Origin: Streptomyces coelicoflavus
GTDB taxonomy: Bacteria; Actinomycetota; Actinomycetes; Streptomycetales; Streptomycetaceae
NCBI RefSeq assembly: GCF_003112555.1
Contig: NZ_BEWB01000004.1
Span: 310,001 to 374,000, forward strand
DNA: 64,000 nucleotides
Reading direction: 5' to 3'
The translations under genes and the position numbers were made by a program. Positions 1-64,000 of this stretch are shown piece by piece (the stretch's first letter is position 1; the number at the start of each line of letters is the position of its first letter). Below the pieces are notes generated by a model. It saw only the letters and a list, made by a program, of their open reading frames with translations, was not told the DNA's origin and did not search any database.

Positions 1-1
1 G

Positions 2-739
2 GTCGCCGAGCGGATGCTGGTCACCTTCGACCGTACCCTCGCGCAGCGCAAGCTCACCGAGGCCAGGGACAGCAGCACCAGCATGTGGCCGGAGGTCTCC
101 TTCCTCACCGACATCCACCCGGTGGTGGAATGGCTGACGGACAAGGTCCTCGTCGAGTTCGGCCGCCAGGAAGCCCCGGTCATCACCACGCCGCACGTGG
201 ACAGCCCTGTCTTCCTGGTCCAGGGCATCCACTCCAACGCCCTGGGCCGCCCCACCGTGGTGCGCTGGATGGCCGTCACCGGGCTCGACGCCGACGGCAC
301 CGGCACACCCGAGGTGCGGCCCATGGCCGACGCGCTGCGCGATGCGAAGGTCGGCCCCCGGCTCGCCCGCACCGGCGGCCCGCGCGACCTGGACCGGCTC
401 CAGACCCTCGTGCCCGCCGCCGTCGCCGCGGCCCGCCACCACCTGGACGAGGGTAGGGCCCAGTGGGAGGAGCGGATCAGCGAGCCTCTCGCCGCCTACC
501 GCGCCCACGTCGCCCAGTGGCGCGCCGACTCCCTGCTGCCCGGAGTCACGGGCCGCCGCGAACGCGTCGTCGAGGAGACCGCCGACGAACTGGCCCGGCT
601 CCTCGACCAACTGCACACCACCGGCCGCCCGCTGCTGCGCGTCCTCGCCGTCCTCGCCCGCCCCGGCGGCCCGGACACCCCCGAAGCCGACGAGCCCGCA
701 GCCGACGCCCACCCGTCCGACGCCCAGGCGGAGAACTGA
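2..739 (+). CDS. C-terminal part of a probable SNF2-family helicase (DrmD-like), cut by the window edge
   Basis: The frame is open from the first bases of the window and ends with TGA one base before the GTG of the methylase gene, so the two are probably translationally coupled. About 245 residues are visible. They contain no helicase motifs, which would lie upstream. The assignment rests on position directly before a DISARM-type adenine methylase and on a general resemblance of the stretches FLTDIHPVVEWLTDK and VFLVQGIHSNALGRP to the C-terminal extension of SNF2 helicases in such operons. The end is a low-complexity acidic/proline tail (residues ~220-245). In DISARM the SNF2 protein (DrmD) acts with the methylase, restricting incoming DNA. 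It could instead be another helicase-associated protein. The family is inferred from context more than from sequence. Confidence 0.5.
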   Translation, partial: VAERMLVTFDRTLAQRKLTEARDSSTSMWPEVSFLTDIHPVVEWLTDKVLVEFGRQEAPVITTPHVDSPVFLVQGIHSNALGRPTVVRWMAVTGLDADGTGTPEVRPMADALRDAKVGPRLARTGGPRDLDRLQTLVPAAVAAARHHLDEGRAQWEERISEPLAAYRAHVAQWRADSLLPGVTGRRERVVEETADELARLLDQLHTTGRPLLRVLAVLARPGGPDTPEADEPAADAHPSDAQAEN

Positions 740-740
740 C

Positions 741-3700
741 GTGACGTACGACTCGCTGGTCAACCACGGCGACTACCTCTCGCCCCACTATCTCGCCGAA
801 GTCCTCCCCAAGGATCTCAAGGCGAAGGACGGCCTCCTCTCCCGCTGGGCCGCCTTCGAGGAGGACGAACGCCGCCGCCACGCCGACGCCGTCGCCGAGG
901 CCGATCGCCAGGGCCTCGGCCGCGACTCCGTACCGCCGCGCGCCCGTACCCCCCGCGAGGGCCTGCGCGCCCTGCACGGCCCCTACTTCGCGGGCCGCGC
1001 AGCCCTCGCCAAGGACGCGGAAGCCCTCGCCGAACCCGGCGCTCCCCAGCCCGAGGGCTGGCGCAAGCGCTTGACCGAATCGCATCTGGACACCCTGCAC
1101 GCCCTCGGCTATACCGCCGCGCACGAGCAGCCCGTCACCGTCCACCGCACCGATCACGCGTACGCCGTCCAGGTCGTGCACGCCGAACCGGGCCTCTACG
1201 CGGTCTCCTGCGGCTGGACCACCCAGCCCGACGCCGCCCTCGACCCGGACGGCGCCGGCCGACTGCTCCACCCCGTGACACTGGAGCAGTCGGCGCCTCC
1301 CCTCCAGGACGCCAAGGCCCTCACCGACTTCCTCTTCGCCTGCGACGCGCCTCCGCGCTACGTCCTCCTGCTCGTCGGCGGCGTCATCGTCCTCGCCGAC
1401 CGCCTCGCCTGGCCAGAGGGCCGCTACCTCGCCGCCGACCTCGACGCGTCCCTCCACCGCCGTGACGACCGCCACGGCGGCGAACTCGACACACTCGCCG
1501 CCCTCTTCGGCGCCGACGCGCTGCGCGTCCCGACCGAGGGCGGCACCGCCCCCCTCGCCTCCTTCGTCGACCGGTCCGGCAAGCACGCCGTCGGCGTCTC
1601 CACCGAACTCCGCGAGGGGCTGCGCCTGAGCGTCGAGTGGATCGCGAACGCCGTCCTGGAACGCCTGCGCGACCCCGAGAACGGCATCACCCCCGCCGAC
1701 CTCGACGACCCGGCGCGCCTCGCCAAGGAACTCAGCCGAGAGTCCCTGCGCTACCTCTACCGCATCCTGTTCCTGCTCTACGCGGAGGCCAGCCCCACCC
1801 TCGGCATTCTGCCCTCCGACTATCCCGAGTACGAGCAGGGCTACGGCCTCCAGCGCCTCGGCGACCTCGTCCTGCGCGACCTCGTCGGCGAGCGCTCCCG
1901 GCGCGGTTTCCACCTGTACGAGTCGCTGGACCTGCTCTTCGACAAGGTCGAGAAGGGCCACCGCCGCTACGGCACCGAGCCCGAGGACCTGGCCGCCGAG
2001 ACCGCCGCCCGCGCGGCCGCCGAGGCGGAGCGGGAGGCGGCGCGGCTCCTGGCGGTCGGCGAGATCACCCCGGCCGAGCACACCGAACGCGTCCGCGAGG
2101 CCGACCGCGCCCGCCGCGCCGCCGCCCGCAGCACGAGCGCGGGCCTGCGCTTCGAGGCCCTGCACTCCGAGCTGTTCACCAAGGACGCCGTCCGTCTCAT
2201 CGCCGACGACCGCATCGAGAACCGGGCCTACCGGGGCGGCGAAGGTGAGAAGCGCCTCCCGTTCCTGGACACCCGGCTGCGCAACGAGACCCTGCACAAG
2301 GTGCTGCGCCGCCTGATGCTCACCAAGGGCCGGGGCAAGGAGCGCGGCGGCTTCATCTCGTACGCCCAGCTCGGCATCAACCAGCTCGGCGCGGTGTACG
2401 AGGGCCTGATGTCCTACACCGGTTCCATCGCCGAGGAGGAGCTGTACGAAGTCGCCAAGAAGGGCGACGAGTCGGGCGGCAGCTGGACGATCCCCGCCTC
2501 CCGTGTCCAGCACTACGACGACAAGGTCTTCGTCACCCGGACGGACGAGGAGACCGGCCGCAAGGACCGCGTGGTCCACCCCACGGGTTCGTTCGTCTAC
2601 CGCCTGGCAGGCCGCGACCGCCAGACCTCCGCCTCCTACTACACCCCGAAGTCCCTCACCGAGGTCACCGTCGAGCTGGCCCTCAAGCACCGGCTGGACC
2701 AGCACGGCACCGTCACCCCGGCCAGGGAGCTCCTGACCTGGACGATCTGCGAGCCGGCCCTCGGCTCCGGCGCCTTCCTCAACGAGGCCATCGACCAGGT
2801 GGCCGCCGAGTACCTGCGGCGCCGCGAACGCGAACTGGGCCGCCGAGTCGACCCCGAGCTGCGGCAGCTCGAACTCCAGAAGACCAAGGCCTACATCGCC
2901 CTGCACAACGCCTACGGTGTCGACCTCAACGCCACGGCGGTGGAACTGGCCGAGGTCTCCCTCTGGCTCAACTCCATGCATCCCGGCATGCGGGCCCCCT
3001 GGTTCGGCCTGCACCTGCGGCGCGGCAACTCACTCATCGGCGCGGGCCGCAAGATCTACAAGGCGGACGCTCTGCCGGGCGGCGGGTGGCTGGCGAAGAA
3101 GAACACTGTCCCGCCGACCGACCTGCCCTTCCGGGCCGGCCCGCTGCCCGACGGCGCGGTCCACCAGTTCCTGCTGCCCGCCATCGGCTGGGGCGCGGTC
3201 GCGGCAGAGTCCGAGGCGAAGAAGCTCGCGGAGGACGAGGCCAAGGTGCTGGGGGCGTGGCGCAAGGGCGTCCAGAAGGCTCCCAAGGCGCCGAAGCCGT
3301 TCCAGGAGCGCGGCGCCGAGACCGCCGAGGCCCGGCAGAAGCGCTACGACCGGTGGCGCAAGGCCGCGGACAAGACCGAACTGGGCCGGTTGCAGGCCCT
3401 GGCCCGCCGCGCCGAGTTCCTGTGGTCGCTCGTCGCGACGCGCCTCGAACTCTCTGAACGGGCGGTCTCCCGCCGCATCGACGTGTGGGGCGCGGACTGG
3501 CTGGAGCAGACCTCGCGGGCGGAGGCGGAGGACAAGCAGAAGGTCCTCGACGACCTCACCCGCCACGGCACGCCGTACTGGCGCCTCAAGACCGTGATGG
3601 ACGCGTGGTGCGCGCTGTGGTTCTGGCCGCTGGACAAGGCCAGCGAACTCGACGGCACGGACCCGGTGTACGAGACGGGCGGCACGCTGGTCGACGAGGG

Positions 3701-6275
3701 GTCGGTGGCTGGGCTGCTCGCCTCCGCCGTGCGGCCGGTGGAGCCCGTGGAGCCGGTGGAGTCTCCCGTGGACCGCCGCTTGTGGCGGGCGGCCGGGCTG
3801 TTCGACCATCCGGACGGTGAACAGGGCGAGTTGGGTGCGGCGGACGAGGAGGCCGGCCTGGAGACCCGGAGCAAGCGCGGTACGACGGGCCGCGAGGCCC
3901 GGATCACCGACCCGCGCCGGCCGTGCATCCCCTTGCGGAACATGGGGGACTGGCTGGACTTCCTGGAGGCCCTGCTCGGCACCAGGGACCCGGAGGGCTC
4001 ACCCCTCGAAGGCATCGAGGACATGCCGGTGGACCGGGCACTGGAGTTCCTGTCGGACATCGAGGTACGCCTCGACGGCATCCTCGGCATGGACGCGCCC
4101 GGCCGCCTGCCGTTCCGTTTCCCCTGGCTGAACACGGTCGAGGACATCGCGGGCACGACGGAGAAGGACATAAAGGCGGAGGACGGCCACGGCTTCTTCC
4201 ACTGGGAGCTGCACTTCGCGCATGTGTTCCGGGGGCCGGGGGGCGGGTTCGACCTTCAGGTGGGGAATCCGCCTTGGGTGCGGCCGGACTGGAACGAGAG
4301 CGTGGTGCTCGCCGAGTTCGAACCGTGGTTCCAGCTCGTGGAGAAGTCCTCGGTCACGGCACGAAGGGAGCGCAAGACGGCGGTACTGGAGAATGCCGCT
4401 CATCGCGCGGCATACCTCCGTGACTTGACCGCGACGACGGGCACGGCCGAGTGGCTGGGGAGTGCCGTGACGTATCCGCTGATTTCGGGAACACGTCCGG
4501 ACTTGTATCGAGCGTTCATGTGCCGTACGTGGGAGCACTTGTCTCGGAACGGCACGGTGGGACTTGTCCATCCAGGCTCACACTTCAGCGGCGACAAGGA
4601 AGGACGGCTGCGCGAGGCCGCGTACACCAGGCTGCGGGTACACGGCGACTTCGTGAATCAAGGGAACCGCTTCTTCCCGCCGCCCGTTGGTCACGCGAGC
4701 CACTTCGGCGTACACATTTACGGGTCGGAAGGTGAGATCGGCTTCGATCACCTTTCTTGGCTGGTGTCCGTGGACGCTCTGCGATTGTCAGCTCAGGATG
4801 ACGGTACGGGACCGGACCCGGGGATCAAGTACGCCGGGCGTTGGGACGAACGTCCGCACTACAAGCGGATTGTCCGGGTGGATGAAGCGACACTGGCACG
4901 GTGGAAGAACCTGGCGGGTGAAGAAGCACAGCCCGTCCGGCAGACGAGGCTGTTGTCGCCGGTCAGTACGGCTGAGGCTGAGGCTATTGAGGCGCTCGCC
5001 GCTTATCCGGTGCGGTTGGGTGATTGGGACCCGCAGATCACGAGCGGCTACAACGAGAAGACAGCCAAGGACGACGACCTCATCGACTACAACACGCCGG
5101 ATGACTCGGGCGTGATCCGACGGCCGGCCGACTGGTCCGAGGTCATCCTCAAGGGCCCGCAGATCGGCCTCGCCAACCCGATGTTCAAGCAGCCGAGCCA
5201 GGGCAGCAGCGACCTTCTGGGCCTCAACCCGATGACGCTGCCGGACGAAGCCATGCCCGAGTCCGAGTACGTCTACGTCGCGAAGCCTGAGGTGTACCGG
5301 GCCGCACAGGACGTGTGGAGCGACGGCCGGACTCTGGAGCAGCTCAAGGCGTCCGCACGTGAGGTGACACGGGCGCGGAACGCTGCCGCAGGGCGCTTCG
5401 GGGTGGCGGCGTCGGAGGTCACCGAGGAGCAGGTGGAGGCGGAGCTGCTGCGGCGGCTGCGGAGGCCGTACACGGAGTTCTACCGGGTGGCGTGGCGCAA
5501 GATGATCGCGCCCGACACGGAGAGGGCCCTTTACACAGCTTTGCTGCCCCCAGGCGCCGCACACATTGATGCGTTGCGCAGTGGCGCGCTGTCTGCCAAC
5601 CGAAGCACTGCCCTGCTAGCCGGCTTCTGGGCTTCACTCCCGGTGGACTACCTGCTGCGCACAACCCGAGTAAGGAACCTTGATGTGGCTCCGGCCAGGC
5701 GGCTCCCCGCGCCGGCCGCCGACCACCCGCTGGCCTCGGCACTCTTGTTGCGAACCCTGCGCCTGAACTGCCTCACGGCTGCCTACGCGGAGTTGTGGGA
5801 GGAGCTGTACGAGTCGACTTGGCCCGGCTACGAACCCTGGGCAGTGGAATGGCCAGCCATGCAGCCTCTCCACGAGGTCGGCCCAACGTGGGAGCGGTCG
5901 ACCCCGCTGCGCAGCGAGCGGGCGCGCAGAGCCGCGCTCGTGGAGATCGATGCCCTTGTCGCGGTCTGGCTCGGAGTGAGTGCAGACGCTCTCGCTGCCA
6001 TGTACAAGTCCCGCTTCCCGATCATGCAGGAGTTCGATGCGGTCACCTGGTTCGACGCCAACGAGCGGAAGATTGCGGGCGCTCGGCATACGTACGGCTT
6101 CGGCCAGACCAAGGACCACTACGAGCAGTTGCTCGCCTACCAGAAGCAGGGCCGCGCCGAGCCCCCCGAGGGCTACACCGCCCCCTTCTACAAGGCCGAG
6201 CGCGAGAAGGAGATGCGAGAGGCGCACGCCTACTTCACCGCGCGGCTACAGGAAGCCACAGCCAAGGGCAAGTGA
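741..6275 (+). CDS. Eco57I/PglX-type class I adenine-N6 DNA methyltransferase (DrmMI-like), 1844 aa
   Basis: Predicted SAM-dependent DNA methylase that would mark host DNA at adenines. Starting at GTG 741, a YYTPKSLTEV segment lies near residue 630, SAM-binding motif I (EPALGSGAFLNEA) near 671, motif II (YGVDLNATAVELAEVSLW) near 725, and catalytic NPPW near 1175. The ~450-residue insertion between motif II and NPPW contains a charged linker (~820-900). About 600 residues before the core form an N-terminal extension, and the last ~650 residues should hold target recognition. No PD-(D/E)XK motif is evident, so a separate effector is expected. At 1844 aa it is much longer than simple M subunits and closer to the DISARM/BREX giant methylases. 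Composition from ~4300 to ~6000 looks less GC-rich than the first half (62% in 4681-4740), suggesting exchange of the recognition part. The start is set by the TGA-C-GTG junction with the upstream gene. Confidence 0.85.
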   Translation: MTYDSLVNHGDYLSPHYLAEVLPKDLKAKDGLLSRWAAFEEDERRRHADAVAEADRQGLGRDSVPPRARTPREGLRALHGPYFAGRAALAKDAEALAEPGAPQPEGWRKRLTESHLDTLHALGYTAAHEQPVTVHRTDHAYAVQVVHAEPGLYAVSCGWTTQPDAALDPDGAGRLLHPVTLEQSAPPLQDAKALTDFLFACDAPPRYVLLLVGGVIVLADRLAWPEGRYLAADLDASLHRRDDRHGGELDTLAALFGADALRVPTEGGTAPLASFVDRSGKHAVGVSTELREGLRLSVEWIANAVLERLRDPENGITPADLDDPARLAKELSRESLRYLYRILFLLYAEASPTLGILPSDYPEYEQGYGLQRLGDLVLRDLVGERSRRGFHLYESLDLLFDKVEKGHRRYGTEPEDLAAETAARAAAEAEREAARLLAVGEITPAEHTERVREADRARRAAARSTSAGLRFEALHSELFTKDAVRLIADDRIENRAYRGGEGEKRLPFLDTRLRNETLHKVLRRLMLTKGRGKERGGFISYAQLGINQLGAVYEGLMSYTGSIAEEELYEVAKKGDESGGSWTIPASRVQHYDDKVFVTRTDEETGRKDRVVHPTGSFVYRLAGRDRQTSASYYTPKSLTEVTVELALKHRLDQHGTVTPARELLTWTICEPALGSGAFLNEAIDQVAAEYLRRRERELGRRVDPELRQLELQKTKAYIALHNAYGVDLNATAVELAEVSLWLNSMHPGMRAPWFGLHLRRGNSLIGAGRKIYKADALPGGGWLAKKNTVPPTDLPFRAGPLPDGAVHQFLLPAIGWGAVAAESEAKKLAEDEAKVLGAWRKGVQKAPKAPKPFQERGAETAEARQKRYDRWRKAADKTELGRLQALARRAEFLWSLVATRLELSERAVSRRIDVWGADWLEQTSRAEAEDKQKVLDDLTRHGTPYWRLKTVMDAWCALWFWPLDKASELDGTDPVYETGGTLVDEGSVAGLLASAVRPVEPVEPVESPVDRRLWRAAGLFDHPDGEQGELGAADEEAGLETRSKRGTTGREARITDPRRPCIPLRNMGDWLDFLEALLGTRDPEGSPLEGIEDMPVDRALEFLSDIEVRLDGILGMDAPGRLPFRFPWLNTVEDIAGTTEKDIKAEDGHGFFHWELHFAHVFRGPGGGFDLQVGNPPWVRPDWNESVVLAEFEPWFQLVEKSSVTARRERKTAVLENAAHRAAYLRDLTATTGTAEWLGSAVTYPLISGTRPDLYRAFMCRTWEHLSRNGTVGLVHPGSHFSGDKEGRLREAAYTRLRVHGDFVNQGNRFFPPPVGHASHFGVHIYGSEGEIGFDHLSWLVSVDALRLSAQDDGTGPDPGIKYAGRWDERPHYKRIVRVDEATLARWKNLAGEEAQPVRQTRLLSPVSTAEAEAIEALAAYPVRLGDWDPQITSGYNEKTAKDDDLIDYNTPDDSGVIRRPADWSEVILKGPQIGLANPMFKQPSQGSSDLLGLNPMTLPDEAMPESEYVYVAKPEVYRAAQDVWSDGRTLEQLKASAREVTRARNAAAGRFGVAASEVTEEQVEAELLRRLRRPYTEFYRVAWRKMIAPDTERALYTALLPPGAAHIDALRSGALSANRSTALLAGFWASLPVDYLLRTTRVRNLDVAPARRLPAPAADHPLASALLLRTLRLNCLTAAYAELWEELYESTWPGYEPWAVEWPAMQPLHEVGPTWERSTPLRSERARRAALVEIDALVAVWLGVSADALAAMYKSRFPIMQEFDAVTWFDANERKIAGARHTYGFGQTKDHYEQLLAYQKQGRAEPPEGYTAPFYKAEREKEMREAHAYFTARLQEATAKGK

Positions 6276-6282
6276 AGGGCAG

Positions 6283-6314
6283 CGCCCCGCGTCGGACGGC
6301 TCCGGCGCGGGGCG
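6283..6314. terminator. Hairpin between the convergent methylase and DUF397 genes
   Basis: A perfect 9-bp stem (CGCCCCGCG / CGCGGGGCG) with a 14-nt loop fills the 45-bp gap between two convergent stop codons. There is no U-tract, as is common for Streptomyces terminators, so it could work in both directions. Confidence 0.6.
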
Positions 6315-6320
6315 TGAGGG

Positions 6321-6506
6321 TCAGTTCTGGCCGGCGTAGGAGACGAAGTCGCTCCACGCGGCCGGGGAGAGGGCAAGTTCGGGGCTCCGCTGGTCCTTGG
6401 AGTCCCGGACGTGGATCGCGTGCGTGCCGTTCGCCACCTCGATGCAGTCGTCACCCTGCGAGCCGCTGTAACTGCTCTTGAACCAGGCCAGGTCGGACGT
6501 GTTCAT
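6321..6506 (-). CDS. DUF397 small protein of a WhiJ-type triad (61 aa)
   Basis: A 61-residue protein with the DUF397 pattern: LAWFKSSYSGSQGDDCIEVA near the N-terminus, a VRDSKD segment in the middle, and a C-terminal SPAAWSDFV. Its ATG overlaps the TGA of the upstream XRE gene (ATGA), so the pair is co-translated. In streptomycetes DUF397 proteins are nearly always encoded beside a DUF5753/XRE regulator, as in the whiJ and abaA loci that affect development and antibiotic production. They are thought to act with that regulator, though the mechanism is unclear. A longer frame reading in from upstream was rejected because it would overlap the XRE gene extensively. Confidence 0.85.
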   Translation of the reverse strand: MNTSDLAWFKSSYSGSQGDDCIEVANGTHAIHVRDSKDQRSPELALSPAAWSDFVSYAGQN

Positions 6507-7363
6507 AGCGCTCCTCGCAATCGCTTCAACAGGCCCAAGGAGTCCTCGGGGGTCAAGGCCTGCGAGCGCAGTTTCGCATACCGCTGCTGGAGCAGACTGA
6601 TCTCTTTCGCATGGGCGATCAGCCGTCCGTTCTGCTGCCCTTCGGAGTAGGCGAACCACTGGTTGTCCGGTGTCTCGGCCAGACGCATCGGCCCGTCCGC
6701 CCCCGCATGCGACGGCTGCCGCAGCGGCATCACCTGAAACTCCACATTCCAGTTCCCCTCGACCACCCCCAGCAACCGGTCAAACTGCTCCCGCGTCACC
6801 GCCTCCCCACCCGTCCACCGCTCCAGCACCGCCTGCTCCACAATGAAGCTGAACGCTGTCGGCGGCTTCCGCGTCACCGCCAGCAGCTCCTGCCGAGCCA
6901 TCCGCGCCGCGATCCGCTCCTCCAGCTCCTCCGGGTCGGGCAGCGGCGGCACGTTCAACGACACCGCCCGCGCGTACGCCTCCGTCTGCAACAGACCCGG
7001 CACCACCCGGCACTCGTAGGTGTACAGGCTGATTGCCGTCGCCTCCAGCCGAGCCCACTGCCGGAACCAGCTCGCCAGCCCCGCCTGCCGCGACAGATGC
7101 GGCGCCGCCTTCCGCAGTGCCCCCGTGTTGCCGAGGGCTTCCTCCGCGCGCTCCACGAAGTCCCGGTCCGGCATCCGGCGCCCCTGTTCAACCGAGGCGA
7201 CCGTGTGTTTGGAGAAGCGGACCAGGGCGCCGAACTCCTCGCGGCTCAGGCCCGCGTGCTCCCGCAGGGCCTGGACGACCGCGCCGAAGGTGCGCAGACT
7301 GTCCGACGCCCCCGGTTCCGCGCCGCTCGCCCCGGTACCGCCGTCCGTACATTCGTAGGCCAC
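6503..7363 (-). CDS. XRE-family regulator with DUF5753 domain (WhiJ-like), 286 aa
   Basis: The N-terminal helix-turn-helix lies at about residues 20-75 (FGAVVQALREHAGLSREEFG, then SKHTVASVEQGRRMPD). The rest matches the DUF5753 ligand/partner domain, including LEATAISLYTYECRVVPGLL, FIVEQAVLERW and WFAYSEGQQNGRLI. The GTG start at 7363 has GGGAGG nine bases upstream and gives the usual ~285-aa length; the same frame extends further upstream without a comparable ribosome site. It runs divergently from the ATP-binding gene and overlaps the DUF397 gene by ATGA. Such triads are numerous paralogues in Streptomyces. This copy sits inside a defence-type island and could regulate it, but the sequence does not show that. 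Confidence 0.85.
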   Translation of the reverse strand: MAYECTDGGTGASGAEPGASDSLRTFGAVVQALREHAGLSREEFGALVRFSKHTVASVEQGRRMPDRDFVERAEEALGNTGALRKAAPHLSRQAGLASWFRQWARLEATAISLYTYECRVVPGLLQTEAYARAVSLNVPPLPDPEELEERIAARMARQELLAVTRKPPTAFSFIVEQAVLERWTGGEAVTREQFDRLLGVVEGNWNVEFQVMPLRQPSHAGADGPMRLAETPDNQWFAYSEGQQNGRLIAHAKEISLLQQRYAKLRSQALTPEDSLGLLKRLRGAL

Positions 7364-7457
7364 CGTCGGCCACCTCCCGCGCACCGTCACCGCCCGTACC
7401 GCTTCTGGCTCGGCTCCATCGTCACGCGGAGTGACACGTACTGTCCACCGAATGTGT

Positions 7458-7480
7458 GCGTACGCTGACTCTGCGTACGC
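7458..7480. promoter_or_regulatory. Two copies of the palindrome GCGTACGC, 15 bp apart, in a divergent promoter region
   Basis: The self-complementary octamer GCGTACGC occurs at 7458-7465 and 7473-7480, separated by TGACTCT. It lies between the start of the XRE regulator and the start of the ATP-binding gene. The spacing of about 1.5 helical turns suggests a dimer-of-dimers operator, most simply for the neighbouring XRE protein. No experimental motif is known to me. Confidence 0.45.
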
Positions 7481-7526
7481 GGGTCGGCGCTGGCGAACCG
7501 CCCGAGCCCGCAGCCAGATTGGGCAT

Positions 7527-7985
7527 ATGACACCACCGCCCACCCCCGCGACCCACCAGGCGCCCGTCACCGTACGTGTGTTCACCCAGCGGTTCAGTTC
7601 CACCCCCCGTGGAGCACGCCTCGCCCGCCGGCTTGCCCTGCACCAGCTCGACACCTGGGGCGTCCCGCACGGCAGTGAGGCGTCCGACACCGCCGCTCTG
7701 CTCGTCGCGGAACTCGCCGCCAACGCCGTCACGCACGGCCGGGTGCCCGGCCGTGACTTCGAGGTCACCGTCAAGCTCCTCGGCCGGACCCTGCGCATCG
7801 AGGTCTCCGACACCCGAGGTGAGCTCCGGCCCCCGGCTCCCGGCGTCGCCCGCCCCGAAACGGAGCCGCTCGCGGAGAACGGCCGGGGCATGCTCCTCGT
7901 GGAGGCGCTCGCCGACCGGTGGGACGTACTCGACCGCGTCCCCGTCGGCAAGACGGTCGTCGCCGAGCTGGACCTGTCGCGCTGA
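7527..7985 (+). CDS. RsbW/SpoIIAB-like ATP-binding protein (HATPase_c), 152 aa
   Basis: A stand-alone GHKL ATPase domain. The N box is visible in LLVAELAANAVTHG, the G1 region in IEVSDTRGE, and the G2 region in ENGRGMLLVEALADRW. Proteins of this type act as anti-sigma serine kinases or as the third member of WhiJ-type triads in streptomycetes. I start it at ATG 7527 because the residues before it (from 7431) are not domain-like and would cover the GCGTACGC operator. No strong ribosome site is visible, so a leaderless or alternative start is possible. It is divergent from the XRE/DUF397 pair and is followed within 70 bp by the DUF262 gene, which seems to have its own promoter. Confidence 0.8.
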   Translation: MTPPPTPATHQAPVTVRVFTQRFSSTPRGARLARRLALHQLDTWGVPHGSEASDTAALLVAELAANAVTHGRVPGRDFEVTVKLLGRTLRIEVSDTRGELRPPAPGVARPETEPLAENGRGMLLVEALADRWDVLDRVPVGKTVVAELDLSR

Positions 7986-8009
7986 CAGACGGGAAGGCCC
8001 GTCTATAGG
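7982..8009 (+). promoter_or_regulatory. Candidate promoter of the five-gene defence run with an inverted repeat filling the spacer
   Basis: A CTGACA -35-like box (7982-7987) and TATAGG -10-like box (8004-8009) are separated by exactly 16 bp. That spacer is itself a perfect inverted repeat, GACGGG-AAGG-CCCGTC (7988-8003). The repeat could be an operator that blocks RNA polymerase, or the terminator hairpin of the ATP-binding gene whose stop codon overlaps the -35 box. It lies 46 bp before the DUF262 start. Confidence 0.45.
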
Positions 8010-8054
8010 CTGGACCAGTACGGCATCGGGCGGCTGCGGAGGGCGACGGGGAGC

Positions 8055-9341
8055 ATGGCGGACCTGGAGGGCAGTGCCGACGGCCGGGGCGCCGGGCGGG
8101 ACCGGTCGGCGGGGAGCCGCGGGTACGCCGTCGCGGCGGACGTCGACGACCCGGACGCGCTCTTCCTACCGCTGGGCGCACCCCTCGAGATCGGGTCCGA
8201 CGGCCGGCCGACCGGTGTGGAGCTTGAGCTGCCCGCCGACGAGGAGGACGAGAGCTACACCGACGCCGACGGCATCTCCGCCCCCTTCCGGCCCGACAGC
8301 ATCAAGATCCACACCGAGACCACCACCGTGGACCTGCTGCTGTCCCGGCTGCGGGAGGGCATGATCGACCTGGCGCCGGACTTCCAGCGCCGGGCCGGGG
8401 TCTGGAAGGACCGAGACCAGAGCAGGCTGATCGAGTCGCTGCTGCTGCGCATCCCGATCTCCAACTTCCACATGGCCCAGGACGGCGACGACAAGTGGGC
8501 CGTGGTGGACGGAGTGCAGCGGCTCACCGCCATCGCGCGGTTCATGGAGCCTGGGCTCACCGGACTGGGGCCGCTCACCCTCCGGGGCCTGGACTACCTC
8601 TGGAACTTCCACGGCAGCACGTACCAGGACCTGACCGGCCGGCTGAAGATCCGGCTGCGCGAGACCCAGTTGACGGTCCACATCATGCAGCAGGGTACCC
8701 CGGAGGTCGTCAAGCACAACGTGTTCTCCCGGATCAACACCACGGGCCTGCCGCTGACACCGCAGGAGCTGAGGCACGCGCTGGTGCGGGGAGTGGTCCG
8801 GGAGTACCTCGCGGACCTCGCCGAAGACCCGGCGTTCGGCGAGGCCACACGGTGGAGCGTGTCCAACGAGCGGATGGCCGACCGGGAGATGGTGCTGCGC
8901 TTCCTCGCCTTCCGCCTGAGCAATCCGGCCGAGCACACGGCGAAGGACTTCGACCAGTTCCTCACCAGCACCATGTACGACGTCAACGCCCTCACGGAGG
9001 AGCGGCGGAAGCAACTGGCACGGGAGTTCCGGGTGGCCATGCGGTGCGCGCGGGAGCTGTTCGACGAGCATGCCTTCCGCAAGTGGCGTGGCGGTAAGCG
9101 CAGTTCTCCCGCCATCAACAAGGCACTGTTCGAGACGATCTCCGTCCATCTGGCACTTCTCGACGATCACGAGCGGGCCAGGCTGGTAGCGTCGCGCATG
9201 ACGGTGCGCTCCAGGTTCGTCGAGCTCATGGACGACTGGGACTTTGACCGGTCGATCTCCGTGGGCACCGGGGACCCGGCGAGGATCCGCACCCGCTTCC
9301 AGCACGTGGCACGACTGTTCCGAGGGGTGGCCGAACAGTGA
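8055..9341 (+). CDS. DUF262 (GmrSD/ParB-like) protein, 428 aa
   Basis: The DUF262 core is clear at about residues 90-170: IDLAPDFQRRAGVWKDRDQS, SLLLRIPISNF, then WAVVDGVQRLTAI. The last is the family's DGQQR motif with the first Q replaced by V. DUF262 has a ParB/sulfiredoxin-like fold. In GmrSD and BrxU it hydrolyses NTPs to drive cleavage of modified phage DNA, with an HNH (DUF1607) domain for cutting. No HNH motif is visible here, so this copy may be a sensor or regulator and not a full nuclease. A disordered acidic N-terminus precedes the domain. The stop overlaps the GTG of the ATPase gene by four bases (GTGA), which implies coupled expression. Confidence 0.8.
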   Translation: MADLEGSADGRGAGRDRSAGSRGYAVAADVDDPDALFLPLGAPLEIGSDGRPTGVELELPADEEDESYTDADGISAPFRPDSIKIHTETTTVDLLLSRLREGMIDLAPDFQRRAGVWKDRDQSRLIESLLLRIPISNFHMAQDGDDKWAVVDGVQRLTAIARFMEPGLTGLGPLTLRGLDYLWNFHGSTYQDLTGRLKIRLRETQLTVHIMQQGTPEVVKHNVFSRINTTGLPLTPQELRHALVRGVVREYLADLAEDPAFGEATRWSVSNERMADREMVLRFLAFRLSNPAEHTAKDFDQFLTSTMYDVNALTEERRKQLAREFRVAMRCARELFDEHAFRKWRGGKRSSPAINKALFETISVHLALLDDHERARLVASRMTVRSRFVELMDDWDFDRSISVGTGDPARIRTRFQHVARLFRGVAEQ

Positions 9342-10525
9342 TCGACCGACTGACGCTGCGCAACTTCAAGGCGTTCCAGGACATGTCACTGCCCCTGGGC
9401 CTCCTCACCCTCCTCACCGGACTGAATTCGTCCGGCAAGAGCAGCGTCCTCCAGTCGATCGCACTGCTGCGCCAGTCGTACGAGACGGGCAGCCTGGAGA
9501 TCTCCAGGCACCGGCCTGAAGCACAGAGCCCTGACCTCCGTCTGGACCGCCCCAACCAGGGCTTCCTGCTCAACGGAGAACTCGTGGGCCTCGGCACCGG
9601 GGACGACGTTCTGCACGAGGACTTCGCGGGAGACAAGGCGCGGATCGGTCTCGGCGTCGACGAGGGACCGTACCGCTACGGCTGGACCGTCGGATACGAA
9701 CTCGAGCAGAACCTGCTGCCCCTGTTGGACGTGGACCTGCCGTCCACCTCGGAGGGAGTCGCCGCGCCCACAGGGCCCGAGGCTGTGGCTCCCTCGTTCC
9801 TCACCGCGCCCTTCCAGTACCTGCACGCCGACCGAATCTCGCCCGCCGAGTTCTACCCGCGCGACCATTACGCGGTCATCGGCCGCGGCTTCCTCGGCGT
9901 ACGCGGCGAACACACCGTCAACTTCCTGCGCCATCACGCCCGGGACGAGGTGCCCGAGGGACCCCTGCATCACCCGAAGGCCGCATCCGACCTCCTGATC
10001 GACCAGGCCACCGCCTGGATGGGCGACCTGTGCCCGGGCGTGGACATCCAGGCGCACGCCATCGAGGGCGCCGACGCCGTGCGCCTCTCGTACGGCTTCC
10101 AGGGCGCGCTCGGCCCCACCCGGCGCCGCCGTCCCAGCAACGTCGGCTTCGGCCTCACCTACGTCCTGCCGATCGTGGTGGCCTGCCTCTCGGCCCGTCC
10201 CGGCTCCCTGGTGCTCCTGGAGAACCCCGAGGCGCACCTGCATCCGCAGGGTCAGACGCAGATGGCCACGCTGGCCGCAGCGACCGCCGCGCAGGGCGCG
10301 CAAGTGATCATGGAGTCGCACAGCGACCACGTCATCAACGGCGTGCGGCTCGCCGTCAAGCAGGGACGGATCACCCCTGCGCAGGCGGTGTTCCACTACT
10401 TCCGCGGCGACGGAACCGGCGTGGAGGTCGTCACCCCTCGGGTCGACTCGGACGGCATGCTCGACCAGTGGCCCACTGGGTTCTTCGACGAGCTGGAGAA
10501 CACGCTCGACCAGCTCATCGGCTGA
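9338..10525 (+). CDS. AAA/SMC-like ATPase with C-terminal DUF3696, 395 aa
   Basis: An OLD-like ABC-type ATPase without a TOPRIM nuclease domain. Walker A is GLNSSGKSS at about residues 28-36. The signature/Walker B region is SNVGFGLTYVLPIVVA followed by LVLLENPEAHLHPQGQ. The D-loop/His switch is VIMESHSDHVINGVRL. The last ~50 residues (AVFHYFRGDGTGVEVVTP onward) correspond to DUF3696. Such ATPases are sensors or engines in several phage-defence systems, paired with a separate effector. It is coupled to the DUF262 gene by a GTGA overlap and followed after 51 bp by an unknown gene. The DUF262 plus DUF3696 pairing recalls the three-gene Menshen system; I am recalling that, not showing it. Confidence 0.85.
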   Translation: MIDRLTLRNFKAFQDMSLPLGLLTLLTGLNSSGKSSVLQSIALLRQSYETGSLEISRHRPEAQSPDLRLDRPNQGFLLNGELVGLGTGDDVLHEDFAGDKARIGLGVDEGPYRYGWTVGYELEQNLLPLLDVDLPSTSEGVAAPTGPEAVAPSFLTAPFQYLHADRISPAEFYPRDHYAVIGRGFLGVRGEHTVNFLRHHARDEVPEGPLHHPKAASDLLIDQATAWMGDLCPGVDIQAHAIEGADAVRLSYGFQGALGPTRRRRPSNVGFGLTYVLPIVVACLSARPGSLVLLENPEAHLHPQGQTQMATLAAATAAQGAQVIMESHSDHVINGVRLAVKQGRITPAQAVFHYFRGDGTGVEVVTPRVDSDGMLDQWPTGFFDELENTLDQLIG

Positions 10526-10576
10526 CACACCCGCCTGGGGAGGCGGGGCAGCGCACACCATCGCGGAGGGGGAGAC

Positions 10577-11521
10577 GTGCCGCAGCTGTTCCTGAACGAG
10601 AAGTCCTGCGAGACGACGGCGGACCCGGACCGGGTCAACCGCGCCATGACCGAGCTGGTGAAGGCTATCGTCGCGGTCGCGAGGGTGGACCGGCCAGGCA
10701 CGGTGCTGGTAGCCCGGGAGCCCGTGAACGCCTTACGGCTGGCGAAGGATCATCCCATCGCCAAGTGGGTCGGGAGTCCGGGGGCCAAGGAGCTGTGGCA
10801 GCGGCTGCTGCTGATGCAGACCAAGTACCCGCACGAGGACGTCTACCCCGACGGGGAGACCTTCTCCGACGTCGCCTACAGCCACGAGGGCGTACCGGTG
10901 ACCGGACTCGGCGCCGCGCACCTGATGGGCGGCGCCGGTGTGTCCCTGCTGCTGGAGCCCCGCTGGAACGCGGACCGGGTTTTCCTCCGACGGGAAGAGC
11001 TCCTCGACGAGGAGGACGGCGGATCGGCGTTCTCTGAGGTCGAGGTCCCGCACGCCGCCACCCGCGAGCACGTCGACACGCACCTGCCCTGGATCCGAGA
11101 GGAGACGCAGGCCGCACTGCGCGACAACCTGAGCGGCATCCGCACCGGAGCCGAGCTGTGGGAACAGTGCCCGGACCTCTTCCCTCACCTGTCTTTCCTG
11201 CCGCACGTCGAAGAGCAGCTGCGGGGCCTGAAACAGTACTGGGTCCACCCGGTCCGCAAGCGCCTCGCGGAGATGGACCGCGCGATCCAGCTCTGGGACG
11301 CCGCGGGCGGCCTCGACGAGCCGCAGTGGGGTTCGTTCGTGACACCGGAACACCCGACCCGCAAGCGTGACTACTGCGAGTTCACCGACATCGACGGCAC
11401 GCAGCAGTACTTCGACACCCACCTGCGCTTCACGCCCGGCGCGGGGCGGCTGCACTTCCGGTTCCTGAAGGCCACCCGCAGGGTGCACATCGCCCATATC
11501 GGACACAAGCTCGGCAGCTGA
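10577..11521 (+). CDS. Unknown protein of the defence run, candidate partner or effector (314 aa)
   Basis: I do not recognise a named family. The GTG start at 10577 is preceded by GGAGGGGGAG. The N-terminus begins with a hydrophobic strand (PQLFLNEKS) and continues as an alpha/beta region with AREPVNALRLAKDHPIAKWV. The middle (~residues 85-150) contains SHEGVPVTGLGAAHLMGGAG. The last ~60 residues form a separate module with CEFTDIDG, YFDTHLRFTPGAGRLHF and VHIAHIGHKL. This tail pattern seems to me a recurrent small domain at the ends of defence-linked proteins, but that is an impression. It is tightly packed between the DUF3696 ATPase and the giant helicase. A nuclease or toxin role is possible, though no catalytic motif is certain. 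Confidence 0.6.
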   Translation: MPQLFLNEKSCETTADPDRVNRAMTELVKAIVAVARVDRPGTVLVAREPVNALRLAKDHPIAKWVGSPGAKELWQRLLLMQTKYPHEDVYPDGETFSDVAYSHEGVPVTGLGAAHLMGGAGVSLLLEPRWNADRVFLRREELLDEEDGGSAFSEVEVPHAATREHVDTHLPWIREETQAALRDNLSGIRTGAELWEQCPDLFPHLSFLPHVEEQLRGLKQYWVHPVRKRLAEMDRAIQLWDAAGGLDEPQWGSFVTPEHPTRKRDYCEFTDIDGTQQYFDTHLRFTPGAGRLHFRFLKATRRVHIAHIGHKLGS

Positions 11522-11609
11522 GGCGGCCGGAGCCCGCCCGGCCGCCCCGGCTAACGTAGGCCCCTGACCGGCCGCCCGCCGGAACCATCCGCACCAAGGA
11601 GGACCGCGC

Positions 11610-14600
11610 GTGCGTCCCACTCTCGCCGCCGACCAGGTACGGGCCAGCCTGAGCCAGTACCTCGCGACGACGTACGCGCTGGCCGACGAGAGCACCCGCC
11701 GCGCCCTGGAGAACTTCCTGGGCGACCCCGAGGACGGCATCTTCCGCGGCCCCTACCTCCGCGTCCGTACCCCCTTCCGCACCGCCGTCGGCACGGACTG
11801 GAAGCGGCATCTGACCTGGCACCCCGAGCTGACCCCGTACCGGCACCAGGAAGCCGCCTGGGAGCGGCTGTCTACCCTGCACGGCACGGCCCGGCCCACC
11901 CTCGTCACCACCGGCACCGGATCCGGCAAGACCGAGTCGTTCCTGGTCCCGATCCTCGACCACTGCTACCGCCAGCGGCTGGCCGGGCAGGAGGGCGTCA
12001 AGGCGATCCTGCTCTACCCGATGAACGCCCTGGCCACCGACCAGGCCCACCGCATCGGCAAGCGGCTGAACGACCCGAAGGACACCCGGCTGCGGGAGGC
12101 CGGGGTGGGCGCCGGGCTCTACATCGGGGACCGGCCGTCGCAGGAGTTCAAGCAGGCCAATCCGGCGATCACCGTGGACCGGGACGAGATCCGGCGGACC
12201 ATGCCGGACATCCTGATCACCAACTACAAGATGCTCGACCTGCTCCTGCAACGGCCCGAGGACCAGCGGCTGTGGCAGGACTCGGCGCTCGCCTACGTCG
12301 TCCTCGACGAGTTCCACACCTACGACGGCGCCCAGGGCACGGACGTCGCCATGCTGCTGCGCCGCCTCGGCTCGGTCACCGGGCTCGCCGAACCCGGACG
12401 GCCACTGGGGCCGGTCTGCCCCGTCGCCACGTCGGCCACCCTCGGCGAGAACGGCACCGGCGCCACCGACAGCGGCGCGCGGGGCGCGGCGGCCCGCCCC
12501 GGCGGCGGCCCCGGCATGCTGGAAGTCGCCGAGCAGGTCTTCGGCGTGCCGTTCCCGCCCGACGCGGTCGTCGGGGAGGACCGGCGCTCCACCAAGGACT
12601 TCACCGGCGAGAGCGACTTCAGCCTGCCGTTCCCCTCGCCCCAAGAGGTCGCCGGACTCGGCGACCCCACCCGCGACGCGGGCGCGATGGACGACCTCGT
12701 CACCGCCTTCACCGGGCTGAGCGGGCCGAGCCCGGAGGATCTCGGGGCCGTGCTGCGCCGGCACCGGCTGACCGCCGCCGTCCTCGAGATTCTCGACGGC
12801 ACGCCCAGGACGATCGCCGAGATCACCGAGGTGCTGCCCCGCTACGCCTACCACTGGGGCATGGCCGTGCAGCAGCAGCCGCGGGTCGCCGCCCAGGGCC
12901 TGGCCCGGTACATCGCCCTCCTCTCGTACGCCCGAGACCCGGACCACCCCGGACGGCCGCTGCTGTCCATCGAGATCCACCACTGGGTACGCTCGGTCTC
13001 CCGTGTGCTGCGGGGCATCAGCGCCGCCCGCGCCGAGTTCCGCTGGGACGACGAACGGGTGACCTCCGGCGGTGCGCTGACCCGCAAGGACCCCGGCCCG
13101 GCCGCCCAGCCGTCCCCGTACGACGGGGAGGGACCCGCCGTACCCCTCGACGCCGCCGAGCAGGCCGCCGTACCGGCCGACGACAGCGCGCCCCCGCCCG
13201 CCGAGGTTTTTCTGCCGGCCGTGTTCTGCCGCGAGTGCGGACGGTCCGGCTGGGCCGCGTACTCGCCCGAGGTAGACCCCGCCGAGCTCGAACTGAACGC
13301 CACGAAGATCCGCCGCGCCTCCGTCGGCCGGGACAAGCGTCGGGTGCGCAACATGATCGCCGCGACTTCGCGAGAGGTGCACGAGGCCGCCTTCGGGGCG
13401 GGGGCGGAGCGTCGGCGCGGCGGCCCCTCCGTCATGGTGCTGGAGGGCCACGGCGGGCGGCTTCGGCCCCTGTCACCCGACGCCGACTTCACCGCCCCGA
13501 CGGACGGCGAGGGACCGCGCCGACCACGCACCCTTCACAACGCCGCGTTCGTCCACGCCGACCTCGACGGCGACCGGGCCGCCGAACGCGACCAGTGCCC
13601 CGCCTGCCGCACCTTCAACTCCGTCCGCTACCTCGGCACCGGCCTCGCCGCGCTCGCCGCCGCCGCCGTCACCCAGCTCTTCACCGGCGGCGAACTCGAC
13701 AAGAACCTGGGGGAGGACAAGACCCTCCTCTTCAACGACTCCGTACAGGACGCCGCCCACCGCGCCGGATACGTCGCCAGCCGCTCGTACACCTTCTCGC
13801 TCCGTGCTCTGCTCGCCAGCCGCATCGACGAGGACGAGCCGATCACGCTGAACGACCTGGCCGCCGACCTGATGGCGGACGTCGTCGACAGCAAGGCCGT
13901 ACAGGCCGCCGTCATCCCACCCGACCTGCACCTGGTCAGGGGTGTGGACACGCTGCTCTCCGGCCGCAGCCGCGGCTCCCGGCCCACCTGGGAACTGATC
14001 GCGCAACGCCTGGCGTTCGCCACCGTGATGGAGTTCGGCCTGCGCTCCAGGCAGGGCCGCACCCTGGAACTGACCCGCACCGTCGCCGCCGACGTGCCCC
14101 TCCAGGACCCCGACGCCGTGGCGGAACTCGTACGGGAGACACTCCTCACCACGCCGGGAGAGATCGCCCTGCCCGACGGGTCCGTGCCCGGATACAACCG
14201 GCATATCGGCTTCGTCCGGGGTCTGTTGGAGCGCATGCGCATCCGGGGAGCTGTCCGGCACGCCTGGCTGGACCCCTGGCTGGACCAGGCCGGGGTCCGT
14301 CGATGGGCGATCTGGGGCGGACGCGAGAACGGGATGCCCGCCTTCCCCCGGGGGGTCTCCGCGCCCGCCTTCCTGCTGGGCAGCCCCAAGCAGGGCAGCG
14401 AGGATTTCGACGTCCTCACCGGACGGCTCGGCTGGTACCAGGACTGGGCCGTACGCTCCCTGGGCCTGCGCCCGGAGGCCGCCGCCACGTTCCTGAGTCG
14501 GCTGCTGCCTGCGCTCGCCGAGGTCGGTGTCGTCTCCGCGCGCACCGCGCTCGACGGTGCCACCCGCGTCTACGGACTCCAGCCCGGCCACATCCGGGTG

Positions 14601-17600
14601 CGCAGACTCGCCGACGACACGCTGCCCGACGCCACCGCGCACTGCCCGCGCTGCTTCTGGGAACAGACCATCCACCCCGACCTGGCCGGCCAGTGGCACG
14701 GTCAGCCCTGCCCCCGCTACCGCTGCGGCGGCACTCTCGGCACCGGCCGCGACCTGGACAGCGGACTGAGGCAACGGGACTACACCGACGACTTCTACCG
14801 GCGCATGTACCGCGAGGCCGGCGTCTTCACCATCAACACCGCCGAACACACCGGCACCCTCAGCCGCGCCCGGCGCGAGGCGGTCGAGAAGGCCTTCCGC
14901 GACGGCACCCGCGTCCACTACGCCAACCCGCAGGTCCTGTCCTGCACCCCCACCCTCGAACTCGGCATCGATATCGGCGACCTCTCGGCGGTCGTCCTCG
15001 CCTCACTGCCCAAGGGACCGGCCAACTACATCCAGCGGGTGGGCCGCGCGGGCCGCTCCACCGGCAACGCCTACCTGCTCACCATGGTCGACCGGGGGCC
15101 GCGCGACCGCTACTACCTCGAAGAACCCCGCCTCATGATCGCCGGGGAGGTCCGGCCGCCCGGCTGCTACCTGTCCGCGGCCGAGATCCTGCGCCGACAG
15201 TACCTTGCCCACCTCCTCGACCTCGCCGGCGCCGGACGGCTGACCGCCCCCGACGGGACACCGCTGCGCCCGCTGCCCGGGCGGGCCACCGAACTGTTCG
15301 GCGCCTCCGCCTGGCAGGCCGACTTCACCGAGGCCGCGCTGGCCGACGGCGAACGACTCGTCCGGGGCTTCCTGGACCTGTTCCCCCCGTACGACGAGAG
15401 CCGCGGCACGGGCGTCAGCCCGCAGGCCCGTACCGCCCTCACCGCCTACGCCACCGACCCCGGCGAGGAGGGACTGGCCGGCGCTCTGGTCGCCGCGTGC
15501 AGGCGCTGGGAGGAGCGCCGCGCGGACCTCCAGCGCCGCACCGAGGCCATCGACCGGGCGCACGGGCTGCTCGTCGCCGGCGACCCCGACCACGCACGGC
15601 AGGGGCGCGAGTTGCGGGCCGAGCGGCGCGAGGTAGGCCGCATCTCCCGGGAGATCAGCCGTACCACCGCGCACGGCGCCCTGGTCGACCTCGGCCTGCT
15701 GCCGAACTACAGCCTCATCGACTCGGCCACCGAGCTGGAGGCCACCCTCACCTGGACCGAGAAGACCGCCGACGGCGGCCGAGAGAACCACAGCAAGACC
15801 CTCCGCCACAGCCGCCCCGCCCGCCTCGCCCTCACCGAGTTCGCGCCCGGCAACCACTACTACGTCCAGGGTTACAAGCACCGCGTCACCGGAGTGGACA
15901 TCGGCGGGCCCGGCCGTCCCGCCTGGCTCTGGTGGCGGGTGTGCCCCGACTGCGGCCACGTCCGCACCCACCTTGCCGAGGACGACGCGTCCTCCTGCCC
16001 CCGCTGCCGGTCCGCGGCCATCGGCGACGTCGGCTGCCTGCACAAGGTGCTCGTGCCGCGCCGCGTCACCTCCCGGGACGAACGCGACGACGTCCGCGTC
16101 CGCGACGACAGAGACGAACGGGAGCGGCGCCACTACACCGTCGTCCCCGCCGTGGACATCGACGCCGACGACGTCGAACAGGCCTGGAAACACGAACACG
16201 CCACCTTCGGCTGGGAGTTCACCCGGCAGGCGCACGTCCGGCACCTCAATGTCGGCGCCGCCCGCGTGGACGGCGGTGCGGACACCGCCTTCGCCGGACA
16301 GGAGGTCCGCCTCAACCCCTTCTGGGTCTGCGACGCCTGCGGCTACGCCGACCCGGACGGCGGACCCGCCGCGCACGACGCCGGCGACTCCTCGGCACAC
16401 GCCAAGTACCACCGGCCGTGGTGCCCCAGACGGCGCGCCGGAGCCGACGCCGTACGACGCGGCGAGCGGGTGCTGCTCGCCTACGAACTGCGCACCGACG
16501 CACTGCGCATCCTCATCCCCGCCGTCACCGCCCACACCCGGGAACGGCTCGCGTCCTTCAAGGCGCTGCTGCTGGCCGGCATCGCCCGCAGCTACGGCGG
16601 CGACCCCGACCATCTCGCGGTCGTCACCGACTCCATGCCCGAGGAACGCGGTGAGACCCCGCTCCGCCGCCACTTCCTCGTCCTGTACGACACGCTCCCC
16701 GGCGGCACCGGCTACCTGCACCGCCTCGCCGGCCGGGAGGGCCTCAAGGGCGTCCTGGACGAAGCCCGGCAGGTCATCGAGACGTGCGTGTGCGTCGGCC
16801 AGGGCCGGCCCGCGTGCCACCGCTGCCTGCTGCGGCACGTCACCGACGGCGAGTACGAACTCGTCTCCCGCGAGCACGCCCTCGACATGCTCGGCGACCT
16901 GTTCGGTCGCACCGCGGACCACTGGAGCGTCGGACCGGTGGCCACCGCTCGAGACATCACCCTGGTGCACCAGGTGGAGAGCGAGCTGGAGGCACTCTTC
17001 CGGCGCGGGCTGCTCGAATGGGCTGAGCGCGTGGACGACGTCAGCGTCCGCACCGCTCTCACCCCCGACGGCACCCGGGACACGACCCTGCGCTTCACCG
17101 CGCCCGACGGCACCGTCCGCGGCTGGCAGATGGAAACCCAGACCCCGCTCGACTACACCCGGCCGGACGTGGTCTTCCGCAGCACCGACGACGACCACCG
17201 GGTAGCCGTCTACCTCGACGGCTACCGCTACCACGCGAGTCCCGAGCACCTCACCGCCGAGGTCGACGCCGTCAAGCGCGCCAGGTTGCGCGCGGAGGGC
17301 TGGCAGGTCTTCCAGCTCACCTGGGACGACGTACAGGCCTGGACCGGCCGGACCACGCCCCGGGCCGACCCGCCGTGGAAGCCGTATCCGAACACCGCGC
17401 AGCAGACAGCCATGGACGTCCACCGGCGCATGCACGCCGGAGACACCCGCGACCTGCCGAGGCTGGTGTGGGCCAACCCGGTCGAGACGCTCATCGGCTA
17501 CCTCACCGACCCCGACCCCGACGCCTGGCGGCGCCGCACCCAGAGCGCCCTCGCGGGCTTCGCCGCCGTGTCGGCGACCAGCAGGGCCCTGGCCGCCGGC

Positions 17601-18443
17601 AAGGAGACCGGGCGCAGGATCAGCGAGGCGCTGCACGGTCACCGGCTGGCCCAGGGACAGGGCGCCGTCCAGGTCATGGCGACGCGGGACGCCTCGGGGT
17701 GCCCGCTCACCATCGCGCTCGACCTGCGCGGGGGCCAGAGCGCGGCTGCCTGGACGGCGCTGACCGTCCTCGACGACAGCGCGGACACGGTCAACGCCGA
17801 CGAGACCGCCCACCGCAGACGCTGGCAGGCGTGGCTTTACTGGAGCAACCTGCTTCAGTTCCTCGACGCCGGGGAGGGCGACGGGGTCCAGCTCACGACC
17901 GGCATGCTCCCCGCGTTCGACCCGGCCGAGCTGGCGGTCACCGGCGGCGCTGGATGGCTCAGCTCACGGCGGCACCGGCAGGAATCTGTTCCGGATGGAC
18001 GGCAGCCGATCGCCGGATCGCAGTCGGTCCTCGGGCGGCAGCCGGTCGCGGAGGGGCAGGGCTCCGAGGAGGCTCCGGCCGCCGTGCGCGACCCCGCCTG
18101 GGACGAAGTCATCGAGTACCTCGTCGACGAGCCGGGCCTGCTGGCCCTCACCAGGGCGCTCGCCGACCGGGGCCTGCCCGCCCCGGAGGCCGGCTACGAA
18201 CTGGGAACGGCCGCCTGGCCCGCCGAACTCGCCTGGCCCGGCCCCCGCGTGGGCATCGTCCTCGCGCACCGACCGGACCCCGCCACCCGACGCGACATCG
18301 ACGCCGAACAACGGGACCGGGCCTACCGGGACGCGGGCTGGCAGGTCCGTACCGCGGTGGAATGGGACCTCGACGAACTCGCCGCGCTGGCCGGCCACGA
18401 CGCGGACAGAGCAACGCACGACCACGAGGAGAACGAGCGATGA
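11610..18443 (+). CDS. Giant DEAD/DEAH-box helicase with DUF1998 and nuclease-like C-terminus, 2277 aa
   Basis: Superfamily 2 helicase. Walker A TGTGSGKTES is near residue 100, a DEAH-box variant LDEFHTYDGA near 232, and motif VI QRVGRAGRSTG near 1141. Cysteine pairs that look like zinc ribbons occur near 540 (CRECG), 664 (CPACR), 1012 (CPRC), 1445-1467 and 1574. The DUF1998 cysteine cluster (CVCVGQGRPACHRC) is near 1725. Residues ~1864-1911 (VYLDGYRYH, then KRARLRAEGWQVFQLTWDDV) resemble Vsr/DUF559 nucleases, and a second, poorer copy lies at ~2214-2257 (RDRAYRDAGWQVRTAVEWDL). The organisation is closest to DruE of Druantia or fused DrmA-DrmB of DISARM, which move along DNA to inspect or process invading DNA. 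The GTG start has AAGGAGG at ideal spacing. It overlaps the next gene by ATGA. Confidence 0.85.
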   Translation: MRPTLAADQVRASLSQYLATTYALADESTRRALENFLGDPEDGIFRGPYLRVRTPFRTAVGTDWKRHLTWHPELTPYRHQEAAWERLSTLHGTARPTLVTTGTGSGKTESFLVPILDHCYRQRLAGQEGVKAILLYPMNALATDQAHRIGKRLNDPKDTRLREAGVGAGLYIGDRPSQEFKQANPAITVDRDEIRRTMPDILITNYKMLDLLLQRPEDQRLWQDSALAYVVLDEFHTYDGAQGTDVAMLLRRLGSVTGLAEPGRPLGPVCPVATSATLGENGTGATDSGARGAAARPGGGPGMLEVAEQVFGVPFPPDAVVGEDRRSTKDFTGESDFSLPFPSPQEVAGLGDPTRDAGAMDDLVTAFTGLSGPSPEDLGAVLRRHRLTAAVLEILDGTPRTIAEITEVLPRYAYHWGMAVQQQPRVAAQGLARYIALLSYARDPDHPGRPLLSIEIHHWVRSVSRVLRGISAARAEFRWDDERVTSGGALTRKDPGPAAQPSPYDGEGPAVPLDAAEQAAVPADDSAPPPAEVFLPAVFCRECGRSGWAAYSPEVDPAELELNATKIRRASVGRDKRRVRNMIAATSREVHEAAFGAGAERRRGGPSVMVLEGHGGRLRPLSPDADFTAPTDGEGPRRPRTLHNAAFVHADLDGDRAAERDQCPACRTFNSVRYLGTGLAALAAAAVTQLFTGGELDKNLGEDKTLLFNDSVQDAAHRAGYVASRSYTFSLRALLASRIDEDEPITLNDLAADLMADVVDSKAVQAAVIPPDLHLVRGVDTLLSGRSRGSRPTWELIAQRLAFATVMEFGLRSRQGRTLELTRTVAADVPLQDPDAVAELVRETLLTTPGEIALPDGSVPGYNRHIGFVRGLLERMRIRGAVRHAWLDPWLDQAGVRRWAIWGGRENGMPAFPRGVSAPAFLLGSPKQGSEDFDVLTGRLGWYQDWAVRSLGLRPEAAATFLSRLLPALAEVGVVSARTALDGATRVYGLQPGHIRVRRLADDTLPDATAHCPRCFWEQTIHPDLAGQWHGQPCPRYRCGGTLGTGRDLDSGLRQRDYTDDFYRRMYREAGVFTINTAEHTGTLSRARREAVEKAFRDGTRVHYANPQVLSCTPTLELGIDIGDLSAVVLASLPKGPANYIQRVGRAGRSTGNAYLLTMVDRGPRDRYYLEEPRLMIAGEVRPPGCYLSAAEILRRQYLAHLLDLAGAGRLTAPDGTPLRPLPGRATELFGASAWQADFTEAALADGERLVRGFLDLFPPYDESRGTGVSPQARTALTAYATDPGEEGLAGALVAACRRWEERRADLQRRTEAIDRAHGLLVAGDPDHARQGRELRAERREVGRISREISRTTAHGALVDLGLLPNYSLIDSATELEATLTWTEKTADGGRENHSKTLRHSRPARLALTEFAPGNHYYVQGYKHRVTGVDIGGPGRPAWLWWRVCPDCGHVRTHLAEDDASSCPRCRSAAIGDVGCLHKVLVPRRVTSRDERDDVRVRDDRDERERRHYTVVPAVDIDADDVEQAWKHEHATFGWEFTRQAHVRHLNVGAARVDGGADTAFAGQEVRLNPFWVCDACGYADPDGGPAAHDAGDSSAHAKYHRPWCPRRRAGADAVRRGERVLLAYELRTDALRILIPAVTAHTRERLASFKALLLAGIARSYGGDPDHLAVVTDSMPEERGETPLRRHFLVLYDTLPGGTGYLHRLAGREGLKGVLDEARQVIETCVCVGQGRPACHRCLLRHVTDGEYELVSREHALDMLGDLFGRTADHWSVGPVATARDITLVHQVESELEALFRRGLLEWAERVDDVSVRTALTPDGTRDTTLRFTAPDGTVRGWQMETQTPLDYTRPDVVFRSTDDDHRVAVYLDGYRYHASPEHLTAEVDAVKRARLRAEGWQVFQLTWDDVQAWTGRTTPRADPPWKPYPNTAQQTAMDVHRRMHAGDTRDLPRLVWANPVETLIGYLTDPDPDAWRRRTQSALAGFAAVSATSRALAAGKETGRRISEALHGHRLAQGQGAVQVMATRDASGCPLTIALDLRGGQSAAAWTALTVLDDSADTVNADETAHRRRWQAWLYWSNLLQFLDAGEGDGVQLTTGMLPAFDPAELAVTGGAGWLSSRRHRQESVPDGRQPIAGSQSVLGRQPVAEGQGSEEAPAAVRDPAWDEVIEYLVDEPGLLALTRALADRGLPAPEAGYELGTAAWPAELAWPGPRVGIVLAHRPDPATRRDIDAEQRDRAYRDAGWQVRTAVEWDLDELAALAGHDADRATHDHEENER

Positions 18444-20746
18444 CGGTCACCGGCGCGCCGAGGACGGGCGTGACGCTGCGCCTGCTGGACAAGGCCGACA
18501 AGGAGATCGTCAAACTGGACCGCGCGGTCCTCGGGGCGTTCTACAAGTTCCAGCACGACTTCCGCCGCAACCCCGACGCCGGCGGATTCAACCTCAAGCA
18601 GCTGGAAGGCCACGACCGTCTCTGGTCGGCACGCGTCAACCGCGAGTGGCGGGCCCTGATGATTCGCCTCGGCGGTGACGACTGGCTGCTCGTCTCGGTC
18701 AAGCACCGCAGCCACGTCCACAAGAACCTGGACCGGCTCAACTACGGCATCAACCACATCACCGGCGCCATCGAATACGTCGACCTCCAGGTCGTCGAGG
18801 AGAGCGTGCTGCGCCGCGGACTCACCCCGCCCGCCGCTCCAGTCCCGGCTCCGACGCCCGTGCCCGCTCCCGAACCGGCCCCTCCGAAGCCGTTGGAGGA
18901 GCCGGAAGAACCCCTCTTCGGGACTTACACCGACGAGCAGCTCGCCGATCTCGGCGTCGCCGAACCGCTCATCCCCATCGTCCGGAAACTCACCACGGAC
19001 GACGAACTGCTCGGCCTCGCCGAGTACGCGCCCCGCCACACCGGGGAGGTCCTCCTCCGGCTGCGCGACGGTGCTTCCTACGAAACGGTCATGGACGAGG
19101 TTACCGCGCCCGTCGCGGTCGAAGAGCCGGAGAGCAACCTCGACCCCGCCGACTGGCAGGCAGCCGTCGACCGCTCACAGACCGTGGCGATCACCGACGA
19201 CGAGTTCCTGCAGAGCATCCTGGAGGAAGGCGACTTCGGGCGCTGGAAGATCTTCCTCCACCCCACCCAGGAGAAGCTGGTCCACCGGCGCTACTCCGGC
19301 CCGGCCCGGGTCGGTGGTGGCCCGGGAACGGGCAAGACCATCGTCGCCCTCCACCGTGTCTGCCATCTGGTGCGACAGCTCCCACCAGGCCACACCAAGC
19401 CTGTCCTGTTCACCACGTTCAATCGGAACCTTGCCGCCGACCTCCGCTCCCGGCTCCTCTCCCTCGGCGGACCCGACGTACTGGCCAGGGTCGACATCGC
19501 GCACGTCGACCAACTCGCCACCCGCATCGTCAGCGAGGCCGACCCGGGCAACGCAAAGCGGCGCATCGACGACACGGCGGCGCTCCGCGAGTGGCGAGAC
19601 CTGCTGGTGGAGGCGGGAGAGACCCGCTGGAGCGCCGAGTTCCTCAGCGACGAATGGAACCAGGTCATCCTCGGCCAGGCCGTGGCCTCCCGGAGCGACT
19701 ACTTCACCGTGCGGCGCGCCGGCAGGGGGCGCAGCGTCACCCGCGCCGAGCGCGCCGGCATCTGGCAACTCGCCGAACGCTTCACGCAACGGCTGGAGAC
19801 CAAGGGGCTGGAGACCCACCGCCAGGTCGCCGAACGGGCGGCGCGCCTGGAGATGGCCCGCAGGGCGAGGATCGACAGACGGTCACAGGAACGCGAGGAC
19901 CGCGGCGGCCTGGACAACCTCCACGTCGAGGCCGGCTCCGGCGCCCGACTGCGCCATCGGTACCGGCACATCGTGGTCGACGAGGCCCAGGACCTCAGCG
20001 CCGCCCACTGGAAGATGCTGCGCTCCATGGCGCCGTCCGAGGCCGACGACATCTTCCTCGTGGGCGACACGCACCAGCGGATCTACGACAACCAGGTCAC
20101 CCTCGGCAGCCTCGGTGTCCACATCCGCGGCCGGTCCTCCCGGCTGACCCTCAGCTATCGCACGACCCGGGAGATCCTCCGCGACGCGATCCGGGTGCTG
20201 GGCGACGCCGACTACGACGACCTGGACGGTGACAGCGACACCCTCGCCGGGTACCGCTCGGTCCTGCACGGCCCGGCTCCGTCGTTGCGCGGTGCGCGGA
20301 GCTGGGACGAGGAGATGGACCTCGTCGTGGAACAGCTGCGGGCCTGGCAAGACGTGCCCCGCGAGTCCACGGCGATCTGCGTCCCGACCAACGACATGGT
20401 CACCCAGCTCGCCGAACGCCTCACCCGGCGCGGCATCACCCCGACCGAGATCACGCAGGACGGGCCGCGCGGTGATCAGGGCGTCCACATTGGCACCATG
20501 TACCGCTTCAAGGGACTGGAGTACCGCTGCCTGATCATCGCCGGGGTGGCCGAGGGCCTCGTCCCCCGCACCTCCGTGGACACGTGGGAGCACACCGACC
20601 CGAGCCGCCATCGGCGAGAGCTGCACCGGGCGCGCTCGCTGCTCTTCGTCGCGGCCACCCGCGCCCGTGACGCCCTTGCCATCACCTGGCACGGAGAACC
20701 GAGTCGCTTCCTGGCGCCGTTGCTCCCGCATCGAAACGGTACCTGA
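18440..20746 (+). CDS. UvrD/REP-type helicase with N-terminal RelE/ParE-like domain, 768 aa
   Basis: Residues ~25-100 look like a RelE/ParE fold (VLGAFYKFQHDFRRNP, then LWSARVNREWRALM, then LLVSVKHRSHVHKNL). A proline-rich linker (~135-160) follows. The helicase core has Walker A GGGPGTGKT near 292, TTFNRNLAADL, motif II HIVVDEAQDLSAAHW near 514, motif III VGDTHQRIY, TLSYRTTREIL, and C-terminal motifs GTMYRFKGLEYR (~682) and FVAATRARDAL. This is a superfamily 1A 3'-5' helicase arrangement. The ATG start overlaps the stop of the giant helicase (ATGA), so the two helicases are made together. The RelE-like module could be an RNA-cleaving toxin held by the helicase, or simply a nucleic-acid-binding domain. 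Catalytic residues cannot be confirmed by eye. Confidence 0.85.
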   Translation: MTVTGAPRTGVTLRLLDKADKEIVKLDRAVLGAFYKFQHDFRRNPDAGGFNLKQLEGHDRLWSARVNREWRALMIRLGGDDWLLVSVKHRSHVHKNLDRLNYGINHITGAIEYVDLQVVEESVLRRGLTPPAAPVPAPTPVPAPEPAPPKPLEEPEEPLFGTYTDEQLADLGVAEPLIPIVRKLTTDDELLGLAEYAPRHTGEVLLRLRDGASYETVMDEVTAPVAVEEPESNLDPADWQAAVDRSQTVAITDDEFLQSILEEGDFGRWKIFLHPTQEKLVHRRYSGPARVGGGPGTGKTIVALHRVCHLVRQLPPGHTKPVLFTTFNRNLAADLRSRLLSLGGPDVLARVDIAHVDQLATRIVSEADPGNAKRRIDDTAALREWRDLLVEAGETRWSAEFLSDEWNQVILGQAVASRSDYFTVRRAGRGRSVTRAERAGIWQLAERFTQRLETKGLETHRQVAERAARLEMARRARIDRRSQEREDRGGLDNLHVEAGSGARLRHRYRHIVVDEAQDLSAAHWKMLRSMAPSEADDIFLVGDTHQRIYDNQVTLGSLGVHIRGRSSRLTLSYRTTREILRDAIRVLGDADYDDLDGDSDTLAGYRSVLHGPAPSLRGARSWDEEMDLVVEQLRAWQDVPRESTAICVPTNDMVTQLAERLTRRGITPTEITQDGPRGDQGVHIGTMYRFKGLEYRCLIIAGVAEGLVPRTSVDTWEHTDPSRHRRELHRARSLLFVAATRARDALAITWHGEPSRFLAPLLPHRNGT

Positions 20747-20902
20747 GGCGCACGCTCGACCAGGCGCGGCCGCTGTAGCTACATCCGGTGGCTGGCTGAG
20801 GTCCTGGATCTGGAGATTACGAGAAGCCTGCTGTATGAGGCTGACTTCGATTTCCGATGCAGGCAGCCTGACGCCCGGGGCCGAGGCTCGGGAACGCGAA
20901 AA

Positions 20903-20918
20903 GTACCGTCGACGGTAC
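20903..20918. promoter_or_regulatory. 16-bp perfect palindrome with a possible promoter upstream of a micro-gene
   Basis: GTACCGTCGACGGTAC is fully self-complementary. Downstream, TTCACC (20925-20930) and GATACT (20948-20953) are spaced by 17 bp like a vegetative promoter leading to the 25-aa ORF at 20973. The rest of 20747-20972 after the helicase stop shows no gene. Confidence 0.4.
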
Positions 20919-20972
20919 AGACGTTCACCCTCTGTGCGGAGACTCTGATACTCGATGCGAGGAGGCGGCTCG

Positions 20973-21050
20973 ATGGGATGGATAGCCGTGGGGTGCGGGG
21001 CCATCTTGGCGTTGGGCGTGATGGCTCTCGTCCGTGCCTGGAGTTCGTGA
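20973..21050 (+). CDS. Small single-pass membrane peptide, 25 aa
   Basis: ATG at 20973 is preceded by GAGGAGG with seven bases of spacing, one of the best ribosome sites in the region. The peptide begins MGWIAVGCGAILALG and ends ALVRAWSS, giving one hydrophobic helix with a short basic end. It is too short for usual gene calling. The product is unrecognised. Possibilities are a small membrane modulator, or a type I toxin-like peptide next to the defence island. Support is the ribosome site, the hydrophobic pattern and the upstream promoter-like boxes only. Confidence 0.45.
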   Translation: MGWIAVGCGAILALGVMALVRAWSS

Positions 21051-21472
21051 CTGTTGTGAGAGGCGCGAGGCGGGCCACTCGCCGTTGAGACCCGTGCATG
21101 TGCGCGTGTTCCGGGCAGTCGCGAGTTGGGGCCTGGGCGCCAACTATGCCCATGTCTCGCAGTCCTCACCAGTGGCACGCCTTGCGGTCACACCACCTCG
21201 TGAATCGCCCTCACAGTCATCCAACGAAAGATCGCGATCACATCTGCCGGAGCCGCGTGTGCAGCCCCGGCATGTGCCGTGCAACTCGTCCGCCTCCGGC
21301 AGACGTCGTCGGAGCTTCTCCGGTACAGCGCGAGACCCTCGGCAACCGCGTCCGCATTTCCTCGGCCCGGCCCGAAAGTCCCTGAGAAGTCCCACAGACG
21401 AAGCGGAGACCCTTCCCGTCCCGCATTTCTGCAGTTCAGGGCGGGTTCAACGCTACTCTCTTCTCAGAGTTT
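21051..21472. other. 422-bp stretch with no recognisable gene
   Basis: Several short open frames overlap on both strands, but none has a good ribosome site or recognisable product. Base composition is more even than in the flanking genes. It separates the defence island from the conserved MurA-like/aconitase region and could be the island's junction. I see no repeat, tRNA or att-like core. Confidence 0.4.
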
Positions 21473-23002
21473 TCAGATGTCCCGGAAGATCTCGATCTGC
21501 GCCCCGATCGAGTTCAGCCGCTCCGCGAGGTCCTCGTAACCGCGGTTGATGACGTACACGTTGCGCAGTACCGACGTGCCCTCGGCCGCCATCATCGCCA
21601 GGAGGACGACCACGGCGGGGCGCAGGGCCGGCGGGCACATCATCTCGGCGGCGCGCCAGCGGGTGGGGCCCTCGACCAGGACGCGGTGGGGGTCCAGGAG
21701 CTGGAGGCGGCCGCCCAGGCGGTTCAGGTCGGTGAGGTAGATGGCGCGGTTGTCGTAGACCCAGTCGTGGATGAGGGTCTGACCCTGGGCCGAGGCCGCG
21801 ATGGCCGCGAAGAAGGGGACGTTGTCGATGTTCAGGCCCGGGAAGGGCATCGGGTGGATCTTGTCGATCGGCGCTTCGAGCTTGGAGGGGCGGACGGTCA
21901 GGTCCACCAGGCGGGTTCGGCCGTTGTCGGCGAAGTACTCCGGCGTGCGGTCGTGGTCGAGGCCCATCTCCTCCAGGACCGCCAGCTCGATCTCCAGGAA
22001 CTCGATCGGGACCCGGCGCACCGTCAGCTCCGACTCCGTGACCACCGCGGCGGCCAGCAGGCTCATCGCCTCGACCGGGTCCTCGGAGGGGGAGTAGTCC
22101 ACGTCGGCGTCGATGACCGGCATGCCGTGCACGGTGAGGGTGGTGGTGCCGATGCCCTCGACGCGGACGCCCAGGGCCTCGAGGAAGAAGCAGAGGTCCT
22201 GGACCATGTAGTTGGACGAGGCGTTGCGGATGACGGTGACGCCGTCGTGGCGGGCGGCGGCCAGGAGGGCGTTCTCCGTCACCGTGTCGCCGCGCTCGGT
22301 CAGGACGATCGGGCGGTCCGGGCGCACCGTGCGGTCGACCACCGCGTGGTAGTGGCCCTCGGTCGCGGCGACGTCCAGGCCGAAGCGGCGCAGCGCGATC
22401 ATGTGCGGCTCGATGGTGCGGGTGCCGAGGTCGCAGCCGCCGGCGTAGGGCAGCCGGAAGCGGTCCATGCGGTGCAGCAGCGGGCCGAGGAACATGATGA
22501 TGGAGCGGGTGCGGACGGCGGCCTCGGCGTCGATGGCCTCCATGTCCAGCTCGGACGGCGGCACGATCTCCAGGTCGGTGCCGTCGTTGATCCAGCGGGT
22601 GCGCACGCCGATGGAGTTGAGCACCTCCAGGAGGCGGTAGACCTCCTCGATGCGGGCGACCCGGCGCAGCACCGTGCGCCCCTTGTTGAGCAGCGAGGCG
22701 CACAGCAGGGCCACGCAGGCGTTCTTGCTGGTCTTGACGTCGATGGCGCCGGACAGGCGACGGCCGCCGACCACGCGCAGGTGCATCGGACCCGCGTACC
22801 CCAGGGAGACGATCTCGCTGTCCAGCGCTTCGCCGATACGGGCGATCATCTCAAGGCTGATGTTCTGGTTGCCGCGCTCGATGCGGTTGACGGCGCTCTG
22901 ACTGGTGTTGAGCGCCTCCGCAAGCTGTGACTGCGTCCAGCCGCGGTGCTGCCGGGCGTCACGGATGAGTCGGCCGATGCGTACGAGGTAGTCGTCTGCC
23001 AT
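21473..23002 (-). CDS. MurA-like UDP-GlcNAc enolpyruvyl transferase with N-terminal XRE HTH, 509 aa
   Basis: Residues ~5-65 are a Cro/XRE helix-turn-helix (IGRLIRDARQHRGWTQSQLA, then NTSQSAVNRIERG). Residues ~73-509 are an EPSP-synthase-fold MurA. The Lys-Asn pair of the substrate site is present (K93-N94 in TSKNAC), and so is the PEP-adduct cysteine (C190 in YAGGCDLGTRT). Canonical MurA (~420 aa) makes UDP-GlcNAc-enolpyruvate, the first step of peptidoglycan synthesis in the cytoplasm. This copy therefore looks catalytically intact but has an added DNA-binding domain. It may be a second MurA or a regulator sensing cell-wall precursors. It is divergent from acnA, with an 18-bp operator-like repeat starting 12 bp upstream of its ATG. 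Confidence 0.85.
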   Translation of the reverse strand: MADDYLVRIGRLIRDARQHRGWTQSQLAEALNTSQSAVNRIERGNQNISLEMIARIGEALDSEIVSLGYAGPMHLRVVGGRRLSGAIDVKTSKNACVALLCASLLNKGRTVLRRVARIEEVYRLLEVLNSIGVRTRWINDGTDLEIVPPSELDMEAIDAEAAVRTRSIIMFLGPLLHRMDRFRLPYAGGCDLGTRTIEPHMIALRRFGLDVAATEGHYHAVVDRTVRPDRPIVLTERGDTVTENALLAAARHDGVTVIRNASSNYMVQDLCFFLEALGVRVEGIGTTTLTVHGMPVIDADVDYSPSEDPVEAMSLLAAAVVTESELTVRRVPIEFLEIELAVLEEMGLDHDRTPEYFADNGRTRLVDLTVRPSKLEAPIDKIHPMPFPGLNIDNVPFFAAIAASAQGQTLIHDWVYDNRAIYLTDLNRLGGRLQLLDPHRVLVEGPTRWRAAEMMCPPALRPAVVVLLAMMAAEGTSVLRNVYVINRGYEDLAERLNSIGAQIEIFRDI

Positions 23003-23013
23003 GGGGTTGAGGC

Positions 23014-23031
23014 TATCTCAGATATGAGATC
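23014..23031. promoter_or_regulatory. Operator-like inverted repeat TATCTC-N6-GAGATC next to the HTH-MurA start
   Basis: The inner 16 bp (ATCTCA-GATA-TGAGAT) are a perfect inverted repeat. The site begins 12 bp upstream of the HTH-MurA ATG, where a bound repressor would block transcription. Its half-sites and spacing match the second copy at 23303-23320. Confidence 0.6.
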
Positions 23032-23302
23032 GCACATCTCGGGGGGTCCGTTCGGGTGACGCGGGGTCAAACCTCCCTCGTCGGAGGTTCGGAGAATCGG
23101 CGGTGCCGGTTCGCCGTGGTGCGGCGTCGGCCGAAAGGTCCCGGCAAATCCATCGATGTCGTACGACGTCCGGCTTGCTGTCGGTGAGGGCGCCGCATCG
23201 GATACCCCCGTCCGGCGTAGTCATGGCCGTACGGGTCACCCGGGGTGGGGCGTACGCCACACGGCGCCCGGACATGACCGGGCCGCCCCTATGTACTAGA
23301 GT

Positions 23303-23320
23303 TATCTCGACATCGAGATA
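23303..23320. promoter_or_regulatory. Operator-like inverted repeat TATCTC-N6-GAGATA upstream of acnA
   Basis: TATCTCGA-CA-TCGAGATA is a perfect 18-bp inverted repeat about 140 bp before the acnA start. It shares arms and spacing with the copy at 23014-23031, so one regulator may control both divergent genes. The HTH of the MurA-like protein is the nearest candidate. The remaining intergenic sequence (23032-23302) shows nothing else I can support. Confidence 0.6.
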
Positions 23321-23375
23321 TCTGCCGAGGCGTGCCGCAGCCACACGCTGCTGTCGGTCCGACGGTAAGGGTTAC

Positions 23376-23394
23376 CTAACTTAGCCTTACCTTA
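23376..23394 (-). promoter_or_regulatory. Iron-box-like (DmdR/IdeR) sequence upstream of acnA
   Basis: Read on the minus strand, TAAGGTAAGGCTAAGTTAG matches 13 of 19 positions of the actinobacterial iron box TTAGGTTAGGCTCACCTAA. It lies 67 bp before the acnA start, in a locally AT-rich patch. Aconitase needs a 4Fe-4S cluster, so iron-dependent control is plausible. The match is by eye only. Confidence 0.45.
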
Positions 23395-23446
23395 GCGGAT
23401 CGGCCAAGAGGGCGTGGCGGCGGGATGCGGTGGTACGCGCACATAA

Positions 23447-26179
<2,733 letters not shown>

Positions 26180-26198
26180 GCGGCGGCGCACAACGGTT

Positions 26199-26234
26199 GA
26201 GGGCCGCATCCCCGGTGACGGGGGTGCGGCCCTC
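26199..26234 (+). terminator. Terminator of acnA
   Basis: A 15-bp GC-rich stem starting GAGGGCCGCA and ending TGCGGCCCTC, with one mismatch/wobble and a 6-nt loop, lies 19 bp after the acnA stop. Confidence 0.8.
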
Positions 26235-26267
26235 GCGCTTGCCTTCTAGAAGGCAGTGCTCACGGCT

Positions 26268-27197
26268 TTAGAACAGGATGCGGTACGTGTTCCAGCCGCC
26301 GCTGCCGATCTTCACCCGGGACTTGTACGGGGAGGCGGCGTTGCCGGTGCCCTTGTACAGGTACAGCGCGCCGTTCTTGTCGCGCGCGACCAGGTCCGTG
26401 ATGCCGTCGATGTCGATGTCGCCGACAGAGAGGATGTTGTTGTACGTGTTCCAGCCCCCGCCGATGCGGGTGCGGGACGTGAACGGCGCCTTGTAGTTGC
26501 CGGTGCCCTTGTAGAGCCACAGCACGCCGGACGAGTCCTTGGCGACGATGTCGTTCTTGCCGTCACCGGTCAGGTCTCCCTGTCCGGCGATGTGGGTGTA
26601 GGCGTTCCACCCGCCGCCGACCCGGTAGCGCTGGGTCAGCTTGCCGTTGCCGTAGCCGAGGTACAGCCACAGCACGCCGGACTTGTCCCGCGCCAGCAGG
26701 TCGTCGGCGGCGGCGCCACCGAGGTCGCCGGTCGAGAGGAGCCGGTCGTAGATGTTCCAGCCGTTGCCGACGAGAAGCTGCTGGTCGGTGCCCCACTGGG
26801 TGTAGTAGAGCTGGCTGCCGGTGACGTCCCAGATACCGTCCGAGAAGCCGTCGGCGTCGTGGTCGACCTGGGTGATGAAGCGCGAGTTCTGCCAGCCGTA
26901 GCCGTTGTCGACGCGGGACTCCAGGCCGCCATCACCGTTGGGCACGTAGGCCCACATGTCGCCGGCCGAGTCCACGCCGTACAGGCCGTTGATCGGTGCG
27001 TAGTCCTCCTCGGCGGAGGTGCTGAACTTCGAGGCGTCGGACGCCTTCACATCGACGGGAGCCTTCGACGCGGAACGTCCAGGTCCGTCCGCGGCGACGG
27101 CGCTGCTCGCACCGGTCGCCACCAGTGCGGCGGTGAGCGCCGCAGCCGTGGCACGCGCCAGGGCGCGACGCGTGTTCAGGCCGGAGCTTTTGGCCAC
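26268..27197 (-). CDS. Secreted FG-GAP/VCBS repeat protein, 309 aa
   Basis: A basic N-terminus followed by a hydrophobic helix ending in SSAVA-ADG gives a Sec signal peptide (~37 residues). The mature part has repeated units with the pattern GDxxxDGxxDLxARDxxGxLxLYKGTG. Examples are LGGAAADDLLARDKSGVLWL, then LTGDGKNDIVAKDSSGVLWL, then DIDGITDLVARDKNGALYLY. Such FG-GAP repeats bind calcium and build a beta-propeller used in extracellular binding. No catalytic domain is visible. The GTG start at 27197 is chosen because GGAGG lies six bases upstream. It converges on acnA, with the terminator between them. Its ligand is unknown. Confidence 0.85.
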   Translation of the reverse strand: MAKSSGLNTRRALARATAAALTAALVATGASSAVAADGPGRSASKAPVDVKASDASKFSTSAEEDYAPINGLYGVDSAGDMWAYVPNGDGGLESRVDNGYGWQNSRFITQVDHDADGFSDGIWDVTGSQLYYTQWGTDQQLLVGNGWNIYDRLLSTGDLGGAAADDLLARDKSGVLWLYLGYGNGKLTQRYRVGGGWNAYTHIAGQGDLTGDGKNDIVAKDSSGVLWLYKGTGNYKAPFTSRTRIGGGWNTYNNILSVGDIDIDGITDLVARDKNGALYLYKGTGNAASPYKSRVKIGSGGWNTYRILF

Positions 27198-27273
27198 GTG
27201 GGTCCTCCATATGGTCATGCGGAAGGGATCGGGTGCCGGGATCGGGCACAGCATGATCCCGATAACTCCGTGA

Positions 27274-27300
27274 TCCTTACACATGGCTTTTACATGTCAA
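27274..27300 (-). promoter_or_regulatory. Possible promoter of the FG-GAP gene
   Basis: On the minus strand TTGACA (27300-27295) and TAAGGA (27279-27274) are separated by 15 bp, slightly short for a vegetative promoter. The patch is AT-rich, and TTACATG occurs twice nearby (27290 and 27306). Confidence 0.35.
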
Positions 27301-27364
27301 TCGGATTACATGAAATTGATACGGGAAGGAGCCGCAAACGCACCGAAAGGGCAAGGAAGTTGCC

Positions 27365-28366
27365 TTAGTCGGTCGCCCAGACCCCTGCCAGCCACCCCAG
27401 TTGACGCCGCACATGTACCGCGTCCCCGCCCTCGTGCCCGTTGAAGGGGTAGGCGTGGATCTCCTTGCGGGGCTCCGCGCCGGACAGCTCTCCGTACCGG
27501 TTGAAGGCGGCGTACGCCCCGCTCGGCGGGCACACCGTGTCGCGCAGGCCCACGCCGAAGTGGGCCGGCGCCTGGGCGCGGCGGGCGAAGGAGGCGCCCT
27601 CCAGGTAGGAGAGGGTGCGGTAGGCGGCGCGCTCGGCGCCCCGGTGCACCGACAGGTACGCGGCGATCTCGCCGTAGGGCCCCGCGTCCGTGAGGTCGAG
27701 GGCGCGTCGGATGCCGCACAGCAGGGGCGCGGAGACCAGGACGGCCGCCAGGTCCGGCACCAGGCCCGCGACCGCCAGCGCCAGCCCGCCCCCCTGGCTG
27801 TTGCCGACGGCCGCGACGCGCGCCGGGTCCACGCCGGGCAGTGCCCGCACCGCGGCGACCGCGCGTACGGCGTCGGTGATCAGACGTCGGTAGTGGTGGT
27901 CGTGCGGGTCGAGCAGCCCCCGTGCCGCCGGGCCGGGGCCGCCGGGTGCGTCCGCGTGCGGGTCCGGGGTGTCGCCGCCGCAGCCGTACTGGTCGCCCTG
28001 GCCCCGGTTGTCCATCAGCAGATGCGCGTACCCGGCGGCCACCCAGGTCAGCCGCTCGTGGGGCAGGCCGCGTCCGCGCCCGTACCCGGCGTACTCGACG
28101 ACCGCGGGCAGGGGCTCTTCCGGCCCGCCCGCCCCGGCGGGTCTGCTGAACCAGGCGCGCACCGGGTCGCCCCCGAAGCCCCGGAAGGTCACGTCCCAGG
28201 TCCGCGTCAGCCGCAGTCCCGTCTCCACCGGGTGCGCCGACACCAGGAATTCGCCGGGCGGTGACCCGGTGAGGGTGGCGTGCCAGAAGGCGTCGAAGTC
28301 CTCGGGTTCGTCGAGGTCCGGACGGTGGTGTGCCAGTTCCGTCGGCGGCAGGTCGAAGGCGGGCAC
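27365..28366 (-). CDS. AXE1-family acetyl(xylan) esterase / cephalosporin-C deacetylase, 333 aa
   Basis: Alpha/beta hydrolase of carbohydrate esterase family 7 type, removing acetyl groups from xylo-oligosaccharides. The nucleophile is S190 in GNSQGGG, the acid D276 in GLRDTVCPP, and the base H311 in FNGHEGG; RGQG (121-124) forms the oxyanion region. No signal peptide is seen, so it probably acts in the cytoplasm on imported acetylated oligosaccharides. The GTG start at 28366 has GAGG at suitable spacing and gives the usual length (~320-335 aa). It is divergent from the Lpl-type transporter/GH39 operon, with an 18-bp palindrome 39 bp upstream of its start. The context supports a role in hemicellulose utilisation. 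Confidence 0.85.
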   Translation of the reverse strand: MPAFDLPPTELAHHRPDLDEPEDFDAFWHATLTGSPPGEFLVSAHPVETGLRLTRTWDVTFRGFGGDPVRAWFSRPAGAGGPEEPLPAVVEYAGYGRGRGLPHERLTWVAAGYAHLLMDNRGQGDQYGCGGDTPDPHADAPGGPGPAARGLLDPHDHHYRRLITDAVRAVAAVRALPGVDPARVAAVGNSQGGGLALAVAGLVPDLAAVLVSAPLLCGIRRALDLTDAGPYGEIAAYLSVHRGAERAAYRTLSYLEGASFARRAQAPAHFGVGLRDTVCPPSGAYAAFNRYGELSGAEPRKEIHAYPFNGHEGGDAVHVRRQLGWLAGVWATD

Positions 28367-28404
28367 GGCGGCACCTCGCAGCGGGCTCGGGAAGGACGGG
28401 ACAG

Positions 28405-28422
28405 CGATCGGACGACCGATCG
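28405..28422. promoter_or_regulatory. Inverted repeat CGATCGG-ACGA-CCGATCG upstream of the esterase
   Basis: A perfect 7+7 bp inverted repeat with a 4-bp centre, 39-56 bp before the esterase start in the divergent intergenic region. It is probably an operator. The cognate regulator is not identifiable here. Confidence 0.45.
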
Positions 28423-28553
28423 TTGCGGTGCAGGTCCAGAAAGGTGCGGTCGACGGTAACAGCTCCGCGCGACTCTTCCCAGGTGTCGACCGGCCGTCCC
28501 GCCCAGGGTTCACCGTGCCCTGCGCGGTCTGCGAATCAGGCATGCACAGGTCA

Positions 28554-28583
28554 TTGACACCGCTTTCTTCGTAGCTCTAGGTT
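28554..28583 (+). promoter_or_regulatory. Vegetative-type promoter of the LplB/LplC/GH39 operon
   Basis: A consensus TTGACA (28554-28559) and TAGGTT (28578-28583) are separated by 18 bp, matching the principal sigma factor pattern of Streptomyces. It lies 66 bp before the first permease gene. Confidence 0.65.
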
Positions 28584-28605
28584 GCCGCGAAGTTACCGAC
28601 GGAGG

Positions 28606-28620
28606 ACCGAATGTTTCGGT
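28606..28620. promoter_or_regulatory. BxlR/LacI-like operator ACCGAA-TGT-TTCGGT
   Basis: A perfect inverted repeat with a 3-bp centre lies about 20-35 bp downstream of the -10 box, where a repressor would block elongation. The core resembles the CGAA-N-TTCG pattern I recall for BxlR, the xylobiose-operon repressor of streptomycetes, but with a longer spacer. No LacI-type regulator gene is present in this window. Confidence 0.5.
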
Positions 28621-28648
28621 CTTCCGTATCCCACGGGGAGGCCGACTC

Positions 28649-29569
28649 ATGAGCACCTCCACCGCGCCGCCCGGCTGGCGGCGTGCGCTGCGCCGCGACT
28701 GGCAGCTGTACTCACTGGCCCTGCTGCCGCTGCTGTTCTTCCTGGTCTTCCGCTATCTGCCGATGATCGGCAACGTGATCGCGTTCCGCCGCTTCGAACC
28801 CGGCGGGTCGATCCTGGGGGAGCAGTGGGTCGGGCTGCGCTACGTGGAGATGTTCCTCAGCGACCCCACCTTCTGGCAGGTCTTCCGCAACACCCTGTGG
28901 ATCGGCGGCCTCACCCTCGTCTTCTGCTTCCCCATCCCCATCGTGCTCGCGCTGCTCCTCAACGAGGTGCGCACGCGGGCGCTGAAGCGGTTCGTGCAGT
29001 CGGTGTCGTACCTGCCGCACTTCCTGTCGATCGTGATCGTCGCCGGCATCACCCTGCAGATGCTCGCCACCGACGGCCCGGTCAACCACGTGCTCGGCTG
29101 GTTCGGTCAGGACCCGGTCCGGTTCATCCAGGAACCCGAGTGGTTCCGCACCATCTACGTGGGCTCGGAGATCTGGCAGACCGCCGGCTGGGGCACCATC
29201 CTCTACCTGACCGCGCTCACCACGATCGACGACGACCTCTACGAGGCGGCCCGCATCGACGGCGCGAACCGCTGGCGGCAGATCTGGCACGTCACCCTGC
29301 CCGGCATCCGGCCCACCATGATCACGCTGCTGATCCTCAACATCGGCACCTTCCTGGCGGTCGGCTTCGAGAAGATCCTGCTCCTCTACAACCCGCTGAC
29401 CTACGAGACGGGTGACGTGATCTCCACCTACCTCTACCGCACCGGCGTGGAGTCCAACAGCTTCAGCTACGCCGCCGCCATCGGTCTGTTCGAGGCCGTC
29501 ATCGGCCTGGTGCTGATCACCACGGCCAACCTGCTCTCGCGCCGCACGGTGGGGACCAGCCTGTGGTGA
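28649..29569 (+). CDS. LplB-type sugar ABC transporter permease, 306 aa
   Basis: Inner-membrane permease of the CUT1 family with six hydrophobic segments. It has the EAA loop EAARIDGANRWRQIWHVTLP, which docks the ATPase. The N-terminus WRRALRRDWQLYSLALLPLL is typical of LplB (oligosaccharide/aldouronate) subunits. The ATG has GGGGAGG seven bases upstream. It is the first gene of a five-gene operon (second permease, lipoprotein, GH39 enzyme, DUF624 protein). Its stop overlaps the next start (GTGA). No ATPase gene is linked. Given the nearby GH39, GH67 and esterase genes, aldotetraouronic or xylo-oligosaccharides are the likely cargo. Confidence 0.85.
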   Translation: MSTSTAPPGWRRALRRDWQLYSLALLPLLFFLVFRYLPMIGNVIAFRRFEPGGSILGEQWVGLRYVEMFLSDPTFWQVFRNTLWIGGLTLVFCFPIPIVLALLLNEVRTRALKRFVQSVSYLPHFLSIVIVAGITLQMLATDGPVNHVLGWFGQDPVRFIQEPEWFRTIYVGSEIWQTAGWGTILYLTALTTIDDDLYEAARIDGANRWRQIWHVTLPGIRPTMITLLILNIGTFLAVGFEKILLLYNPLTYETGDVISTYLYRTGVESNSFSYAAAIGLFEAVIGLVLITTANLLSRRTVGTSLW

Positions 29570-30444
29570 GCGTCGACCGGCCCACCCGCGGCTACCGCGT
29601 CTTCCAGGGCGTCAACGGGCTGATCCTCACCGGCGTCGTGGTGGTGACCCTCTACCCGTTCCTCAACATCGTCGCCCGCTCCTTCAGCGGGGAGCGGCAG
29701 ATCCGGGCCGGCGAGGTGACGCTGTGGCCCAAGGGCTTCAACCTCACCACGTACGAGATCGTCTTCCAGGACGGCACCTTCTGGCGCAACTACGGCAACA
29801 CCGTCTTCTACACGGTCGTCTCCACCGCCATCGCCATGGTCCTGACGACCTGCTACGCCTACGTCCTGTCCAAGAAGCACCTCAAGGGGCGCGGAGTCCT
29901 CGTCGGCATCGCCGTGTTCACCATGTTCTTCTCCGGCGGGCTCATCCCCACCTACGTGCTGATCACCAGCCTCGACCTGAAGAACACCGTGTGGGCGCTG
30001 GCCCTCCCGAACGCGATCAGTGTCTTCAACCTGCTGGTGATGAAGGCCTTCTTCGAGAGCCTGCCGGACGAACTCGAGGAGGCCGCCCAGATCGACGGCC
30101 TGAACACGTACGGCATCCTGTTCCGGATCGTGCTGCCGCTGTCCAAGGCGGTCGTCGCGACCATGGTGCTGTTCTACTCGGTGTCCTTCTGGAACTCCTG
30201 GTTCGGCGCCTTCCTCTACATGGACCGCATCGAGCTGATGCCGGTCACCGTCTATCTGCGCAACCTCATCGCGGGCGCCACCGGGGGCACCGCCGCCGGC
30301 GCGGGCACCGAGCAGCTCACCCAGGTCGCGGCCAACATCCAGGCCGTCACCATCGTGCTCACCGCCCTGCCCATCCTCTGCGTGTACCCGTTCGTCCAGC
30401 GCTACTTCGTGTCGGGCGTGATGCTCGGCGCCGTCAAGGGCTGA
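29566..30444 (+). CDS. LplC/YtcP-type sugar ABC transporter permease, 292 aa
   Basis: Second CUT1 permease subunit, with six membrane segments and an EAA loop EEAAQIDGLNTYGILFRIVL. The N-terminal VNGLILTGVVVVTLYPFLNI and the segment SGGLIPTYVLITSL are characteristic of LplC/YtcP. I place the start at the second of two consecutive GTG codons because it gives a four-base GTGA overlap with the first permease gene; the GTG at 29563 is the alternative. It forms the membrane channel with the preceding LplB-like protein. Confidence 0.85.
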   Translation: MSVDRPTRGYRVFQGVNGLILTGVVVVTLYPFLNIVARSFSGERQIRAGEVTLWPKGFNLTTYEIVFQDGTFWRNYGNTVFYTVVSTAIAMVLTTCYAYVLSKKHLKGRGVLVGIAVFTMFFSGGLIPTYVLITSLDLKNTVWALALPNAISVFNLLVMKAFFESLPDELEEAAQIDGLNTYGILFRIVLPLSKAVVATMVLFYSVSFWNSWFGAFLYMDRIELMPVTVYLRNLIAGATGGTAAGAGTEQLTQVAANIQAVTIVLTALPILCVYPFVQRYFVSGVMLGAVKG

Positions 30445-30470
30445 GTCCCAGCCACACCGAGGGAGCAACC

Positions 30471-32120
30471 GTGAAGAACGCAGCACCCCTTTCCCGGCGG
30501 CAGGTCCTGGCGGCCGCGGGCTTCGCCGGTCTCGCCGCGCTGACCGGCTGCGGCAGCGGCGACGACGGCGGGGACTCCAAGGACCTGTCGAAGAAGCGAG
30601 ACGGTGCGATGAAGGAGTACCGGACCGGCCAGCGGTTCAAGGCCGCCAAGCCGCTCAGCTTCTCGCTGCTGCACCTCAGCAACCCCAACTACCCGCCGAA
30701 GGACGACTGGCTGCTCTGGAAGGAGCTCGACAAGCGCACCGGCGTCACCTTCGAGCGCACCGACGTGCCGCTCAGCGACTACGAGAAGAAGCGCAGCCTG
30801 CTCATCGGCGCGGGCGACGCCCCGCTGCTCCTGCCCAAGACCTACCCCGGGCAGGAGACCCCCTTCGTGGCGTCGGGTTCCGTCCTCGCCGTCAGCGACT
30901 ACGTGGAACTGATGCCCAACTTCCGCGACAAGGTGCGCCGATGGAAGCTGACGCCGGAGGTGGACTCCCTGCGCCAGTCCGACGGCAAGTACTACCTGCT
31001 GCCCGGGATGCACGAGCGGGCCAAGGCCAACTACTCCCTCGCGCTGCGCACCGACGTCCTCGGCAGGCTGGGCCTGAAGCCGCCCTCCACCCTGGAGGAG
31101 ACGGCCGAGGTCTTCCGGGCGCTCAAGTCGGAGTACCCCGGCAGCCACCCCTTCTCCGACCGCTGGAACCAGCCCGAGCCGGGCGGCGCCCTGCTCGGCT
31201 ACATCGGCCAGGCCCACGGCGTCCGGGCCGGCTGGTCGTACCTGAACACCAGTTGGGACGCGAAGGCCGGGGCGTTCGTCTTCACCGGCGCGACGGACGG
31301 CTACCGGCAGATGATCGAGTACCTGCGCGGGCTCGTCGACGAGAAGCTGGTGGACCCCGAGGGCTTCACCCAGAGCGACGACGAGGCGGTCAAGAAGCTG
31401 CTCTCCGAGAAGTCCTTCGCGATCAGCGCCAACCCGCAGGAGCTGGTGCAGAACTACCGGTACAACCTCCAGCGGCAGGTCGAGGGCGCGAAGATCGAGA
31501 TGGTCCCCGTCCCGCTCGGACCGGCGGGCCCCGTGGTGCTCGGCGGCTCCCGCCTGGAGAACGGCATGATGATCTCCAGCGACGCCCTGGACCGCGACGA
31601 CTTCGTCGCCCTGATGCAGTTCGTGGACTGGCTCTGGTACTCCGACGAGGGCCAGAAGTTCACCAAGTGGGGTGTCGAGGGCGTCACCTACAGCGAGTCC
31701 GGCGGCGGCTACCGGGTCGCCGACGGCATCAGCCTCATGGGCTCCGACCCGGACGCACCCAAGGACCTCCAGAAGGACTACGGCTTCTACAACGGCGTCT
31801 TCTCCTACGGCGGCAGCTGGGAGCTGGTCTCCTCCGCCTTCAGTCCCGACGAGAAGAAGTTCCAGGAGGTCATGTCGCGGCGCGAACAACTCCCCGTCGA
31901 CCCGGCCCACCCCCTCCAGTCCGTGGAGCAGGAACAGGCCACCCTCTGGGACACGCCCCTCAAGGACCACGTCCGGCAGAACACCCTCCGGTTCATCCTC
32001 GGCAAGCGCCCCATGTCGGAATGGGACGCCTACCTGACCGAGCTGAAGGCCAAGAACATGGACCGGCTGGTCGACGTGCACAACAAGGCCCACGAGCGGT
32101 TCAGGAAGGAGCAGGGGTGA
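30471..32120 (+). CDS. LplA-type solute-binding lipoprotein, Tat-exported, 549 aa
   Basis: Extracellular substrate-binding protein of the transporter. The N-terminus has a twin-arginine motif (SRRQVLAAAGFAGL) directly followed by a lipobox LTGC (Cys27), so it should be folded before export and anchored by lipid. Its length (~550 aa) is typical of LplA/aldouronate-binding proteins and longer than ordinary sugar-binding proteins (~430 aa). Family-like blocks include KYYLLPGMHERA and DFVALMQFVDWLWYSDEGQK. It is separated from the permease gene by 26 bp and overlaps the GH39 start by GTGA. Confidence 0.88.
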   Translation: MKNAAPLSRRQVLAAAGFAGLAALTGCGSGDDGGDSKDLSKKRDGAMKEYRTGQRFKAAKPLSFSLLHLSNPNYPPKDDWLLWKELDKRTGVTFERTDVPLSDYEKKRSLLIGAGDAPLLLPKTYPGQETPFVASGSVLAVSDYVELMPNFRDKVRRWKLTPEVDSLRQSDGKYYLLPGMHERAKANYSLALRTDVLGRLGLKPPSTLEETAEVFRALKSEYPGSHPFSDRWNQPEPGGALLGYIGQAHGVRAGWSYLNTSWDAKAGAFVFTGATDGYRQMIEYLRGLVDEKLVDPEGFTQSDDEAVKKLLSEKSFAISANPQELVQNYRYNLQRQVEGAKIEMVPVPLGPAGPVVLGGSRLENGMMISSDALDRDDFVALMQFVDWLWYSDEGQKFTKWGVEGVTYSESGGGYRVADGISLMGSDPDAPKDLQKDYGFYNGVFSYGGSWELVSSAFSPDEKKFQEVMSRREQLPVDPAHPLQSVEQEQATLWDTPLKDHVRQNTLRFILGKRPMSEWDAYLTELKAKNMDRLVDVHNKAHERFRKEQG

Positions 32121-33745
32121 CCCGCGTCCACGTCCCCGCCGAGGCGGCCGGAGCCCTTCCCGACGCCTGGCGCACCTGCGTCGGCACCGGCCGCCTCGAC
32201 CTCGCCCTGCGCCGCGACCACCAGGACTCCCTCGCCCTGCTCCAGCACGAGATCGGCTTCCGGTACGTCCGCGGCCACGGCCTGTTCAGCGACGGCATGG
32301 CCGTCCACCGCCCCTACACCCACCGGGGCACCCGGTACGTCCACCACTCCTTCACTCACGTCGACCAGGTCGTCGACGCGTGGCTGGCGGCAGGCGTCCG
32401 TCCCTTCCTCGAACTCGGCTTCATGCCGGGCGGCCTGGCGAGCGGCGAGCAGACGGTCTTCTGGTGGCGCGGCAACGTCACCCCGCCCCGCGACCTCGCC
32501 GAGTGGACGGCGCTCGTCCAGGCGACGCTCGCCCACCTCGTCGACCGCTACGGCCTCGACGAGGTGCGCACCTGGCCCGTCGAGGTCTGGAACGAACCCG
32601 ACCTGCCCGACTTCTGGCAGCACGCGGACCAGGACGCCTACCACCGCCTCTACGAGGCCACCGCGCACGCCGTGAAGGAGGTGGACGCTGAACTCCAGGT
32701 GGGTGGCCCGGCGGTGTCGCCCGGGGCCGGGCCCGACTGGCTGGAGCGGTTCGCCGCGTTCACCGAACGCCGGGACGTCCCCGTCGACTTCGTCTCCCGC
32801 CACGCCTACAGCTCCGGGCCCGCCCAGCACGTCCCCTTCGGCGTGCACCAGACGCTCGCCCCGGCCGGGAAGCTGCTCGACCAGTTCGCCGAGCCCCGCC
32901 GCACCCTCAAGGGCACCCGGCTCGCGGACGCGCCCGTGCACATCACCGAGTTCAACTCCTCCTACCGGCCCGACAACCACGTCCACGACACCGCCTTCCA
33001 CGCCGCCTACCTCGCCCCGGTCCTGGCGGGCGGCGGCGACCTCGTCGACTCCTTCTCGTACTGGACGTTCAGCGACGTCTTCGAGGAGGCCGGCGTCCCC
33101 ACCGCCCTGTTCCACGGCGGCTTCGGGCTGCTCACCCACCGGCAGGTCAGGAAGCCCACCTTCCACCTGTACGCCTTCCTGGCCCGGATGGGCCCCGACC
33201 TGCTGACCCGCGGCGACGACCACCTCGTCACCCGGCACCCGGACGGCCGGGTCACCGTGCTGGCCTGGGCGCCCGTCGACCCGACCGGCGCCGCCCCCGG
33301 GCCGGAGGCGCACGTACTGCGGCTGTCCGTGCCGGTCGGCGCACAGGACGCGGCCGGTGGACGGGGCGAGGCGTTCGTCCGGCGCCTGAGCGTGGACGAG
33401 GAGCACGGCAACGCGTACACCGCCTGGCGCCGCATGGGCAGCCCGCGCTCGCCCCACCCCCACCGGCTCGACGTCCTCCACGAGGCCGCCGAGCCCGCCC
33501 GCACCCACCGGAGGCTGCCGATCGAGGACGGCCGGGTCGACCTGCCCCTCACCCTCGCCCGGCACGAGGTCACCTTCGCCGAACTGAGCCCCGTCGAGGA
33601 CGAGACCCCCACCTGGTGGGACGAGCGCCGCCTGCTCGGCCGGGACCCGCAGCTCGGCCGGAACCCGGAGCCGGGCCGGAACCCGGAGCCGGGCCGGGAC
33701 CCGCAGCCGGGCCGGGACCCGGAGCCGGGCCAGGACCCGGAGTGA
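32117..33745 (+). CDS. GH39-family beta-xylosidase, 542 aa
   Basis: Retaining glycoside hydrolase that releases xylose from xylo-oligosaccharides. The acid/base glutamate lies in VEVWNEPDLPDFW (~residue 160), the hallmark WNEP of clan GH-A, and the likely nucleophile in VHITEFNSSYRPD (~residue 278). There is no signal peptide, so it probably acts in the cytoplasm on imported sugars. It is coupled to the binding-protein gene by GTGA and to the following DUF624 gene by another GTGA. The final ~36 residues are six copies of a GRxPxP-type hexapeptide encoded by an 18-bp tandem repeat that ends at the stop codon. This tail is unlikely to be part of the catalytic fold. Confidence 0.88.
   Translation: MTRVHVPAEAAGALPDAWRTCVGTGRLDLALRRDHQDSLALLQHEIGFRYVRGHGLFSDGMAVHRPYTHRGTRYVHHSFTHVDQVVDAWLAAGVRPFLELGFMPGGLASGEQTVFWWRGNVTPPRDLAEWTALVQATLAHLVDRYGLDEVRTWPVEVWNEPDLPDFWQHADQDAYHRLYEATAHAVKEVDAELQVGGPAVSPGAGPDWLERFAAFTERRDVPVDFVSRHAYSSGPAQHVPFGVHQTLAPAGKLLDQFAEPRRTLKGTRLADAPVHITEFNSSYRPDNHVHDTAFHAAYLAPVLAGGGDLVDSFSYWTFSDVFEEAGVPTALFHGGFGLLTHRQVRKPTFHLYAFLARMGPDLLTRGDDHLVTRHPDGRVTVLAWAPVDPTGAAPGPEAHVLRLSVPVGAQDAAGGRGEAFVRRLSVDEEHGNAYTAWRRMGSPRSPHPHRLDVLHEAAEPARTHRRLPIEDGRVDLPLTLARHEVTFAELSPVEDETPTWWDERRLLGRDPQLGRNPEPGRNPEPGRDPQPGRDPEPGQDPE
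33638..33745 (+). repeat. 18-bp tandem repeat, six copies, ending at the GH39 stop codon
   Basis: Six consecutive 18-bp units of the type ggccgggacccggagccg occupy exactly 108 bp. They encode GRDPEP-like hexapeptides. The last unit differs by the change that makes the TGA stop and the overlapping GTG start of the next gene. Copy number could vary by slippage without shifting the frame. Confidence 0.9.
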
Positions 33746-34425
33746 GCACCGCGCGCACCGCCGGCTTCGGCACCGGCGTCCTCTCCCGCGCCGCCGCCCT
33801 GGTCCACACCCTGCTCACCGTCGAGGCCCTGCTGCTCCTCGCCTCCGCACCCGGCCTCGCCGGTCTCCTCCTGCTCGCCCCCGACCCCGCCAACCTCCCC
33901 CTGGCCGCCCTGTGCCTGCTGCCGCTGGGCCCCGCCCTCTCCGCCGCCGTCTACGCCCTGCACCACCGCAGCGCCGACCTCACCGAACTCCACCCGGCCC
34001 GCGCCTACACGCGCGGCTGGCGGCTGGGCGCCCTCCCGGCGCTGCGGCTGTGGGCGCCGCTGCTGGCCTGGCTCACCGTCATCGCCTTCACGCTCACCCA
34101 CTTCGGCGCCACCGGCCTGCCCGGCTGGTGGGCGGCACTGCTCGCACTGGTGGGCGCCGGGTCCCTCCTGTGGGGCGCGCACGCCCTCGTCCTGACCTCC
34201 CTGTTCACCTTCCGCGCCCGCGACACCGCCCGCCTCTCCGCGTACTTCCTGCTCCGGCACCCCCGCGCCACCCTCGGCGCGGCCTCGCTGCTGCTCCTGG
34301 CCGCCGCCCTGACCGCCCTGCTGACCGAGGCCCTGCCCGCCCTGCTGGCCGCGCCCCTGCTGCTCTCCCTGCTGCACAGCAGCCGGCCGGTGATCGACGA
34401 GACCCGGGAGGAGTTCACGGCATGA
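33742..34425 (+). CDS. DUF624 (YesL-like) membrane protein, 227 aa
   Basis: A membrane protein with about five hydrophobic segments (e.g. LLTVEALLLLASAPGLAGLL, then LWAPLLAWLTVIAFTLTHFG). The spacing and the ending RPVIDETREEFTA suit the DUF624/YesL family. These proteins are regularly encoded with LplABC-type oligosaccharide transporters in Gram-positive bacteria, and their role is unknown. The GTG start overlaps the GH39 stop by four bases inside the last repeat unit. It is the last gene of the operon and converges on the pentapeptide-like membrane protein gene. Confidence 0.75.
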   Translation: MSTARTAGFGTGVLSRAAALVHTLLTVEALLLLASAPGLAGLLLLAPDPANLPLAALCLLPLGPALSAAVYALHHRSADLTELHPARAYTRGWRLGALPALRLWAPLLAWLTVIAFTLTHFGATGLPGWWAALLALVGAGSLLWGAHALVLTSLFTFRARDTARLSAYFLLRHPRATLGAASLLLLAAALTALLTEALPALLAAPLLLSLLHSSRPVIDETREEFTA

Positions 34426-34441
34426 CCGTCAGGCGCGGCGG

Positions 34442-34477
34442 GGAACTAGGGCCGCCGCCAGTTCCTCTGCTAGTTCC
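34442..34477. terminator. Inverted repeat between convergent genes, possible terminator
   Basis: A perfect 8-bp inverted repeat, GGAACTAG / CTAGTTCC, with a 20-nt loop lies between the DUF624 gene and the convergent membrane-protein gene, and overlaps the stop of the latter. AGTTCCTCTG also occurs twice in tandem here. The stem is weak compared with other terminators in the window. Confidence 0.4.
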
Positions 34478-36026
34478 TCTGCAGGACGCGGGTGACACCC
34501 GCGACGACCGCGGTCGTCAGCACCCAGCCGAGGGCGATCAGCAGGTAGGCCAGCCACTGGAGGCCGCTGTCCGGCCAGTACCAGGCCGTGCGCTGGCCCA
34601 GGCCGCCGATGGGGATCAGGAGGTCGAGTGTGTAGACGAGGGGCTGGAACGGGGCGCCTTCGCCCCGTTTGACCGGAACGGGGGAGTGAGCGCCGAAGAC
34701 CAGCGTGCCCAGCGAGGTCAGTGCGAGGAGCCAGACACCGGCCAGCCAGGGGCGGTAGCCGTAGCCGACCGTGGCGTCGAGCAGGTGGCCCCAGACTCGG
34801 GCGGCCCGGGGCAGCGTACGACGCCGATGGCGCTGTCTGGCCAGGAGGACGCGGCGGGCGTCGTCGTCGTGGCCGGCCTTCCGGTACCAGCCCGCCAACT
34901 GCTCGTAGGGCTGGGGGTGGTAGCCGGGGCTGCGGCGGATCCACGCCACCCGGCGGGCCACGGAGTCCCGCCGCCCCACCGCCTCCCGTCGCTCCCCGGC
35001 CTCGTCCACCGTGACGGAGCCGTAGACGAAGCCGTCCAGCTCCACCACGTCCGGCCAGCTGTGCTCGCCGTCGTGGAGGCTGGACACCTGTGCGCCCCGC
35101 AGGTCCACGGCGCCGGACGGAACGCGGGCGAGGGTGAGGTCGACATCGGCGGCCTGCATCGAGGGGGCGGCCAGGGACGGGCCGCGGCCGTCACCCGGCC
35201 CGCTCAGGACGGCGCGTGCGAAGGTCAGGCTGTCCGAGATCCGGGCGCCCCGCAGCCGGACGGTCCCGTTCGCCACGAACCCGTCGGAGAAGTCGAACGT
35301 CGAGCCCACGGCGTTGTCCAGGGTGAGAGCCGCCCCGGTCGGGCCGGGGCTCAGCAGCTGGGCCCCTCGCATGAACAGTCCGCCCGGCAACTGCGCCCCC
35401 GGCAACCGCACTTCCCCCCGCACGGCGAACCCGCCCCGGCAGGTCAGGCCCCCTTCCATGACGAGGCCGCCGGCCGCCACGGCCCACCCTCCGGGTGCGC
35501 TGATCTCCGCCCCGTCGAGGAGCAGGCCGCCGGTCACCCGGGCGTCGCTCAGGGACAGGGCGGTGCTCACGTGGTTGAAGGGCGAGGAGCCGAGACGTTC
35601 CACCACGGAGCGCCGCAGGTCGAGCGTTCCCTCGATGCGGGCCGCATAGGCTTCGACGCCCGGTATGCGGCTGCCCGTGATCACGAGCGTGCGCGTCGAG
35701 GCCCCGAGCAGGTCCACCGACTCCTCGAACCAGCAGTCCTCGAGCCAGAGGGCGTGACCGACCTCCGCGCCGGCCAGGTCGAGGCGCCCCGTCAACCGCG
35801 CCCCGGCCAGCCTGAGACCCGCGACGGCCCCCGGCTGTGCGGCGTTCGCGCCCAGCAGGAGCGCCACGACCACGGCGGCCCGGACCGTCCTCCCGGGGCC
35901 CCACCGGACGCCCCCGGCGGCACGGTCGTCAGCGGCCACTCCCGTGCGCAGGTCCACGCGGCGCCCCTGCGGGAACGCGTCCCACAACTCGCGCTCCGGC
36001 GAGGTCAACCCGTCGTATGAGAACAC
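34470..36026 (-). CDS. Membrane protein with pentapeptide-like repeats, 518 aa
   Basis: The N-terminal ~350 residues contain degenerate pentapeptide-like repeats (LRLAGARLTGRLDLAGAEVG, FMRGAQLL, DLRGAQVS), which would form a right-handed beta-helix. Residues ~425-518 hold about three membrane helices (LAGVWLLALTSLGTLVF, LVYTLDLLIPI, LQWLAYLLIALGWVL). Similar Streptomyces proteins are labelled membrane-associated oxidoreductase, but no redox cofactor motif is visible, so I do not assign an activity. The start is a GTG without an obvious ribosome site, and the real start could be slightly inside. It is followed on the same strand, 56 bp upstream, by the GH67 gene. Confidence 0.65.
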   Translation of the reverse strand: MFSYDGLTSPERELWDAFPQGRRVDLRTGVAADDRAAGGVRWGPGRTVRAAVVVALLLGANAAQPGAVAGLRLAGARLTGRLDLAGAEVGHALWLEDCWFEESVDLLGASTRTLVITGSRIPGVEAYAARIEGTLDLRRSVVERLGSSPFNHVSTALSLSDARVTGGLLLDGAEISAPGGWAVAAGGLVMEGGLTCRGGFAVRGEVRLPGAQLPGGLFMRGAQLLSPGPTGAALTLDNAVGSTFDFSDGFVANGTVRLRGARISDSLTFARAVLSGPGDGRGPSLAAPSMQAADVDLTLARVPSGAVDLRGAQVSSLHDGEHSWPDVVELDGFVYGSVTVDEAGERREAVGRRDSVARRVAWIRRSPGYHPQPYEQLAGWYRKAGHDDDARRVLLARQRHRRRTLPRAARVWGHLLDATVGYGYRPWLAGVWLLALTSLGTLVFGAHSPVPVKRGEGAPFQPLVYTLDLLIPIGGLGQRTAWYWPDSGLQWLAYLLIALGWVLTTAVVAGVTRVLQRN

Positions 36027-36082
36027 TCGGGCAGCCTAGTGAGGGAGCATCACCGGCACCGGCCGCTCACGGCGCCGAGCCC

Positions 36083-38065
36083 TCAGTGGATCGTCCGCCC
36101 CCGCTCGTCCGGCACCCCGGACTTGCGCAGGAAGTAGCTGTTGACCTGGTCGCGCCACTCCCGGGCGGAGCGGACCTGCTCCTCGTACCGCTCCGCCACC
36201 CGCGCGTGCCGGGCGGGCTCGACCAGGTCCGCGAGGCCCGCCCACACCCGGCGGGCCTCCTCGGCCTCCTCGACGCCCTCGAAGTGGGTGTCGTAGATGT
36301 GCTGGATCACGGTCTTCCCGCTGTGCAGCACATGGCCGTAGGGCACGTGGTGGAAGAACAGCAGCAGTTCGTCGGGGCAGGTCCCGGGCGACTCGAACAG
36401 CTTCGCCCAGGGCTCCGCGTACTGCGCCGCGTACCCCGTGCCGGTTGCCGCGCCGCGGTTTACGCCGACGCCGTCGCGGTCGGCGAAGTGGTAGGTGCCC
36501 CAGGGGCTGTACTCGTAGCCGTCCACGCTCGGCCCGTAGTGGTGCCCGGGCTGCACCATGAAGCCGACGCCCAGCGGGGCGGTGTACTTCTCGTAGGCCG
36601 CCCAGGAGCCGTCGAGGACGGCGTGCAGGCCCTCGGTCAGCCGCCGCCCGGCGCCCGGATGGGTCAGCGCGATCCACTCGTCCAGGACGGCGCGGGGGTC
36701 CGCCGCCGGGTCCCAGGCGAGCCGTCCGAAGGTGTACAGGTTGGCCTGCGCGAGCGGGTGGCCGGTCCAGAACGGGTCGTCGCCCACGTTGGACACCGCC
36801 ACCAGGGCGTCCGCCAGCCGCCCGACGGCCACCTCGCCGTCCGGCCGGAAGCGCAGGACCTCGCTCCACATCGGGCCCAGCCAGCACACGTGCCGCTGCT
36901 GCCCCGTGTACTCCTGCGTGGCCTGCATCTCCACCGCGAGCCGGGTGCCCGGCATCGCGCCGATCAGCGGCGACACCGGCTCGCGCACCTGGAAGTCCAT
37001 CGGGCCGTGCTTGACCTGGAGCACCGCGTTCGCGGCGAACTCGCCGTCCAGCGGCACGAAGTGGTCGTACGCGGCCCGGGCGCGGTCCGTCGACCGGTCC
37101 CGCCAGTCCTGCCGGTGGTCGTAGACGAAGGCCCGCCAGTGCACGGTGCCGCCGTACGGGGCGAGTGCGGCGGCCAGCAGGTTGGCGCCGTCCGCGTGGG
37201 TGCGGCCGTACGCGAACGGGCCGGGCTGTCCCTCCGAGTCGGCCTTCACCACGTACCCGCCGAAGTCGGGGACCGCCTCGTACACCCGCTCCGTCACCCC
37301 GGCCCACCAGTCCCGCACCCGCGCGTCCAGCGGGTCGGCGGTGGGCAGCGGGCCGAGGACGGCCGGCGCGGCGAAGGTGACCGACAGGTGCGTGCGCACG
37401 CCGTAGGGCCGCAGCGCGGCGGCGATCGCCGCCACCTCGCCGATCCGGTCGGTGAGCAGGTGCGCCTCGGTCTCGTGGACGTTGACGTTGTTGACGCAGA
37501 CCGCGTTGATCCCGCAGGCCGCGAGCAGCCTGCCGTACGCCCGTACGCGGTCCAGGGCGTCCCGGGCCCGGCCGTCGGACCAGAACAGCGAGCCGCCCGC
37601 GTAACCCCGCTCGACCTGGCCCATCACCGGGTGGACGGCCACGTTGTCCCAGTGGTCCAGCATCCGCAGCGCGAGAGCGGGGCGGTGCTCCTCACGGACC
37701 GGACCGCCCAGGAACGCGGCCTCGCCGAGCCGCACGACGTGGAACAGGCCGTACAGCAGGCCGCGCCCGCCGGACGCCGTGACGGTGGCCCGGCCGTCCG
37801 CACGGGCGTAGCCGAAGCCCTCGTCGCCGAAGTCCCCGACGCCCCCGGGCCCGACTCCGGAGGCGCCCCCGTCGGTCAGCTCCAGCACGAGGCCGGCCGG
37901 GGCGCCCTCGTCCACGAGGGCGCCCCCGAACCGCGCACAGGCCGCCGCCACTTCACCGCGCACGGTGTCGGCGAGCGGTCCGGTGCCGCGCACGAGCGTG
38001 CGCCGGGTGCCGACCGCGCGGAAGGCGTCGTCCGGCAGCCAGGCCGGGTCGAGGGCGTCGGTCAT
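36083..38065 (-). CDS. GH67 alpha-glucuronidase, 660 aa
   Basis: Removes (4-O-methyl-)glucuronic acid from the non-reducing end of aldouronic acids derived from glucuronoxylan. The general acid E279 (VKADSEGQPGPF) and the pair D357 (GPMDFQVREP) and E385 (ATQEYTGQ) keep the spacing of characterised GH67 enzymes (28 residues between the last two). Other blocks include LDHWDNVAVHPVMGQVERGY and YEYSPWGTYHFADRDGVGV. The length is normal (~660-700 aa) and there is no signal peptide, so it is cytoplasmic. It starts four bases after the stop of a small secreted-protein gene on the same strand. With the Lpl transporter, GH39 xylosidase and acetyl esterase it completes a pathway for imported aldouronates. 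Confidence 0.93.
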   Translation of the reverse strand: MTDALDPAWLPDDAFRAVGTRRTLVRGTGPLADTVRGEVAAACARFGGALVDEGAPAGLVLELTDGGASGVGPGGVGDFGDEGFGYARADGRATVTASGGRGLLYGLFHVVRLGEAAFLGGPVREEHRPALALRMLDHWDNVAVHPVMGQVERGYAGGSLFWSDGRARDALDRVRAYGRLLAACGINAVCVNNVNVHETEAHLLTDRIGEVAAIAAALRPYGVRTHLSVTFAAPAVLGPLPTADPLDARVRDWWAGVTERVYEAVPDFGGYVVKADSEGQPGPFAYGRTHADGANLLAAALAPYGGTVHWRAFVYDHRQDWRDRSTDRARAAYDHFVPLDGEFAANAVLQVKHGPMDFQVREPVSPLIGAMPGTRLAVEMQATQEYTGQQRHVCWLGPMWSEVLRFRPDGEVAVGRLADALVAVSNVGDDPFWTGHPLAQANLYTFGRLAWDPAADPRAVLDEWIALTHPGAGRRLTEGLHAVLDGSWAAYEKYTAPLGVGFMVQPGHHYGPSVDGYEYSPWGTYHFADRDGVGVNRGAATGTGYAAQYAEPWAKLFESPGTCPDELLLFFHHVPYGHVLHSGKTVIQHIYDTHFEGVEEAEEARRVWAGLADLVEPARHARVAERYEEQVRSAREWRDQVNSYFLRKSGVPDERGRTIH

Positions 38066-38069
38066 GCCG

Positions 38070-38600
38070 TCAGGCGACCGCCCCGCCGGTGCCGCGCGCG
38101 GCGGCGATGTAGTCGGAGCGGCCGGAACCGTCGTAGACCGTGAGGTCCACGGACGCGCCGTCCGGGATGCTGAAGTTCTTGACCGTCATGTCCACGGTGG
38201 CCGAGGTGCCCGGCGCCGAGTACGTGCCCAGATCGTGGTACGAACCGCCCGACGAGTAGCCGATCGCCACGTAGAACCCGTCGCCGTCGTTCTTGGTGTC
38301 GTACACCCACAGCTTCTCGCCGTCGGGGTGGAACTCGACCTTGCCGATGAACCAGCCCGCGTCGTTCAGCTCCATCTTGACGGCCGTGCCGCCCGCGTCG
38401 TGCGCGAAGTAGGTGCCGTCGAACGGGTCGCTGAGGCTGCCGCCGCTGCACGGGCAGCTGCTCGTCTGGCGGTAGTACGTCGAGACGCTGGGGTCCGGGC
38501 TGTAGGCCTGGGCCGGCGCGGCGGTCGCGAAGAGCGCCCCCGCCGCCAGCAGTGCGCCCGTGACCAGCCCCGTGACGCGTGTGCCGATGGATGTCCGCAT
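38070..38600 (-). CDS. Secreted protein of unknown function, 176 aa
   Basis: A clear Sec signal peptide (RTSIGTRVTGLVTGALLAAG, ending APAQA-YSPD, ~33 residues). The mature ~143 residues are rich in aromatic, Asp and Gly residues and predicted beta. They contain two closely spaced cysteines (SSCPCSGG) and a repeated style of YVAIGYSSGG and VDLTVYDGSG. I do not recognise a family. The ATG at 38600 has GGGGAG upstream. It lies directly before the GH67 gene with a four-base gap, so the two are probably co-transcribed. A carbohydrate-binding role is an inference from context only. Confidence 0.7.
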   Translation of the reverse strand: MRTSIGTRVTGLVTGALLAAGALFATAAPAQAYSPDPSVSTYYRQTSSCPCSGGSLSDPFDGTYFAHDAGGTAVKMELNDAGWFIGKVEFHPDGEKLWVYDTKNDGDGFYVAIGYSSGGSYHDLGTYSAPGTSATVDMTVKNFSIPDGASVDLTVYDGSGRSDYIAAARGTGGAVA

Positions 38601-38660
38601 GTGCTCCCCCTGACGATGCGTGACGCGCCCCGGCGGCCGCCGACGGCGCCCGCTCATCCT

Positions 38661-38672
38661 GGTGCATGCACC
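38661..38672. promoter_or_regulatory. Palindrome GGTGCATGCACC upstream of the secreted-protein/GH67 pair
   Basis: A perfect 12-bp palindrome 61 bp upstream of the secreted-protein start. It is a possible operator, with no known owner. Confidence 0.35.
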
Positions 38673-38698
38673 GGCTCAGGGGAATGGGGCGGCACGAG

Positions 38699-38738
38699 CG
38701 GGCGGCGGATTCAGGCCGAAGCCCGGACCCGCCGCCCG
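38699..38738 (-). terminator. Terminator of the GH92 gene
   Basis: A perfect 10-bp stem CGGGCGGCGG / CCGCCGCCCG with a 20-nt loop starts 34 bp beyond the GH92 stop. Confidence 0.6.
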
Positions 38739-38771
38739 CCCGTCCGTCCGTTCACCGGCCGGGTGTGCCGG

Positions 38772-41700
38772 CTACGCCAGCAGCTCCACCTCCGCCAGCG
38801 TGTGCTCGCCGTCCAGCACCAGCCGGTACTTGGCGTACGAGCCCGGGGACTTCACCGAGAACGCCCGCGTCTGCCGGTCCCAGGCGAAGGACTCGCCCGA
38901 GCGCTCGTCCAGCGTCCGCCAGGTGGTGCCGTCGGCCGAGCCCTGGAGCTTCCAGCCGGTCGGCGCCTGCGCACGGTCCGCCGACGAGGTGAGCGTGTAC
39001 TGGACCGCCTCGACGCCCTTGTCGGACACGGGCAGGTCCACGGACGTCACGCTCGCGTCCGTCCCCGACGTGTTGTCGAACAGGGCGCCTGCGCCGGTGA
39101 TCGCGTCGGCGCGCGGGGTCGCCACCTCGTCGTCCTTGGTGATCGACGGCGGCGCCGCGTTCTCACCGGTGCCCCACGAGGAGGGCTTCGCGCCCATGTC
39201 GAACTCCAGGACGCCGCCCTTGGCGAGCAGCGAGTGGGGGAGCGAAGTGGATTTCCAGCGCTTGCCGTTGACCTTCAGGCCCTGCACGTAGACGTTCTTC
39301 GTGCTGTTCTTCGGCGCCTTGACGACCAGCTCGCGGCCGTTCTCCAGGTGCACCGTGGCCTTGGTGAACAGCGGGGACCCGACGGCGTACTCGCCGCTGC
39401 CCATCACCAGCGGGTAGAAGCCGAGCGAGGAGAAGAGGAACCAGGCCGACTGCTCGCCGTTGTCCTCGTCGCCGTGGTAGCCCTGGCCGATGTCGCTGCC
39501 GGTGTACAGCCGCTGGAGCACCTCGCGGATGTTCTTCTGCGTCTTGTACGGCTGCCCGGCCGCGTCGTACATGTACAGGGCGTGGTGGGCGACCTGGTTG
39601 GAGTGCCCGTACATGCCCATGCGGACGTCGCGCGCCTCGACCATCTCGTGGATGACGCCGCCGTAGGAGCCCTTCAGCTCCGGGGAGGCCGTCTCCGGGG
39701 TGGAGAGGTACTCGTCGAGCTTGTCGCCGAGGCCGTCGCGGCCGCCGTACAGGTTGGCGAGACCCCGGCTGTCCTGGGGGGCGGTGAAGGCGTAGCCCCA
39801 GCCGTTGGTCTCCGTGTAGTCGTAGCCCCACACGCGCGGGTCGTACTTCTCGGAGTCCACGCGCCAGTTGCCCTTGGCGTCCTTGCCCTGGAAGAAGCCG
39901 GCCTTGGCGTCGAAGAGGTTGACGTAGTCCTGGGCGCGGTTGAGGAAGTACGCGGACTCGTCCTTGTACCGCTTCTCGCCGGTCTCCTTGTAGAGCGTTT
40001 CGCCCATCTTCGCGATGCCGTAGTCGTTGAGGTAGCCCTCCAGCGCCCACGACAGGCCCTCGTGGGTCTCGGTGCTGGTGTAGCCGAGGAAGGGCGAGGT
40101 CTCCATGCCCTTGCGGCCCACGCCGGAGGACGGCGGCACCACGGTGGCGTTCTTGACCGCCGCGTCGTACGCGGCCTTCGCGTCGAAGTCGACGCCCTTG
40201 ACGTAGGCGTCGGCGAAGGCCACGTCGGAGGAGGTGCCGGTCATCAGGTCGGCGTAGCCGGGGGAGGACCAGCGCGAGGTCCAGCCGCCGTCCTTGTAGT
40301 GCTGCACGAAGCCGTCGACCAGCTCACCGGCCTGGGAGGGGGTCAGGAACGAGTACGCGGGCCAGGTGGTCCGGTACGTGTCCCAGAAGCCGTTGTTGAC
40401 GTAGACCTTGCCGTCCACGATCTTCGAGCCGGTCTCGGTCGGGGTGTCGTCCTTGACCGCCTTGGAGAACGGGGAGGCGTACTTGTACTTCCCGTCGACC
40501 TTCTCGTGGCCCGCGTTCGGGTACAGGTAGAGGCGGTAGAGGCTGGAGTACAGCGTGGTCAGCTGGTCCTGCGTGGCGCCCTCCACCTCGACCTTGCCGA
40601 GGATCCGGTCCCACTGCTTCTGGGCGTCGCGCTTGACCTTGTCGAAGGAGGCGCGCTTCGGGATCTCCTGGCGCAGGTTGTCCTTCGCCTGGTCCACGCT
40701 CAGCAGTGAGGTCGCGATGCGCAGCGTCACGGCGTGGTCCCGGCCGGCGTCGAAGCGCAGGTGGCCCTTGACGCCGCTGGAGTCGCCGCCGGTCACCCTG
40801 CTGTCGAACTCGCCGTAGACGAAGAGGCGGGTGGCGCCGGTGGACAGCCCGGACTTGACGTCCGAGTAGCCCGAGAAGGTGCCGTTCTCCTTGTCCAGGG
40901 TCAGGCCGGCGCTGTTCTCCACGTTGTCGAAGATCACGCTCGCGTCGTCACCGGGATAGGTGAAGCGCATCATCGCCGCGTGGTCGGTCGGCGTCATCTC
41001 GGCCTTGACGCCGTTCTCGAACCGCACCCCGTAGTAGTACGGCTTGGCGGTCTCGTTCTCGTGCCGGAAGGCCAGCTCGCGGGCGTCGCGGCCGGTGTCC
41101 GGGGTGCCGGAGGCGGCCGACGGCATCACCTGGAAGGTCTGCCGGTCGCCCATCCACGGGCTCGGCTCGTGGCTCGCGCTGAACGCCTGGAGGGTGGGCA
41201 GGTTGGCGTCGTTGTTGCCGCGCGCGTACTCGTAGAGCCAGCTGAGCGAACCGGCGTTGGTCACCGGCGTCCAGAAGTTGAAACCGTGCGGCACGGCGGT
41301 CGCGGGGAAGTTGTTGCCGCGCGAGAAGCTGCCGCTGGAGTTGGTGCCGCGGGTGGTGAGCGCGTAGTCGGACAGATGGGCCTTGGGACGCTCGGGCTTG
41401 GCCCGCTTGATCTCCACGTCGTCCAGCCAGCCCCGGAACTTCGCCGGGCCCTTGGGGGAGTCGTACGCCACCAGGATCCGGTCGACGGTCTTGCCCGCCG
41501 CGACCGTGCCGATGCCCGACTCGACGCTGTTCCACTGGTTCACGTAGAGGATCTTGGCGTCGCCCTGACCGCGCGGCGTCAATGGGAACCCGTGCTGGTC
41601 GGTGGCCTTGAGGTCGCTCAGGTAGGTGCCGTCGGTGAAGGCGAGGTCGACCGAGACGTTCGTGGCGTCGTAGTCGAGGTCGCCGTCCGCCATCGACGGG

Positions 41701-42578
41701 AAGATCTTGTACGACAGCTCGGTGCGCCGGTCGACGCGCACGTCGACGTCGAAGACCTTGTTGTACGAGTAGGCCCGGCCGTCCGCCGTGTGGCGGCCGG
41801 CGTAGCGCAGTGCGTGGGTGCCGGTGAAGCCGGCGTTCGCCTTCGCGGTGGGCGAGCCCGCCGGGCCGTCGTCCACCCCCGAGAGCATGTTCTCGGGGGC
41901 GGGGACCTCGGTGTCGGCGGTGGCCAGCTGGACGTCGGCGAGCTGGAGGGCGTCGCCGGCCCCGTTGTTCCTGGTGATCTCCAGCCGGAAGTGCTGGAAC
42001 TCTCCGGTTTCGGACAGTTCGTACGTCTTCGTCTGGAAACGCTCGCCGAAGCTCTCCCCGGAGCGGGTGTCCAGCGTCTGCCAGTTCTCGCCGTCCGACG
42101 AGCCCTTCAGCGTCCAGTCCACCGGGTCGCGTTCGTCGTGGTCGTTGGCCGAGGTGAGCGCGTACTTGGCGATCTTCTGCGGGGCGTCCAGGTCGAACTC
42201 GACCCAGCCGGTCGGGGCGAAGGTCAGCCACTTGGTGCCCGGCTCGTTGTCGACGAGGTTCTCCTTCACCTCCCCGCCGCCCGTGTTCTCGGCGCTGGCC
42301 CGCACCCCGGTGACGTGCTCCGTGACGTTGCCCGGTATGCCGGTGCTGAACCCGCCGTCCACACCGGAGGCCCGCTTGCCGCCGTCCGCCCCGGTGTCCA
42401 CGGTGTCGGTCCAGTCCGGGGCCGGGTCGCCCTTCTCGAAGGACGACGAGAACTCCCGGTCGGCCTTCGCGGGCGCGCCGGGCAGGGCGACCGCGGCCCC
42501 CTGCGAGCCCACCGCCAAGGCGAAGGCGGTCGCCGTCACGACCGCCGGACCCCATCTGTGCCGAACTCTGTACTGCAT
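38772..42578 (-). CDS. Secreted GH92 alpha-mannosidase with two discoidin-type CBMs, 1268 aa
   Basis: The signal peptide (AVVTATAFALAVGSQGAAVA) directs secretion. Residues ~85-225 form an F5/8-type C (CBM32-like) domain (WVEFDLDAPQKIAKYALTSA, then FQHFRLEITRNNG). The GH92 core begins near 400. It contains GNNFPATAVPHGFNFWTPVT and the family hallmark GYHGDEDNGEQSAWFLFSSL near 1034, where most members have GNDDCGQMSAW. The last ~110 residues form a second discoidin domain. GH92 enzymes are calcium-dependent inverting exo-alpha-mannosidases acting on yeast mannan, N-glycans or mannosyl phosphates. The altered hallmark may mean a different linkage preference. The gene stands alone, with a LacI-type operator 27 bp upstream of its ATG. 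Confidence 0.9.
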   Translation of the reverse strand: MQYRVRHRWGPAVVTATAFALAVGSQGAAVALPGAPAKADREFSSSFEKGDPAPDWTDTVDTGADGGKRASGVDGGFSTGIPGNVTEHVTGVRASAENTGGGEVKENLVDNEPGTKWLTFAPTGWVEFDLDAPQKIAKYALTSANDHDERDPVDWTLKGSSDGENWQTLDTRSGESFGERFQTKTYELSETGEFQHFRLEITRNNGAGDALQLADVQLATADTEVPAPENMLSGVDDGPAGSPTAKANAGFTGTHALRYAGRHTADGRAYSYNKVFDVDVRVDRRTELSYKIFPSMADGDLDYDATNVSVDLAFTDGTYLSDLKATDQHGFPLTPRGQGDAKILYVNQWNSVESGIGTVAAGKTVDRILVAYDSPKGPAKFRGWLDDVEIKRAKPERPKAHLSDYALTTRGTNSSGSFSRGNNFPATAVPHGFNFWTPVTNAGSLSWLYEYARGNNDANLPTLQAFSASHEPSPWMGDRQTFQVMPSAASGTPDTGRDARELAFRHENETAKPYYYGVRFENGVKAEMTPTDHAAMMRFTYPGDDASVIFDNVENSAGLTLDKENGTFSGYSDVKSGLSTGATRLFVYGEFDSRVTGGDSSGVKGHLRFDAGRDHAVTLRIATSLLSVDQAKDNLRQEIPKRASFDKVKRDAQKQWDRILGKVEVEGATQDQLTTLYSSLYRLYLYPNAGHEKVDGKYKYASPFSKAVKDDTPTETGSKIVDGKVYVNNGFWDTYRTTWPAYSFLTPSQAGELVDGFVQHYKDGGWTSRWSSPGYADLMTGTSSDVAFADAYVKGVDFDAKAAYDAAVKNATVVPPSSGVGRKGMETSPFLGYTSTETHEGLSWALEGYLNDYGIAKMGETLYKETGEKRYKDESAYFLNRAQDYVNLFDAKAGFFQGKDAKGNWRVDSEKYDPRVWGYDYTETNGWGYAFTAPQDSRGLANLYGGRDGLGDKLDEYLSTPETASPELKGSYGGVIHEMVEARDVRMGMYGHSNQVAHHALYMYDAAGQPYKTQKNIREVLQRLYTGSDIGQGYHGDEDNGEQSAWFLFSSLGFYPLVMGSGEYAVGSPLFTKATVHLENGRELVVKAPKNSTKNVYVQGLKVNGKRWKSTSLPHSLLAKGGVLEFDMGAKPSSWGTGENAAPPSITKDDEVATPRADAITGAGALFDNTSGTDASVTSVDLPVSDKGVEAVQYTLTSSADRAQAPTGWKLQGSADGTTWRTLDERSGESFAWDRQTRAFSVKSPGSYAKYRLVLDGEHTLAEVELLA

Positions 42579-42604
42579 GTCCTGGCCACCCTCCCAGCGC
42601 TGGG

Positions 42605-42616
42605 GACAACGTTGTC
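42605..42616. promoter_or_regulatory. LacI-family-type operator GACAACGTTGTC before the GH92 gene
   Basis: A perfect 12-bp palindrome with the central AACGTT core typical of LacI-family regulators, 27 bp upstream of the GH92 start. No LacI gene is in the window, so the regulator is elsewhere. Confidence 0.6.
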
Positions 42617-42788
42617 AATTCAACTGCGCAAGGACCAGTAGGGGTCAAGTGGCAAGTGATGTCAAGGGTGTTGGATGTGGCGTTCGGGGGTTATGGCGGG
42701 GATTCCTACGGCATGCGATGCACGGGGCACTCATATTTCCGGGAGGTCTCAACTCGGAAAAGACGTACCGGGAACCTTGCATTCGATC

Positions 42789-42821
42789 TTGCTCCGCCGA
42801 CGGAAAGTGGACTATACCTGT
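42789..42821 (+). promoter_or_regulatory. ngcE promoter with overlapping DasR (dre)-like site
   Basis: TTGCTC (42789-42794) and TATACC (42813-42818) are spaced by 18 bp. AGTGGACTATACCTGT (42806-42821) covers the -10 box and matches 13 of 16 positions of the dre consensus ASTGGTCTAGACCAST. This predicts repression by DasR that is relieved by GlcN-6-P. The transcript would have a ~200-nt leader in which I see no clear structure. The rest of 42617-43024 holds no gene. Confidence 0.6.
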
Positions 42822-43024
42822 CGCCCATCGGGGGATACGGGGGGAACCGCGACGAGGAACCGCCCAAGCGCCCGAACAGCGGTGACGGTATCCGTGACCG
42901 CATCGAAGAACCTGCGTTTCCAGTACGGCCCAGCAAGAATCAGCACGACCCAGCGTGACCCGATCGCGGTGCCGGGGAGGATCCGGTTCACCGCCTGAGT
43001 CCTGGAGAAGGCGAGGACTTGAGC

Positions 43025-44473
43025 ATGGGATCCACTTCCGCCGAGAACAACGGTACGGGCGTCGGCCGCCGCGATCTGATCAAGCGGTCCGCCGCGCTCG
43101 GCCTGGTCTCCGTACCGGCCATGGGCTTCCTGTCCGCCTGCGCGAGCGGCGGCGGGGACGACCAGAAGAAGGCCGAGGCGGGCGAGAAGTCGGCGAAGAA
43201 CCCGCTGGCGGTCAACGAGAGCGCCAAGATGGAGTTCGTCCTCTTCGACGGAGGCTTCGGCAAGGAGTACGCCGAGGACGCCGTCAAGCTGTACGAGAAG
43301 GCCTTCCCGAAGGCCGAGGTGAAGTTCTCCGCCACCCAGAAGATCCAGTCGACCCTCCAGCCGCGCTTCAACGGCGGCAACCCGCCCGACCTCGTCGACA
43401 ACTCCGGTGCCGAGCAGATGGACATGGGCGTCCTGGTCGGCAAGAAGCAGCTCGCCGACCTCACCCCGCTGCTCGACGCCCCGTCCTACGACGACCCGAA
43501 CAAGAAGGTCCGCGACACGCTGCGCCCCGGCATCGTGGAGATGGGCCAGTTCGACGGCGACCCGGTCTGGATCCTGTACTACGCCTACACGGTGTACGGG
43601 AACTGGTACTCGCAGAAGGCCCTGGACTCCCTGGACGCGGAGTACCCCAAGACCTGGGACGAGATGCTCGCGGTCTGCGCCAAGGCCAAGAAGAAGGGCA
43701 TGGCCGGCTGGACCTACGCCGGCAAGTACCCGTACTACATCCCCTTCTCGATGTCCCCGATGATCGCCAAGGTCGGCGGCGTCGAGGTGCTGAACGCCAT
43801 CGACAACCTCGAGCCGAACGCCTGGAAGCACCCGGCGGTCAAGACGGTCTTCGAGGCCTGGTACGAGCTGTTCAAGAAGGGCTACGTCCTCAAGGGCACC
43901 CCGGGCCTGGACCACATCCAGTCGCAGACCGCGTGGGCCAAGGGCGACGCCCTCTTCATCCCCAACGGCTCCTGGGTGGAGAACGAGTCGGCCAAGGTCA
44001 TCCCCGCCGACTTCGACCTCGCCGTGTCCGCGCCGCCCGGCATCGACGACTCCGACAAGATGCCCTTCGGCACCATGTGGGCCTCGGGCGGCGAGCCCTT
44101 CATCGTCCCCGCCAAGGCGGCCAACGGGTCCGGTGGCATGGAGCAGCTGCGCATCATGCTCAGCGAGGCGTCCTCCAAGAACTTCACCAGCAAGGTGAAG
44201 TCGCTGAGCGCCTACAACGGCGGCACCGACGGCATCGAGCTCACCCCGGGCCTCAAGTCCGGTGTCGCGGCCCTGGAGCTGGCCGGCGACAACGTGGTGA
44301 ACCCCCGCATGCAGGACTGGTACGTGCAGCTCCAGAAGGAGAAGATCGGCGTCGGCTGCCTCGGCGAGATGATGGCGGGCCGGATGACCCCGGCCGAGAC
44401 CATCAAGAAGATCCAGGGCTACGCCGACGAGGCCGCCAAGGACTCGTCGATCAAGCACTACAAGCACCAGTGA
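43025..44473 (+). CDS. ngcE: NgcE-type GlcNAc/chitobiose-binding lipoprotein, 482 aa
   Basis: Extracellular binding protein of a CUT1 transporter. A twin-arginine-like motif (GRRDLIKRSAALGL) precedes a lipobox LSAC (~Cys39). Length and blocks such as FNGGNPPDLVDNSGAEQMDM, then AKGDALFIPNGSWVENE suit the NgcE family that binds N-acetylglucosamine and N,N'-diacetylchitobiose. I recall SCO6005-SCO6007 of S. coelicolor as NgcEFG, and this gene has the same neighbours (rok7B7, xylFGH). I use ATG 43025 with GAGG upstream; a TTG six bases earlier is possible. A strong hairpin separates it from the permease genes, which could raise its mRNA level above theirs. Confidence 0.85.
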   Translation: MGSTSAENNGTGVGRRDLIKRSAALGLVSVPAMGFLSACASGGGDDQKKAEAGEKSAKNPLAVNESAKMEFVLFDGGFGKEYAEDAVKLYEKAFPKAEVKFSATQKIQSTLQPRFNGGNPPDLVDNSGAEQMDMGVLVGKKQLADLTPLLDAPSYDDPNKKVRDTLRPGIVEMGQFDGDPVWILYYAYTVYGNWYSQKALDSLDAEYPKTWDEMLAVCAKAKKKGMAGWTYAGKYPYYIPFSMSPMIAKVGGVEVLNAIDNLEPNAWKHPAVKTVFEAWYELFKKGYVLKGTPGLDHIQSQTAWAKGDALFIPNGSWVENESAKVIPADFDLAVSAPPGIDDSDKMPFGTMWASGGEPFIVPAKAANGSGGMEQLRIMLSEASSKNFTSKVKSLSAYNGGTDGIELTPGLKSGVAALELAGDNVVNPRMQDWYVQLQKEKIGVGCLGEMMAGRMTPAETIKKIQGYADEAAKDSSIKHYKHQ

Positions 44474-44483
44474 GGACGCGTCA

Positions 44484-44523
44484 CCAGGGCCTGTCCGGCG
44501 CCACCGCGCCGGGCGGGCCCTGG
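44484..44523 (+). terminator. Intercistronic hairpin after ngcE
   Basis: A 17-bp stem (CCAGGGCCTGTCCGGCG paired with CGCCGGGCGGGCCCTGG, two G-U wobbles) with a 6-nt loop lies in the 85-bp gap between ngcE and ngcF. It is probably an attenuator or 3'-end stabiliser that gives excess binding protein. Confidence 0.7.
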
Positions 44524-44558
44524 CGGCGCCGCCCGCACGCAGATCGGGGTCGGTAGCA

Positions 44559-45485
44559 ATGCAGCACGGCAAGTACCGGTTCATCGTGGGGTTCCTGGCG
44601 GTTCCCCTGGGGCTGTACGCGCTCTTCGTCATCTGGCCGTTCATCCAGTCCATCTACTACTCGTTCACGGACTGGACGGGGCTGAGTCCCGAGTACAAGA
44701 TGGTCGGCTTCGACAACTACTCGCGGATGCTCGACGACGACATCTTCTGGAAGTCGTTGCAGCACAGCGTGATGTTCGCGCTGCTGGTGCCGCTGGTGAC
44801 ACTCAGCCTGGCGCTCTTCTTCGCCTTCATGATCAACGTGGGCGGACGGCGCCGCCGCGGCGGCCCGGCGATCACCGGTGTGCGCGGCTCCGGCTTCTAC
44901 AAGATCGTGTACTTCTTCCCGCAGGTCCTGTCCATCGCGATCGTCGCCCTGCTGTTCCAGTTCGCCTACAACCCGGACAGCGGCGCGATCAACTCCCTGC
45001 TGCGCGGAATCGGCCTGGACTCCCTCCAGCCGCTGTGGCTCGGCGACCCCAACATCGCCCTGTGGTGCGTGATGGCGGTGCTGGTCTGGTCGACGGTCGG
45101 CTTCTTCGTGGTCCTCTTCTCCGCGGGCATGGCCTCCATCCCGGCGGAGCTGTACGAGGCCGCGCTGCTGGACGGGGCGGACCGCGCCACCACCTTCTTC
45201 AAGGTGACCCTGCCGCTGCTCTGGGACACCGTGCAGTCCGGCTGGGTCTACATGGGCATCCTCGCGCTGGGCGCCGAGTCCTTCGCCGTCGTGCAGATCA
45301 TGACGACCGGCCCCGGCGGACCCGACTACTCGACCACCGTCATGGTCCTGTACGTGTACCAGAAGGCGTTCCGTGACGGTCAGGCCGCCTACGCCACCAC
45401 CATCGGCGTCGCCCTGCTCCTCGTCACGCTGGCCTTCGCCGCCGTCGTGATGCGACTGGGCCGGCGCGAGCGGCTGGAGTACTGA
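44559..45485 (+). CDS. ngcF: Sugar ABC transporter permease NgcF-like, 308 aa
   Basis: CUT1 permease with six hydrophobic segments starting FIVGFLAVPLGLYALFVIWP. The EAA loop is YEAALLDGADRATTFFKVTL. It pairs with the next gene product to form the channel for GlcNAc/chitobiose. It follows the ngcE hairpin and is separated from ngcG by three bases. No ATPase gene is linked, which fits use of the multi-transporter ATPase MsiK described in streptomycetes. Confidence 0.85.
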   Translation: MQHGKYRFIVGFLAVPLGLYALFVIWPFIQSIYYSFTDWTGLSPEYKMVGFDNYSRMLDDDIFWKSLQHSVMFALLVPLVTLSLALFFAFMINVGGRRRRGGPAITGVRGSGFYKIVYFFPQVLSIAIVALLFQFAYNPDSGAINSLLRGIGLDSLQPLWLGDPNIALWCVMAVLVWSTVGFFVVLFSAGMASIPAELYEAALLDGADRATTFFKVTLPLLWDTVQSGWVYMGILALGAESFAVVQIMTTGPGGPDYSTTVMVLYVYQKAFRDGQAAYATTIGVALLLVTLAFAAVVMRLGRRERLEY

Positions 45486-45488
45486 TCA

Positions 45489-46412
45489 ATGAAGACGACC
45501 GAGACCCCCGCCCCCGTGCCCGCCGAGCCCGGCACGCCCGTCCTGAAGACCGAGGCCGCCCCCGGCGGACTCAAGGAGGGGAAGAAGGAGGGCACCACCC
45601 TCAACGTCTTCTCCCACGGCGTCCTCGTCATCTGGGCGATCATGGTCGGCATGCCGCTGGTGTGGGCGGTGATGACCTCCTTCAAGGACGACGCCTCCAT
45701 CTTCGGCTCGCCCTGGTCGCTGCCCGACAAGCTGAACTTCGACAACTGGTCGCGGGCCTGGTCCCAGGCGCACATGAGCGACTACTTCCTCAACACCGTC
45801 CTGGTGGTGGGCGGTTCGCTCGTCGGCACCCTGGTACTGGGTTCCATGGCGGCCTACGTACTGGCCCGGTTCGACTTTCCCGGCAACCGGTTCATCTATT
45901 ACTTGTTCATCGCCGGCATGAGTTTCCCGATCATGCTCGCCCTGGTCCCGTTGTTCTACGTCGTGGACAACATGGGAATGCTGAACACCATCCACGGGCT
46001 GATCCTGGTCTACATCGCCTATTCGCTGCCCTTCACGGTGTTCTTCCTGACCGGGTTCTTCAGAACCCTGCCCAGTTCGGTGGCCGAGGCCGCCTTCGTG
46101 GACGGGGCCTCGCACACCCGGACGTTCTTCCAGGTCATGCTGCCCATGGCCAAGCCCGGCCTGATCAGCGTGGGGATCTTCAACTTCCTGGGCCAGTGGA
46201 ACCAGTACATGCTGCCGACCGTGCTGAACACGGACCCGGACAAGCACGTCCTCACCCAGGGCCTGGTGCAGCTGGCGGTCAGCCAGGGGTACAAGGGCGA
46301 CTGGTCGGGCCTGTTCGCTGGCCTCGTCATGGCGATGCTGCCGGTGCTGGCCGCGTACATCGTCTTCCAGCGCCAGGTGGTCCAGGGGCTCACCGCGGGT
46401 GCGCTGAAGTAG
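45489..46412 (+). CDS. ngcG: Sugar ABC transporter permease NgcG-like, 307 aa
   Basis: Second CUT1 permease with an N-terminal cytoplasmic stretch of ~35 residues rich in Pro, Glu and Lys, then six hydrophobic segments. The EAA loop is EAAFVDGASHTRTFFQVMLP. It begins three bases after ngcF. The stretch at ~45880-46060 uses visibly more A/T-rich codons than its surroundings. A strong terminator follows, so the ngc operon ends here, before rok7B7. Confidence 0.85.
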   Translation: MKTTETPAPVPAEPGTPVLKTEAAPGGLKEGKKEGTTLNVFSHGVLVIWAIMVGMPLVWAVMTSFKDDASIFGSPWSLPDKLNFDNWSRAWSQAHMSDYFLNTVLVVGGSLVGTLVLGSMAAYVLARFDFPGNRFIYYLFIAGMSFPIMLALVPLFYVVDNMGMLNTIHGLILVYIAYSLPFTVFFLTGFFRTLPSSVAEAAFVDGASHTRTFFQVMLPMAKPGLISVGIFNFLGQWNQYMLPTVLNTDPDKHVLTQGLVQLAVSQGYKGDWSGLFAGLVMAMLPVLAAYIVFQRQVVQGLTAGALK

Positions 46413-46449
46413 CGCCTCCGGCCCCGGGAAAACCCCGGAAACCTCCTCC

Positions 46450-46483
46450 GCATGCCGCTCCCGGAACCCCGGGGGCGGCATGC
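46450..46483 (+). terminator. Terminator of the ngcEFG operon
   Basis: A 15-bp stem (GCATGCCGCTCCCGG / CCGGGGGCGGCATGC, one wobble) with loop AACC lies 37 bp after the ngcG stop. Confidence 0.8.
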
Positions 46484-46627
46484 TCGTATGTGCGGTGCCG
46501 CCCACATGGGATACCCGGATGCGGTTCAACCTCTTGACGGTAGGTGACCCGAACGGCTCTGCTTAGGGTTCACTAGTTGCACATGGAAGGGGCCTCATCG
46601 AAGCGGCCCCGCGCGCAGGAGGTCGTC

Positions 46628-47839
46628 GTGGAGACTCCGGGGTCGCAGTCGTCGCTGCACCGAGCCAACCTGGAACGCGTCGTACGGGCGGTACGGCTCG
46701 CCGGTTCGCTCACGCAGGCGGAGATCGCGAGGACGACGGGCCTGTCCGCGGCCACGGTCTCGAACATCGTCCGGGAGCTGAAGGACGGCGGGACGGTGGA
46801 GGTCACCCCCACCTCGGCGGGCGGCCGGCGGGCCCGCAGCGTCTCGCTGAGCGGCGACGCGGGCATCGTCATCGGCGTGGACTTCGGGCACACCCACCTG
46901 CGCGTCGCGATCGGCAACCTCGCCCACCAGGTGCTCGCGGAGGAGTCCGAGCCCCTGGACGTCGACGCGTCCGCGGCCCAGGGCTTCGACCGGGCGGAGC
47001 AGCTGGTCAGCCGGTTGATCGCGGCCACCGGCGTGGACCGCGCCAAGATCGCCGGAGTGGGGCTCGGTGTACCGGGCCCGATCGACGTGGAGTCCGGCAC
47101 GCTGGGCTCGACCGCGATCCTGCCCGGCTGGGGCGGCACCCGGCCCGCCGAGGAGCTGCGGGGGCGGCTCGGCGTGCCGGTGCACGTGGACAACGACGCC
47201 AACCTCGGCGCCCTGGGCGAGCTGGTCTGGGGCAGCGGCCGGGGGGTGCGGGACCTGGCGTACATCAAGGTCGCCAGCGGTGTCGGCGCCGGTCTGGTGA
47301 TCAACGGGAAGATCTACCGCGGTCCCGGCGGCACGGCGGGAGAAATCGGGCATATCACCCTCGATGAGGCCGGCCCCGTCTGCCGGTGCGGAAACCGGGG
47401 TTGCCTCGAGACCTTCGCGGCAGCACGCTATGTGCTTCCGCTCCTCCAGCCCGGCCACGGCCCCGATCTGACGATGGAGGGCGTGGTGCGGCTGGCCCGG
47501 GACGGTGACCCCGGTTGCCGTCGGGTGATCGCCGACGTCGGCCGCCACATCGGCAGTGGAGTCGCCAACCTCTGCAACCTGCTCAACCCGAGCCGGGTCG
47601 TCCTCGGCGGCGATCTCGCCGAGGCCGGCGAGCTGGTGCTCGGGCCGATAAGAGAGTCCGTCGGGCGGTACGCCATCCCCAGCGCGGCGCGCCAACTCTC
47701 CGTGCTCCCCGGGGCCCTCGGGGGCCGTGCGGAGGTGCTCGGGGCGCTCGCCCTGGCGCTGAGCGAGATGGGCGATTCGACGCTCTTGGACGGGTCTGCG
47801 ACCGGCGCTCTGCCGGCGGCCACGCCTGCCTTCACTTAG
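46628..47839 (+). CDS. rok7B7: ROK-family transcriptional regulator Rok7B7, 403 aa
   Basis: An N-terminal winged HTH (residues ~20-60; AGSLTQAEIARTTGLSAATV) is fused to a ROK sugar-kinase-like domain. That domain has DFGHTHLRVAIGN, the zinc motif CRCGNRGCLETFA, and a GEIGHI segment just before it. The GTG start at 46628 has GGAGG five bases upstream and gives 403 aa; in-frame TTG/ATG codons at 46577/46583 lack a ribosome site. In S. coelicolor Rok7B7 (SCO6008) is a global regulator of carbon utilisation and antibiotic production and controls the adjacent xylFGH. The position between ngcEFG and xylFGH matches. Confidence 0.88.
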   Translation: METPGSQSSLHRANLERVVRAVRLAGSLTQAEIARTTGLSAATVSNIVRELKDGGTVEVTPTSAGGRRARSVSLSGDAGIVIGVDFGHTHLRVAIGNLAHQVLAEESEPLDVDASAAQGFDRAEQLVSRLIAATGVDRAKIAGVGLGVPGPIDVESGTLGSTAILPGWGGTRPAEELRGRLGVPVHVDNDANLGALGELVWGSGRGVRDLAYIKVASGVGAGLVINGKIYRGPGGTAGEIGHITLDEAGPVCRCGNRGCLETFAAARYVLPLLQPGHGPDLTMEGVVRLARDGDPGCRRVIADVGRHIGSGVANLCNLLNPSRVVLGGDLAEAGELVLGPIRESVGRYAIPSAARQLSVLPGALGGRAEVLGALALALSEMGDSTLLDGSATGALPAATPAFT

Positions 47840-47873
47840 AGCACGGATGGCACCGTTGTCATCTCGTTAAGGA

Positions 47874-47886
47874 TTTACTTCTTGAC
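47874..47886 (+). promoter_or_regulatory. Rok7B7-type binding site upstream of xylF
   Basis: TTTACTTCTTGAC fits every position of the degenerate motif TTKAMKHSTTSAV that I recall for Rok7B7. It lies 75-87 bp before the xylF start, partly overlapping a possible -35 TTGACG. The motif is from memory, so the match should be confirmed. Confidence 0.55.
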
Positions 47887-47960
47887 GTCGCACGTGTGGC
47901 CGAGTTGACTTCCAGCCACCTCGGCCGCAACGTCGCGGCCTCGTCAGGGAGGTTTGTGAA

Positions 47961-49076
47961 GTGAACACGCGTATGCGTCGTGCCGCCGTTGCCGTTGCCA
48001 CCACCGCGATGGCCGTCTCGCTCGCCGCCTGTGGCAGCGCCAAGGAATCGGACGGCGGCAGCGACTCGTCCGACTCGGCGGCGAAGAAGGGCGACGACAT
48101 CAAGGTCGGTCTGCTCCTTCCGGAGAACCAGACCGCGCGGTACGAGAAGTTCGACAAGCCCATGATCGAGAAGAAGGTCAAGGAGCTCACGAACAACAAG
48201 GGCGAGGTCGTCTACGCCAACGCCAAGCAGGACGCCAGCCTGCAGAACCAGCAGGTCGACACGATGGTGACCAACAAGGTCGACGTGCTGATCATCGACG
48301 CGGTGGACTACAAGGCCATCGCGGGCTCGGTGAAGAAGGCCCACGACGCCGGCATCAAGGTCGTCGCCTTCGACCGCCTGGCCGAGGGCCCGATCGACGC
48401 CTACACCTCGTTCGACAACGTCACCGTCGGCAAGACGCAGGGCGAGGCGCTCCTGAAGGCGCTGGGCGACAAGGCCAAGGACAGCCAGATCGTCATGATG
48501 AACGGCTCCTCCACGGACCCGAACGCCGCCCAGTTCAAGGAGGGCGCCCACTCCGTCCTCGACGGCAAGGTCAAGATCGGCCGCGAGTACGACACCAAGG
48601 AGTGGAAGCCGGAGAACGCCAACGCCAACATGCAGGCGGCCATCTCCGCGCTCGGCAAGGACAACATCGACGGCGTCTACTCCGCCAACGACGGCATGGC
48701 GGGCGGCTCCATCACCGCCCTCAAGCGCGCCGGCATCAAGAACATCCCGGTCACCGGCCAGGACGCCGAACTGGCGGGCGTGCAGCGCATCGTCACCGGT
48801 GAGCAGTACATGAGCGTCTTCAAGTCCTACCCGAAGGAGGCCGAGACCGCGGCCGAGATGGCCGTCGCGCTGGCCAAGGGCGAGTCGCTCGACTCCATCG
48901 CCAACGACAAGGTCGACAGCGCCACCACCAAGGGCGTTCCCGCGGTCATCGTCCCGGTCGTCTCGCTGACCCAGGAGAACATCAAGGAGACCGTCATCAA
49001 GGACGGCTTCTACACGATCGACGAGATCTGCACCGACAAGTACAAGGCCGCCTGCGACAAGATCGGCCTCAAGTAA
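47961..49076 (+). CDS. xylF: D-xylose-binding lipoprotein XylF, 371 aa
   Basis: Periplasmic-binding-protein-like (type 1 fold) lipoprotein with a signal ending LAAC (Cys24) and an acidic Ser/Asp linker. Core blocks include KVGLLLPENQTARYEKFDKP, then VDVLIIDAVDYKAIAGSVKK, then YSANDGMAGGSITALKRAG, typical of XylF/RbsB-type proteins. It captures xylose outside the membrane for XylGH. The GTG start is preceded by GGGAGG. A hairpin in the 170-bp gap before xylG probably sets a higher level of the binding protein. Confidence 0.92.
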   Translation: MNTRMRRAAVAVATTAMAVSLAACGSAKESDGGSDSSDSAAKKGDDIKVGLLLPENQTARYEKFDKPMIEKKVKELTNNKGEVVYANAKQDASLQNQQVDTMVTNKVDVLIIDAVDYKAIAGSVKKAHDAGIKVVAFDRLAEGPIDAYTSFDNVTVGKTQGEALLKALGDKAKDSQIVMMNGSSTDPNAAQFKEGAHSVLDGKVKIGREYDTKEWKPENANANMQAAISALGKDNIDGVYSANDGMAGGSITALKRAGIKNIPVTGQDAELAGVQRIVTGEQYMSVFKSYPKEAETAAEMAVALAKGESLDSIANDKVDSATTKGVPAVIVPVVSLTQENIKETVIKDGFYTIDEICTDKYKAACDKIGLK

Positions 49077-49150
49077 GCGGATCCGCGTCCCGTGCCGCGT
49101 GAGCGGCCCGGACCGCCCGCCCCGGCTCCTCCGGCGCCCCGCACTCATCA

Positions 49151-49171
49151 GCCCCGCAAGCTACGCGGGGC
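49151..49171 (+). terminator. Intercistronic hairpin between xylF and xylG
   Basis: A perfect 7-bp stem GCCCCGC / GCGGGGC with a 7-nt loop lies in the 170-bp xylF-xylG gap. Its place after a binding-protein gene parallels the hairpin after ngcE. Confidence 0.5.
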
Positions 49172-49246
49172 GCCGGACGGAACACCCCCCCCAACAAACT
49201 TCTGCACAACCTCCCGCCGGGTCAGGCGGCGAAGGAGATGGTTCAC

Positions 49247-50029
49247 GTGTCCGCTACGCCCGTGCTGGCGTTGCGCGGGGTCTCCAAGCGATTCGGTGCC
49301 GTCCAGGCGCTCACCGACGTAGAGCTTGAGGTCCACGCCGGTGAGGTGGTCGCCCTGGTGGGCGACAACGGAGCCGGAAAGTCCACGCTGGTCAAGACGA
49401 TCGCCGGCGTGCACCCCATCGATGAGGGCGCCATCGAGTGGGACGGCAGGGCCGTCTCGATCAACAGGCCGCACGACGCCCAGAACCTCGGCATCGCGAC
49501 CGTCTACCAGGACCTCGCGCTGTGCGACAACATCGACGTCGTCGGCAACCTCTACCTGGGCCGGGAGATCCGCAGGCGCGGCGTCCTGGACGAGGTGGAG
49601 ATGGAGCGCCGCTCCCGCGAGCTCCTGGACACGCTGTCCATCCGCATCCCCAGCGTGCGCATCCCGATCGCCTCGCTCTCCGGCGGTCAGCGCCAGGTGG
49701 TGGCGATCGCCCGGTCCATGCTCGGCGAGCCCAAGCTGGTCATCCTCGACGAGCCCACCGCCGCCCTCGGCGTCGAGCAGACCGCGCAGGTCCTCGACCT
49801 CGTGGAGCGGCTGCGCGAGCGCGGCCACGCCGTCATCCTCATCAGCCACAACATGGCCGACGTCAAGGCGGTCGCCGACAAGGTCGCCGTCCTGCGCCTC
49901 GGGCGCAACAACGGCGTCTTCGAGGTCAAGTCGACCTCGCAGGAAGAGATCATCTCCGCCATCACGGGCGCCACGGAGAACGCCGTGACCCGTCGTGCGG
50001 CGCGCACCAATGGGGAGATCAAGAAGTGA
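49247..50029 (+). CDS. xylG: Xylose ABC transporter ATP-binding protein XylG, single ABC domain, 260 aa
   Basis: ABC ATPase with Walker A GDNGAGKST, Q-loop region VYQDLALCDNIDVVGNLYLG, signature LSGGQRQ, Walker B LVILDEPTAAL and H-loop ISHN. It powers import through XylH. It contains one ABC domain, whereas E. coli XylG has two fused domains (~510 aa), so a homodimer is expected. I use GTG 49247 because GAAGGAG lies nine bases upstream; the in-frame ATG at 49238 directly abuts that site. The stop overlaps the xylH start by GTGA. Confidence 0.9.
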   Translation: MSATPVLALRGVSKRFGAVQALTDVELEVHAGEVVALVGDNGAGKSTLVKTIAGVHPIDEGAIEWDGRAVSINRPHDAQNLGIATVYQDLALCDNIDVVGNLYLGREIRRRGVLDEVEMERRSRELLDTLSIRIPSVRIPIASLSGGQRQVVAIARSMLGEPKLVILDEPTAALGVEQTAQVLDLVERLRERGHAVILISHNMADVKAVADKVAVLRLGRNNGVFEVKSTSQEEIISAITGATENAVTRRAARTNGEIKK

Positions 50030-51318
50030 GCATCGACAAGACCTCCACTCCCGCCGAGGACCAGGCGGTCGAGAACCCCGCCGCGGCCTCCGGCGCGGCC
50101 ACCGCGGTCGACCCGCGGCTGCTGGTGCGCGAGCAGGGCTTCGCGGGCTACATAGGCGAGTTCAAGCGGAAGATGAAGGCCGGTGACCTCGGGTCCATCC
50201 CGGTCGTCGTCGGACTGCTGGTCATCTGGGCCATCTTCACCAGCCTGAACTCCAACTTCCTCACCGCCGGCAACTTCTCCGACATGTCGGTCGCCATGGT
50301 CGGCACCGGCATGATCGCCGTCGGTATCGTCTTCGTCCTGCTGCTCGGCGAGATCGACCTGTCGGTCGGCTCGGTCAGCGGTGTCGCGGGCGCCACCTTC
50401 GCGGTGCTGAGCGTCACGCACGGGATGAACGAGTGGCTCGCCCTGCTGCTCTCGATCCTCACCGGCACCGTGGCCGGTGCCATCCACGGCTTCTTCTTCG
50501 CCCGCATCGGTGTGCCGGCCTTCGCCGTGACACTGGCCGGACTGCTGTTCTGGCAGGGCTTCATGCTGCAGATCCTGGGCAGCAACGGCACGGTGAACCT
50601 CGACTCCGAGGGCATCGTCGTCAAGATGACCAGCTACTTCTTCAGCGACGTGGCCGCCGCCTACGGCCTGGCGATCGTCGTGACCGCGGGGTACTTCCTC
50701 ACCGCGTTCTTCGACAACCGCCGCCGTGCGGCCGCCGGGGTGCCGTCCCGGCCGCTGAACGAGATCATCGTGCGCACGGTGCTGCTCGCGGTCCTGGCCT
50801 TCGTCGTGGCGTTCGTCTTCAACCAGTACAAGGGCCTGCCGCTGGCCGTGGTCATCTTCCTGGCGTTCCTGCTGCTCACGGACTTCGTCCTGCGCCGCAC
50901 CGCCTACGGTCGCATGATCTTCGCCCTCGGTGGCAGCGTCGAGGCGTCCCGCCGTGCCGGTATCAACGTGGAACTGGTCCGGATCTCGGTCTTCGCGATC
51001 GCCGGCGGTTTCGCGGCGCTGGGCGGTCTCTTCGTGGCCTCGAAGATCGCCGCCGCCAACCAGGGCGCGGGCACCGGTGAGTTCCTGATGAACGTCATCG
51101 CCGCGGCCGTGATCGGCGGTACGTCCCTGTTCGGCGGCCGCGGCCGCACCTGGAACGCGCTGCTCGGTGTGATGGTCATCGTCTCGATCCAGTACGGCCT
51201 CGCCCTGGAGGGCGTCGGCTCGCCGGTCCAGTACATGATCACCGGTGGCGTGCTGCTGGCGACCGTCGTCATCGACGCGGTCACCCGCAAGACGCAGAAG
51301 ACGGCCGGTCGCGCGTAG
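50026..51318 (+). CDS. xylH: Xylose ABC transporter permease XylH, 430 aa
   Basis: Membrane permease of the CUT2 family with about ten hydrophobic segments, following a ~60-residue hydrophilic N-terminus. Typical blocks are GEIDLSVGSVSGVAGATFAV, then RRAGINVELVRISVFAIAGG, then VIGGTSLFGGRGRTWNALLG. Its length is slightly above E. coli XylH (393 aa) because of the N-terminal extension. It is coupled to xylG by GTGA. The operon ends at a bidirectional hairpin facing the chitinase gene. Confidence 0.92.
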   Translation: MSIDKTSTPAEDQAVENPAAASGAATAVDPRLLVREQGFAGYIGEFKRKMKAGDLGSIPVVVGLLVIWAIFTSLNSNFLTAGNFSDMSVAMVGTGMIAVGIVFVLLLGEIDLSVGSVSGVAGATFAVLSVTHGMNEWLALLLSILTGTVAGAIHGFFFARIGVPAFAVTLAGLLFWQGFMLQILGSNGTVNLDSEGIVVKMTSYFFSDVAAAYGLAIVVTAGYFLTAFFDNRRRAAAGVPSRPLNEIIVRTVLLAVLAFVVAFVFNQYKGLPLAVVIFLAFLLLTDFVLRRTAYGRMIFALGGSVEASRRAGINVELVRISVFAIAGGFAALGGLFVASKIAAANQGAGTGEFLMNVIAAAVIGGTSLFGGRGRTWNALLGVMVIVSIQYGLALEGVGSPVQYMITGGVLLATVVIDAVTRKTQKTAGRA

Positions 51319-51340
51319 CAAGCCGCCGCACGGCCGACGA

Positions 51341-51379
51341 CGGTCCGCCCGCCCAGCTGAGCCCTGGACGGGCGGACCG
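51341..51379. terminator. Bidirectional terminator between xylH and the chitinase gene
   Basis: A perfect 11-bp stem CGGTCCGCCCG / CGGGCGGACCG with a 17-nt loop lies between two convergent genes. Confidence 0.75.
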
Positions 51380-51423
51380 CTTCGTTTGCGTCTCCGCCGG
51401 CTCTCCTGTCGCCGGTGTGCCGC

Positions 51424-52947
51424 TCAGCAGGCGCCGAGGTCCTGCCAGACGCCCCACTGGCCCGTCGTCCCCGGCTCCTCGCCGGTCGTCCACCACTTGG
51501 CCTTCCAGGTGTGCCCCTCGTGGGACACCTGCTGCCCGCCGGTGTAGATCGCGCCCGAGTCCCACGGGGCGGCCGTGCACTGGCTGCCGTTGCCGCCGGT
51601 GACGGTCAGGGAGTACGTGGTGCTGTGGCTGCCGGACGGGCTGGTCCCGGTGACGGTGACGGGGTACGTCCCGGAAACCGCCCGGTCGGTGGTGGCCAGG
51701 GTGAGCGTCGACTGCCCGCCCGCCGTGACCGAGGCGGGGCTGAAGGACGTGGTGACGCCCGCCGGGACCCCGCTCGCGCTGAGCCGCACCGTCTCCGCCT
51801 CGCCGGACTTCACCGCGGTCTTCACGGTGGTGGTGGCCGAGGCGCCCGCGGTCACCGTGCCGGAGGCCGGGCCGGCGGAGAGGGAGAAGTCGTTCGCCGG
51901 GGCGGTGCTGCCGCCGGTGAACGGCGCGAAGATGTGCGAGAAGTCCCAGGTGTTCTGCTGGATGCCGGAGCAGTTGTCGGCCGCGCCGCCGCCCGCGCAG
52001 CTCCCGTTGTCCCGCTGGAGCGCCCAGAAGGAGAGGGTGTTGATGCCCTGCTTCAGGGCCCAGTCGTAGACCGTGCGGGCGTTGTCCAGGGTGAAGGTCT
52101 CCGCCGGTCCGAAGTCGTCGACGCCGATCATCTCGATGACGCCGATCATGTGCCACAGCTCGGCGGAGGACTTGTCCGGGTGGAGCCGGGCCAGGACGTC
52201 GTGCAGGCCCTGGGTGGCCGTCTGGGTGTCCTTGGCCATGTCGTGGGGCTGGTTGTCGTAGTAGTCGAACGTCATGAGGTTCACGACGTCGACCTTCGTG
52301 CCGTTGCGCACGGCGTTCTCGAGCAGGGCGACGCCGTTGCTCGCGAGGCCGCGGGTGGTCGTGGGGAGCGTGTAGGAGATCTCGAGCTCACGGCCGTTCG
52401 CGGCGGCCCAGTCCTGGACCAGCTTGATGGCCTTGTTGCGGCGGTCGATGCCCGCGGTGTTGTCCAGCGCGTCGATCTCGATGTCCATGTCGAGCCGGGA
52501 GACGTCGTAGGTCGTGATGACCTTCTCGTAGGCCGCGGCGATCTGCTGGACGTCGGTGCAGCTGTCGGCGATCTCGGTGCCGGTGGTGTCGGCCGTGTAG
52601 CCGCCGAACGAGGGGATGACGTCGCCCCCGTTCGCCTGGATGGTGTCGAAGTCGGCGCCGAAGGTCGACTGCGCGATCGGCATCGACGTGTCGCCGTTCC
52701 AGTACGGCGTGCAGGAGCCCGGGGTCGCCGTCTGGAGGAAGGCCATGGTGAGGTGCTTGGCACCCGACTGGGCGGCCAGCGCGGCCGGGCTCTCGCCGGT
52801 CCAGGCCTCGAAGTACGGCGCGAAGACCCGGTCCGGCAGCGGGGTCGCCGCCTGGGCCGGGCCGGTGCCGGACAGGGCGAGGCCCATCGCGGCCACGGCG
52901 GTGGCGGCCGCGGTGAGGGCCGCGCGGATGGAACGCATGCGTCTCAT
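51424..52947 (-). CDS. chiH: Secreted GH18 chitinase with Ig-like linker and CBM5/12, 507 aa
   Basis: The signal peptide ends at AQA (~residue 33). The GH18 barrel carries the catalytic DxDxE motif in RLDMDIEID (D153, D155, E157), with E157 as the acid, and VVNLMTFDYYD in the conserved substrate region. Residues ~345-450 form an Ig-like/NEAT-type spacer (FSLSAGPASGTVTAGASATT). The end (~455-507; WDSGAIYTGGQQVSHEGHTW) is a CBM5/12 chitin-binding module. It cleaves chitin outside the cell, and NgcEFG could import the products. The position next to xylFGH matches SCO6012 (ChiH) as I recall it. Two dre-like sites lie about 100 bp upstream. Confidence 0.9.
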   Translation of the reverse strand: MRRMRSIRAALTAAATAVAAMGLALSGTGPAQAATPLPDRVFAPYFEAWTGESPAALAAQSGAKHLTMAFLQTATPGSCTPYWNGDTSMPIAQSTFGADFDTIQANGGDVIPSFGGYTADTTGTEIADSCTDVQQIAAAYEKVITTYDVSRLDMDIEIDALDNTAGIDRRNKAIKLVQDWAAANGRELEISYTLPTTTRGLASNGVALLENAVRNGTKVDVVNLMTFDYYDNQPHDMAKDTQTATQGLHDVLARLHPDKSSAELWHMIGVIEMIGVDDFGPAETFTLDNARTVYDWALKQGINTLSFWALQRDNGSCAGGGAADNCSGIQQNTWDFSHIFAPFTGGSTAPANDFSLSAGPASGTVTAGASATTTVKTAVKSGEAETVRLSASGVPAGVTTSFSPASVTAGGQSTLTLATTDRAVSGTYPVTVTGTSPSGSHSTTYSLTVTGGNGSQCTAAPWDSGAIYTGGQQVSHEGHTWKAKWWTTGEEPGTTGQWGVWQDLGAC

Positions 52948-53044
52948 GTCAGTCCCGGTGTGTGTGGGGGTGGAGCGTCGATACCCGTGCTGTGCAGGGG
53001 TGTTGCCGGATACGGGGATATCGCCGGAGCGCCGGGGGACGCAA

Positions 53045-53072
53045 TGGTCTGGACCAGAATGGGACTAGACCA
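53045..53072. promoter_or_regulatory. Paired DasR (dre)-like sites upstream of the chitinase gene
   Basis: TGGTCTGGACCA (53045-53056) differs from the dre core TGGTCTAGACCA at one position. GGGACTAGACCA (53061-53072) differs at two. The copies are 16 bp apart, recalling the 12-bp direct repeats known in Streptomyces chitinase promoters. They predict GlcNAc-dependent control shared with ngcE. Confidence 0.75.
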
Positions 53073-53341
53073 ATATGCCGGGGCGGGCGTCGCCGGGCCT
53101 GGACACCGTGCGTCCGGCCCACTGGACCATCCGGGTAAAGGTGTCCCCAAGCCGGAGCCGTCGGCGGAGAGCCGGACACCGCAGGCCGGGATGAGGTGCG
53201 GCGGACCGGGGACACGTAGAACCGTCCGCCGCTGGGTAAGGCCGAACGCGTGACGTACGACGCACCGCCCGGACACGTTCCGCCGGAGCGGAACATTAGA
53301 CTCGACGAGCCCGGCAACAGCTCTACTGCAAGGAGGCACGG

Positions 53342-55270
53342 GTGCCGCTGCTGACCCGCATCACGGGACCGCGCGATCTGGACCGGCTCAGCCTGGAAGA
53401 GCTGACTCAGCTGGCCGAGGAGATCCGTACCTTCCTCGTCGACGCCGTCTCCAAGACCGGCGGCCACCTCGGCCCCAACCTCGGCGTGGTGGAACTCACC
53501 CTCGCCCTGCACCGGGTCTTCGACTCGCCGAAGGACAAGGTGCTCTGGGACACCGGCCACCAGTCCTACGTGCACAAGCTGCTCACCGGCCGCCAGGACT
53601 TCTCCAAGCTGAAGATGAAGGGCGGCCTGTCCGGCTACCCCTCGCAAGGAGAGTCCGAGCACGACGTCATCGAGAACAGCCACGCCTCCACCGTCCTCGG
53701 CTGGGCCGACGGCATCGCCAAGGCCAACCAGGTCCTCGACCGTGACGACCACGTCGTCGCCGTCATCGGCGACGGGGCCCTCACCGGCGGTATGGCCTGG
53801 GAGGCGCTGAACAACATCGCCGCCGCCAAGGACCGCCCGCTGGTCATCGTCGTCAACGACAACGAGCGCTCCTACGCCCCCACCATCGGCGGCCTCGCCA
53901 ACCACCTGGCGACCCTGCGCACCACCGACGGCTACGAGCGCTTCCTGGCCCGCACCAAGGAGGTCCTGGAGCGCACCCCGGTCGTCGGCCGCCCGCTCTA
54001 CGACACCCTGCACGGCGCCAAGAAGGGCCTGAAGGACTTCATCGCCCCGCAGGGCATGTTCGAGGACCTCGGCCTCAAGTACGTCGGCCCGATCGACGGC
54101 CACGACCTCGAGGCCCTGGAGTCCGCCCTCACCCGCGCCAAGCGCTTCGGCGGCCCGGTGATCGTGCACTGCCTCACCGAGAAGGGCCGCGGCTACCAGC
54201 CCGCCCTCCAGGACGAGGCCGACCGCTTCCACGCCGTCGGCAAGATCCACCCCGACACCGGCCTGCCCATCTCCACCTCCGGCGCCGACTGGACGTCGGT
54301 CTTCGGCGACGAGATGCTCAAGCTCGGCAAGGAGCGCCAGGACGTCGTCGCCATCACGGCCGCGATGCTCCAGCCGGTCGGCCTCGACAAGTTCGCCAAG
54401 GCCTTCCCCGACCGCGTCTACGACGTCGGCATCGCCGAGCAGCACGGCGCGGTCTCCGCGGCCGGCCTCGCCCACGGCGGCGTCCACCCGGTCTTCGCCG
54501 TGTACGCCACCTTCCTCAACCGCGCCTTCGACCAGGTCCTGATGGACGTGGCCCTGCACAAGTGCGGCGTGACGTTCGTGCTGGACCGGGCCGGCGTCAC
54601 CGGCACCGACGGGGCCTCCCACAACGGCATGTGGGACATGTCGATCCTCCAGGTCGTCCCCGGGCTCAGGCTCGCCGCCCCGCGCGACGCCGACCAGGTC
54701 CGCGCCCAGCTCCGCGAGGCCGTCGAGGTGGACGACGCGCCGACCGTGGTCCGCTTCTCCAAGGGCGCCGTCGGCCCCGCCGTACCCGCCGTCGGCCGCG
54801 TCGGCGGCATGGACGTCCTGCGCGCCCCCGGCACCGACACCCCCGACGTGCTCCTGGTCTCCGTCGGCGCCCTCGCGCCGATGTGCCTGGAGGTCGCCGG
54901 CCTGCTGGACAAACAGGGCATCTCCACCACCGTGGTCGACCCGCGCTGGGTCAAGCCCGTCGACGAGGCCATGGCCCCGCTCGCCGAGCGCCACCGCGTG
55001 GTCGTCACCGTCGAGGACAACTCCCGCGTCGGCGGCGTCGGCTCCGCCGTCGCCCAGGCCCTGCGCGACGCCGGCGTCGACGTGCCGCTGCGCGACTTCG
55101 GCATCCCGCCGCGCTTCCTCGACCACGCCTCCCGCGCCGAGGTCCTCGCCGAGATCGGGCTCACCGCGCCCGACATCGCCCGCCAGGTCACCGGCCTCGT
55201 CGCCAAGCTCGACGGCCGGTACGACCGTGCGAGCGCCGGGGTGGACCAGGTGGAGGCCGCCCGCGACTGA
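53342..55270 (+). CDS. dxs: 1-deoxy-D-xylulose-5-phosphate synthase, 642 aa
   Basis: Thiamine-diphosphate enzyme condensing pyruvate and glyceraldehyde 3-phosphate, the first step of the MEP isoprenoid pathway. The cofactor motif is [16 protein letters not shown] followed by NDN. The N-terminal block is [15 protein letters not shown] and the pyrimidine-domain glutamate is E366 in [13 protein letters not shown] 53342 has AAGGAGG upstream. No other isoprenoid gene is linked; streptomycetes often carry two dxs copies. The gene follows the divergent chitinase promoter region and ends before a very strong terminator. Confidence 0.96.
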
Positions 55271-55324
55271 CGCCGCGGACCGCGCGACCGACACCGCGCA
55301 CCCGGAAAGTCTCCGCGTTCCGCC

Positions 55325-55372
55325 GGATGGGCCGGTCGCGCCACTCGTTGCAGTGGCGCAACCGGCCCATCC
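55325..55372 (+). terminator. Strong terminator of dxs
   Basis: A 21-bp stem with a single mismatch, starting GGATGGGCCGGT and ending ACCGGCCCATCC, with a 6-nt loop. It lies 54 bp after the dxs stop. Confidence 0.85.
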
Positions 55373-55452
55373 GCGTGAAATCGCCCACGCCGGGGCATAC
55401 GCAGTACGCCCCCTCTCGATCATGTCGAGGACGACAAGCGTGGGAGGTCCCC

Positions 55453-56964
55453 GTGAGCAACACCCTCTTCAGGACCAAGAAGATCGAGCAGTCCATCCGG
55501 GACACGGAGGAACCGGAGCACGCGCTCAAGAAATCCCTCTCGGCGCTGGACCTGACCGTCTTCGGTATCGGCGTCGTCATCGGCACCGGCATCTTCGTAC
55601 TGACCGGCACCGTCGCCAAGGACAACGCCGGCCCCGCCACGGCCCTGGCGTTCGTCGTCGCCGGAGTCGTCTGCGCGCTCGCCGCGCTGTGCTACGCCGA
55701 GTTCGCCTCCACCGTCCCGGTGGCTGGCTCCGCGTACACCTTCTCCTACGCCTCACTGGGCGAACTGCCCGCCTGGATCATCGGCTGGGACCTGGTCCTG
55801 GAGTTCGCGCTCGGCACGGCGGTGGTGGCCGTCGGCTGGTCCGGCTACATCCGCTCGCTGATGGACAACGCGGGCTGGCACATGCCGGCCGAGCTGGGCG
55901 GCAGGGACGGCGCCGAGGGCTTCGGCTTCGACATCCTCGCCGCCGCCCTGGTGCTGGTGCTCACCGCCGTCCTCGTGCTCGGCATGAAGCTGTCGGCGCG
56001 GATCACCTCGGTCGTCGTCGCCATCAAGGTGGGGGTCGTCCTCATCGTGATCATCGCGGGTGCCTTCTTCGTCAAGGGCGCCAACTACGACCCCTTCATC
56101 CCGAAGTCGCAGCCCGTCGAGGCGGGCGGGGGACTGCACTCACCACTGATCCAGCTGATGTTCGGATGGGCGCCGTCCAACTTCGGGGTGATGGGCATCT
56201 TCACGGCCGCCTCGGTCGTCTTCTTCGCCTTCATCGGCTTCGACATCGTCGCCACCGCCGCCGAGGAGACCCGGAACCCGCAGCGCGACATGCCCCGCGG
56301 CATCCTCGGCTCCCTGATCATCTGCACCCTGCTGTACGTCGGCGTCTCGATCGTCGTCACCGGCATGCAGCACTACACCGAGCTCTCCGTGGACGCCCCG
56401 CTCGCCGACGCGTTCAAGGCCACCGGGCATCCGTTCTTCTCCGGCGTCATCAGCTTCGGCGCCGCGGTCGGCCTGACCACGGTCTGCATGATCCTGCTGC
56501 TCGGCCAGACCCGCGTGTTCTTCGCGATGAGCCGGGACGGACTGCTGCCGCGCTTCTTCTCCCACGTCCACCCGAAGTTCCGCACCCCCTACCGGCCGAC
56601 CATCCTGCTCGGCGTGATCATCGCGATCGTCGCCGGCTTCACCAGCCTGAGCGAGCTGGCCGAACTGGTGAACATCGGCACGCTCTTCGCCTTCGTCGTC
56701 GTCGCGATCAGCGTGATCATCCTGCGCCGGACCCGGCCGGACCTGCCCCGCGCCTTCCGCACCCCGCTGGTCCCGCTGCTGCCCATCGTGTCCGTGGCCG
56801 CCTCGCTGTGGCTGATGCTGAACCTGCCCGCCGAGACCTGGGTCCGGTTCGCCATCTGGATGGCGATCGGCTTCGTCGTGTACTTCTTCTACGGCCGCAC
56901 CCACAGCCGCCTGGCCCGGGGCGAGGAGGCACCGGCCGAGCCGTCGGGCCCGAAGGGCACGTAG
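55453..56964 (+). CDS. APC-superfamily amino acid permease, 503 aa
   Basis: A cationic-amino-acid-type transporter (YfnA/CAT-like) with about twelve hydrophobic segments. The conserved first helix is VFGIGVVIGTGIFVLTGTVA, and FAFIGFDIVATAAEETRNPQ is the family's segment around helices 6-7. It probably imports amino acids by proton coupling. The exact substrate cannot be read from sequence. The GTG start has GGGAGG at good spacing. It is monocistronic between the dxs terminator and the convergent NYN gene. Confidence 0.9.
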   Translation: MSNTLFRTKKIEQSIRDTEEPEHALKKSLSALDLTVFGIGVVIGTGIFVLTGTVAKDNAGPATALAFVVAGVVCALAALCYAEFASTVPVAGSAYTFSYASLGELPAWIIGWDLVLEFALGTAVVAVGWSGYIRSLMDNAGWHMPAELGGRDGAEGFGFDILAAALVLVLTAVLVLGMKLSARITSVVVAIKVGVVLIVIIAGAFFVKGANYDPFIPKSQPVEAGGGLHSPLIQLMFGWAPSNFGVMGIFTAASVVFFAFIGFDIVATAAEETRNPQRDMPRGILGSLIICTLLYVGVSIVVTGMQHYTELSVDAPLADAFKATGHPFFSGVISFGAAVGLTTVCMILLLGQTRVFFAMSRDGLLPRFFSHVHPKFRTPYRPTILLGVIIAIVAGFTSLSELAELVNIGTLFAFVVVAISVIILRRTRPDLPRAFRTPLVPLLPIVSVAASLWLMLNLPAETWVRFAIWMAIGFVVYFFYGRTHSRLARGEEAPAEPSGPKGT

Positions 56965-57025
56965 CGTCGCCGACCCCTCGCACCACCGCCGGGGGCGGGG
57001 CCCCGGCGCCGTGCGCGACCGGTTC

Positions 57026-57403
57026 TCACCTTGGCCGCACCGTCCTGGGCCCCGCCACCTCCGCGCCCAGCTCCGTCACCCGGCGGCGCAGCTCGCGGTC
57101 GGCCGTGACGACCAGGACGGCGCGGTCGTCCGCCGCCCGCGCGACCAGCTCGACCATGTGGTCGTCCCCGCTGCCGGGCGCCGACTCCACCCGTACGCCG
57201 GGCACGGACTCCACCCCGCGGGCCGCGCCCTCGACCACGAGCACGACCTCCACCGGCCCGGCCCGCCCCGGCACCCCGTCCGCCGCCAGCCGGTCCCGCA
57301 ACCGCTCGGCGGCCCCGCGCCGGTCCCGCCACCAGCCGTCGGGCACCGAGCCGACGACGTTCGCGGCGTCGACGATCACGAGCAGGGGTGCGTTGCCTTC
57401 CAT
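57026..57403 (-). CDS. NYN-domain (PIN-like) putative RNase, 125 aa
   Basis: A small alpha/beta protein beginning with the NYN nucleotide-binding/catalytic strand LLVIVDAANVVGSV. Acidic residues follow in VEVVLVVEGAARG and SGDDHMVELVARAADDRAVL, and then VVTADRELRRRV. This fits the YacP/NYN ribonuclease fold with metal-binding aspartates. The ATG at 57403 lacks a strong ribosome site, and an upstream in-frame ATG exists at 57445. It converges on the permease gene and is divergent from the propeller-like gene. Its substrate is unknown. Confidence 0.75.
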   Translation of the reverse strand: MEGNAPLLVIVDAANVVGSVPDGWWRDRRGAAERLRDRLAADGVPGRAGPVEVVLVVEGAARGVESVPGVRVESAPGSGDDHMVELVARAADDRAVLVVTADRELRRRVTELGAEVAGPRTVRPR

Positions 57404-57488
57404 CCCGTCAGGGTCGCACGCCCCGCCGTCGTCCCCTCCGCGCACGGGGACGGCGGCACCCGACCGACACGGAGCCGACGGCCCCGCT

Positions 57489-57494
57489 TAGAGT
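57489..57494 (+). promoter_or_regulatory. -10-like box implying a leaderless transcript
   Basis: TAGAGT ends six bases before the GTG at 57501, and no ribosome site intervenes. Transcription would start at or next to the start codon. The -35 region is poor (CCGACA at 57464-57469). Confidence 0.4.
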
Positions 57495-57500
57495 GATGCG

Positions 57501-58529
57501 GTGAATGGCGACTGGCTTCTTACCGGCCGCGACGGCCGCCTCAGTGTGTACCTCCCGTCGAACGACGCCGCCCTGTGGCGTGCCGAACGCGCCCCGGCCG
57601 GGCCGTGGGAGCCCCCGCGCCGCATCGGCGGCGACCAGGAACTGCGCCCGGACGGCGGCATCGCGGTCGGCCGGGGACCGGACGGCTACACCCATCTGGT
57701 CGCCTGGCGCCCCACCGGCGCCGGCCGCTGCGCCCTCGTGCACACCACGCACTTCCGGCCGCTGCTCGCGCCCCTGGACTGGCAGCCCGCCGGTCACCCC
57801 AACAAGCAGGGCGACCGCACCGGAACCCCCGCCGTCGCGGTCGACGCACAGGGCCGCGCCCACGTCTTCGTCCGCAACGGGGGCGGTGGCCTGAGCATGG
57901 TGGCCCAGCAGGAGAAGGGCGGCTGGGAGCCCTGGCGGGACCTGAAGGGCCGCGGCGTCAAGGAGGCACCGGCGGCCGTGACGGCCGACTCCGGCCTGGT
58001 CGAGGTGTACGCGCCCGTCGAGGGCGGCATCCTGCACTGGCGCCAGGACAAGCCGGGCGCGCGACCGGTGCCGGGGGAGCGCCTCGACGCGGCGGTCCGC
58101 CCGGGCACCCTGCGCGCCCTGGCGACCTCCGCGGAGCACACCACGGTCTTCTACACCGACGACGGCACCGGTGAGCTGTGCGCCTGGCGCCCCGGCGGAA
58201 AGCCCGTACCCCTGGTGTCCGCCGCCGGCCCCGGCCCCGTGTCCGCCGTCCGCACCGTCATAGACGGTCACGACTGCACGCTGGTCGCCCAGCGCGCGGC
58301 GGCCGGCGGCCGCGTCGCCTTCGCCGCGTACCCCTCGGAAATGGAGGAGATGGGCGCGGCCTGGACCGAGTCGGGCCCCGCCCTGCCGTCCGACGCGACC
58401 GTCTCCCTGACCCTGGACATCGACGGCCGCCTGGTGGCCGCGACCCTGTCCCCGTCGAGCGGACAGCTGCTGCTGAGCCGGCGGAAGGACGAGGCGGGGC
58501 TGGCACTGGGGGCTTGGGAGGCGGTCTGA
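57501..58529 (+). CDS. Beta-propeller-like protein, first of two paralogues, 342 aa
   Basis: Made of repeated beta units with recurrent patterns such as GDWLLTGRDGRLSVYLP, GRAHVFVRNGGGGLSM, EVYAPVEGGILHWRQ and TTVFYTDDGTGELCAW. These suggest a propeller similar to PLL/lectin-like or FG-GAP-related proteins. No signal peptide, membrane segment or catalytic motif is visible, so it is likely cytoplasmic. The protein 120 bp downstream shares the same blocks (D-W-L-T-GRDGRLSLY), so the pair arose by duplication. Function unknown. Confidence 0.7.
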   Translation: MNGDWLLTGRDGRLSVYLPSNDAALWRAERAPAGPWEPPRRIGGDQELRPDGGIAVGRGPDGYTHLVAWRPTGAGRCALVHTTHFRPLLAPLDWQPAGHPNKQGDRTGTPAVAVDAQGRAHVFVRNGGGGLSMVAQQEKGGWEPWRDLKGRGVKEAPAAVTADSGLVEVYAPVEGGILHWRQDKPGARPVPGERLDAAVRPGTLRALATSAEHTTVFYTDDGTGELCAWRPGGKPVPLVSAAGPGPVSAVRTVIDGHDCTLVAQRAAAGGRVAFAAYPSEMEEMGAAWTESGPALPSDATVSLTLDIDGRLVAATLSPSSGQLLLSRRKDEAGLALGAWEAV

Positions 58530-58649
58530 CCGCCTGGCGACGGCCTCGTGACCAGCCCATGGGGAACTGGTGAACGAACGGCATATGATGTTCGGCGTTC
58601 GACGGTCCCTGTCCGAGATGGGGCGGGCTTCAGGAAGGTGCAGCAGGCC

Positions 58650-59771
58650 ATGCGGAGAAGGTCGGCAGGCCCCGTCGGCGCCGCCCGCCGGACCGGTCCC
58701 GGTGACGAGGAGCGGACACGCGGTGCCGCGCCGACACCGGCCGGTGACTGGCTCACCCTGGGCAGGGACGGGCGGCTCAGCCTCTACGTGCCCACGGACG
58801 GCGGCCTGGTGCGCTGGACCGAGACCGCGGTGGGCGGCCCGGAATGGAGCGGACCGCACTTCGTCCCGGTGAAGGGACTGACCCATCTGACGGTGGTTCA
58901 GGGGTCGGACACCTACGTTCACTTCCTCGGCCGCAGAGAGCGCGAGCGGTCCGACGGCCGCACCGGCGTGGACGTCGTGCACGCCATCCAGTACCAGACC
59001 GGACTGGCCTTCACCGAGTGGCGCTCGCTCGGCAACCCCCATCGCGACCCGGAACAGGGCCGGGACCTCGGACGGCCCCTCGGTGCCGTCGCGGCCGACG
59101 GCACCGTGCACGTCTTCGTGCCGAACGCGCACGGAGGTCTGGCGCTGCGCCGTGAGGCCCCGAACGGCAAGTGGCGGGCCTGGGAGGATCTGCGGGGCGC
59201 CGGCGTGGACGCCCCGCCCGCGTGCGTCTCCCTTGCCGGGGGGCGGCTGGAGGTCTGTGCCGCCACGGAGTCGGGCGTACTCCTGTGGCGCCAGACCGCG
59301 CCCGGCGGCGACTTCGAAGGTCCCCAGGGTCTGGCGCTGCGACCGGTGCCGGGCACGGTCACCGCGCTGGAGACCGCACCGGAGCGCGCCACGTACTTCT
59401 GGACCGACACCGGCAACGGCGGTGTGGGCGCCTGGCGGGAGGGCGACTGGCCCGTCTCGCTGGGCGGCGCGCCGACCGGAGAGCCCTGCGCCCGCCTGCG
59501 CACGGTGGTGGACGGCTACGACAGTGTCGTCCTCGCCGGCCGGGACCGCGACGGCTCCGCCGTGCTCGGCGTGGGCGGTACCGAGAACGAGGCGGCCGGG
59601 TTCTGGTGGTACGCACTGGGGGAACCCTGCCAGGGCGTGCCCGCGCTGGCCCGGGACGGACACGGGCGGGTGGTGATGGCGCTGGTCGGAGACGACGGCG
59701 CGCCCAGGGTGGCCCGTCAGGACGCCGCCGGGGGCCTGTCCCTCGGCCGGTGGGAGTCCCTCGGGCACTGA
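58650..59771 (+). CDS. Beta-propeller-like protein, second paralogue, 373 aa
   Basis: After a basic ~30-residue N-terminus come the same repeat blocks as in the previous gene: GDWLTLGRDGRLSLYVP, VHVFVPNAHGGLALRR, EVCAATESGVLLWRQ and TYFWTDTGNGGVGAW. The start is uncertain. ATG 58650 has AGGAAGG upstream at long spacing, and the frame remains open to 58548. The stop codon lies within a 21-bp tandem repeat that places two more in-frame stops downstream. Function unknown. Confidence 0.65.
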   Translation: MRRRSAGPVGAARRTGPGDEERTRGAAPTPAGDWLTLGRDGRLSLYVPTDGGLVRWTETAVGGPEWSGPHFVPVKGLTHLTVVQGSDTYVHFLGRRERERSDGRTGVDVVHAIQYQTGLAFTEWRSLGNPHRDPEQGRDLGRPLGAVAADGTVHVFVPNAHGGLALRREAPNGKWRAWEDLRGAGVDAPPACVSLAGGRLEVCAATESGVLLWRQTAPGGDFEGPQGLALRPVPGTVTALETAPERATYFWTDTGNGGVGAWREGDWPVSLGGAPTGEPCARLRTVVDGYDSVVLAGRDRDGSAVLGVGGTENEAAGFWWYALGEPCQGVPALARDGHGRVVMALVGDDGAPRVARQDAAGGLSLGRWESLGH

Positions 59772-59824
59772 GCGGGAGCACCCGGGCACTGAGCGGGAGC
59801 CCCCGGGCACTGAGCGGGAGTCAC
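59762..59824 (+). repeat. 21-bp tandem repeat, three copies, across the stop codon
   Basis: Three units beginning CGGGCACTGAGCGGGAG. Each carries the same in-frame TGA, so the propeller gene is followed by two reserve stop codons at 21-bp intervals. Units differ only at their last bases. Confidence 0.85.
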
Positions 59825-59847
59825 CGCATCCCCGGCACGCAGCGCGC

Positions 59848-59880
59848 GACGGGCCCGCGGGTCGATCCCGCGGGCCCGTC
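59848..59880. terminator. Bidirectional terminator between the propeller gene and the LCP gene
   Basis: A perfect 14-bp stem GACGGGCCCGCGGG / CCCGCGGGCCCGTC with loop TCGAT lies between convergent genes. Confidence 0.85.
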
Positions 59881-59898
59881 CTGGCGAGGTCCGGGGGG

Positions 59899-60987
59899 TC
59901 AGCCGCCGGTCGCGGGCGACTTCTTGGCGGACTCGGGGATCTCGGAGTCCGAGCGCACGGCCTTCCACAGGTCGCCCGCCTGAGGTTCGGCGGCCACGAC
60001 CCGGTTCGGATCGATCTTGTCGTAGGCCACCGGAAGCATGATCGTCTCCATGGTCGCCGGGTCGACCCCGTTCATGCTGCGGGCGAAGTCCGCCAGGCTG
60101 GTCAGCGAGGCCAGGTCGGAATCCGTGGTGAGTGCCGCGGTGAGCGTGTCGGCGATCTTGTAGGTCTTCGTGGGGCTGCCGAACAGGTCCTGCTTCTTGA
60201 CCTCGCTCAGCAGCGCGATCAGGAACTGCTGCTGGAGCCCGATGCGGCCGAGGTCGCTGCCGTCGCCGACCCCGTGCCGGGTCCGCACGAAGGCCAGGGC
60301 CTCGGTGCCGTCCAGGGTGTGGGTGCCGGCACTCAGGTCGAGGCCGCTGGAAGTGTCCTTGATGGGTTCGTCGATGGTGACGGGCACCCCGCCGATGGCG
60401 TCGACCAGTCCCTTGAAGCCGGCGAAGTCGATCTCCATGTAGTGGTCCATCCGCACCCCGGACATCTTCTCCACCGTCTTGACCACGCAGGCGGGTCCGG
60501 CCAGCGAGTACACGGAGTTGAACATGACCCGCTTCGCCTCCGGGAGGGCGGAGCCGTCGGACTTGGTGCATTCCGGGCGGGTGACGAGGGTGTCGCGCGG
60601 AATGCTCACGGCGACGGCCTGCTTGCGGCCCTCGGGTATGTGCACCACCAGGGCGGTGTCCGAACGCGCCCCGGAGACCTTGCCGGTGCCGAGCGACGCG
60701 TTGTCCCCGGACCGCGAGTCCGAACCGAGGACCAGGAGGTTCTGTCCCGACGTCGGCAGCTTCTCGGGGCGGTCGTCGCCGAGGGCCTTGTCCAGGTCCA
60801 CTCCGTCGATGTTGCCGTTCAGGCTGCTGTAGAGCCAGTAGCCGGTGCCGCCGACGGCGAGCAACAGCACCACCAGCGACAGCAGGACGATCCGGCCCCA
60901 GCGCCTTCGGCGGCGTGGTGTACGACGGCCGCCGTCCGGCGCGGCCCGGCGGGCACGCCGGGGCTCCGTCGTGGCGCTGTGCGACAT
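59899..60987 (-). CDS. LytR-CpsA-Psr (LCP) family cell-wall glycopolymer ligase, 362 aa
   Basis: A basic cytoplasmic N-terminus (~30 residues, Arg-rich), one membrane helix (IVLLSLVVLLLAVGGTGYWL), then the extracytoplasmic LCP domain (~residues 85-240). Visible blocks are LLVLGSDSRSG, ARSDTALVVHIPEGRK, SIPRDTLV and FVRTRHG. The conserved Asp/Arg residues binding the polyprenyl-pyrophosphate are present. LCP proteins transfer teichoic acid or capsule-like polymers from lipid carriers to peptidoglycan. It is divergent from a GT2/TagF-like polymerase, which suits a shared glycopolymer pathway. Confidence 0.92.
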   Translation of the reverse strand: MSHSATTEPRRARRAAPDGGRRTPRRRRRWGRIVLLSLVVLLLAVGGTGYWLYSSLNGNIDGVDLDKALGDDRPEKLPTSGQNLLVLGSDSRSGDNASLGTGKVSGARSDTALVVHIPEGRKQAVAVSIPRDTLVTRPECTKSDGSALPEAKRVMFNSVYSLAGPACVVKTVEKMSGVRMDHYMEIDFAGFKGLVDAIGGVPVTIDEPIKDTSSGLDLSAGTHTLDGTEALAFVRTRHGVGDGSDLGRIGLQQQFLIALLSEVKKQDLFGSPTKTYKIADTLTAALTTDSDLASLTSLADFARSMNGVDPATMETIMLPVAYDKIDPNRVVAAEPQAGDLWKAVRSDSEIPESAKKSPATGG

Positions 60988-61164
60988 GGTGTTCGGTTCC
61001 TCTCCTCACGGGCTCCGCGGAGGCGGAGTCGCAGGGCCCGGGTGGGGGGAGGCCGGCCCGCTATGCGGTCTGTCAGTGCGAGAACTATATGCGCCCACAC
61101 TCAGGGATTTTTACGAACGGGGAACCATAGCGGGTAACAGCGATGTACGCCACATTAACTGGCC

Positions 61165-61192
61165 TTGACCGTCCTTAAGAGTGACATAAGAT
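61165..61192 (+). promoter_or_regulatory. Promoter of the GT2/TagF-like gene
   Basis: TTGACC (61165-61170) and TAAGAT (61187-61192) are spaced by 16 bp, a vegetative-type promoter about 175 bp before the start codon. The remaining intergenic sequence (60988-61367) shows no gene. Confidence 0.55.
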
Positions 61193-61367
61193 GTGGCGGA
61201 CCTGTGACGGCCGTGAAGGGGGGCTTTCCGGCCGTCAGGGGTTTTGCCGGTGGCGCACGAGGCGGTGCAGGGGGCCCGCGAGCCGCCACCGGCCAGGGGT
61301 GGGGATGTCCAGTGTGGACCGGCAACAGCCCGCTGGGCGCGAAATGTCTTGGTAGGAGTACGAGTTG

Positions 61368-64000
61368 GTGGATCATCCGCGTCTGAGCATTGTCGTGCCC
61401 TTCCAGGACGTCGAGAGCTATCTCGCCGAGTGCCTGGAATCGATCGCACGGCAGTCCTTCCGCGACTTCGAGGTGATCCTCGTCGATGACGGCTCCACCG
61501 ACGGCTCGACACGCATCGCCGCCGACTTCTGCGCCGCCGACCCGCGCTTCCGTCTGATCCGCCAGCACTCGCAGGGTCCCGGACACGCGCGCAACACCGG
61601 GCTGCGGGCCATGCACCCCCGGGGCGAGTTCCTGGCCTTCGTGGACGGCGACGACGTCATCCCCGAGTACGCCTACGGCCTGCTGGTCCGCACCCTCGAG
61701 GGATCCGAGTCGGACTTCGTGTCGGGCAACGTGCAGATGATGAACTCCACCAAGAAGTGGCAGTCACCGCTGCACAAGGGCCCGATGCAGAAGAACCGGC
61801 GCGGCACCCACATCACCAGGTTCGAGGCGCTGATCTACGACCGGACGGTCTGGAACAAGATGTTCCGCCGGTCGTTCTGGGACTACCACTACATCGCCTT
61901 CCCCGAGGGCGTCATGTACGAGGACTCCTGGGTCAACATGTACGCCCATTTCCGGGCCGCCAAGGTCGACGTCATCACCGACATCGTCTACTTCTGGCGC
62001 CGGCGCGAGGGCGGGGCGGCACCGTCCATCACCCAGCGCCACACGGAGCTGTCCAACCTGCGCGACCGGGTCGCGGCGGTGCAGTCGGTCAGCCGCTTCC
62101 TCGCGGACCGGCGCTCGCGCCAGTACGAGGAGAGCAAGCGCAAGTACGACATGGCCTGCCTGAAGTCCGACCTGATGCTGCACCTCAAGGTGCTGCCGGA
62201 CGCGGACGACGAGTACCGCCAGTCGTTCATGCAGTGGGCCAACGACTTCCTCGACGAGGCCGACCTCACCATCATCGACGAACTGCCCGCGGACGCCCGG
62301 GTCAAGTGGCTGCTGGTGCGCGAGTGGCGGCTGACCGAGCTCCTGGAGGTCATCGAGTTCGAGCGCCGCGGCGGTCCGATGCCGGTCCAGCGCCGCTTCC
62401 ACCGCTACCTGAAGTACCCCTACCTCGGCGACCGCGGTGTCGGACTGGACAAGAAGGCGTTCCGGCTCGACAAGGAACTCTCCCTGCACGGTTCGCTCGG
62501 CGAGGCCCGCTGGAGCACCAACGGCCACCTGCTGACCCTGAGCGGGACCGCGTACGTGCGCTTCATCAACGTGCACAAGCGGCACATGTCGGTGAAGGCG
62601 ATCGCCCTGCGGAACAAGAAGCAGGGACGCATGGTGATCACCACGGCGAAGACCACCTACGCGCCCCAGGCCACCGAGCGCTCCAACCAGAATCGTTACT
62701 GCTACGACTGGGCCGGCTTCGAGGCCCGGATCGACACGACCCGCCTGAAGCGCAAGGGGGAGTGGGTCGAGGGAACCTGGGACGTGGCCACCGGCGTCCT
62801 CAGCCGCGGGCTGTTCCGGTACCGCGGCATCGACCGGGGCGGGGCCGGAACCGCGGCCAACCCGCCGTACCGCTACGTCGACAAGAACACCCGTATCCTC
62901 CCGGTCTTCCTCCAGGGCAAGCTGAAGCTCCGGGTGGAGATCGTCCGCTGCCGGATCACCGCGCACCGCGTCGTCGGCGACCAGCTGGAGCTGCGCGGCG
63001 TGTACCTCGGTCCCCGCGTGCCCGAGTGGGGCAAGCTGCGCGTCACCAGTCTGAGCGGCTCGGGCCAGCACGACGGCAAGGTCTACTTCACGGCGGGCGG
63101 CGACGGCTGGTGCACCTTCGCGGCCAGGCTTCCGCTGCGCTCACTGGTGCCGTCCTTCCGGGCCGACGCCGACGCGGGCACGGACATTCCGCAGTCCTGG
63201 AGCATGGGCAGCAACGGCTGGAAGACGACCCTTCACGTGGAGGGCCGCAAGACGGCCATCTACCCGGTCATGGCCGAGGAGACGCCGGACGGGCACTACC
63301 GCATGCCCGACTCCCTCCAGACCCGGGAAGGCGACCGCGAGGTCGTGGTCCACCGCAACGGCTCCGGCTACCTGGTGCTCTTCGAGCGGGCCACCCTGCC
63401 CACGGCGAAGGCGTTCTCCTGGCGCGCCGACGGCGTGCTGGAGATCCACGGCCAGTACCTGGCCGCCGACCGCCTGTCGCCGCGGGAGTACCAGGACGCG
63501 CACCTGGTGGTCCGCTCCCGCGCGCACGGCGCGGAGCGCGAGGTCCCGGTGGAGTGGAACGGCAACGAGTTCCGGTGCCTGCTCAGCCCCGCCGCCATGC
63601 GGACCCTGGCCGGGGACATCCCGCTCGCGGCCGGCCGCTGGGACTTCTTCCTGCGCCGCCAGGACCTGTCGTCCGTGGCCAGGGAAGACCGCCTCGAAGA
63701 CCTCATGGTCAAGATCGAGCAGGACCTCATCCCGGCCTTCCCCGAGGACTACGAGGCGAACGAGCGGCGCTACGAACTGGAGGCCGAGGCCTACGACCGG
63801 CTGTCCCTGCTGGTCCACTCGGCCATGCCCGACCATGCCCGCGGCCCCTACCGGCAGAAGCTGCTGCGCACCAAGGCGTACCCGGCGGCCCGCCGGCAGC
63901 GGGTGCGCCCCGCCGTCCTCTTCGACGCCTTCAAGGGCACCCAGTACTCGGACAGCCCCCGTGCCCTGCACGAGGAACTGCTGCGGCGCGGCACCGACCT
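61368..64000 (+). CDS. Bifunctional GT2 glycosyltransferase / TagF-like glycerophosphotransferase, N-terminal 877 residues, cut by window edge
   Basis: The frame is open to the end of the window. Residues 1-~250 are a GT-A family 2 glycosyltransferase with LSIVVPFQDVESYLAECLES, the nucleotide-binding VILVDDGSTDGS, and the metal-binding FVDGDDVIPEYA. A long middle region (~250-840) is largely beta and unassigned. At the right edge the sequence VLFDAFKGTQYSDSPRALHE begins a CDP-glycerol glycerophosphotransferase (TagF/Glyphos_transf) domain. It would extend teichoic-acid-like polymers at the membrane. The GTG 61368 (or TTG 61365) start follows AGGAG. The divergent LCP protein probably attaches the product to peptidoglycan. 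Confidence 0.85.
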   Translation, partial: MDHPRLSIVVPFQDVESYLAECLESIARQSFRDFEVILVDDGSTDGSTRIAADFCAADPRFRLIRQHSQGPGHARNTGLRAMHPRGEFLAFVDGDDVIPEYAYGLLVRTLEGSESDFVSGNVQMMNSTKKWQSPLHKGPMQKNRRGTHITRFEALIYDRTVWNKMFRRSFWDYHYIAFPEGVMYEDSWVNMYAHFRAAKVDVITDIVYFWRRREGGAAPSITQRHTELSNLRDRVAAVQSVSRFLADRRSRQYEESKRKYDMACLKSDLMLHLKVLPDADDEYRQSFMQWANDFLDEADLTIIDELPADARVKWLLVREWRLTELLEVIEFERRGGPMPVQRRFHRYLKYPYLGDRGVGLDKKAFRLDKELSLHGSLGEARWSTNGHLLTLSGTAYVRFINVHKRHMSVKAIALRNKKQGRMVITTAKTTYAPQATERSNQNRYCYDWAGFEARIDTTRLKRKGEWVEGTWDVATGVLSRGLFRYRGIDRGGAGTAANPPYRYVDKNTRILPVFLQGKLKLRVEIVRCRITAHRVVGDQLELRGVYLGPRVPEWGKLRVTSLSGSGQHDGKVYFTAGGDGWCTFAARLPLRSLVPSFRADADAGTDIPQSWSMGSNGWKTTLHVEGRKTAIYPVMAEETPDGHYRMPDSLQTREGDREVVVHRNGSGYLVLFERATLPTAKAFSWRADGVLEIHGQYLAADRLSPREYQDAHLVVRSRAHGAEREVPVEWNGNEFRCLLSPAAMRTLAGDIPLAAGRWDFFLRRQDLSSVAREDRLEDLMVKIEQDLIPAFPEDYEANERRYELEAEAYDRLSLLVHSAMPDHARGPYRQKLLRTKAYPAARRQRVRPAVLFDAFKGTQYSDSPRALHEELLRRGTD

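Follow-up and report, generated by a model that had tools for sequence, protein, structure and literature searches.

The 64,000-nucleotide window analyzed here, from Streptomyces coelicoflavus, opens on the 3′ end of armA (1..739, plus strand), which encodes an SNF2/BrxHII-DrmD-like helicase of 1022 aa; the start of this gene lies to the left of the window, at G000:C4:307671 (L012:11672-14740). Its product matched Pfam SNF2-rel_dom (9.3e-15) and Helicase_C, together with the PADLOC models DrmD (9.7e-77) and BrxHII (5.4e-46). One base past the armA stop, a GTG codon starts armB (741..6275, plus strand), which encodes a PglX/IIG-like N6-adenine methyltransferase with Pfam matches to Eco57I (3.5e-12) and N6_Mtase. 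With the longer ORF 342-6275 as the query, its PADLOC matches were REase_MTase_IIG (1.6e-263) and DrmMI (2e-45), and a PglX model was absent among the matches listed. A small ORF follows on the minus strand (6321..6506), which from its translation we take to resemble DUF397, and then an XRE-HTH/DUF5753 regulator, also on the minus strand (6503..7351, start approximate, within ORF 6503-7951; Pfam DUF5753 1.1e-42, HTH_31 1e-13), and a HATPase_c_2 anti-sigma-like ATPase (7431..7985, plus strand; Pfam PF13581, 1.4e-13). ORF 6611-7468 on the plus strand was rejected as a gene between armB and nsnA, as the HTH/DUF5753 protein is encoded on the opposite strand.

The next three genes, all on the plus strand, make up a Menshen system. 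nsnA (8055..9341) encodes a DUF262/GmrSD_N protein with a VVDGVQR motif (PADLOC NsnA 8.1e-124; Pfam GmrSD_N 2.6e-19), nsnB (9338..10525) an ATPase with AAA_15/AAA_21 and DUF3696 domains by Pfam (PADLOC NsnB 1.7e-112), in which the Pfam scan found no TOPRIM domain, and nsnC (10577..11521) a protein that matched PADLOC NsnC (7.4e-96) and had no match in the Pfam scan. They are contiguous, with a 4-base overlap between nsnA and nsnB and a 51-base gap between nsnB and nsnC. Downstream lies armC (11610..18443, plus strand), which starts with GTG and encodes a YprA-like DEAD/DUF1998 helicase of 2277 aa with C-terminal nuclease-type domains. It shares an ATGA overlap with armD (18440..20746, plus strand), the gene of a UvrD/GajB-like helicase (Pfam UvrD-helicase 2.8e-21; PADLOC GajB 1.1e-25) whose N-terminal RelE/ParE-like segment is a weak match (ParE_like, E 0.0069, 16.8 bits against a cut-off of 24.4).

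ArmA, ArmB, ArmC and ArmD of the window were collinear with, and 33, 33, 28 and 32% identical to, those of the ARMADA system of Escherichia coli ATCC 8739, over 1001 columns for ArmA, the N-terminal 1008 columns for ArmB and 2008 columns for ArmC; ARMADA type II has been tested experimentally in that strain (PMC12458937). The type II set is complete, with ArmA mostly to the left of the window. The order armA-armB-armC-armD is preserved in the window and in L012, but contiguity is broken, with 5.3 kb separating armB from armC. The product of ORF 11610-18443 is ArmC, a YprA-type helicase (DEAD/DUF1998) that belongs to an ARMADA type II anti-phage system. The locus resembles the type II loci of E. 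coli NCTC 12900 and ATCC 8739 (PMC12458937) in its four genes, their order and an ArmC composed of DEAD, Helicase_C, DUF1998 and a Vsr-type tail, and differs from them in the armB-armC insert and in having a gene for a Ser/Thr kinase upstream of armA.

PADLOC naming would instead make the ORF a Druantia-type DruE, its best models being DruE3 (7.3e-93) and DruE1 (1.4e-86). We consider this assignment highly improbable: PADLOC-DB 2.0.0 (2023) is older than the 2025 ARMADA preprint, the neighbors of the gene product are ArmA, ArmB and ArmD, and the ArmC tail here is Vsr-like, whereas Druantia III has PLD domains in that place (PMC12458937, PMC13192584). A methyltransferase partner is not known from Druantia III. 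DruE of Druantia III is like ArmC in its YprA-like helicase and in the inactive and active nuclease domains at its tail, but its partner is DruH (PMC13192584). What DISARM class 1 shares with the locus is its DrmD-like helicase, its DrmMI-like methylase and its DUF1998 helicase module, but its helicase and DUF1998 are split over two genes and its PLD nuclease, DrmC, is separate (PMC12458937).

The first-pass annotation had read ORF 11610-18443 as a giant helicase, and the ORF lies at the stated coordinates. Pfam placed RecA1 (DEAD) at residues 78-279 (11841..12446), with Walker A at 102 and DEFH at 233 in the sequence, RecA2 (Helicase_C) at 1071-1150 (14820..15059) and the DUF1998/MZB zinc-binding domain at 1651-1740 (16560..16829), all on the plus strand, as are the three domains of the tail. 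These are a predicted Vsr/EDxHD-like nuclease domain delimited by conservation and modelled fold (copy 1; residues ~1780-1915, 16947..17354), a well-modelled middle domain (~1925-2140, 17382..18029) in the position of the preprint's “inactivated EEP”, and a degenerate Vsr-like domain recognized by modelled fold and conservation (copy 2; ~2150-2277, 18057..18440). The strings in which the annotation had seen two nuclease segments, YLDGYRYH (1868-1875), RLRAEGWQVFQLTWDDV (1892-1908), RAYRDAGWQV (2237-2246) and WDLDEL (2252-2257), all lie downstream of DUF1998/MZB. The architecture of active Vsr, inactive EEP and inactive Vsr is already known: the ArmC C-terminus of ARMADA type II is described as a “predicted active Vsr”, often followed by an inactivated EEP and Vsr (PMC12458937).

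Homologues were gathered by whole-protein similarity (the best 80 of 575 confirmed matches), from plasmid matches and by a search with the copy 1 domain (69 rows, 40 retrieved besides the window). Four loci with a broken ArmC (L108, L114, L008 and L125) and four duplicates were left out before conservation was counted in 122 distinct homologues. E1794, D1853 and H1875 of copy 1 were found in 122/122, D1870 as D in 113 and E in 9, and D1886 as D in 119 and N in 3, counts that the domain-selected homologues bias upward; the E, D and H residues were also kept in a 78-row set free of this bias, which was chosen independently of the copy 1 domain, and in the E. coli protein. The catalytic set E, D, (D/H), H, D of the Vsr/PD-(D/E)XK superfamily is present in copy 1 across the 122 sequences, and conserved acids, which the annotation had said a nuclease should keep in its homologues, are there. 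In the middle domain, N2080 was kept in 118/122 and Q2083 in 99/122.

Active sites of MTES and DUF559 follow the patterns E-x-K and E-x-D, and those of Vsr the pattern D-G-x3-H. The D51-H69 pairing of Vsr is described in PMC11879112. Judged by its sequence, the predicted active site of copy 1 has the pattern of the Vsr/EDxHD enzymes (D-G-x3-H) and not that of MTES/DUF559, whose glutamate position holds Tyr or Phe in 121 of the 122 homologues. The idea that copy 1 is dead, the E-x-D glutamate of MTES/DUF559 being Tyr, was dropped because Vsr-type sites do not use that position and D, D, H and D are kept.

Copy 1 lies in model m46dfd0ab352a (pLDDT 89.0), and its secondary structure fits a Vsr-like alpha-beta core. 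With residues 1789-1970, the best VIA row was the endonuclease-like 3hrl (Z 7.2, rmsd 2.5, 94/94 aligned) and the second was 3r3p, the EDxHD domain of I-Bth0305I (Z 6.0); Hjc resolvases stood lower (4tkd, Z 4.9; 2eo0, Z 4.8), in a background of frataxins and ubiquitin-conjugating enzymes at Z 4-6, and VIA itself describes Z 6-7 as a common range. A Vsr entry was absent among the 50 VIA rows listed, which we did not count as evidence. Foldseek against the PDB gave no match to the copy 1 model at E<=0.001, and the rows that it ranked highest for the model of 508 residues (THO complex, TM 0.16) were discarded as noise. The annotation had suggested kinship with MTES and DUF559. This holds as far as a weak Pfam match of copy 1 to MTES_1575 (1837-1906, E 2e-4, 21.8 bits), but the score is under the 38.2-bit cut-off and the site pattern is that of Vsr/EDxHD. 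Among 78 homologous tails at E<=0.01, MTES_1575 was matched in 16 and Vsr in 1. Two profile searches against the PDB were not taken as evidence: the copy 1 profile found nothing below E 0.2, Holliday junction resolvases coming in at 0.8-0.9, and the tail profile found only designed or engineered armadillo-type repeats, which matched the helical middle region.

Such weak sequence matches to nuclease families would suit a different role, in which copy 1 keeps the Vsr pocket for binding, as a DNA-end or ssDNA clamp, and cutting falls to the RelE-like part of ArmD, to Menshen or to host nucleases. There is precedent for a Vsr-like fold that lacks activity, since mutation of the putative catalytic D523 of FASTKD4 left its target mRNA unaltered (PMC11879112). 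However, binding does not require strict retention of the catalytic set, and the five catalytic-type residues of copy 1 are kept in hosts spanning Actinomycetota, cyanobacteria, Clostridia and E. coli, whereas copy 2, in the same chains, is without the set. We therefore think it unlikely that copy 1 only binds DNA.

Folded alone, copy 2 gave model mf408d0fc158c (pLDDT 89.7), for which the VIA rows included 3r3p at Z 7.3, two Vsr entries (1cw0 at Z 6.8, with rmsd 3.0 and 89 aligned; 1vsr at 5.8), PvuRts1I (5.7/5.3) and AbaSI (5.3), with three mitoribosomal chains (7.3, 7.2 and 4.7) sharing the top of the list. Foldseek against the PDB gave no match to this model at E<=0.001. The models thus support a resemblance of both copies to Vsr-like folds at moderate scores (Z 5-7), in keeping with the restriction-endonuclease fold that the annotation had expected of a structural model. 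Vsr/EDxHD endonucleases are the nearest nuclease folds, with 3r3p (I-Bth0305I) found for both copies and Vsr, PvuRts1I and AbaSI for copy 2, but the characterized enzymes stand alone, whereas the ArmC domains are fused behind a helicase of ~1750 residues.

In copy 2, W2209 was kept in 118/122 homologues and W2244 in 110/122. Two acids are conserved as well, E2197 (113 E and 4 D) and position 2206 (74 E and 36 D), and these may have some residual role in metal binding. Neither D-G-x3-H nor an invariant His or Asp occurs in copy 2 across the 122 homologues, and for this reason the proposal of one intact and one decayed PD-(D/E)XK-type copy fits, the catalytic set being conserved in copy 1. The annotation had also taken the RAYRDAGWQV..WDLDEL pattern for a repeat. 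Both copies are Vsr-like as models, but as a sequence repeat the pattern is no better than chance: a profile-profile comparison of the copies (78 sequences each) gave a probability of 0.13% and P 0.33.

We consider it very probable that the locus encodes an ARMADA type II ArmC helicase-nuclease in which copy 1 cuts, copy 2 is non-catalytic and Menshen is carried as cargo. Cleavage by ArmC, which would make it its own nuclease, is still a prediction, because the consulted part of PMC12458937, where ARMADA nuclease activity was predicted, reports no nuclease-site mutant of any ArmC. For that predicted activity, E1794, D1853, D1870, H1875 and D1886, with their E. coli equivalents, provide a precise family-wide residue set. 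Defense disappears when any one of the four arm genes is deleted, and it is lost in most mutants of the Walker and methylase motifs, with a merely partial loss in two (PMC12458937). DruE, which both binds long DNA and cuts it, carries a pair of nuclease domains, one inactive and one active, that is repositioned upon oligomerization (PMC13192584). In the mechanism we propose, the YprA-type motor (RecA1/RecA2 with a DUF1998 canopy) would load onto single-stranded or replicating phage DNA that lacks the ArmB methyl mark, a discrimination that we only infer, and would pass the DNA to copy 1 to be nicked or cut with metal-bound water. Copy 2 may serve in assembly or DNA holding, by analogy with the active/inactive nuclease pair of the related DruE, while ArmA and ArmD would translocate or process DNA. 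Menshen, at the armB-armC junction, might act as an extra or backup layer that has a sensor of its own.

Menshen nested inside an ARMADA gene cluster is the less expected part of the locus. All three Nsn proteins had strong PADLOC matches and, as in the described system, a DUF262 gene is paired with an OLD/AAA-type partner (PMC10952713), but here the system sits within the ARMADA operon, where it and the regulator cassette (HTH/DUF5753 and HATPase) account for the 5.3-kb interruption. We found no published account of this interruption, of an ARMADA cargo slot or of an ARMADA-Menshen link in the open-access literature searched; Menshen, Nsn, Streptomyces and kinase never occur in the main text of PMC12458937. 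BREX loci with auxiliary or backup effectors (PMC12839542) similarly carry extra nuclease or OLD-type genes between the core genes of another system, although there the host system is BREX, not ARMADA.

The armB-armC junction is a recurrent slot. Inserts of at least 1 kb were found there in 46/98 loci, as against 1/57 at armA-armB and 0/122 at armC-armD, with each gap measured between the end of the upstream ORF and the point where the alignment of the following gene begins, which overstates short gaps, and with close kin among the loci (L046-L048, L131/L156 and L006/L159). Menshen occupies the slot in 20 loci, a count that excludes the lone NsnB-like gene of L062, L063, L068 and L094, and other loci carry other genes, many of them defense-like. 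We scanned 20 of the larger slot proteins, from 18 loci including L074 (armB out of reach) and L010 (gap <1 kb), with PADLOC at E<=1e-5 or E<=1e-8. Fifteen were matched and five were not, and the cargo names are provisional because AAA and helicase models match broadly. One slot protein is a GH81 glycosidase (L066). For the tree, FastTree was run on 122 rows without type I or Druantia rows, giving long branches; L009 (215 bases) was scored as compact, and 27/122 rows had no known slot state.

Inserts of this kind could be passive defense-island noise, chance landings with no functional link to ARMADA, and we give this reading a little under an even chance. The diversity of the cargo, with its unmatched proteins and its glycosidase, speaks for it, as does the presence of Menshen elsewhere: NsnB homologues lay away from ArmC in 9/27 cases at >=54% identity and in 12/12 at <=42%. 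It sits poorly with the concentration of large inserts at a single junction. Menshen and ArmC distances also co-vary (rho 0.83-0.90; 32 of 46 slot loci, 17 of 20 Menshen loci), yet shared descent alone could suffice for that correlation. More tentatively, and in our view less likely than not, ARMADA type II may be a chassis whose conserved halves, kinase-armA-armB and armC-armD, frame a single cargo slot that exchanges unrelated defense modules. Menshen would then have become, in one Streptomyces lineage, a lasting part of a single composite system, with ArmB modifying, ArmC and ArmD unwinding and cutting, and NsnABC sensing and killing, the halves working together. Should the slot prove to be a true site of exchange, position alone would suffice to mine ARMADA loci for unknown defense genes, and the lineage with Menshen would lend itself naturally to testing whether nested systems cooperate. 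Kinase and regulator genes accompany the locus and stand outside the proposed mechanism.

We confirmed the open reading frame of ArmC, the giant YprA-type DEAD/DUF1998 helicase, at 11610-18443, with a GTG start and a length of 2277 aa. Pfam placed DEAD at residues 78-279, Helicase_C at 1071-1150, MZB/DUF1998 at 1651-1740 and a weak MTES_1575 match, below the cut-off (E 2e-4), at 1837-1906; Walker A lies at residue 102 and DEFH at residue 233. The host genome holds a second, strong MTES_1575 domain (G000:C9:288052-288330, locus L001; 81.9 bits) in a 1953-aa open frame. The strings from which the first-pass annotation had read two Vsr/DUF559-like segments in the ArmC tail are present at 1868-1875, 1892-1908, 2237-2246 and 2252-2257. 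Its reading of the tail was correct, and the protein adds a new member to an architecture already known from PMC12458937.

The neighbours of armC identified the locus. Upstream is armB (741-6275), encoding a very large adenine methylase, preceded by armA, encoding an SNF2 helicase of 1022 aa that lies mostly left of the window (L012:11672-14740). Downstream, with an ATGA overlap, is armD (18440-20746), encoding a UvrD/GajB-like helicase. Because PMC12458937 defines the antivirus system ARMADA type II by the set armA-armB-armC-armD, we assigned the locus to this type, of which it is, taken whole, a variant. PADLOC named ArmC DruE, a call taken as the nearest model for it in the 2023 library. 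For comparison we used the ARMADA locus of E. coli ATCC 8739, a strain among those used in PMC12458937, as it stands in a different record of that strain; the locus adjoins a DEAD helicase gene and lies near tRNA-Phe. Gene order was the same, with identities of 33% for ArmA, 33% for ArmB, 28% for ArmC and 32% for ArmD. Directly preceding armA, also left of the window, is a Ser/Thr kinase gene (L012:10425-11624) with hits to two kinase models, mad6 and PD-T4-6. Of the 13 upstream pieces that we fetched, 10 had a kinase match upstream of armA, as did 12 loci of another locus set. Just downstream of armD, the minus strand at 21473-23002 encodes a ~508-aa protein in which an XRE HTH at the N-terminus (HTH_3, 1.3e-14) is fused to an EPSP-synthase/MurA-type domain (EPSP_synthase, 8.7e-42). 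On a Tsukamurella plasmid (L004), where armC is annotated as two pieces, ARMADA has as neighbours a DUF1998 gene accompanied by a helicase and another, second UvrD helicase.

We counted conservation over 122 distinct ArmC sequences, each 1900 aa or longer. In copy 1, the Vsr/EDxHD-like segment at residues ~1780-1915, E1794, D1853, G1871, H1875 and R1890 were invariant, with 113 D and 9 E at position 1870 and 119 D and 3 N at position 1886. The position expected for the Glu of an E-x-D site was Tyr or Phe in 121 of the 122. The same columns stood out from the mean column identity of 22% in a 78-row set made of the window and 77 loci gathered by whole-protein similarity from the best 80 of 575 matches, and ArmC of E. 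coli ATCC 8739 has all the conserved residues. The D-G-x3-H pattern is that of Vsr-like EDxHD enzymes. The active-site pair of Vsr is His69-Asp51 (PMC11879112), and EDxHD enzymes are reported to use a metal-bound water, as restriction enzymes do (PMC3943268).

An AlphaFold model of residues 1770-2277 (78 rows) reached pLDDT 89.0 and pTM 0.73, and Foldseek returned no match for it at E<=0.001. A VIA second look, covering mainly model residues 21-199, gave as its best row the endonuclease-like 3hrl (Z 7.2, 94/94 residues, rmsd 2.5), followed by I-Bth0305I (3r3p, Z 6.0), with two Holliday junction resolvases further down (Z 4.8-4.9). Because frataxins and ubiquitin-conjugating enzymes score Z 4-6 in the same list, the model offers moderate evidence for the copy 1 fold, and it is the conserved residues that give this evidence weight. 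When folded alone, copy 2 (~2160-2277) reached pLDDT 89.7 and pTM 0.77, again with no Foldseek match at E<=0.001. Its nine VIA rows at Z >=4.7 comprised six nuclease rows (3r3p, 7.3; Vsr 1cw0, 6.8, and 1vsr, 5.8; PvuRts1I, 5.7 and 5.3; AbaSI, 5.3) and three mitoribosomal chains (7.3, 7.2 and 4.7).

The repeat between the two segments that had been seen by eye was not detectable in sequence, since direct profile comparison of copy 1 with copy 2 was negative (probability 0.13%, P 0.33). Across the 122 proteins copy 2 keeps W2209 (118), G2195 (115), G2243 (114) and W2244 (110), together with acids at E2197 (113 E, 4 D) and position 2206 (74 E, 36 D). Because no His/Asp set is among the kept residues, copy 2 is a Vsr-like domain that is conserved but lacks the known catalytic set; its two kept acids may be compatible with a residual metal site. 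PMC12458937 gives a similar picture for ARMADA type II generally, with a predicted active Vsr after which inactivated EEP and Vsr domains often come.

ARMADA defence reportedly disappears when any one of the arm genes is deleted and is fully or partly lost when helicase or methylase motifs are mutated, and cells survive infection (PMC12458937). The relative DruE is reported to be a helicase-nuclease effector that cleaves long DNA and whose inactive and active tail nucleases move on oligomerisation (PMC13192584). By analogy, ArmC is probably the helicase-nuclease effector of the system, in which copy 1 would cut DNA and copy 2 would help assembly.

Between the end of armB at 6275 and the start of armC at 11610 lies a slot. 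In the window it holds two minus-strand ORFs, one DUF397-like and one for an HTH/DUF5753 regulator, followed by a HATPase gene and the antivirus system Menshen in full (nsnA-nsnB-nsnC). We measured junctions in distinct loci with both flanking genes seen. The armB-armC junction was >=1 kb in 34 of 86 loci and <200 bases in 48. The armA-armB junction reached >=1 kb in 1 of 57, a count somewhat biased because long-slot loci often have armA out of range, and the armC-armD junction, free of this bias, in 0 of 122, with 114 at <200 bases. For 13 loci with armB out of range we fetched ~20 kb more upstream; armA and armB were found in 12, with slots of 9.6-22.7 kb, so that a slot of >=1 kb was present in 46 of 98 loci of both sets combined. 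Slot and compact states changed at least 16 times on the ArmC tree (122 rows, 92 labelled), so filling or emptying of the slot has recurred.

Menshen occupied the slot in 20 loci. In 14 of these it was seen on a single piece (the window, L044, L046-L053, L084, L085, L086, where nsnA was not detected, and L108, but there armC is broken), and in the other 6 once more upstream sequence had been fetched (L043, L054, L056, L060, L061 and L078). In L054 a DISARM-like DrmA/DrmB pair sits beside it. Other cargo comprised a fusion of a caspase (Peptidase_C14) with a Mokosh-like AAA_11/AAA_12 helicase, located between HATPase and armC (L059, L062), HEC-01 (L057, L077, L081), GmrSD/HEC-06 type enzymes (L155, L160), ShosA (L120) and PDC-S08 (L119); HTH/HATPase genes were present also in L077, L081 and others. 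Five scanned slot proteins had no PADLOC match, one of which, in L066, is a GH81 glycosidase; part of the cargo is thus not defence-like. Larger genes inside the slot or beside it, without a match in Pfam and PADLOC (L074, 785 aa), Pfam (L131, 1264 aa) or PADLOC (L138, 283 aa; L067, 698 aa), are candidates for unknown genes. Our search of open-access literature found neither the armB-armC slot nor a Menshen system within ARMADA described, and the main text of PMC12458937 has zero occurrences of Menshen, Nsn or Streptomyces. The nearest comparable case is that of auxiliary effectors located within BREX loci (PMC12839542).

Among 394 Streptomycetaceae genomes, 66 had a match to the copy 1 domain (E<=0.001) and 39 had one to NsnB (E<=1e-20). 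NsnB lay no more than 15 kb from a copy 1 match in 18 of 27 cases at >=54% identity, one of them (G257) beside a short ArmC remnant, and in 0 of 12 at <=42%. ArmB and ArmC distances agreed across the slot (rho 0.71, 32 slot loci), as did those of ArmC with NsnA (rho 0.90) and NsnB (rho 0.83) in 17 Menshen loci, values reached by 0 of 999 permutations; this agreement can be explained by common descent of linked genes as well as by cooperation.
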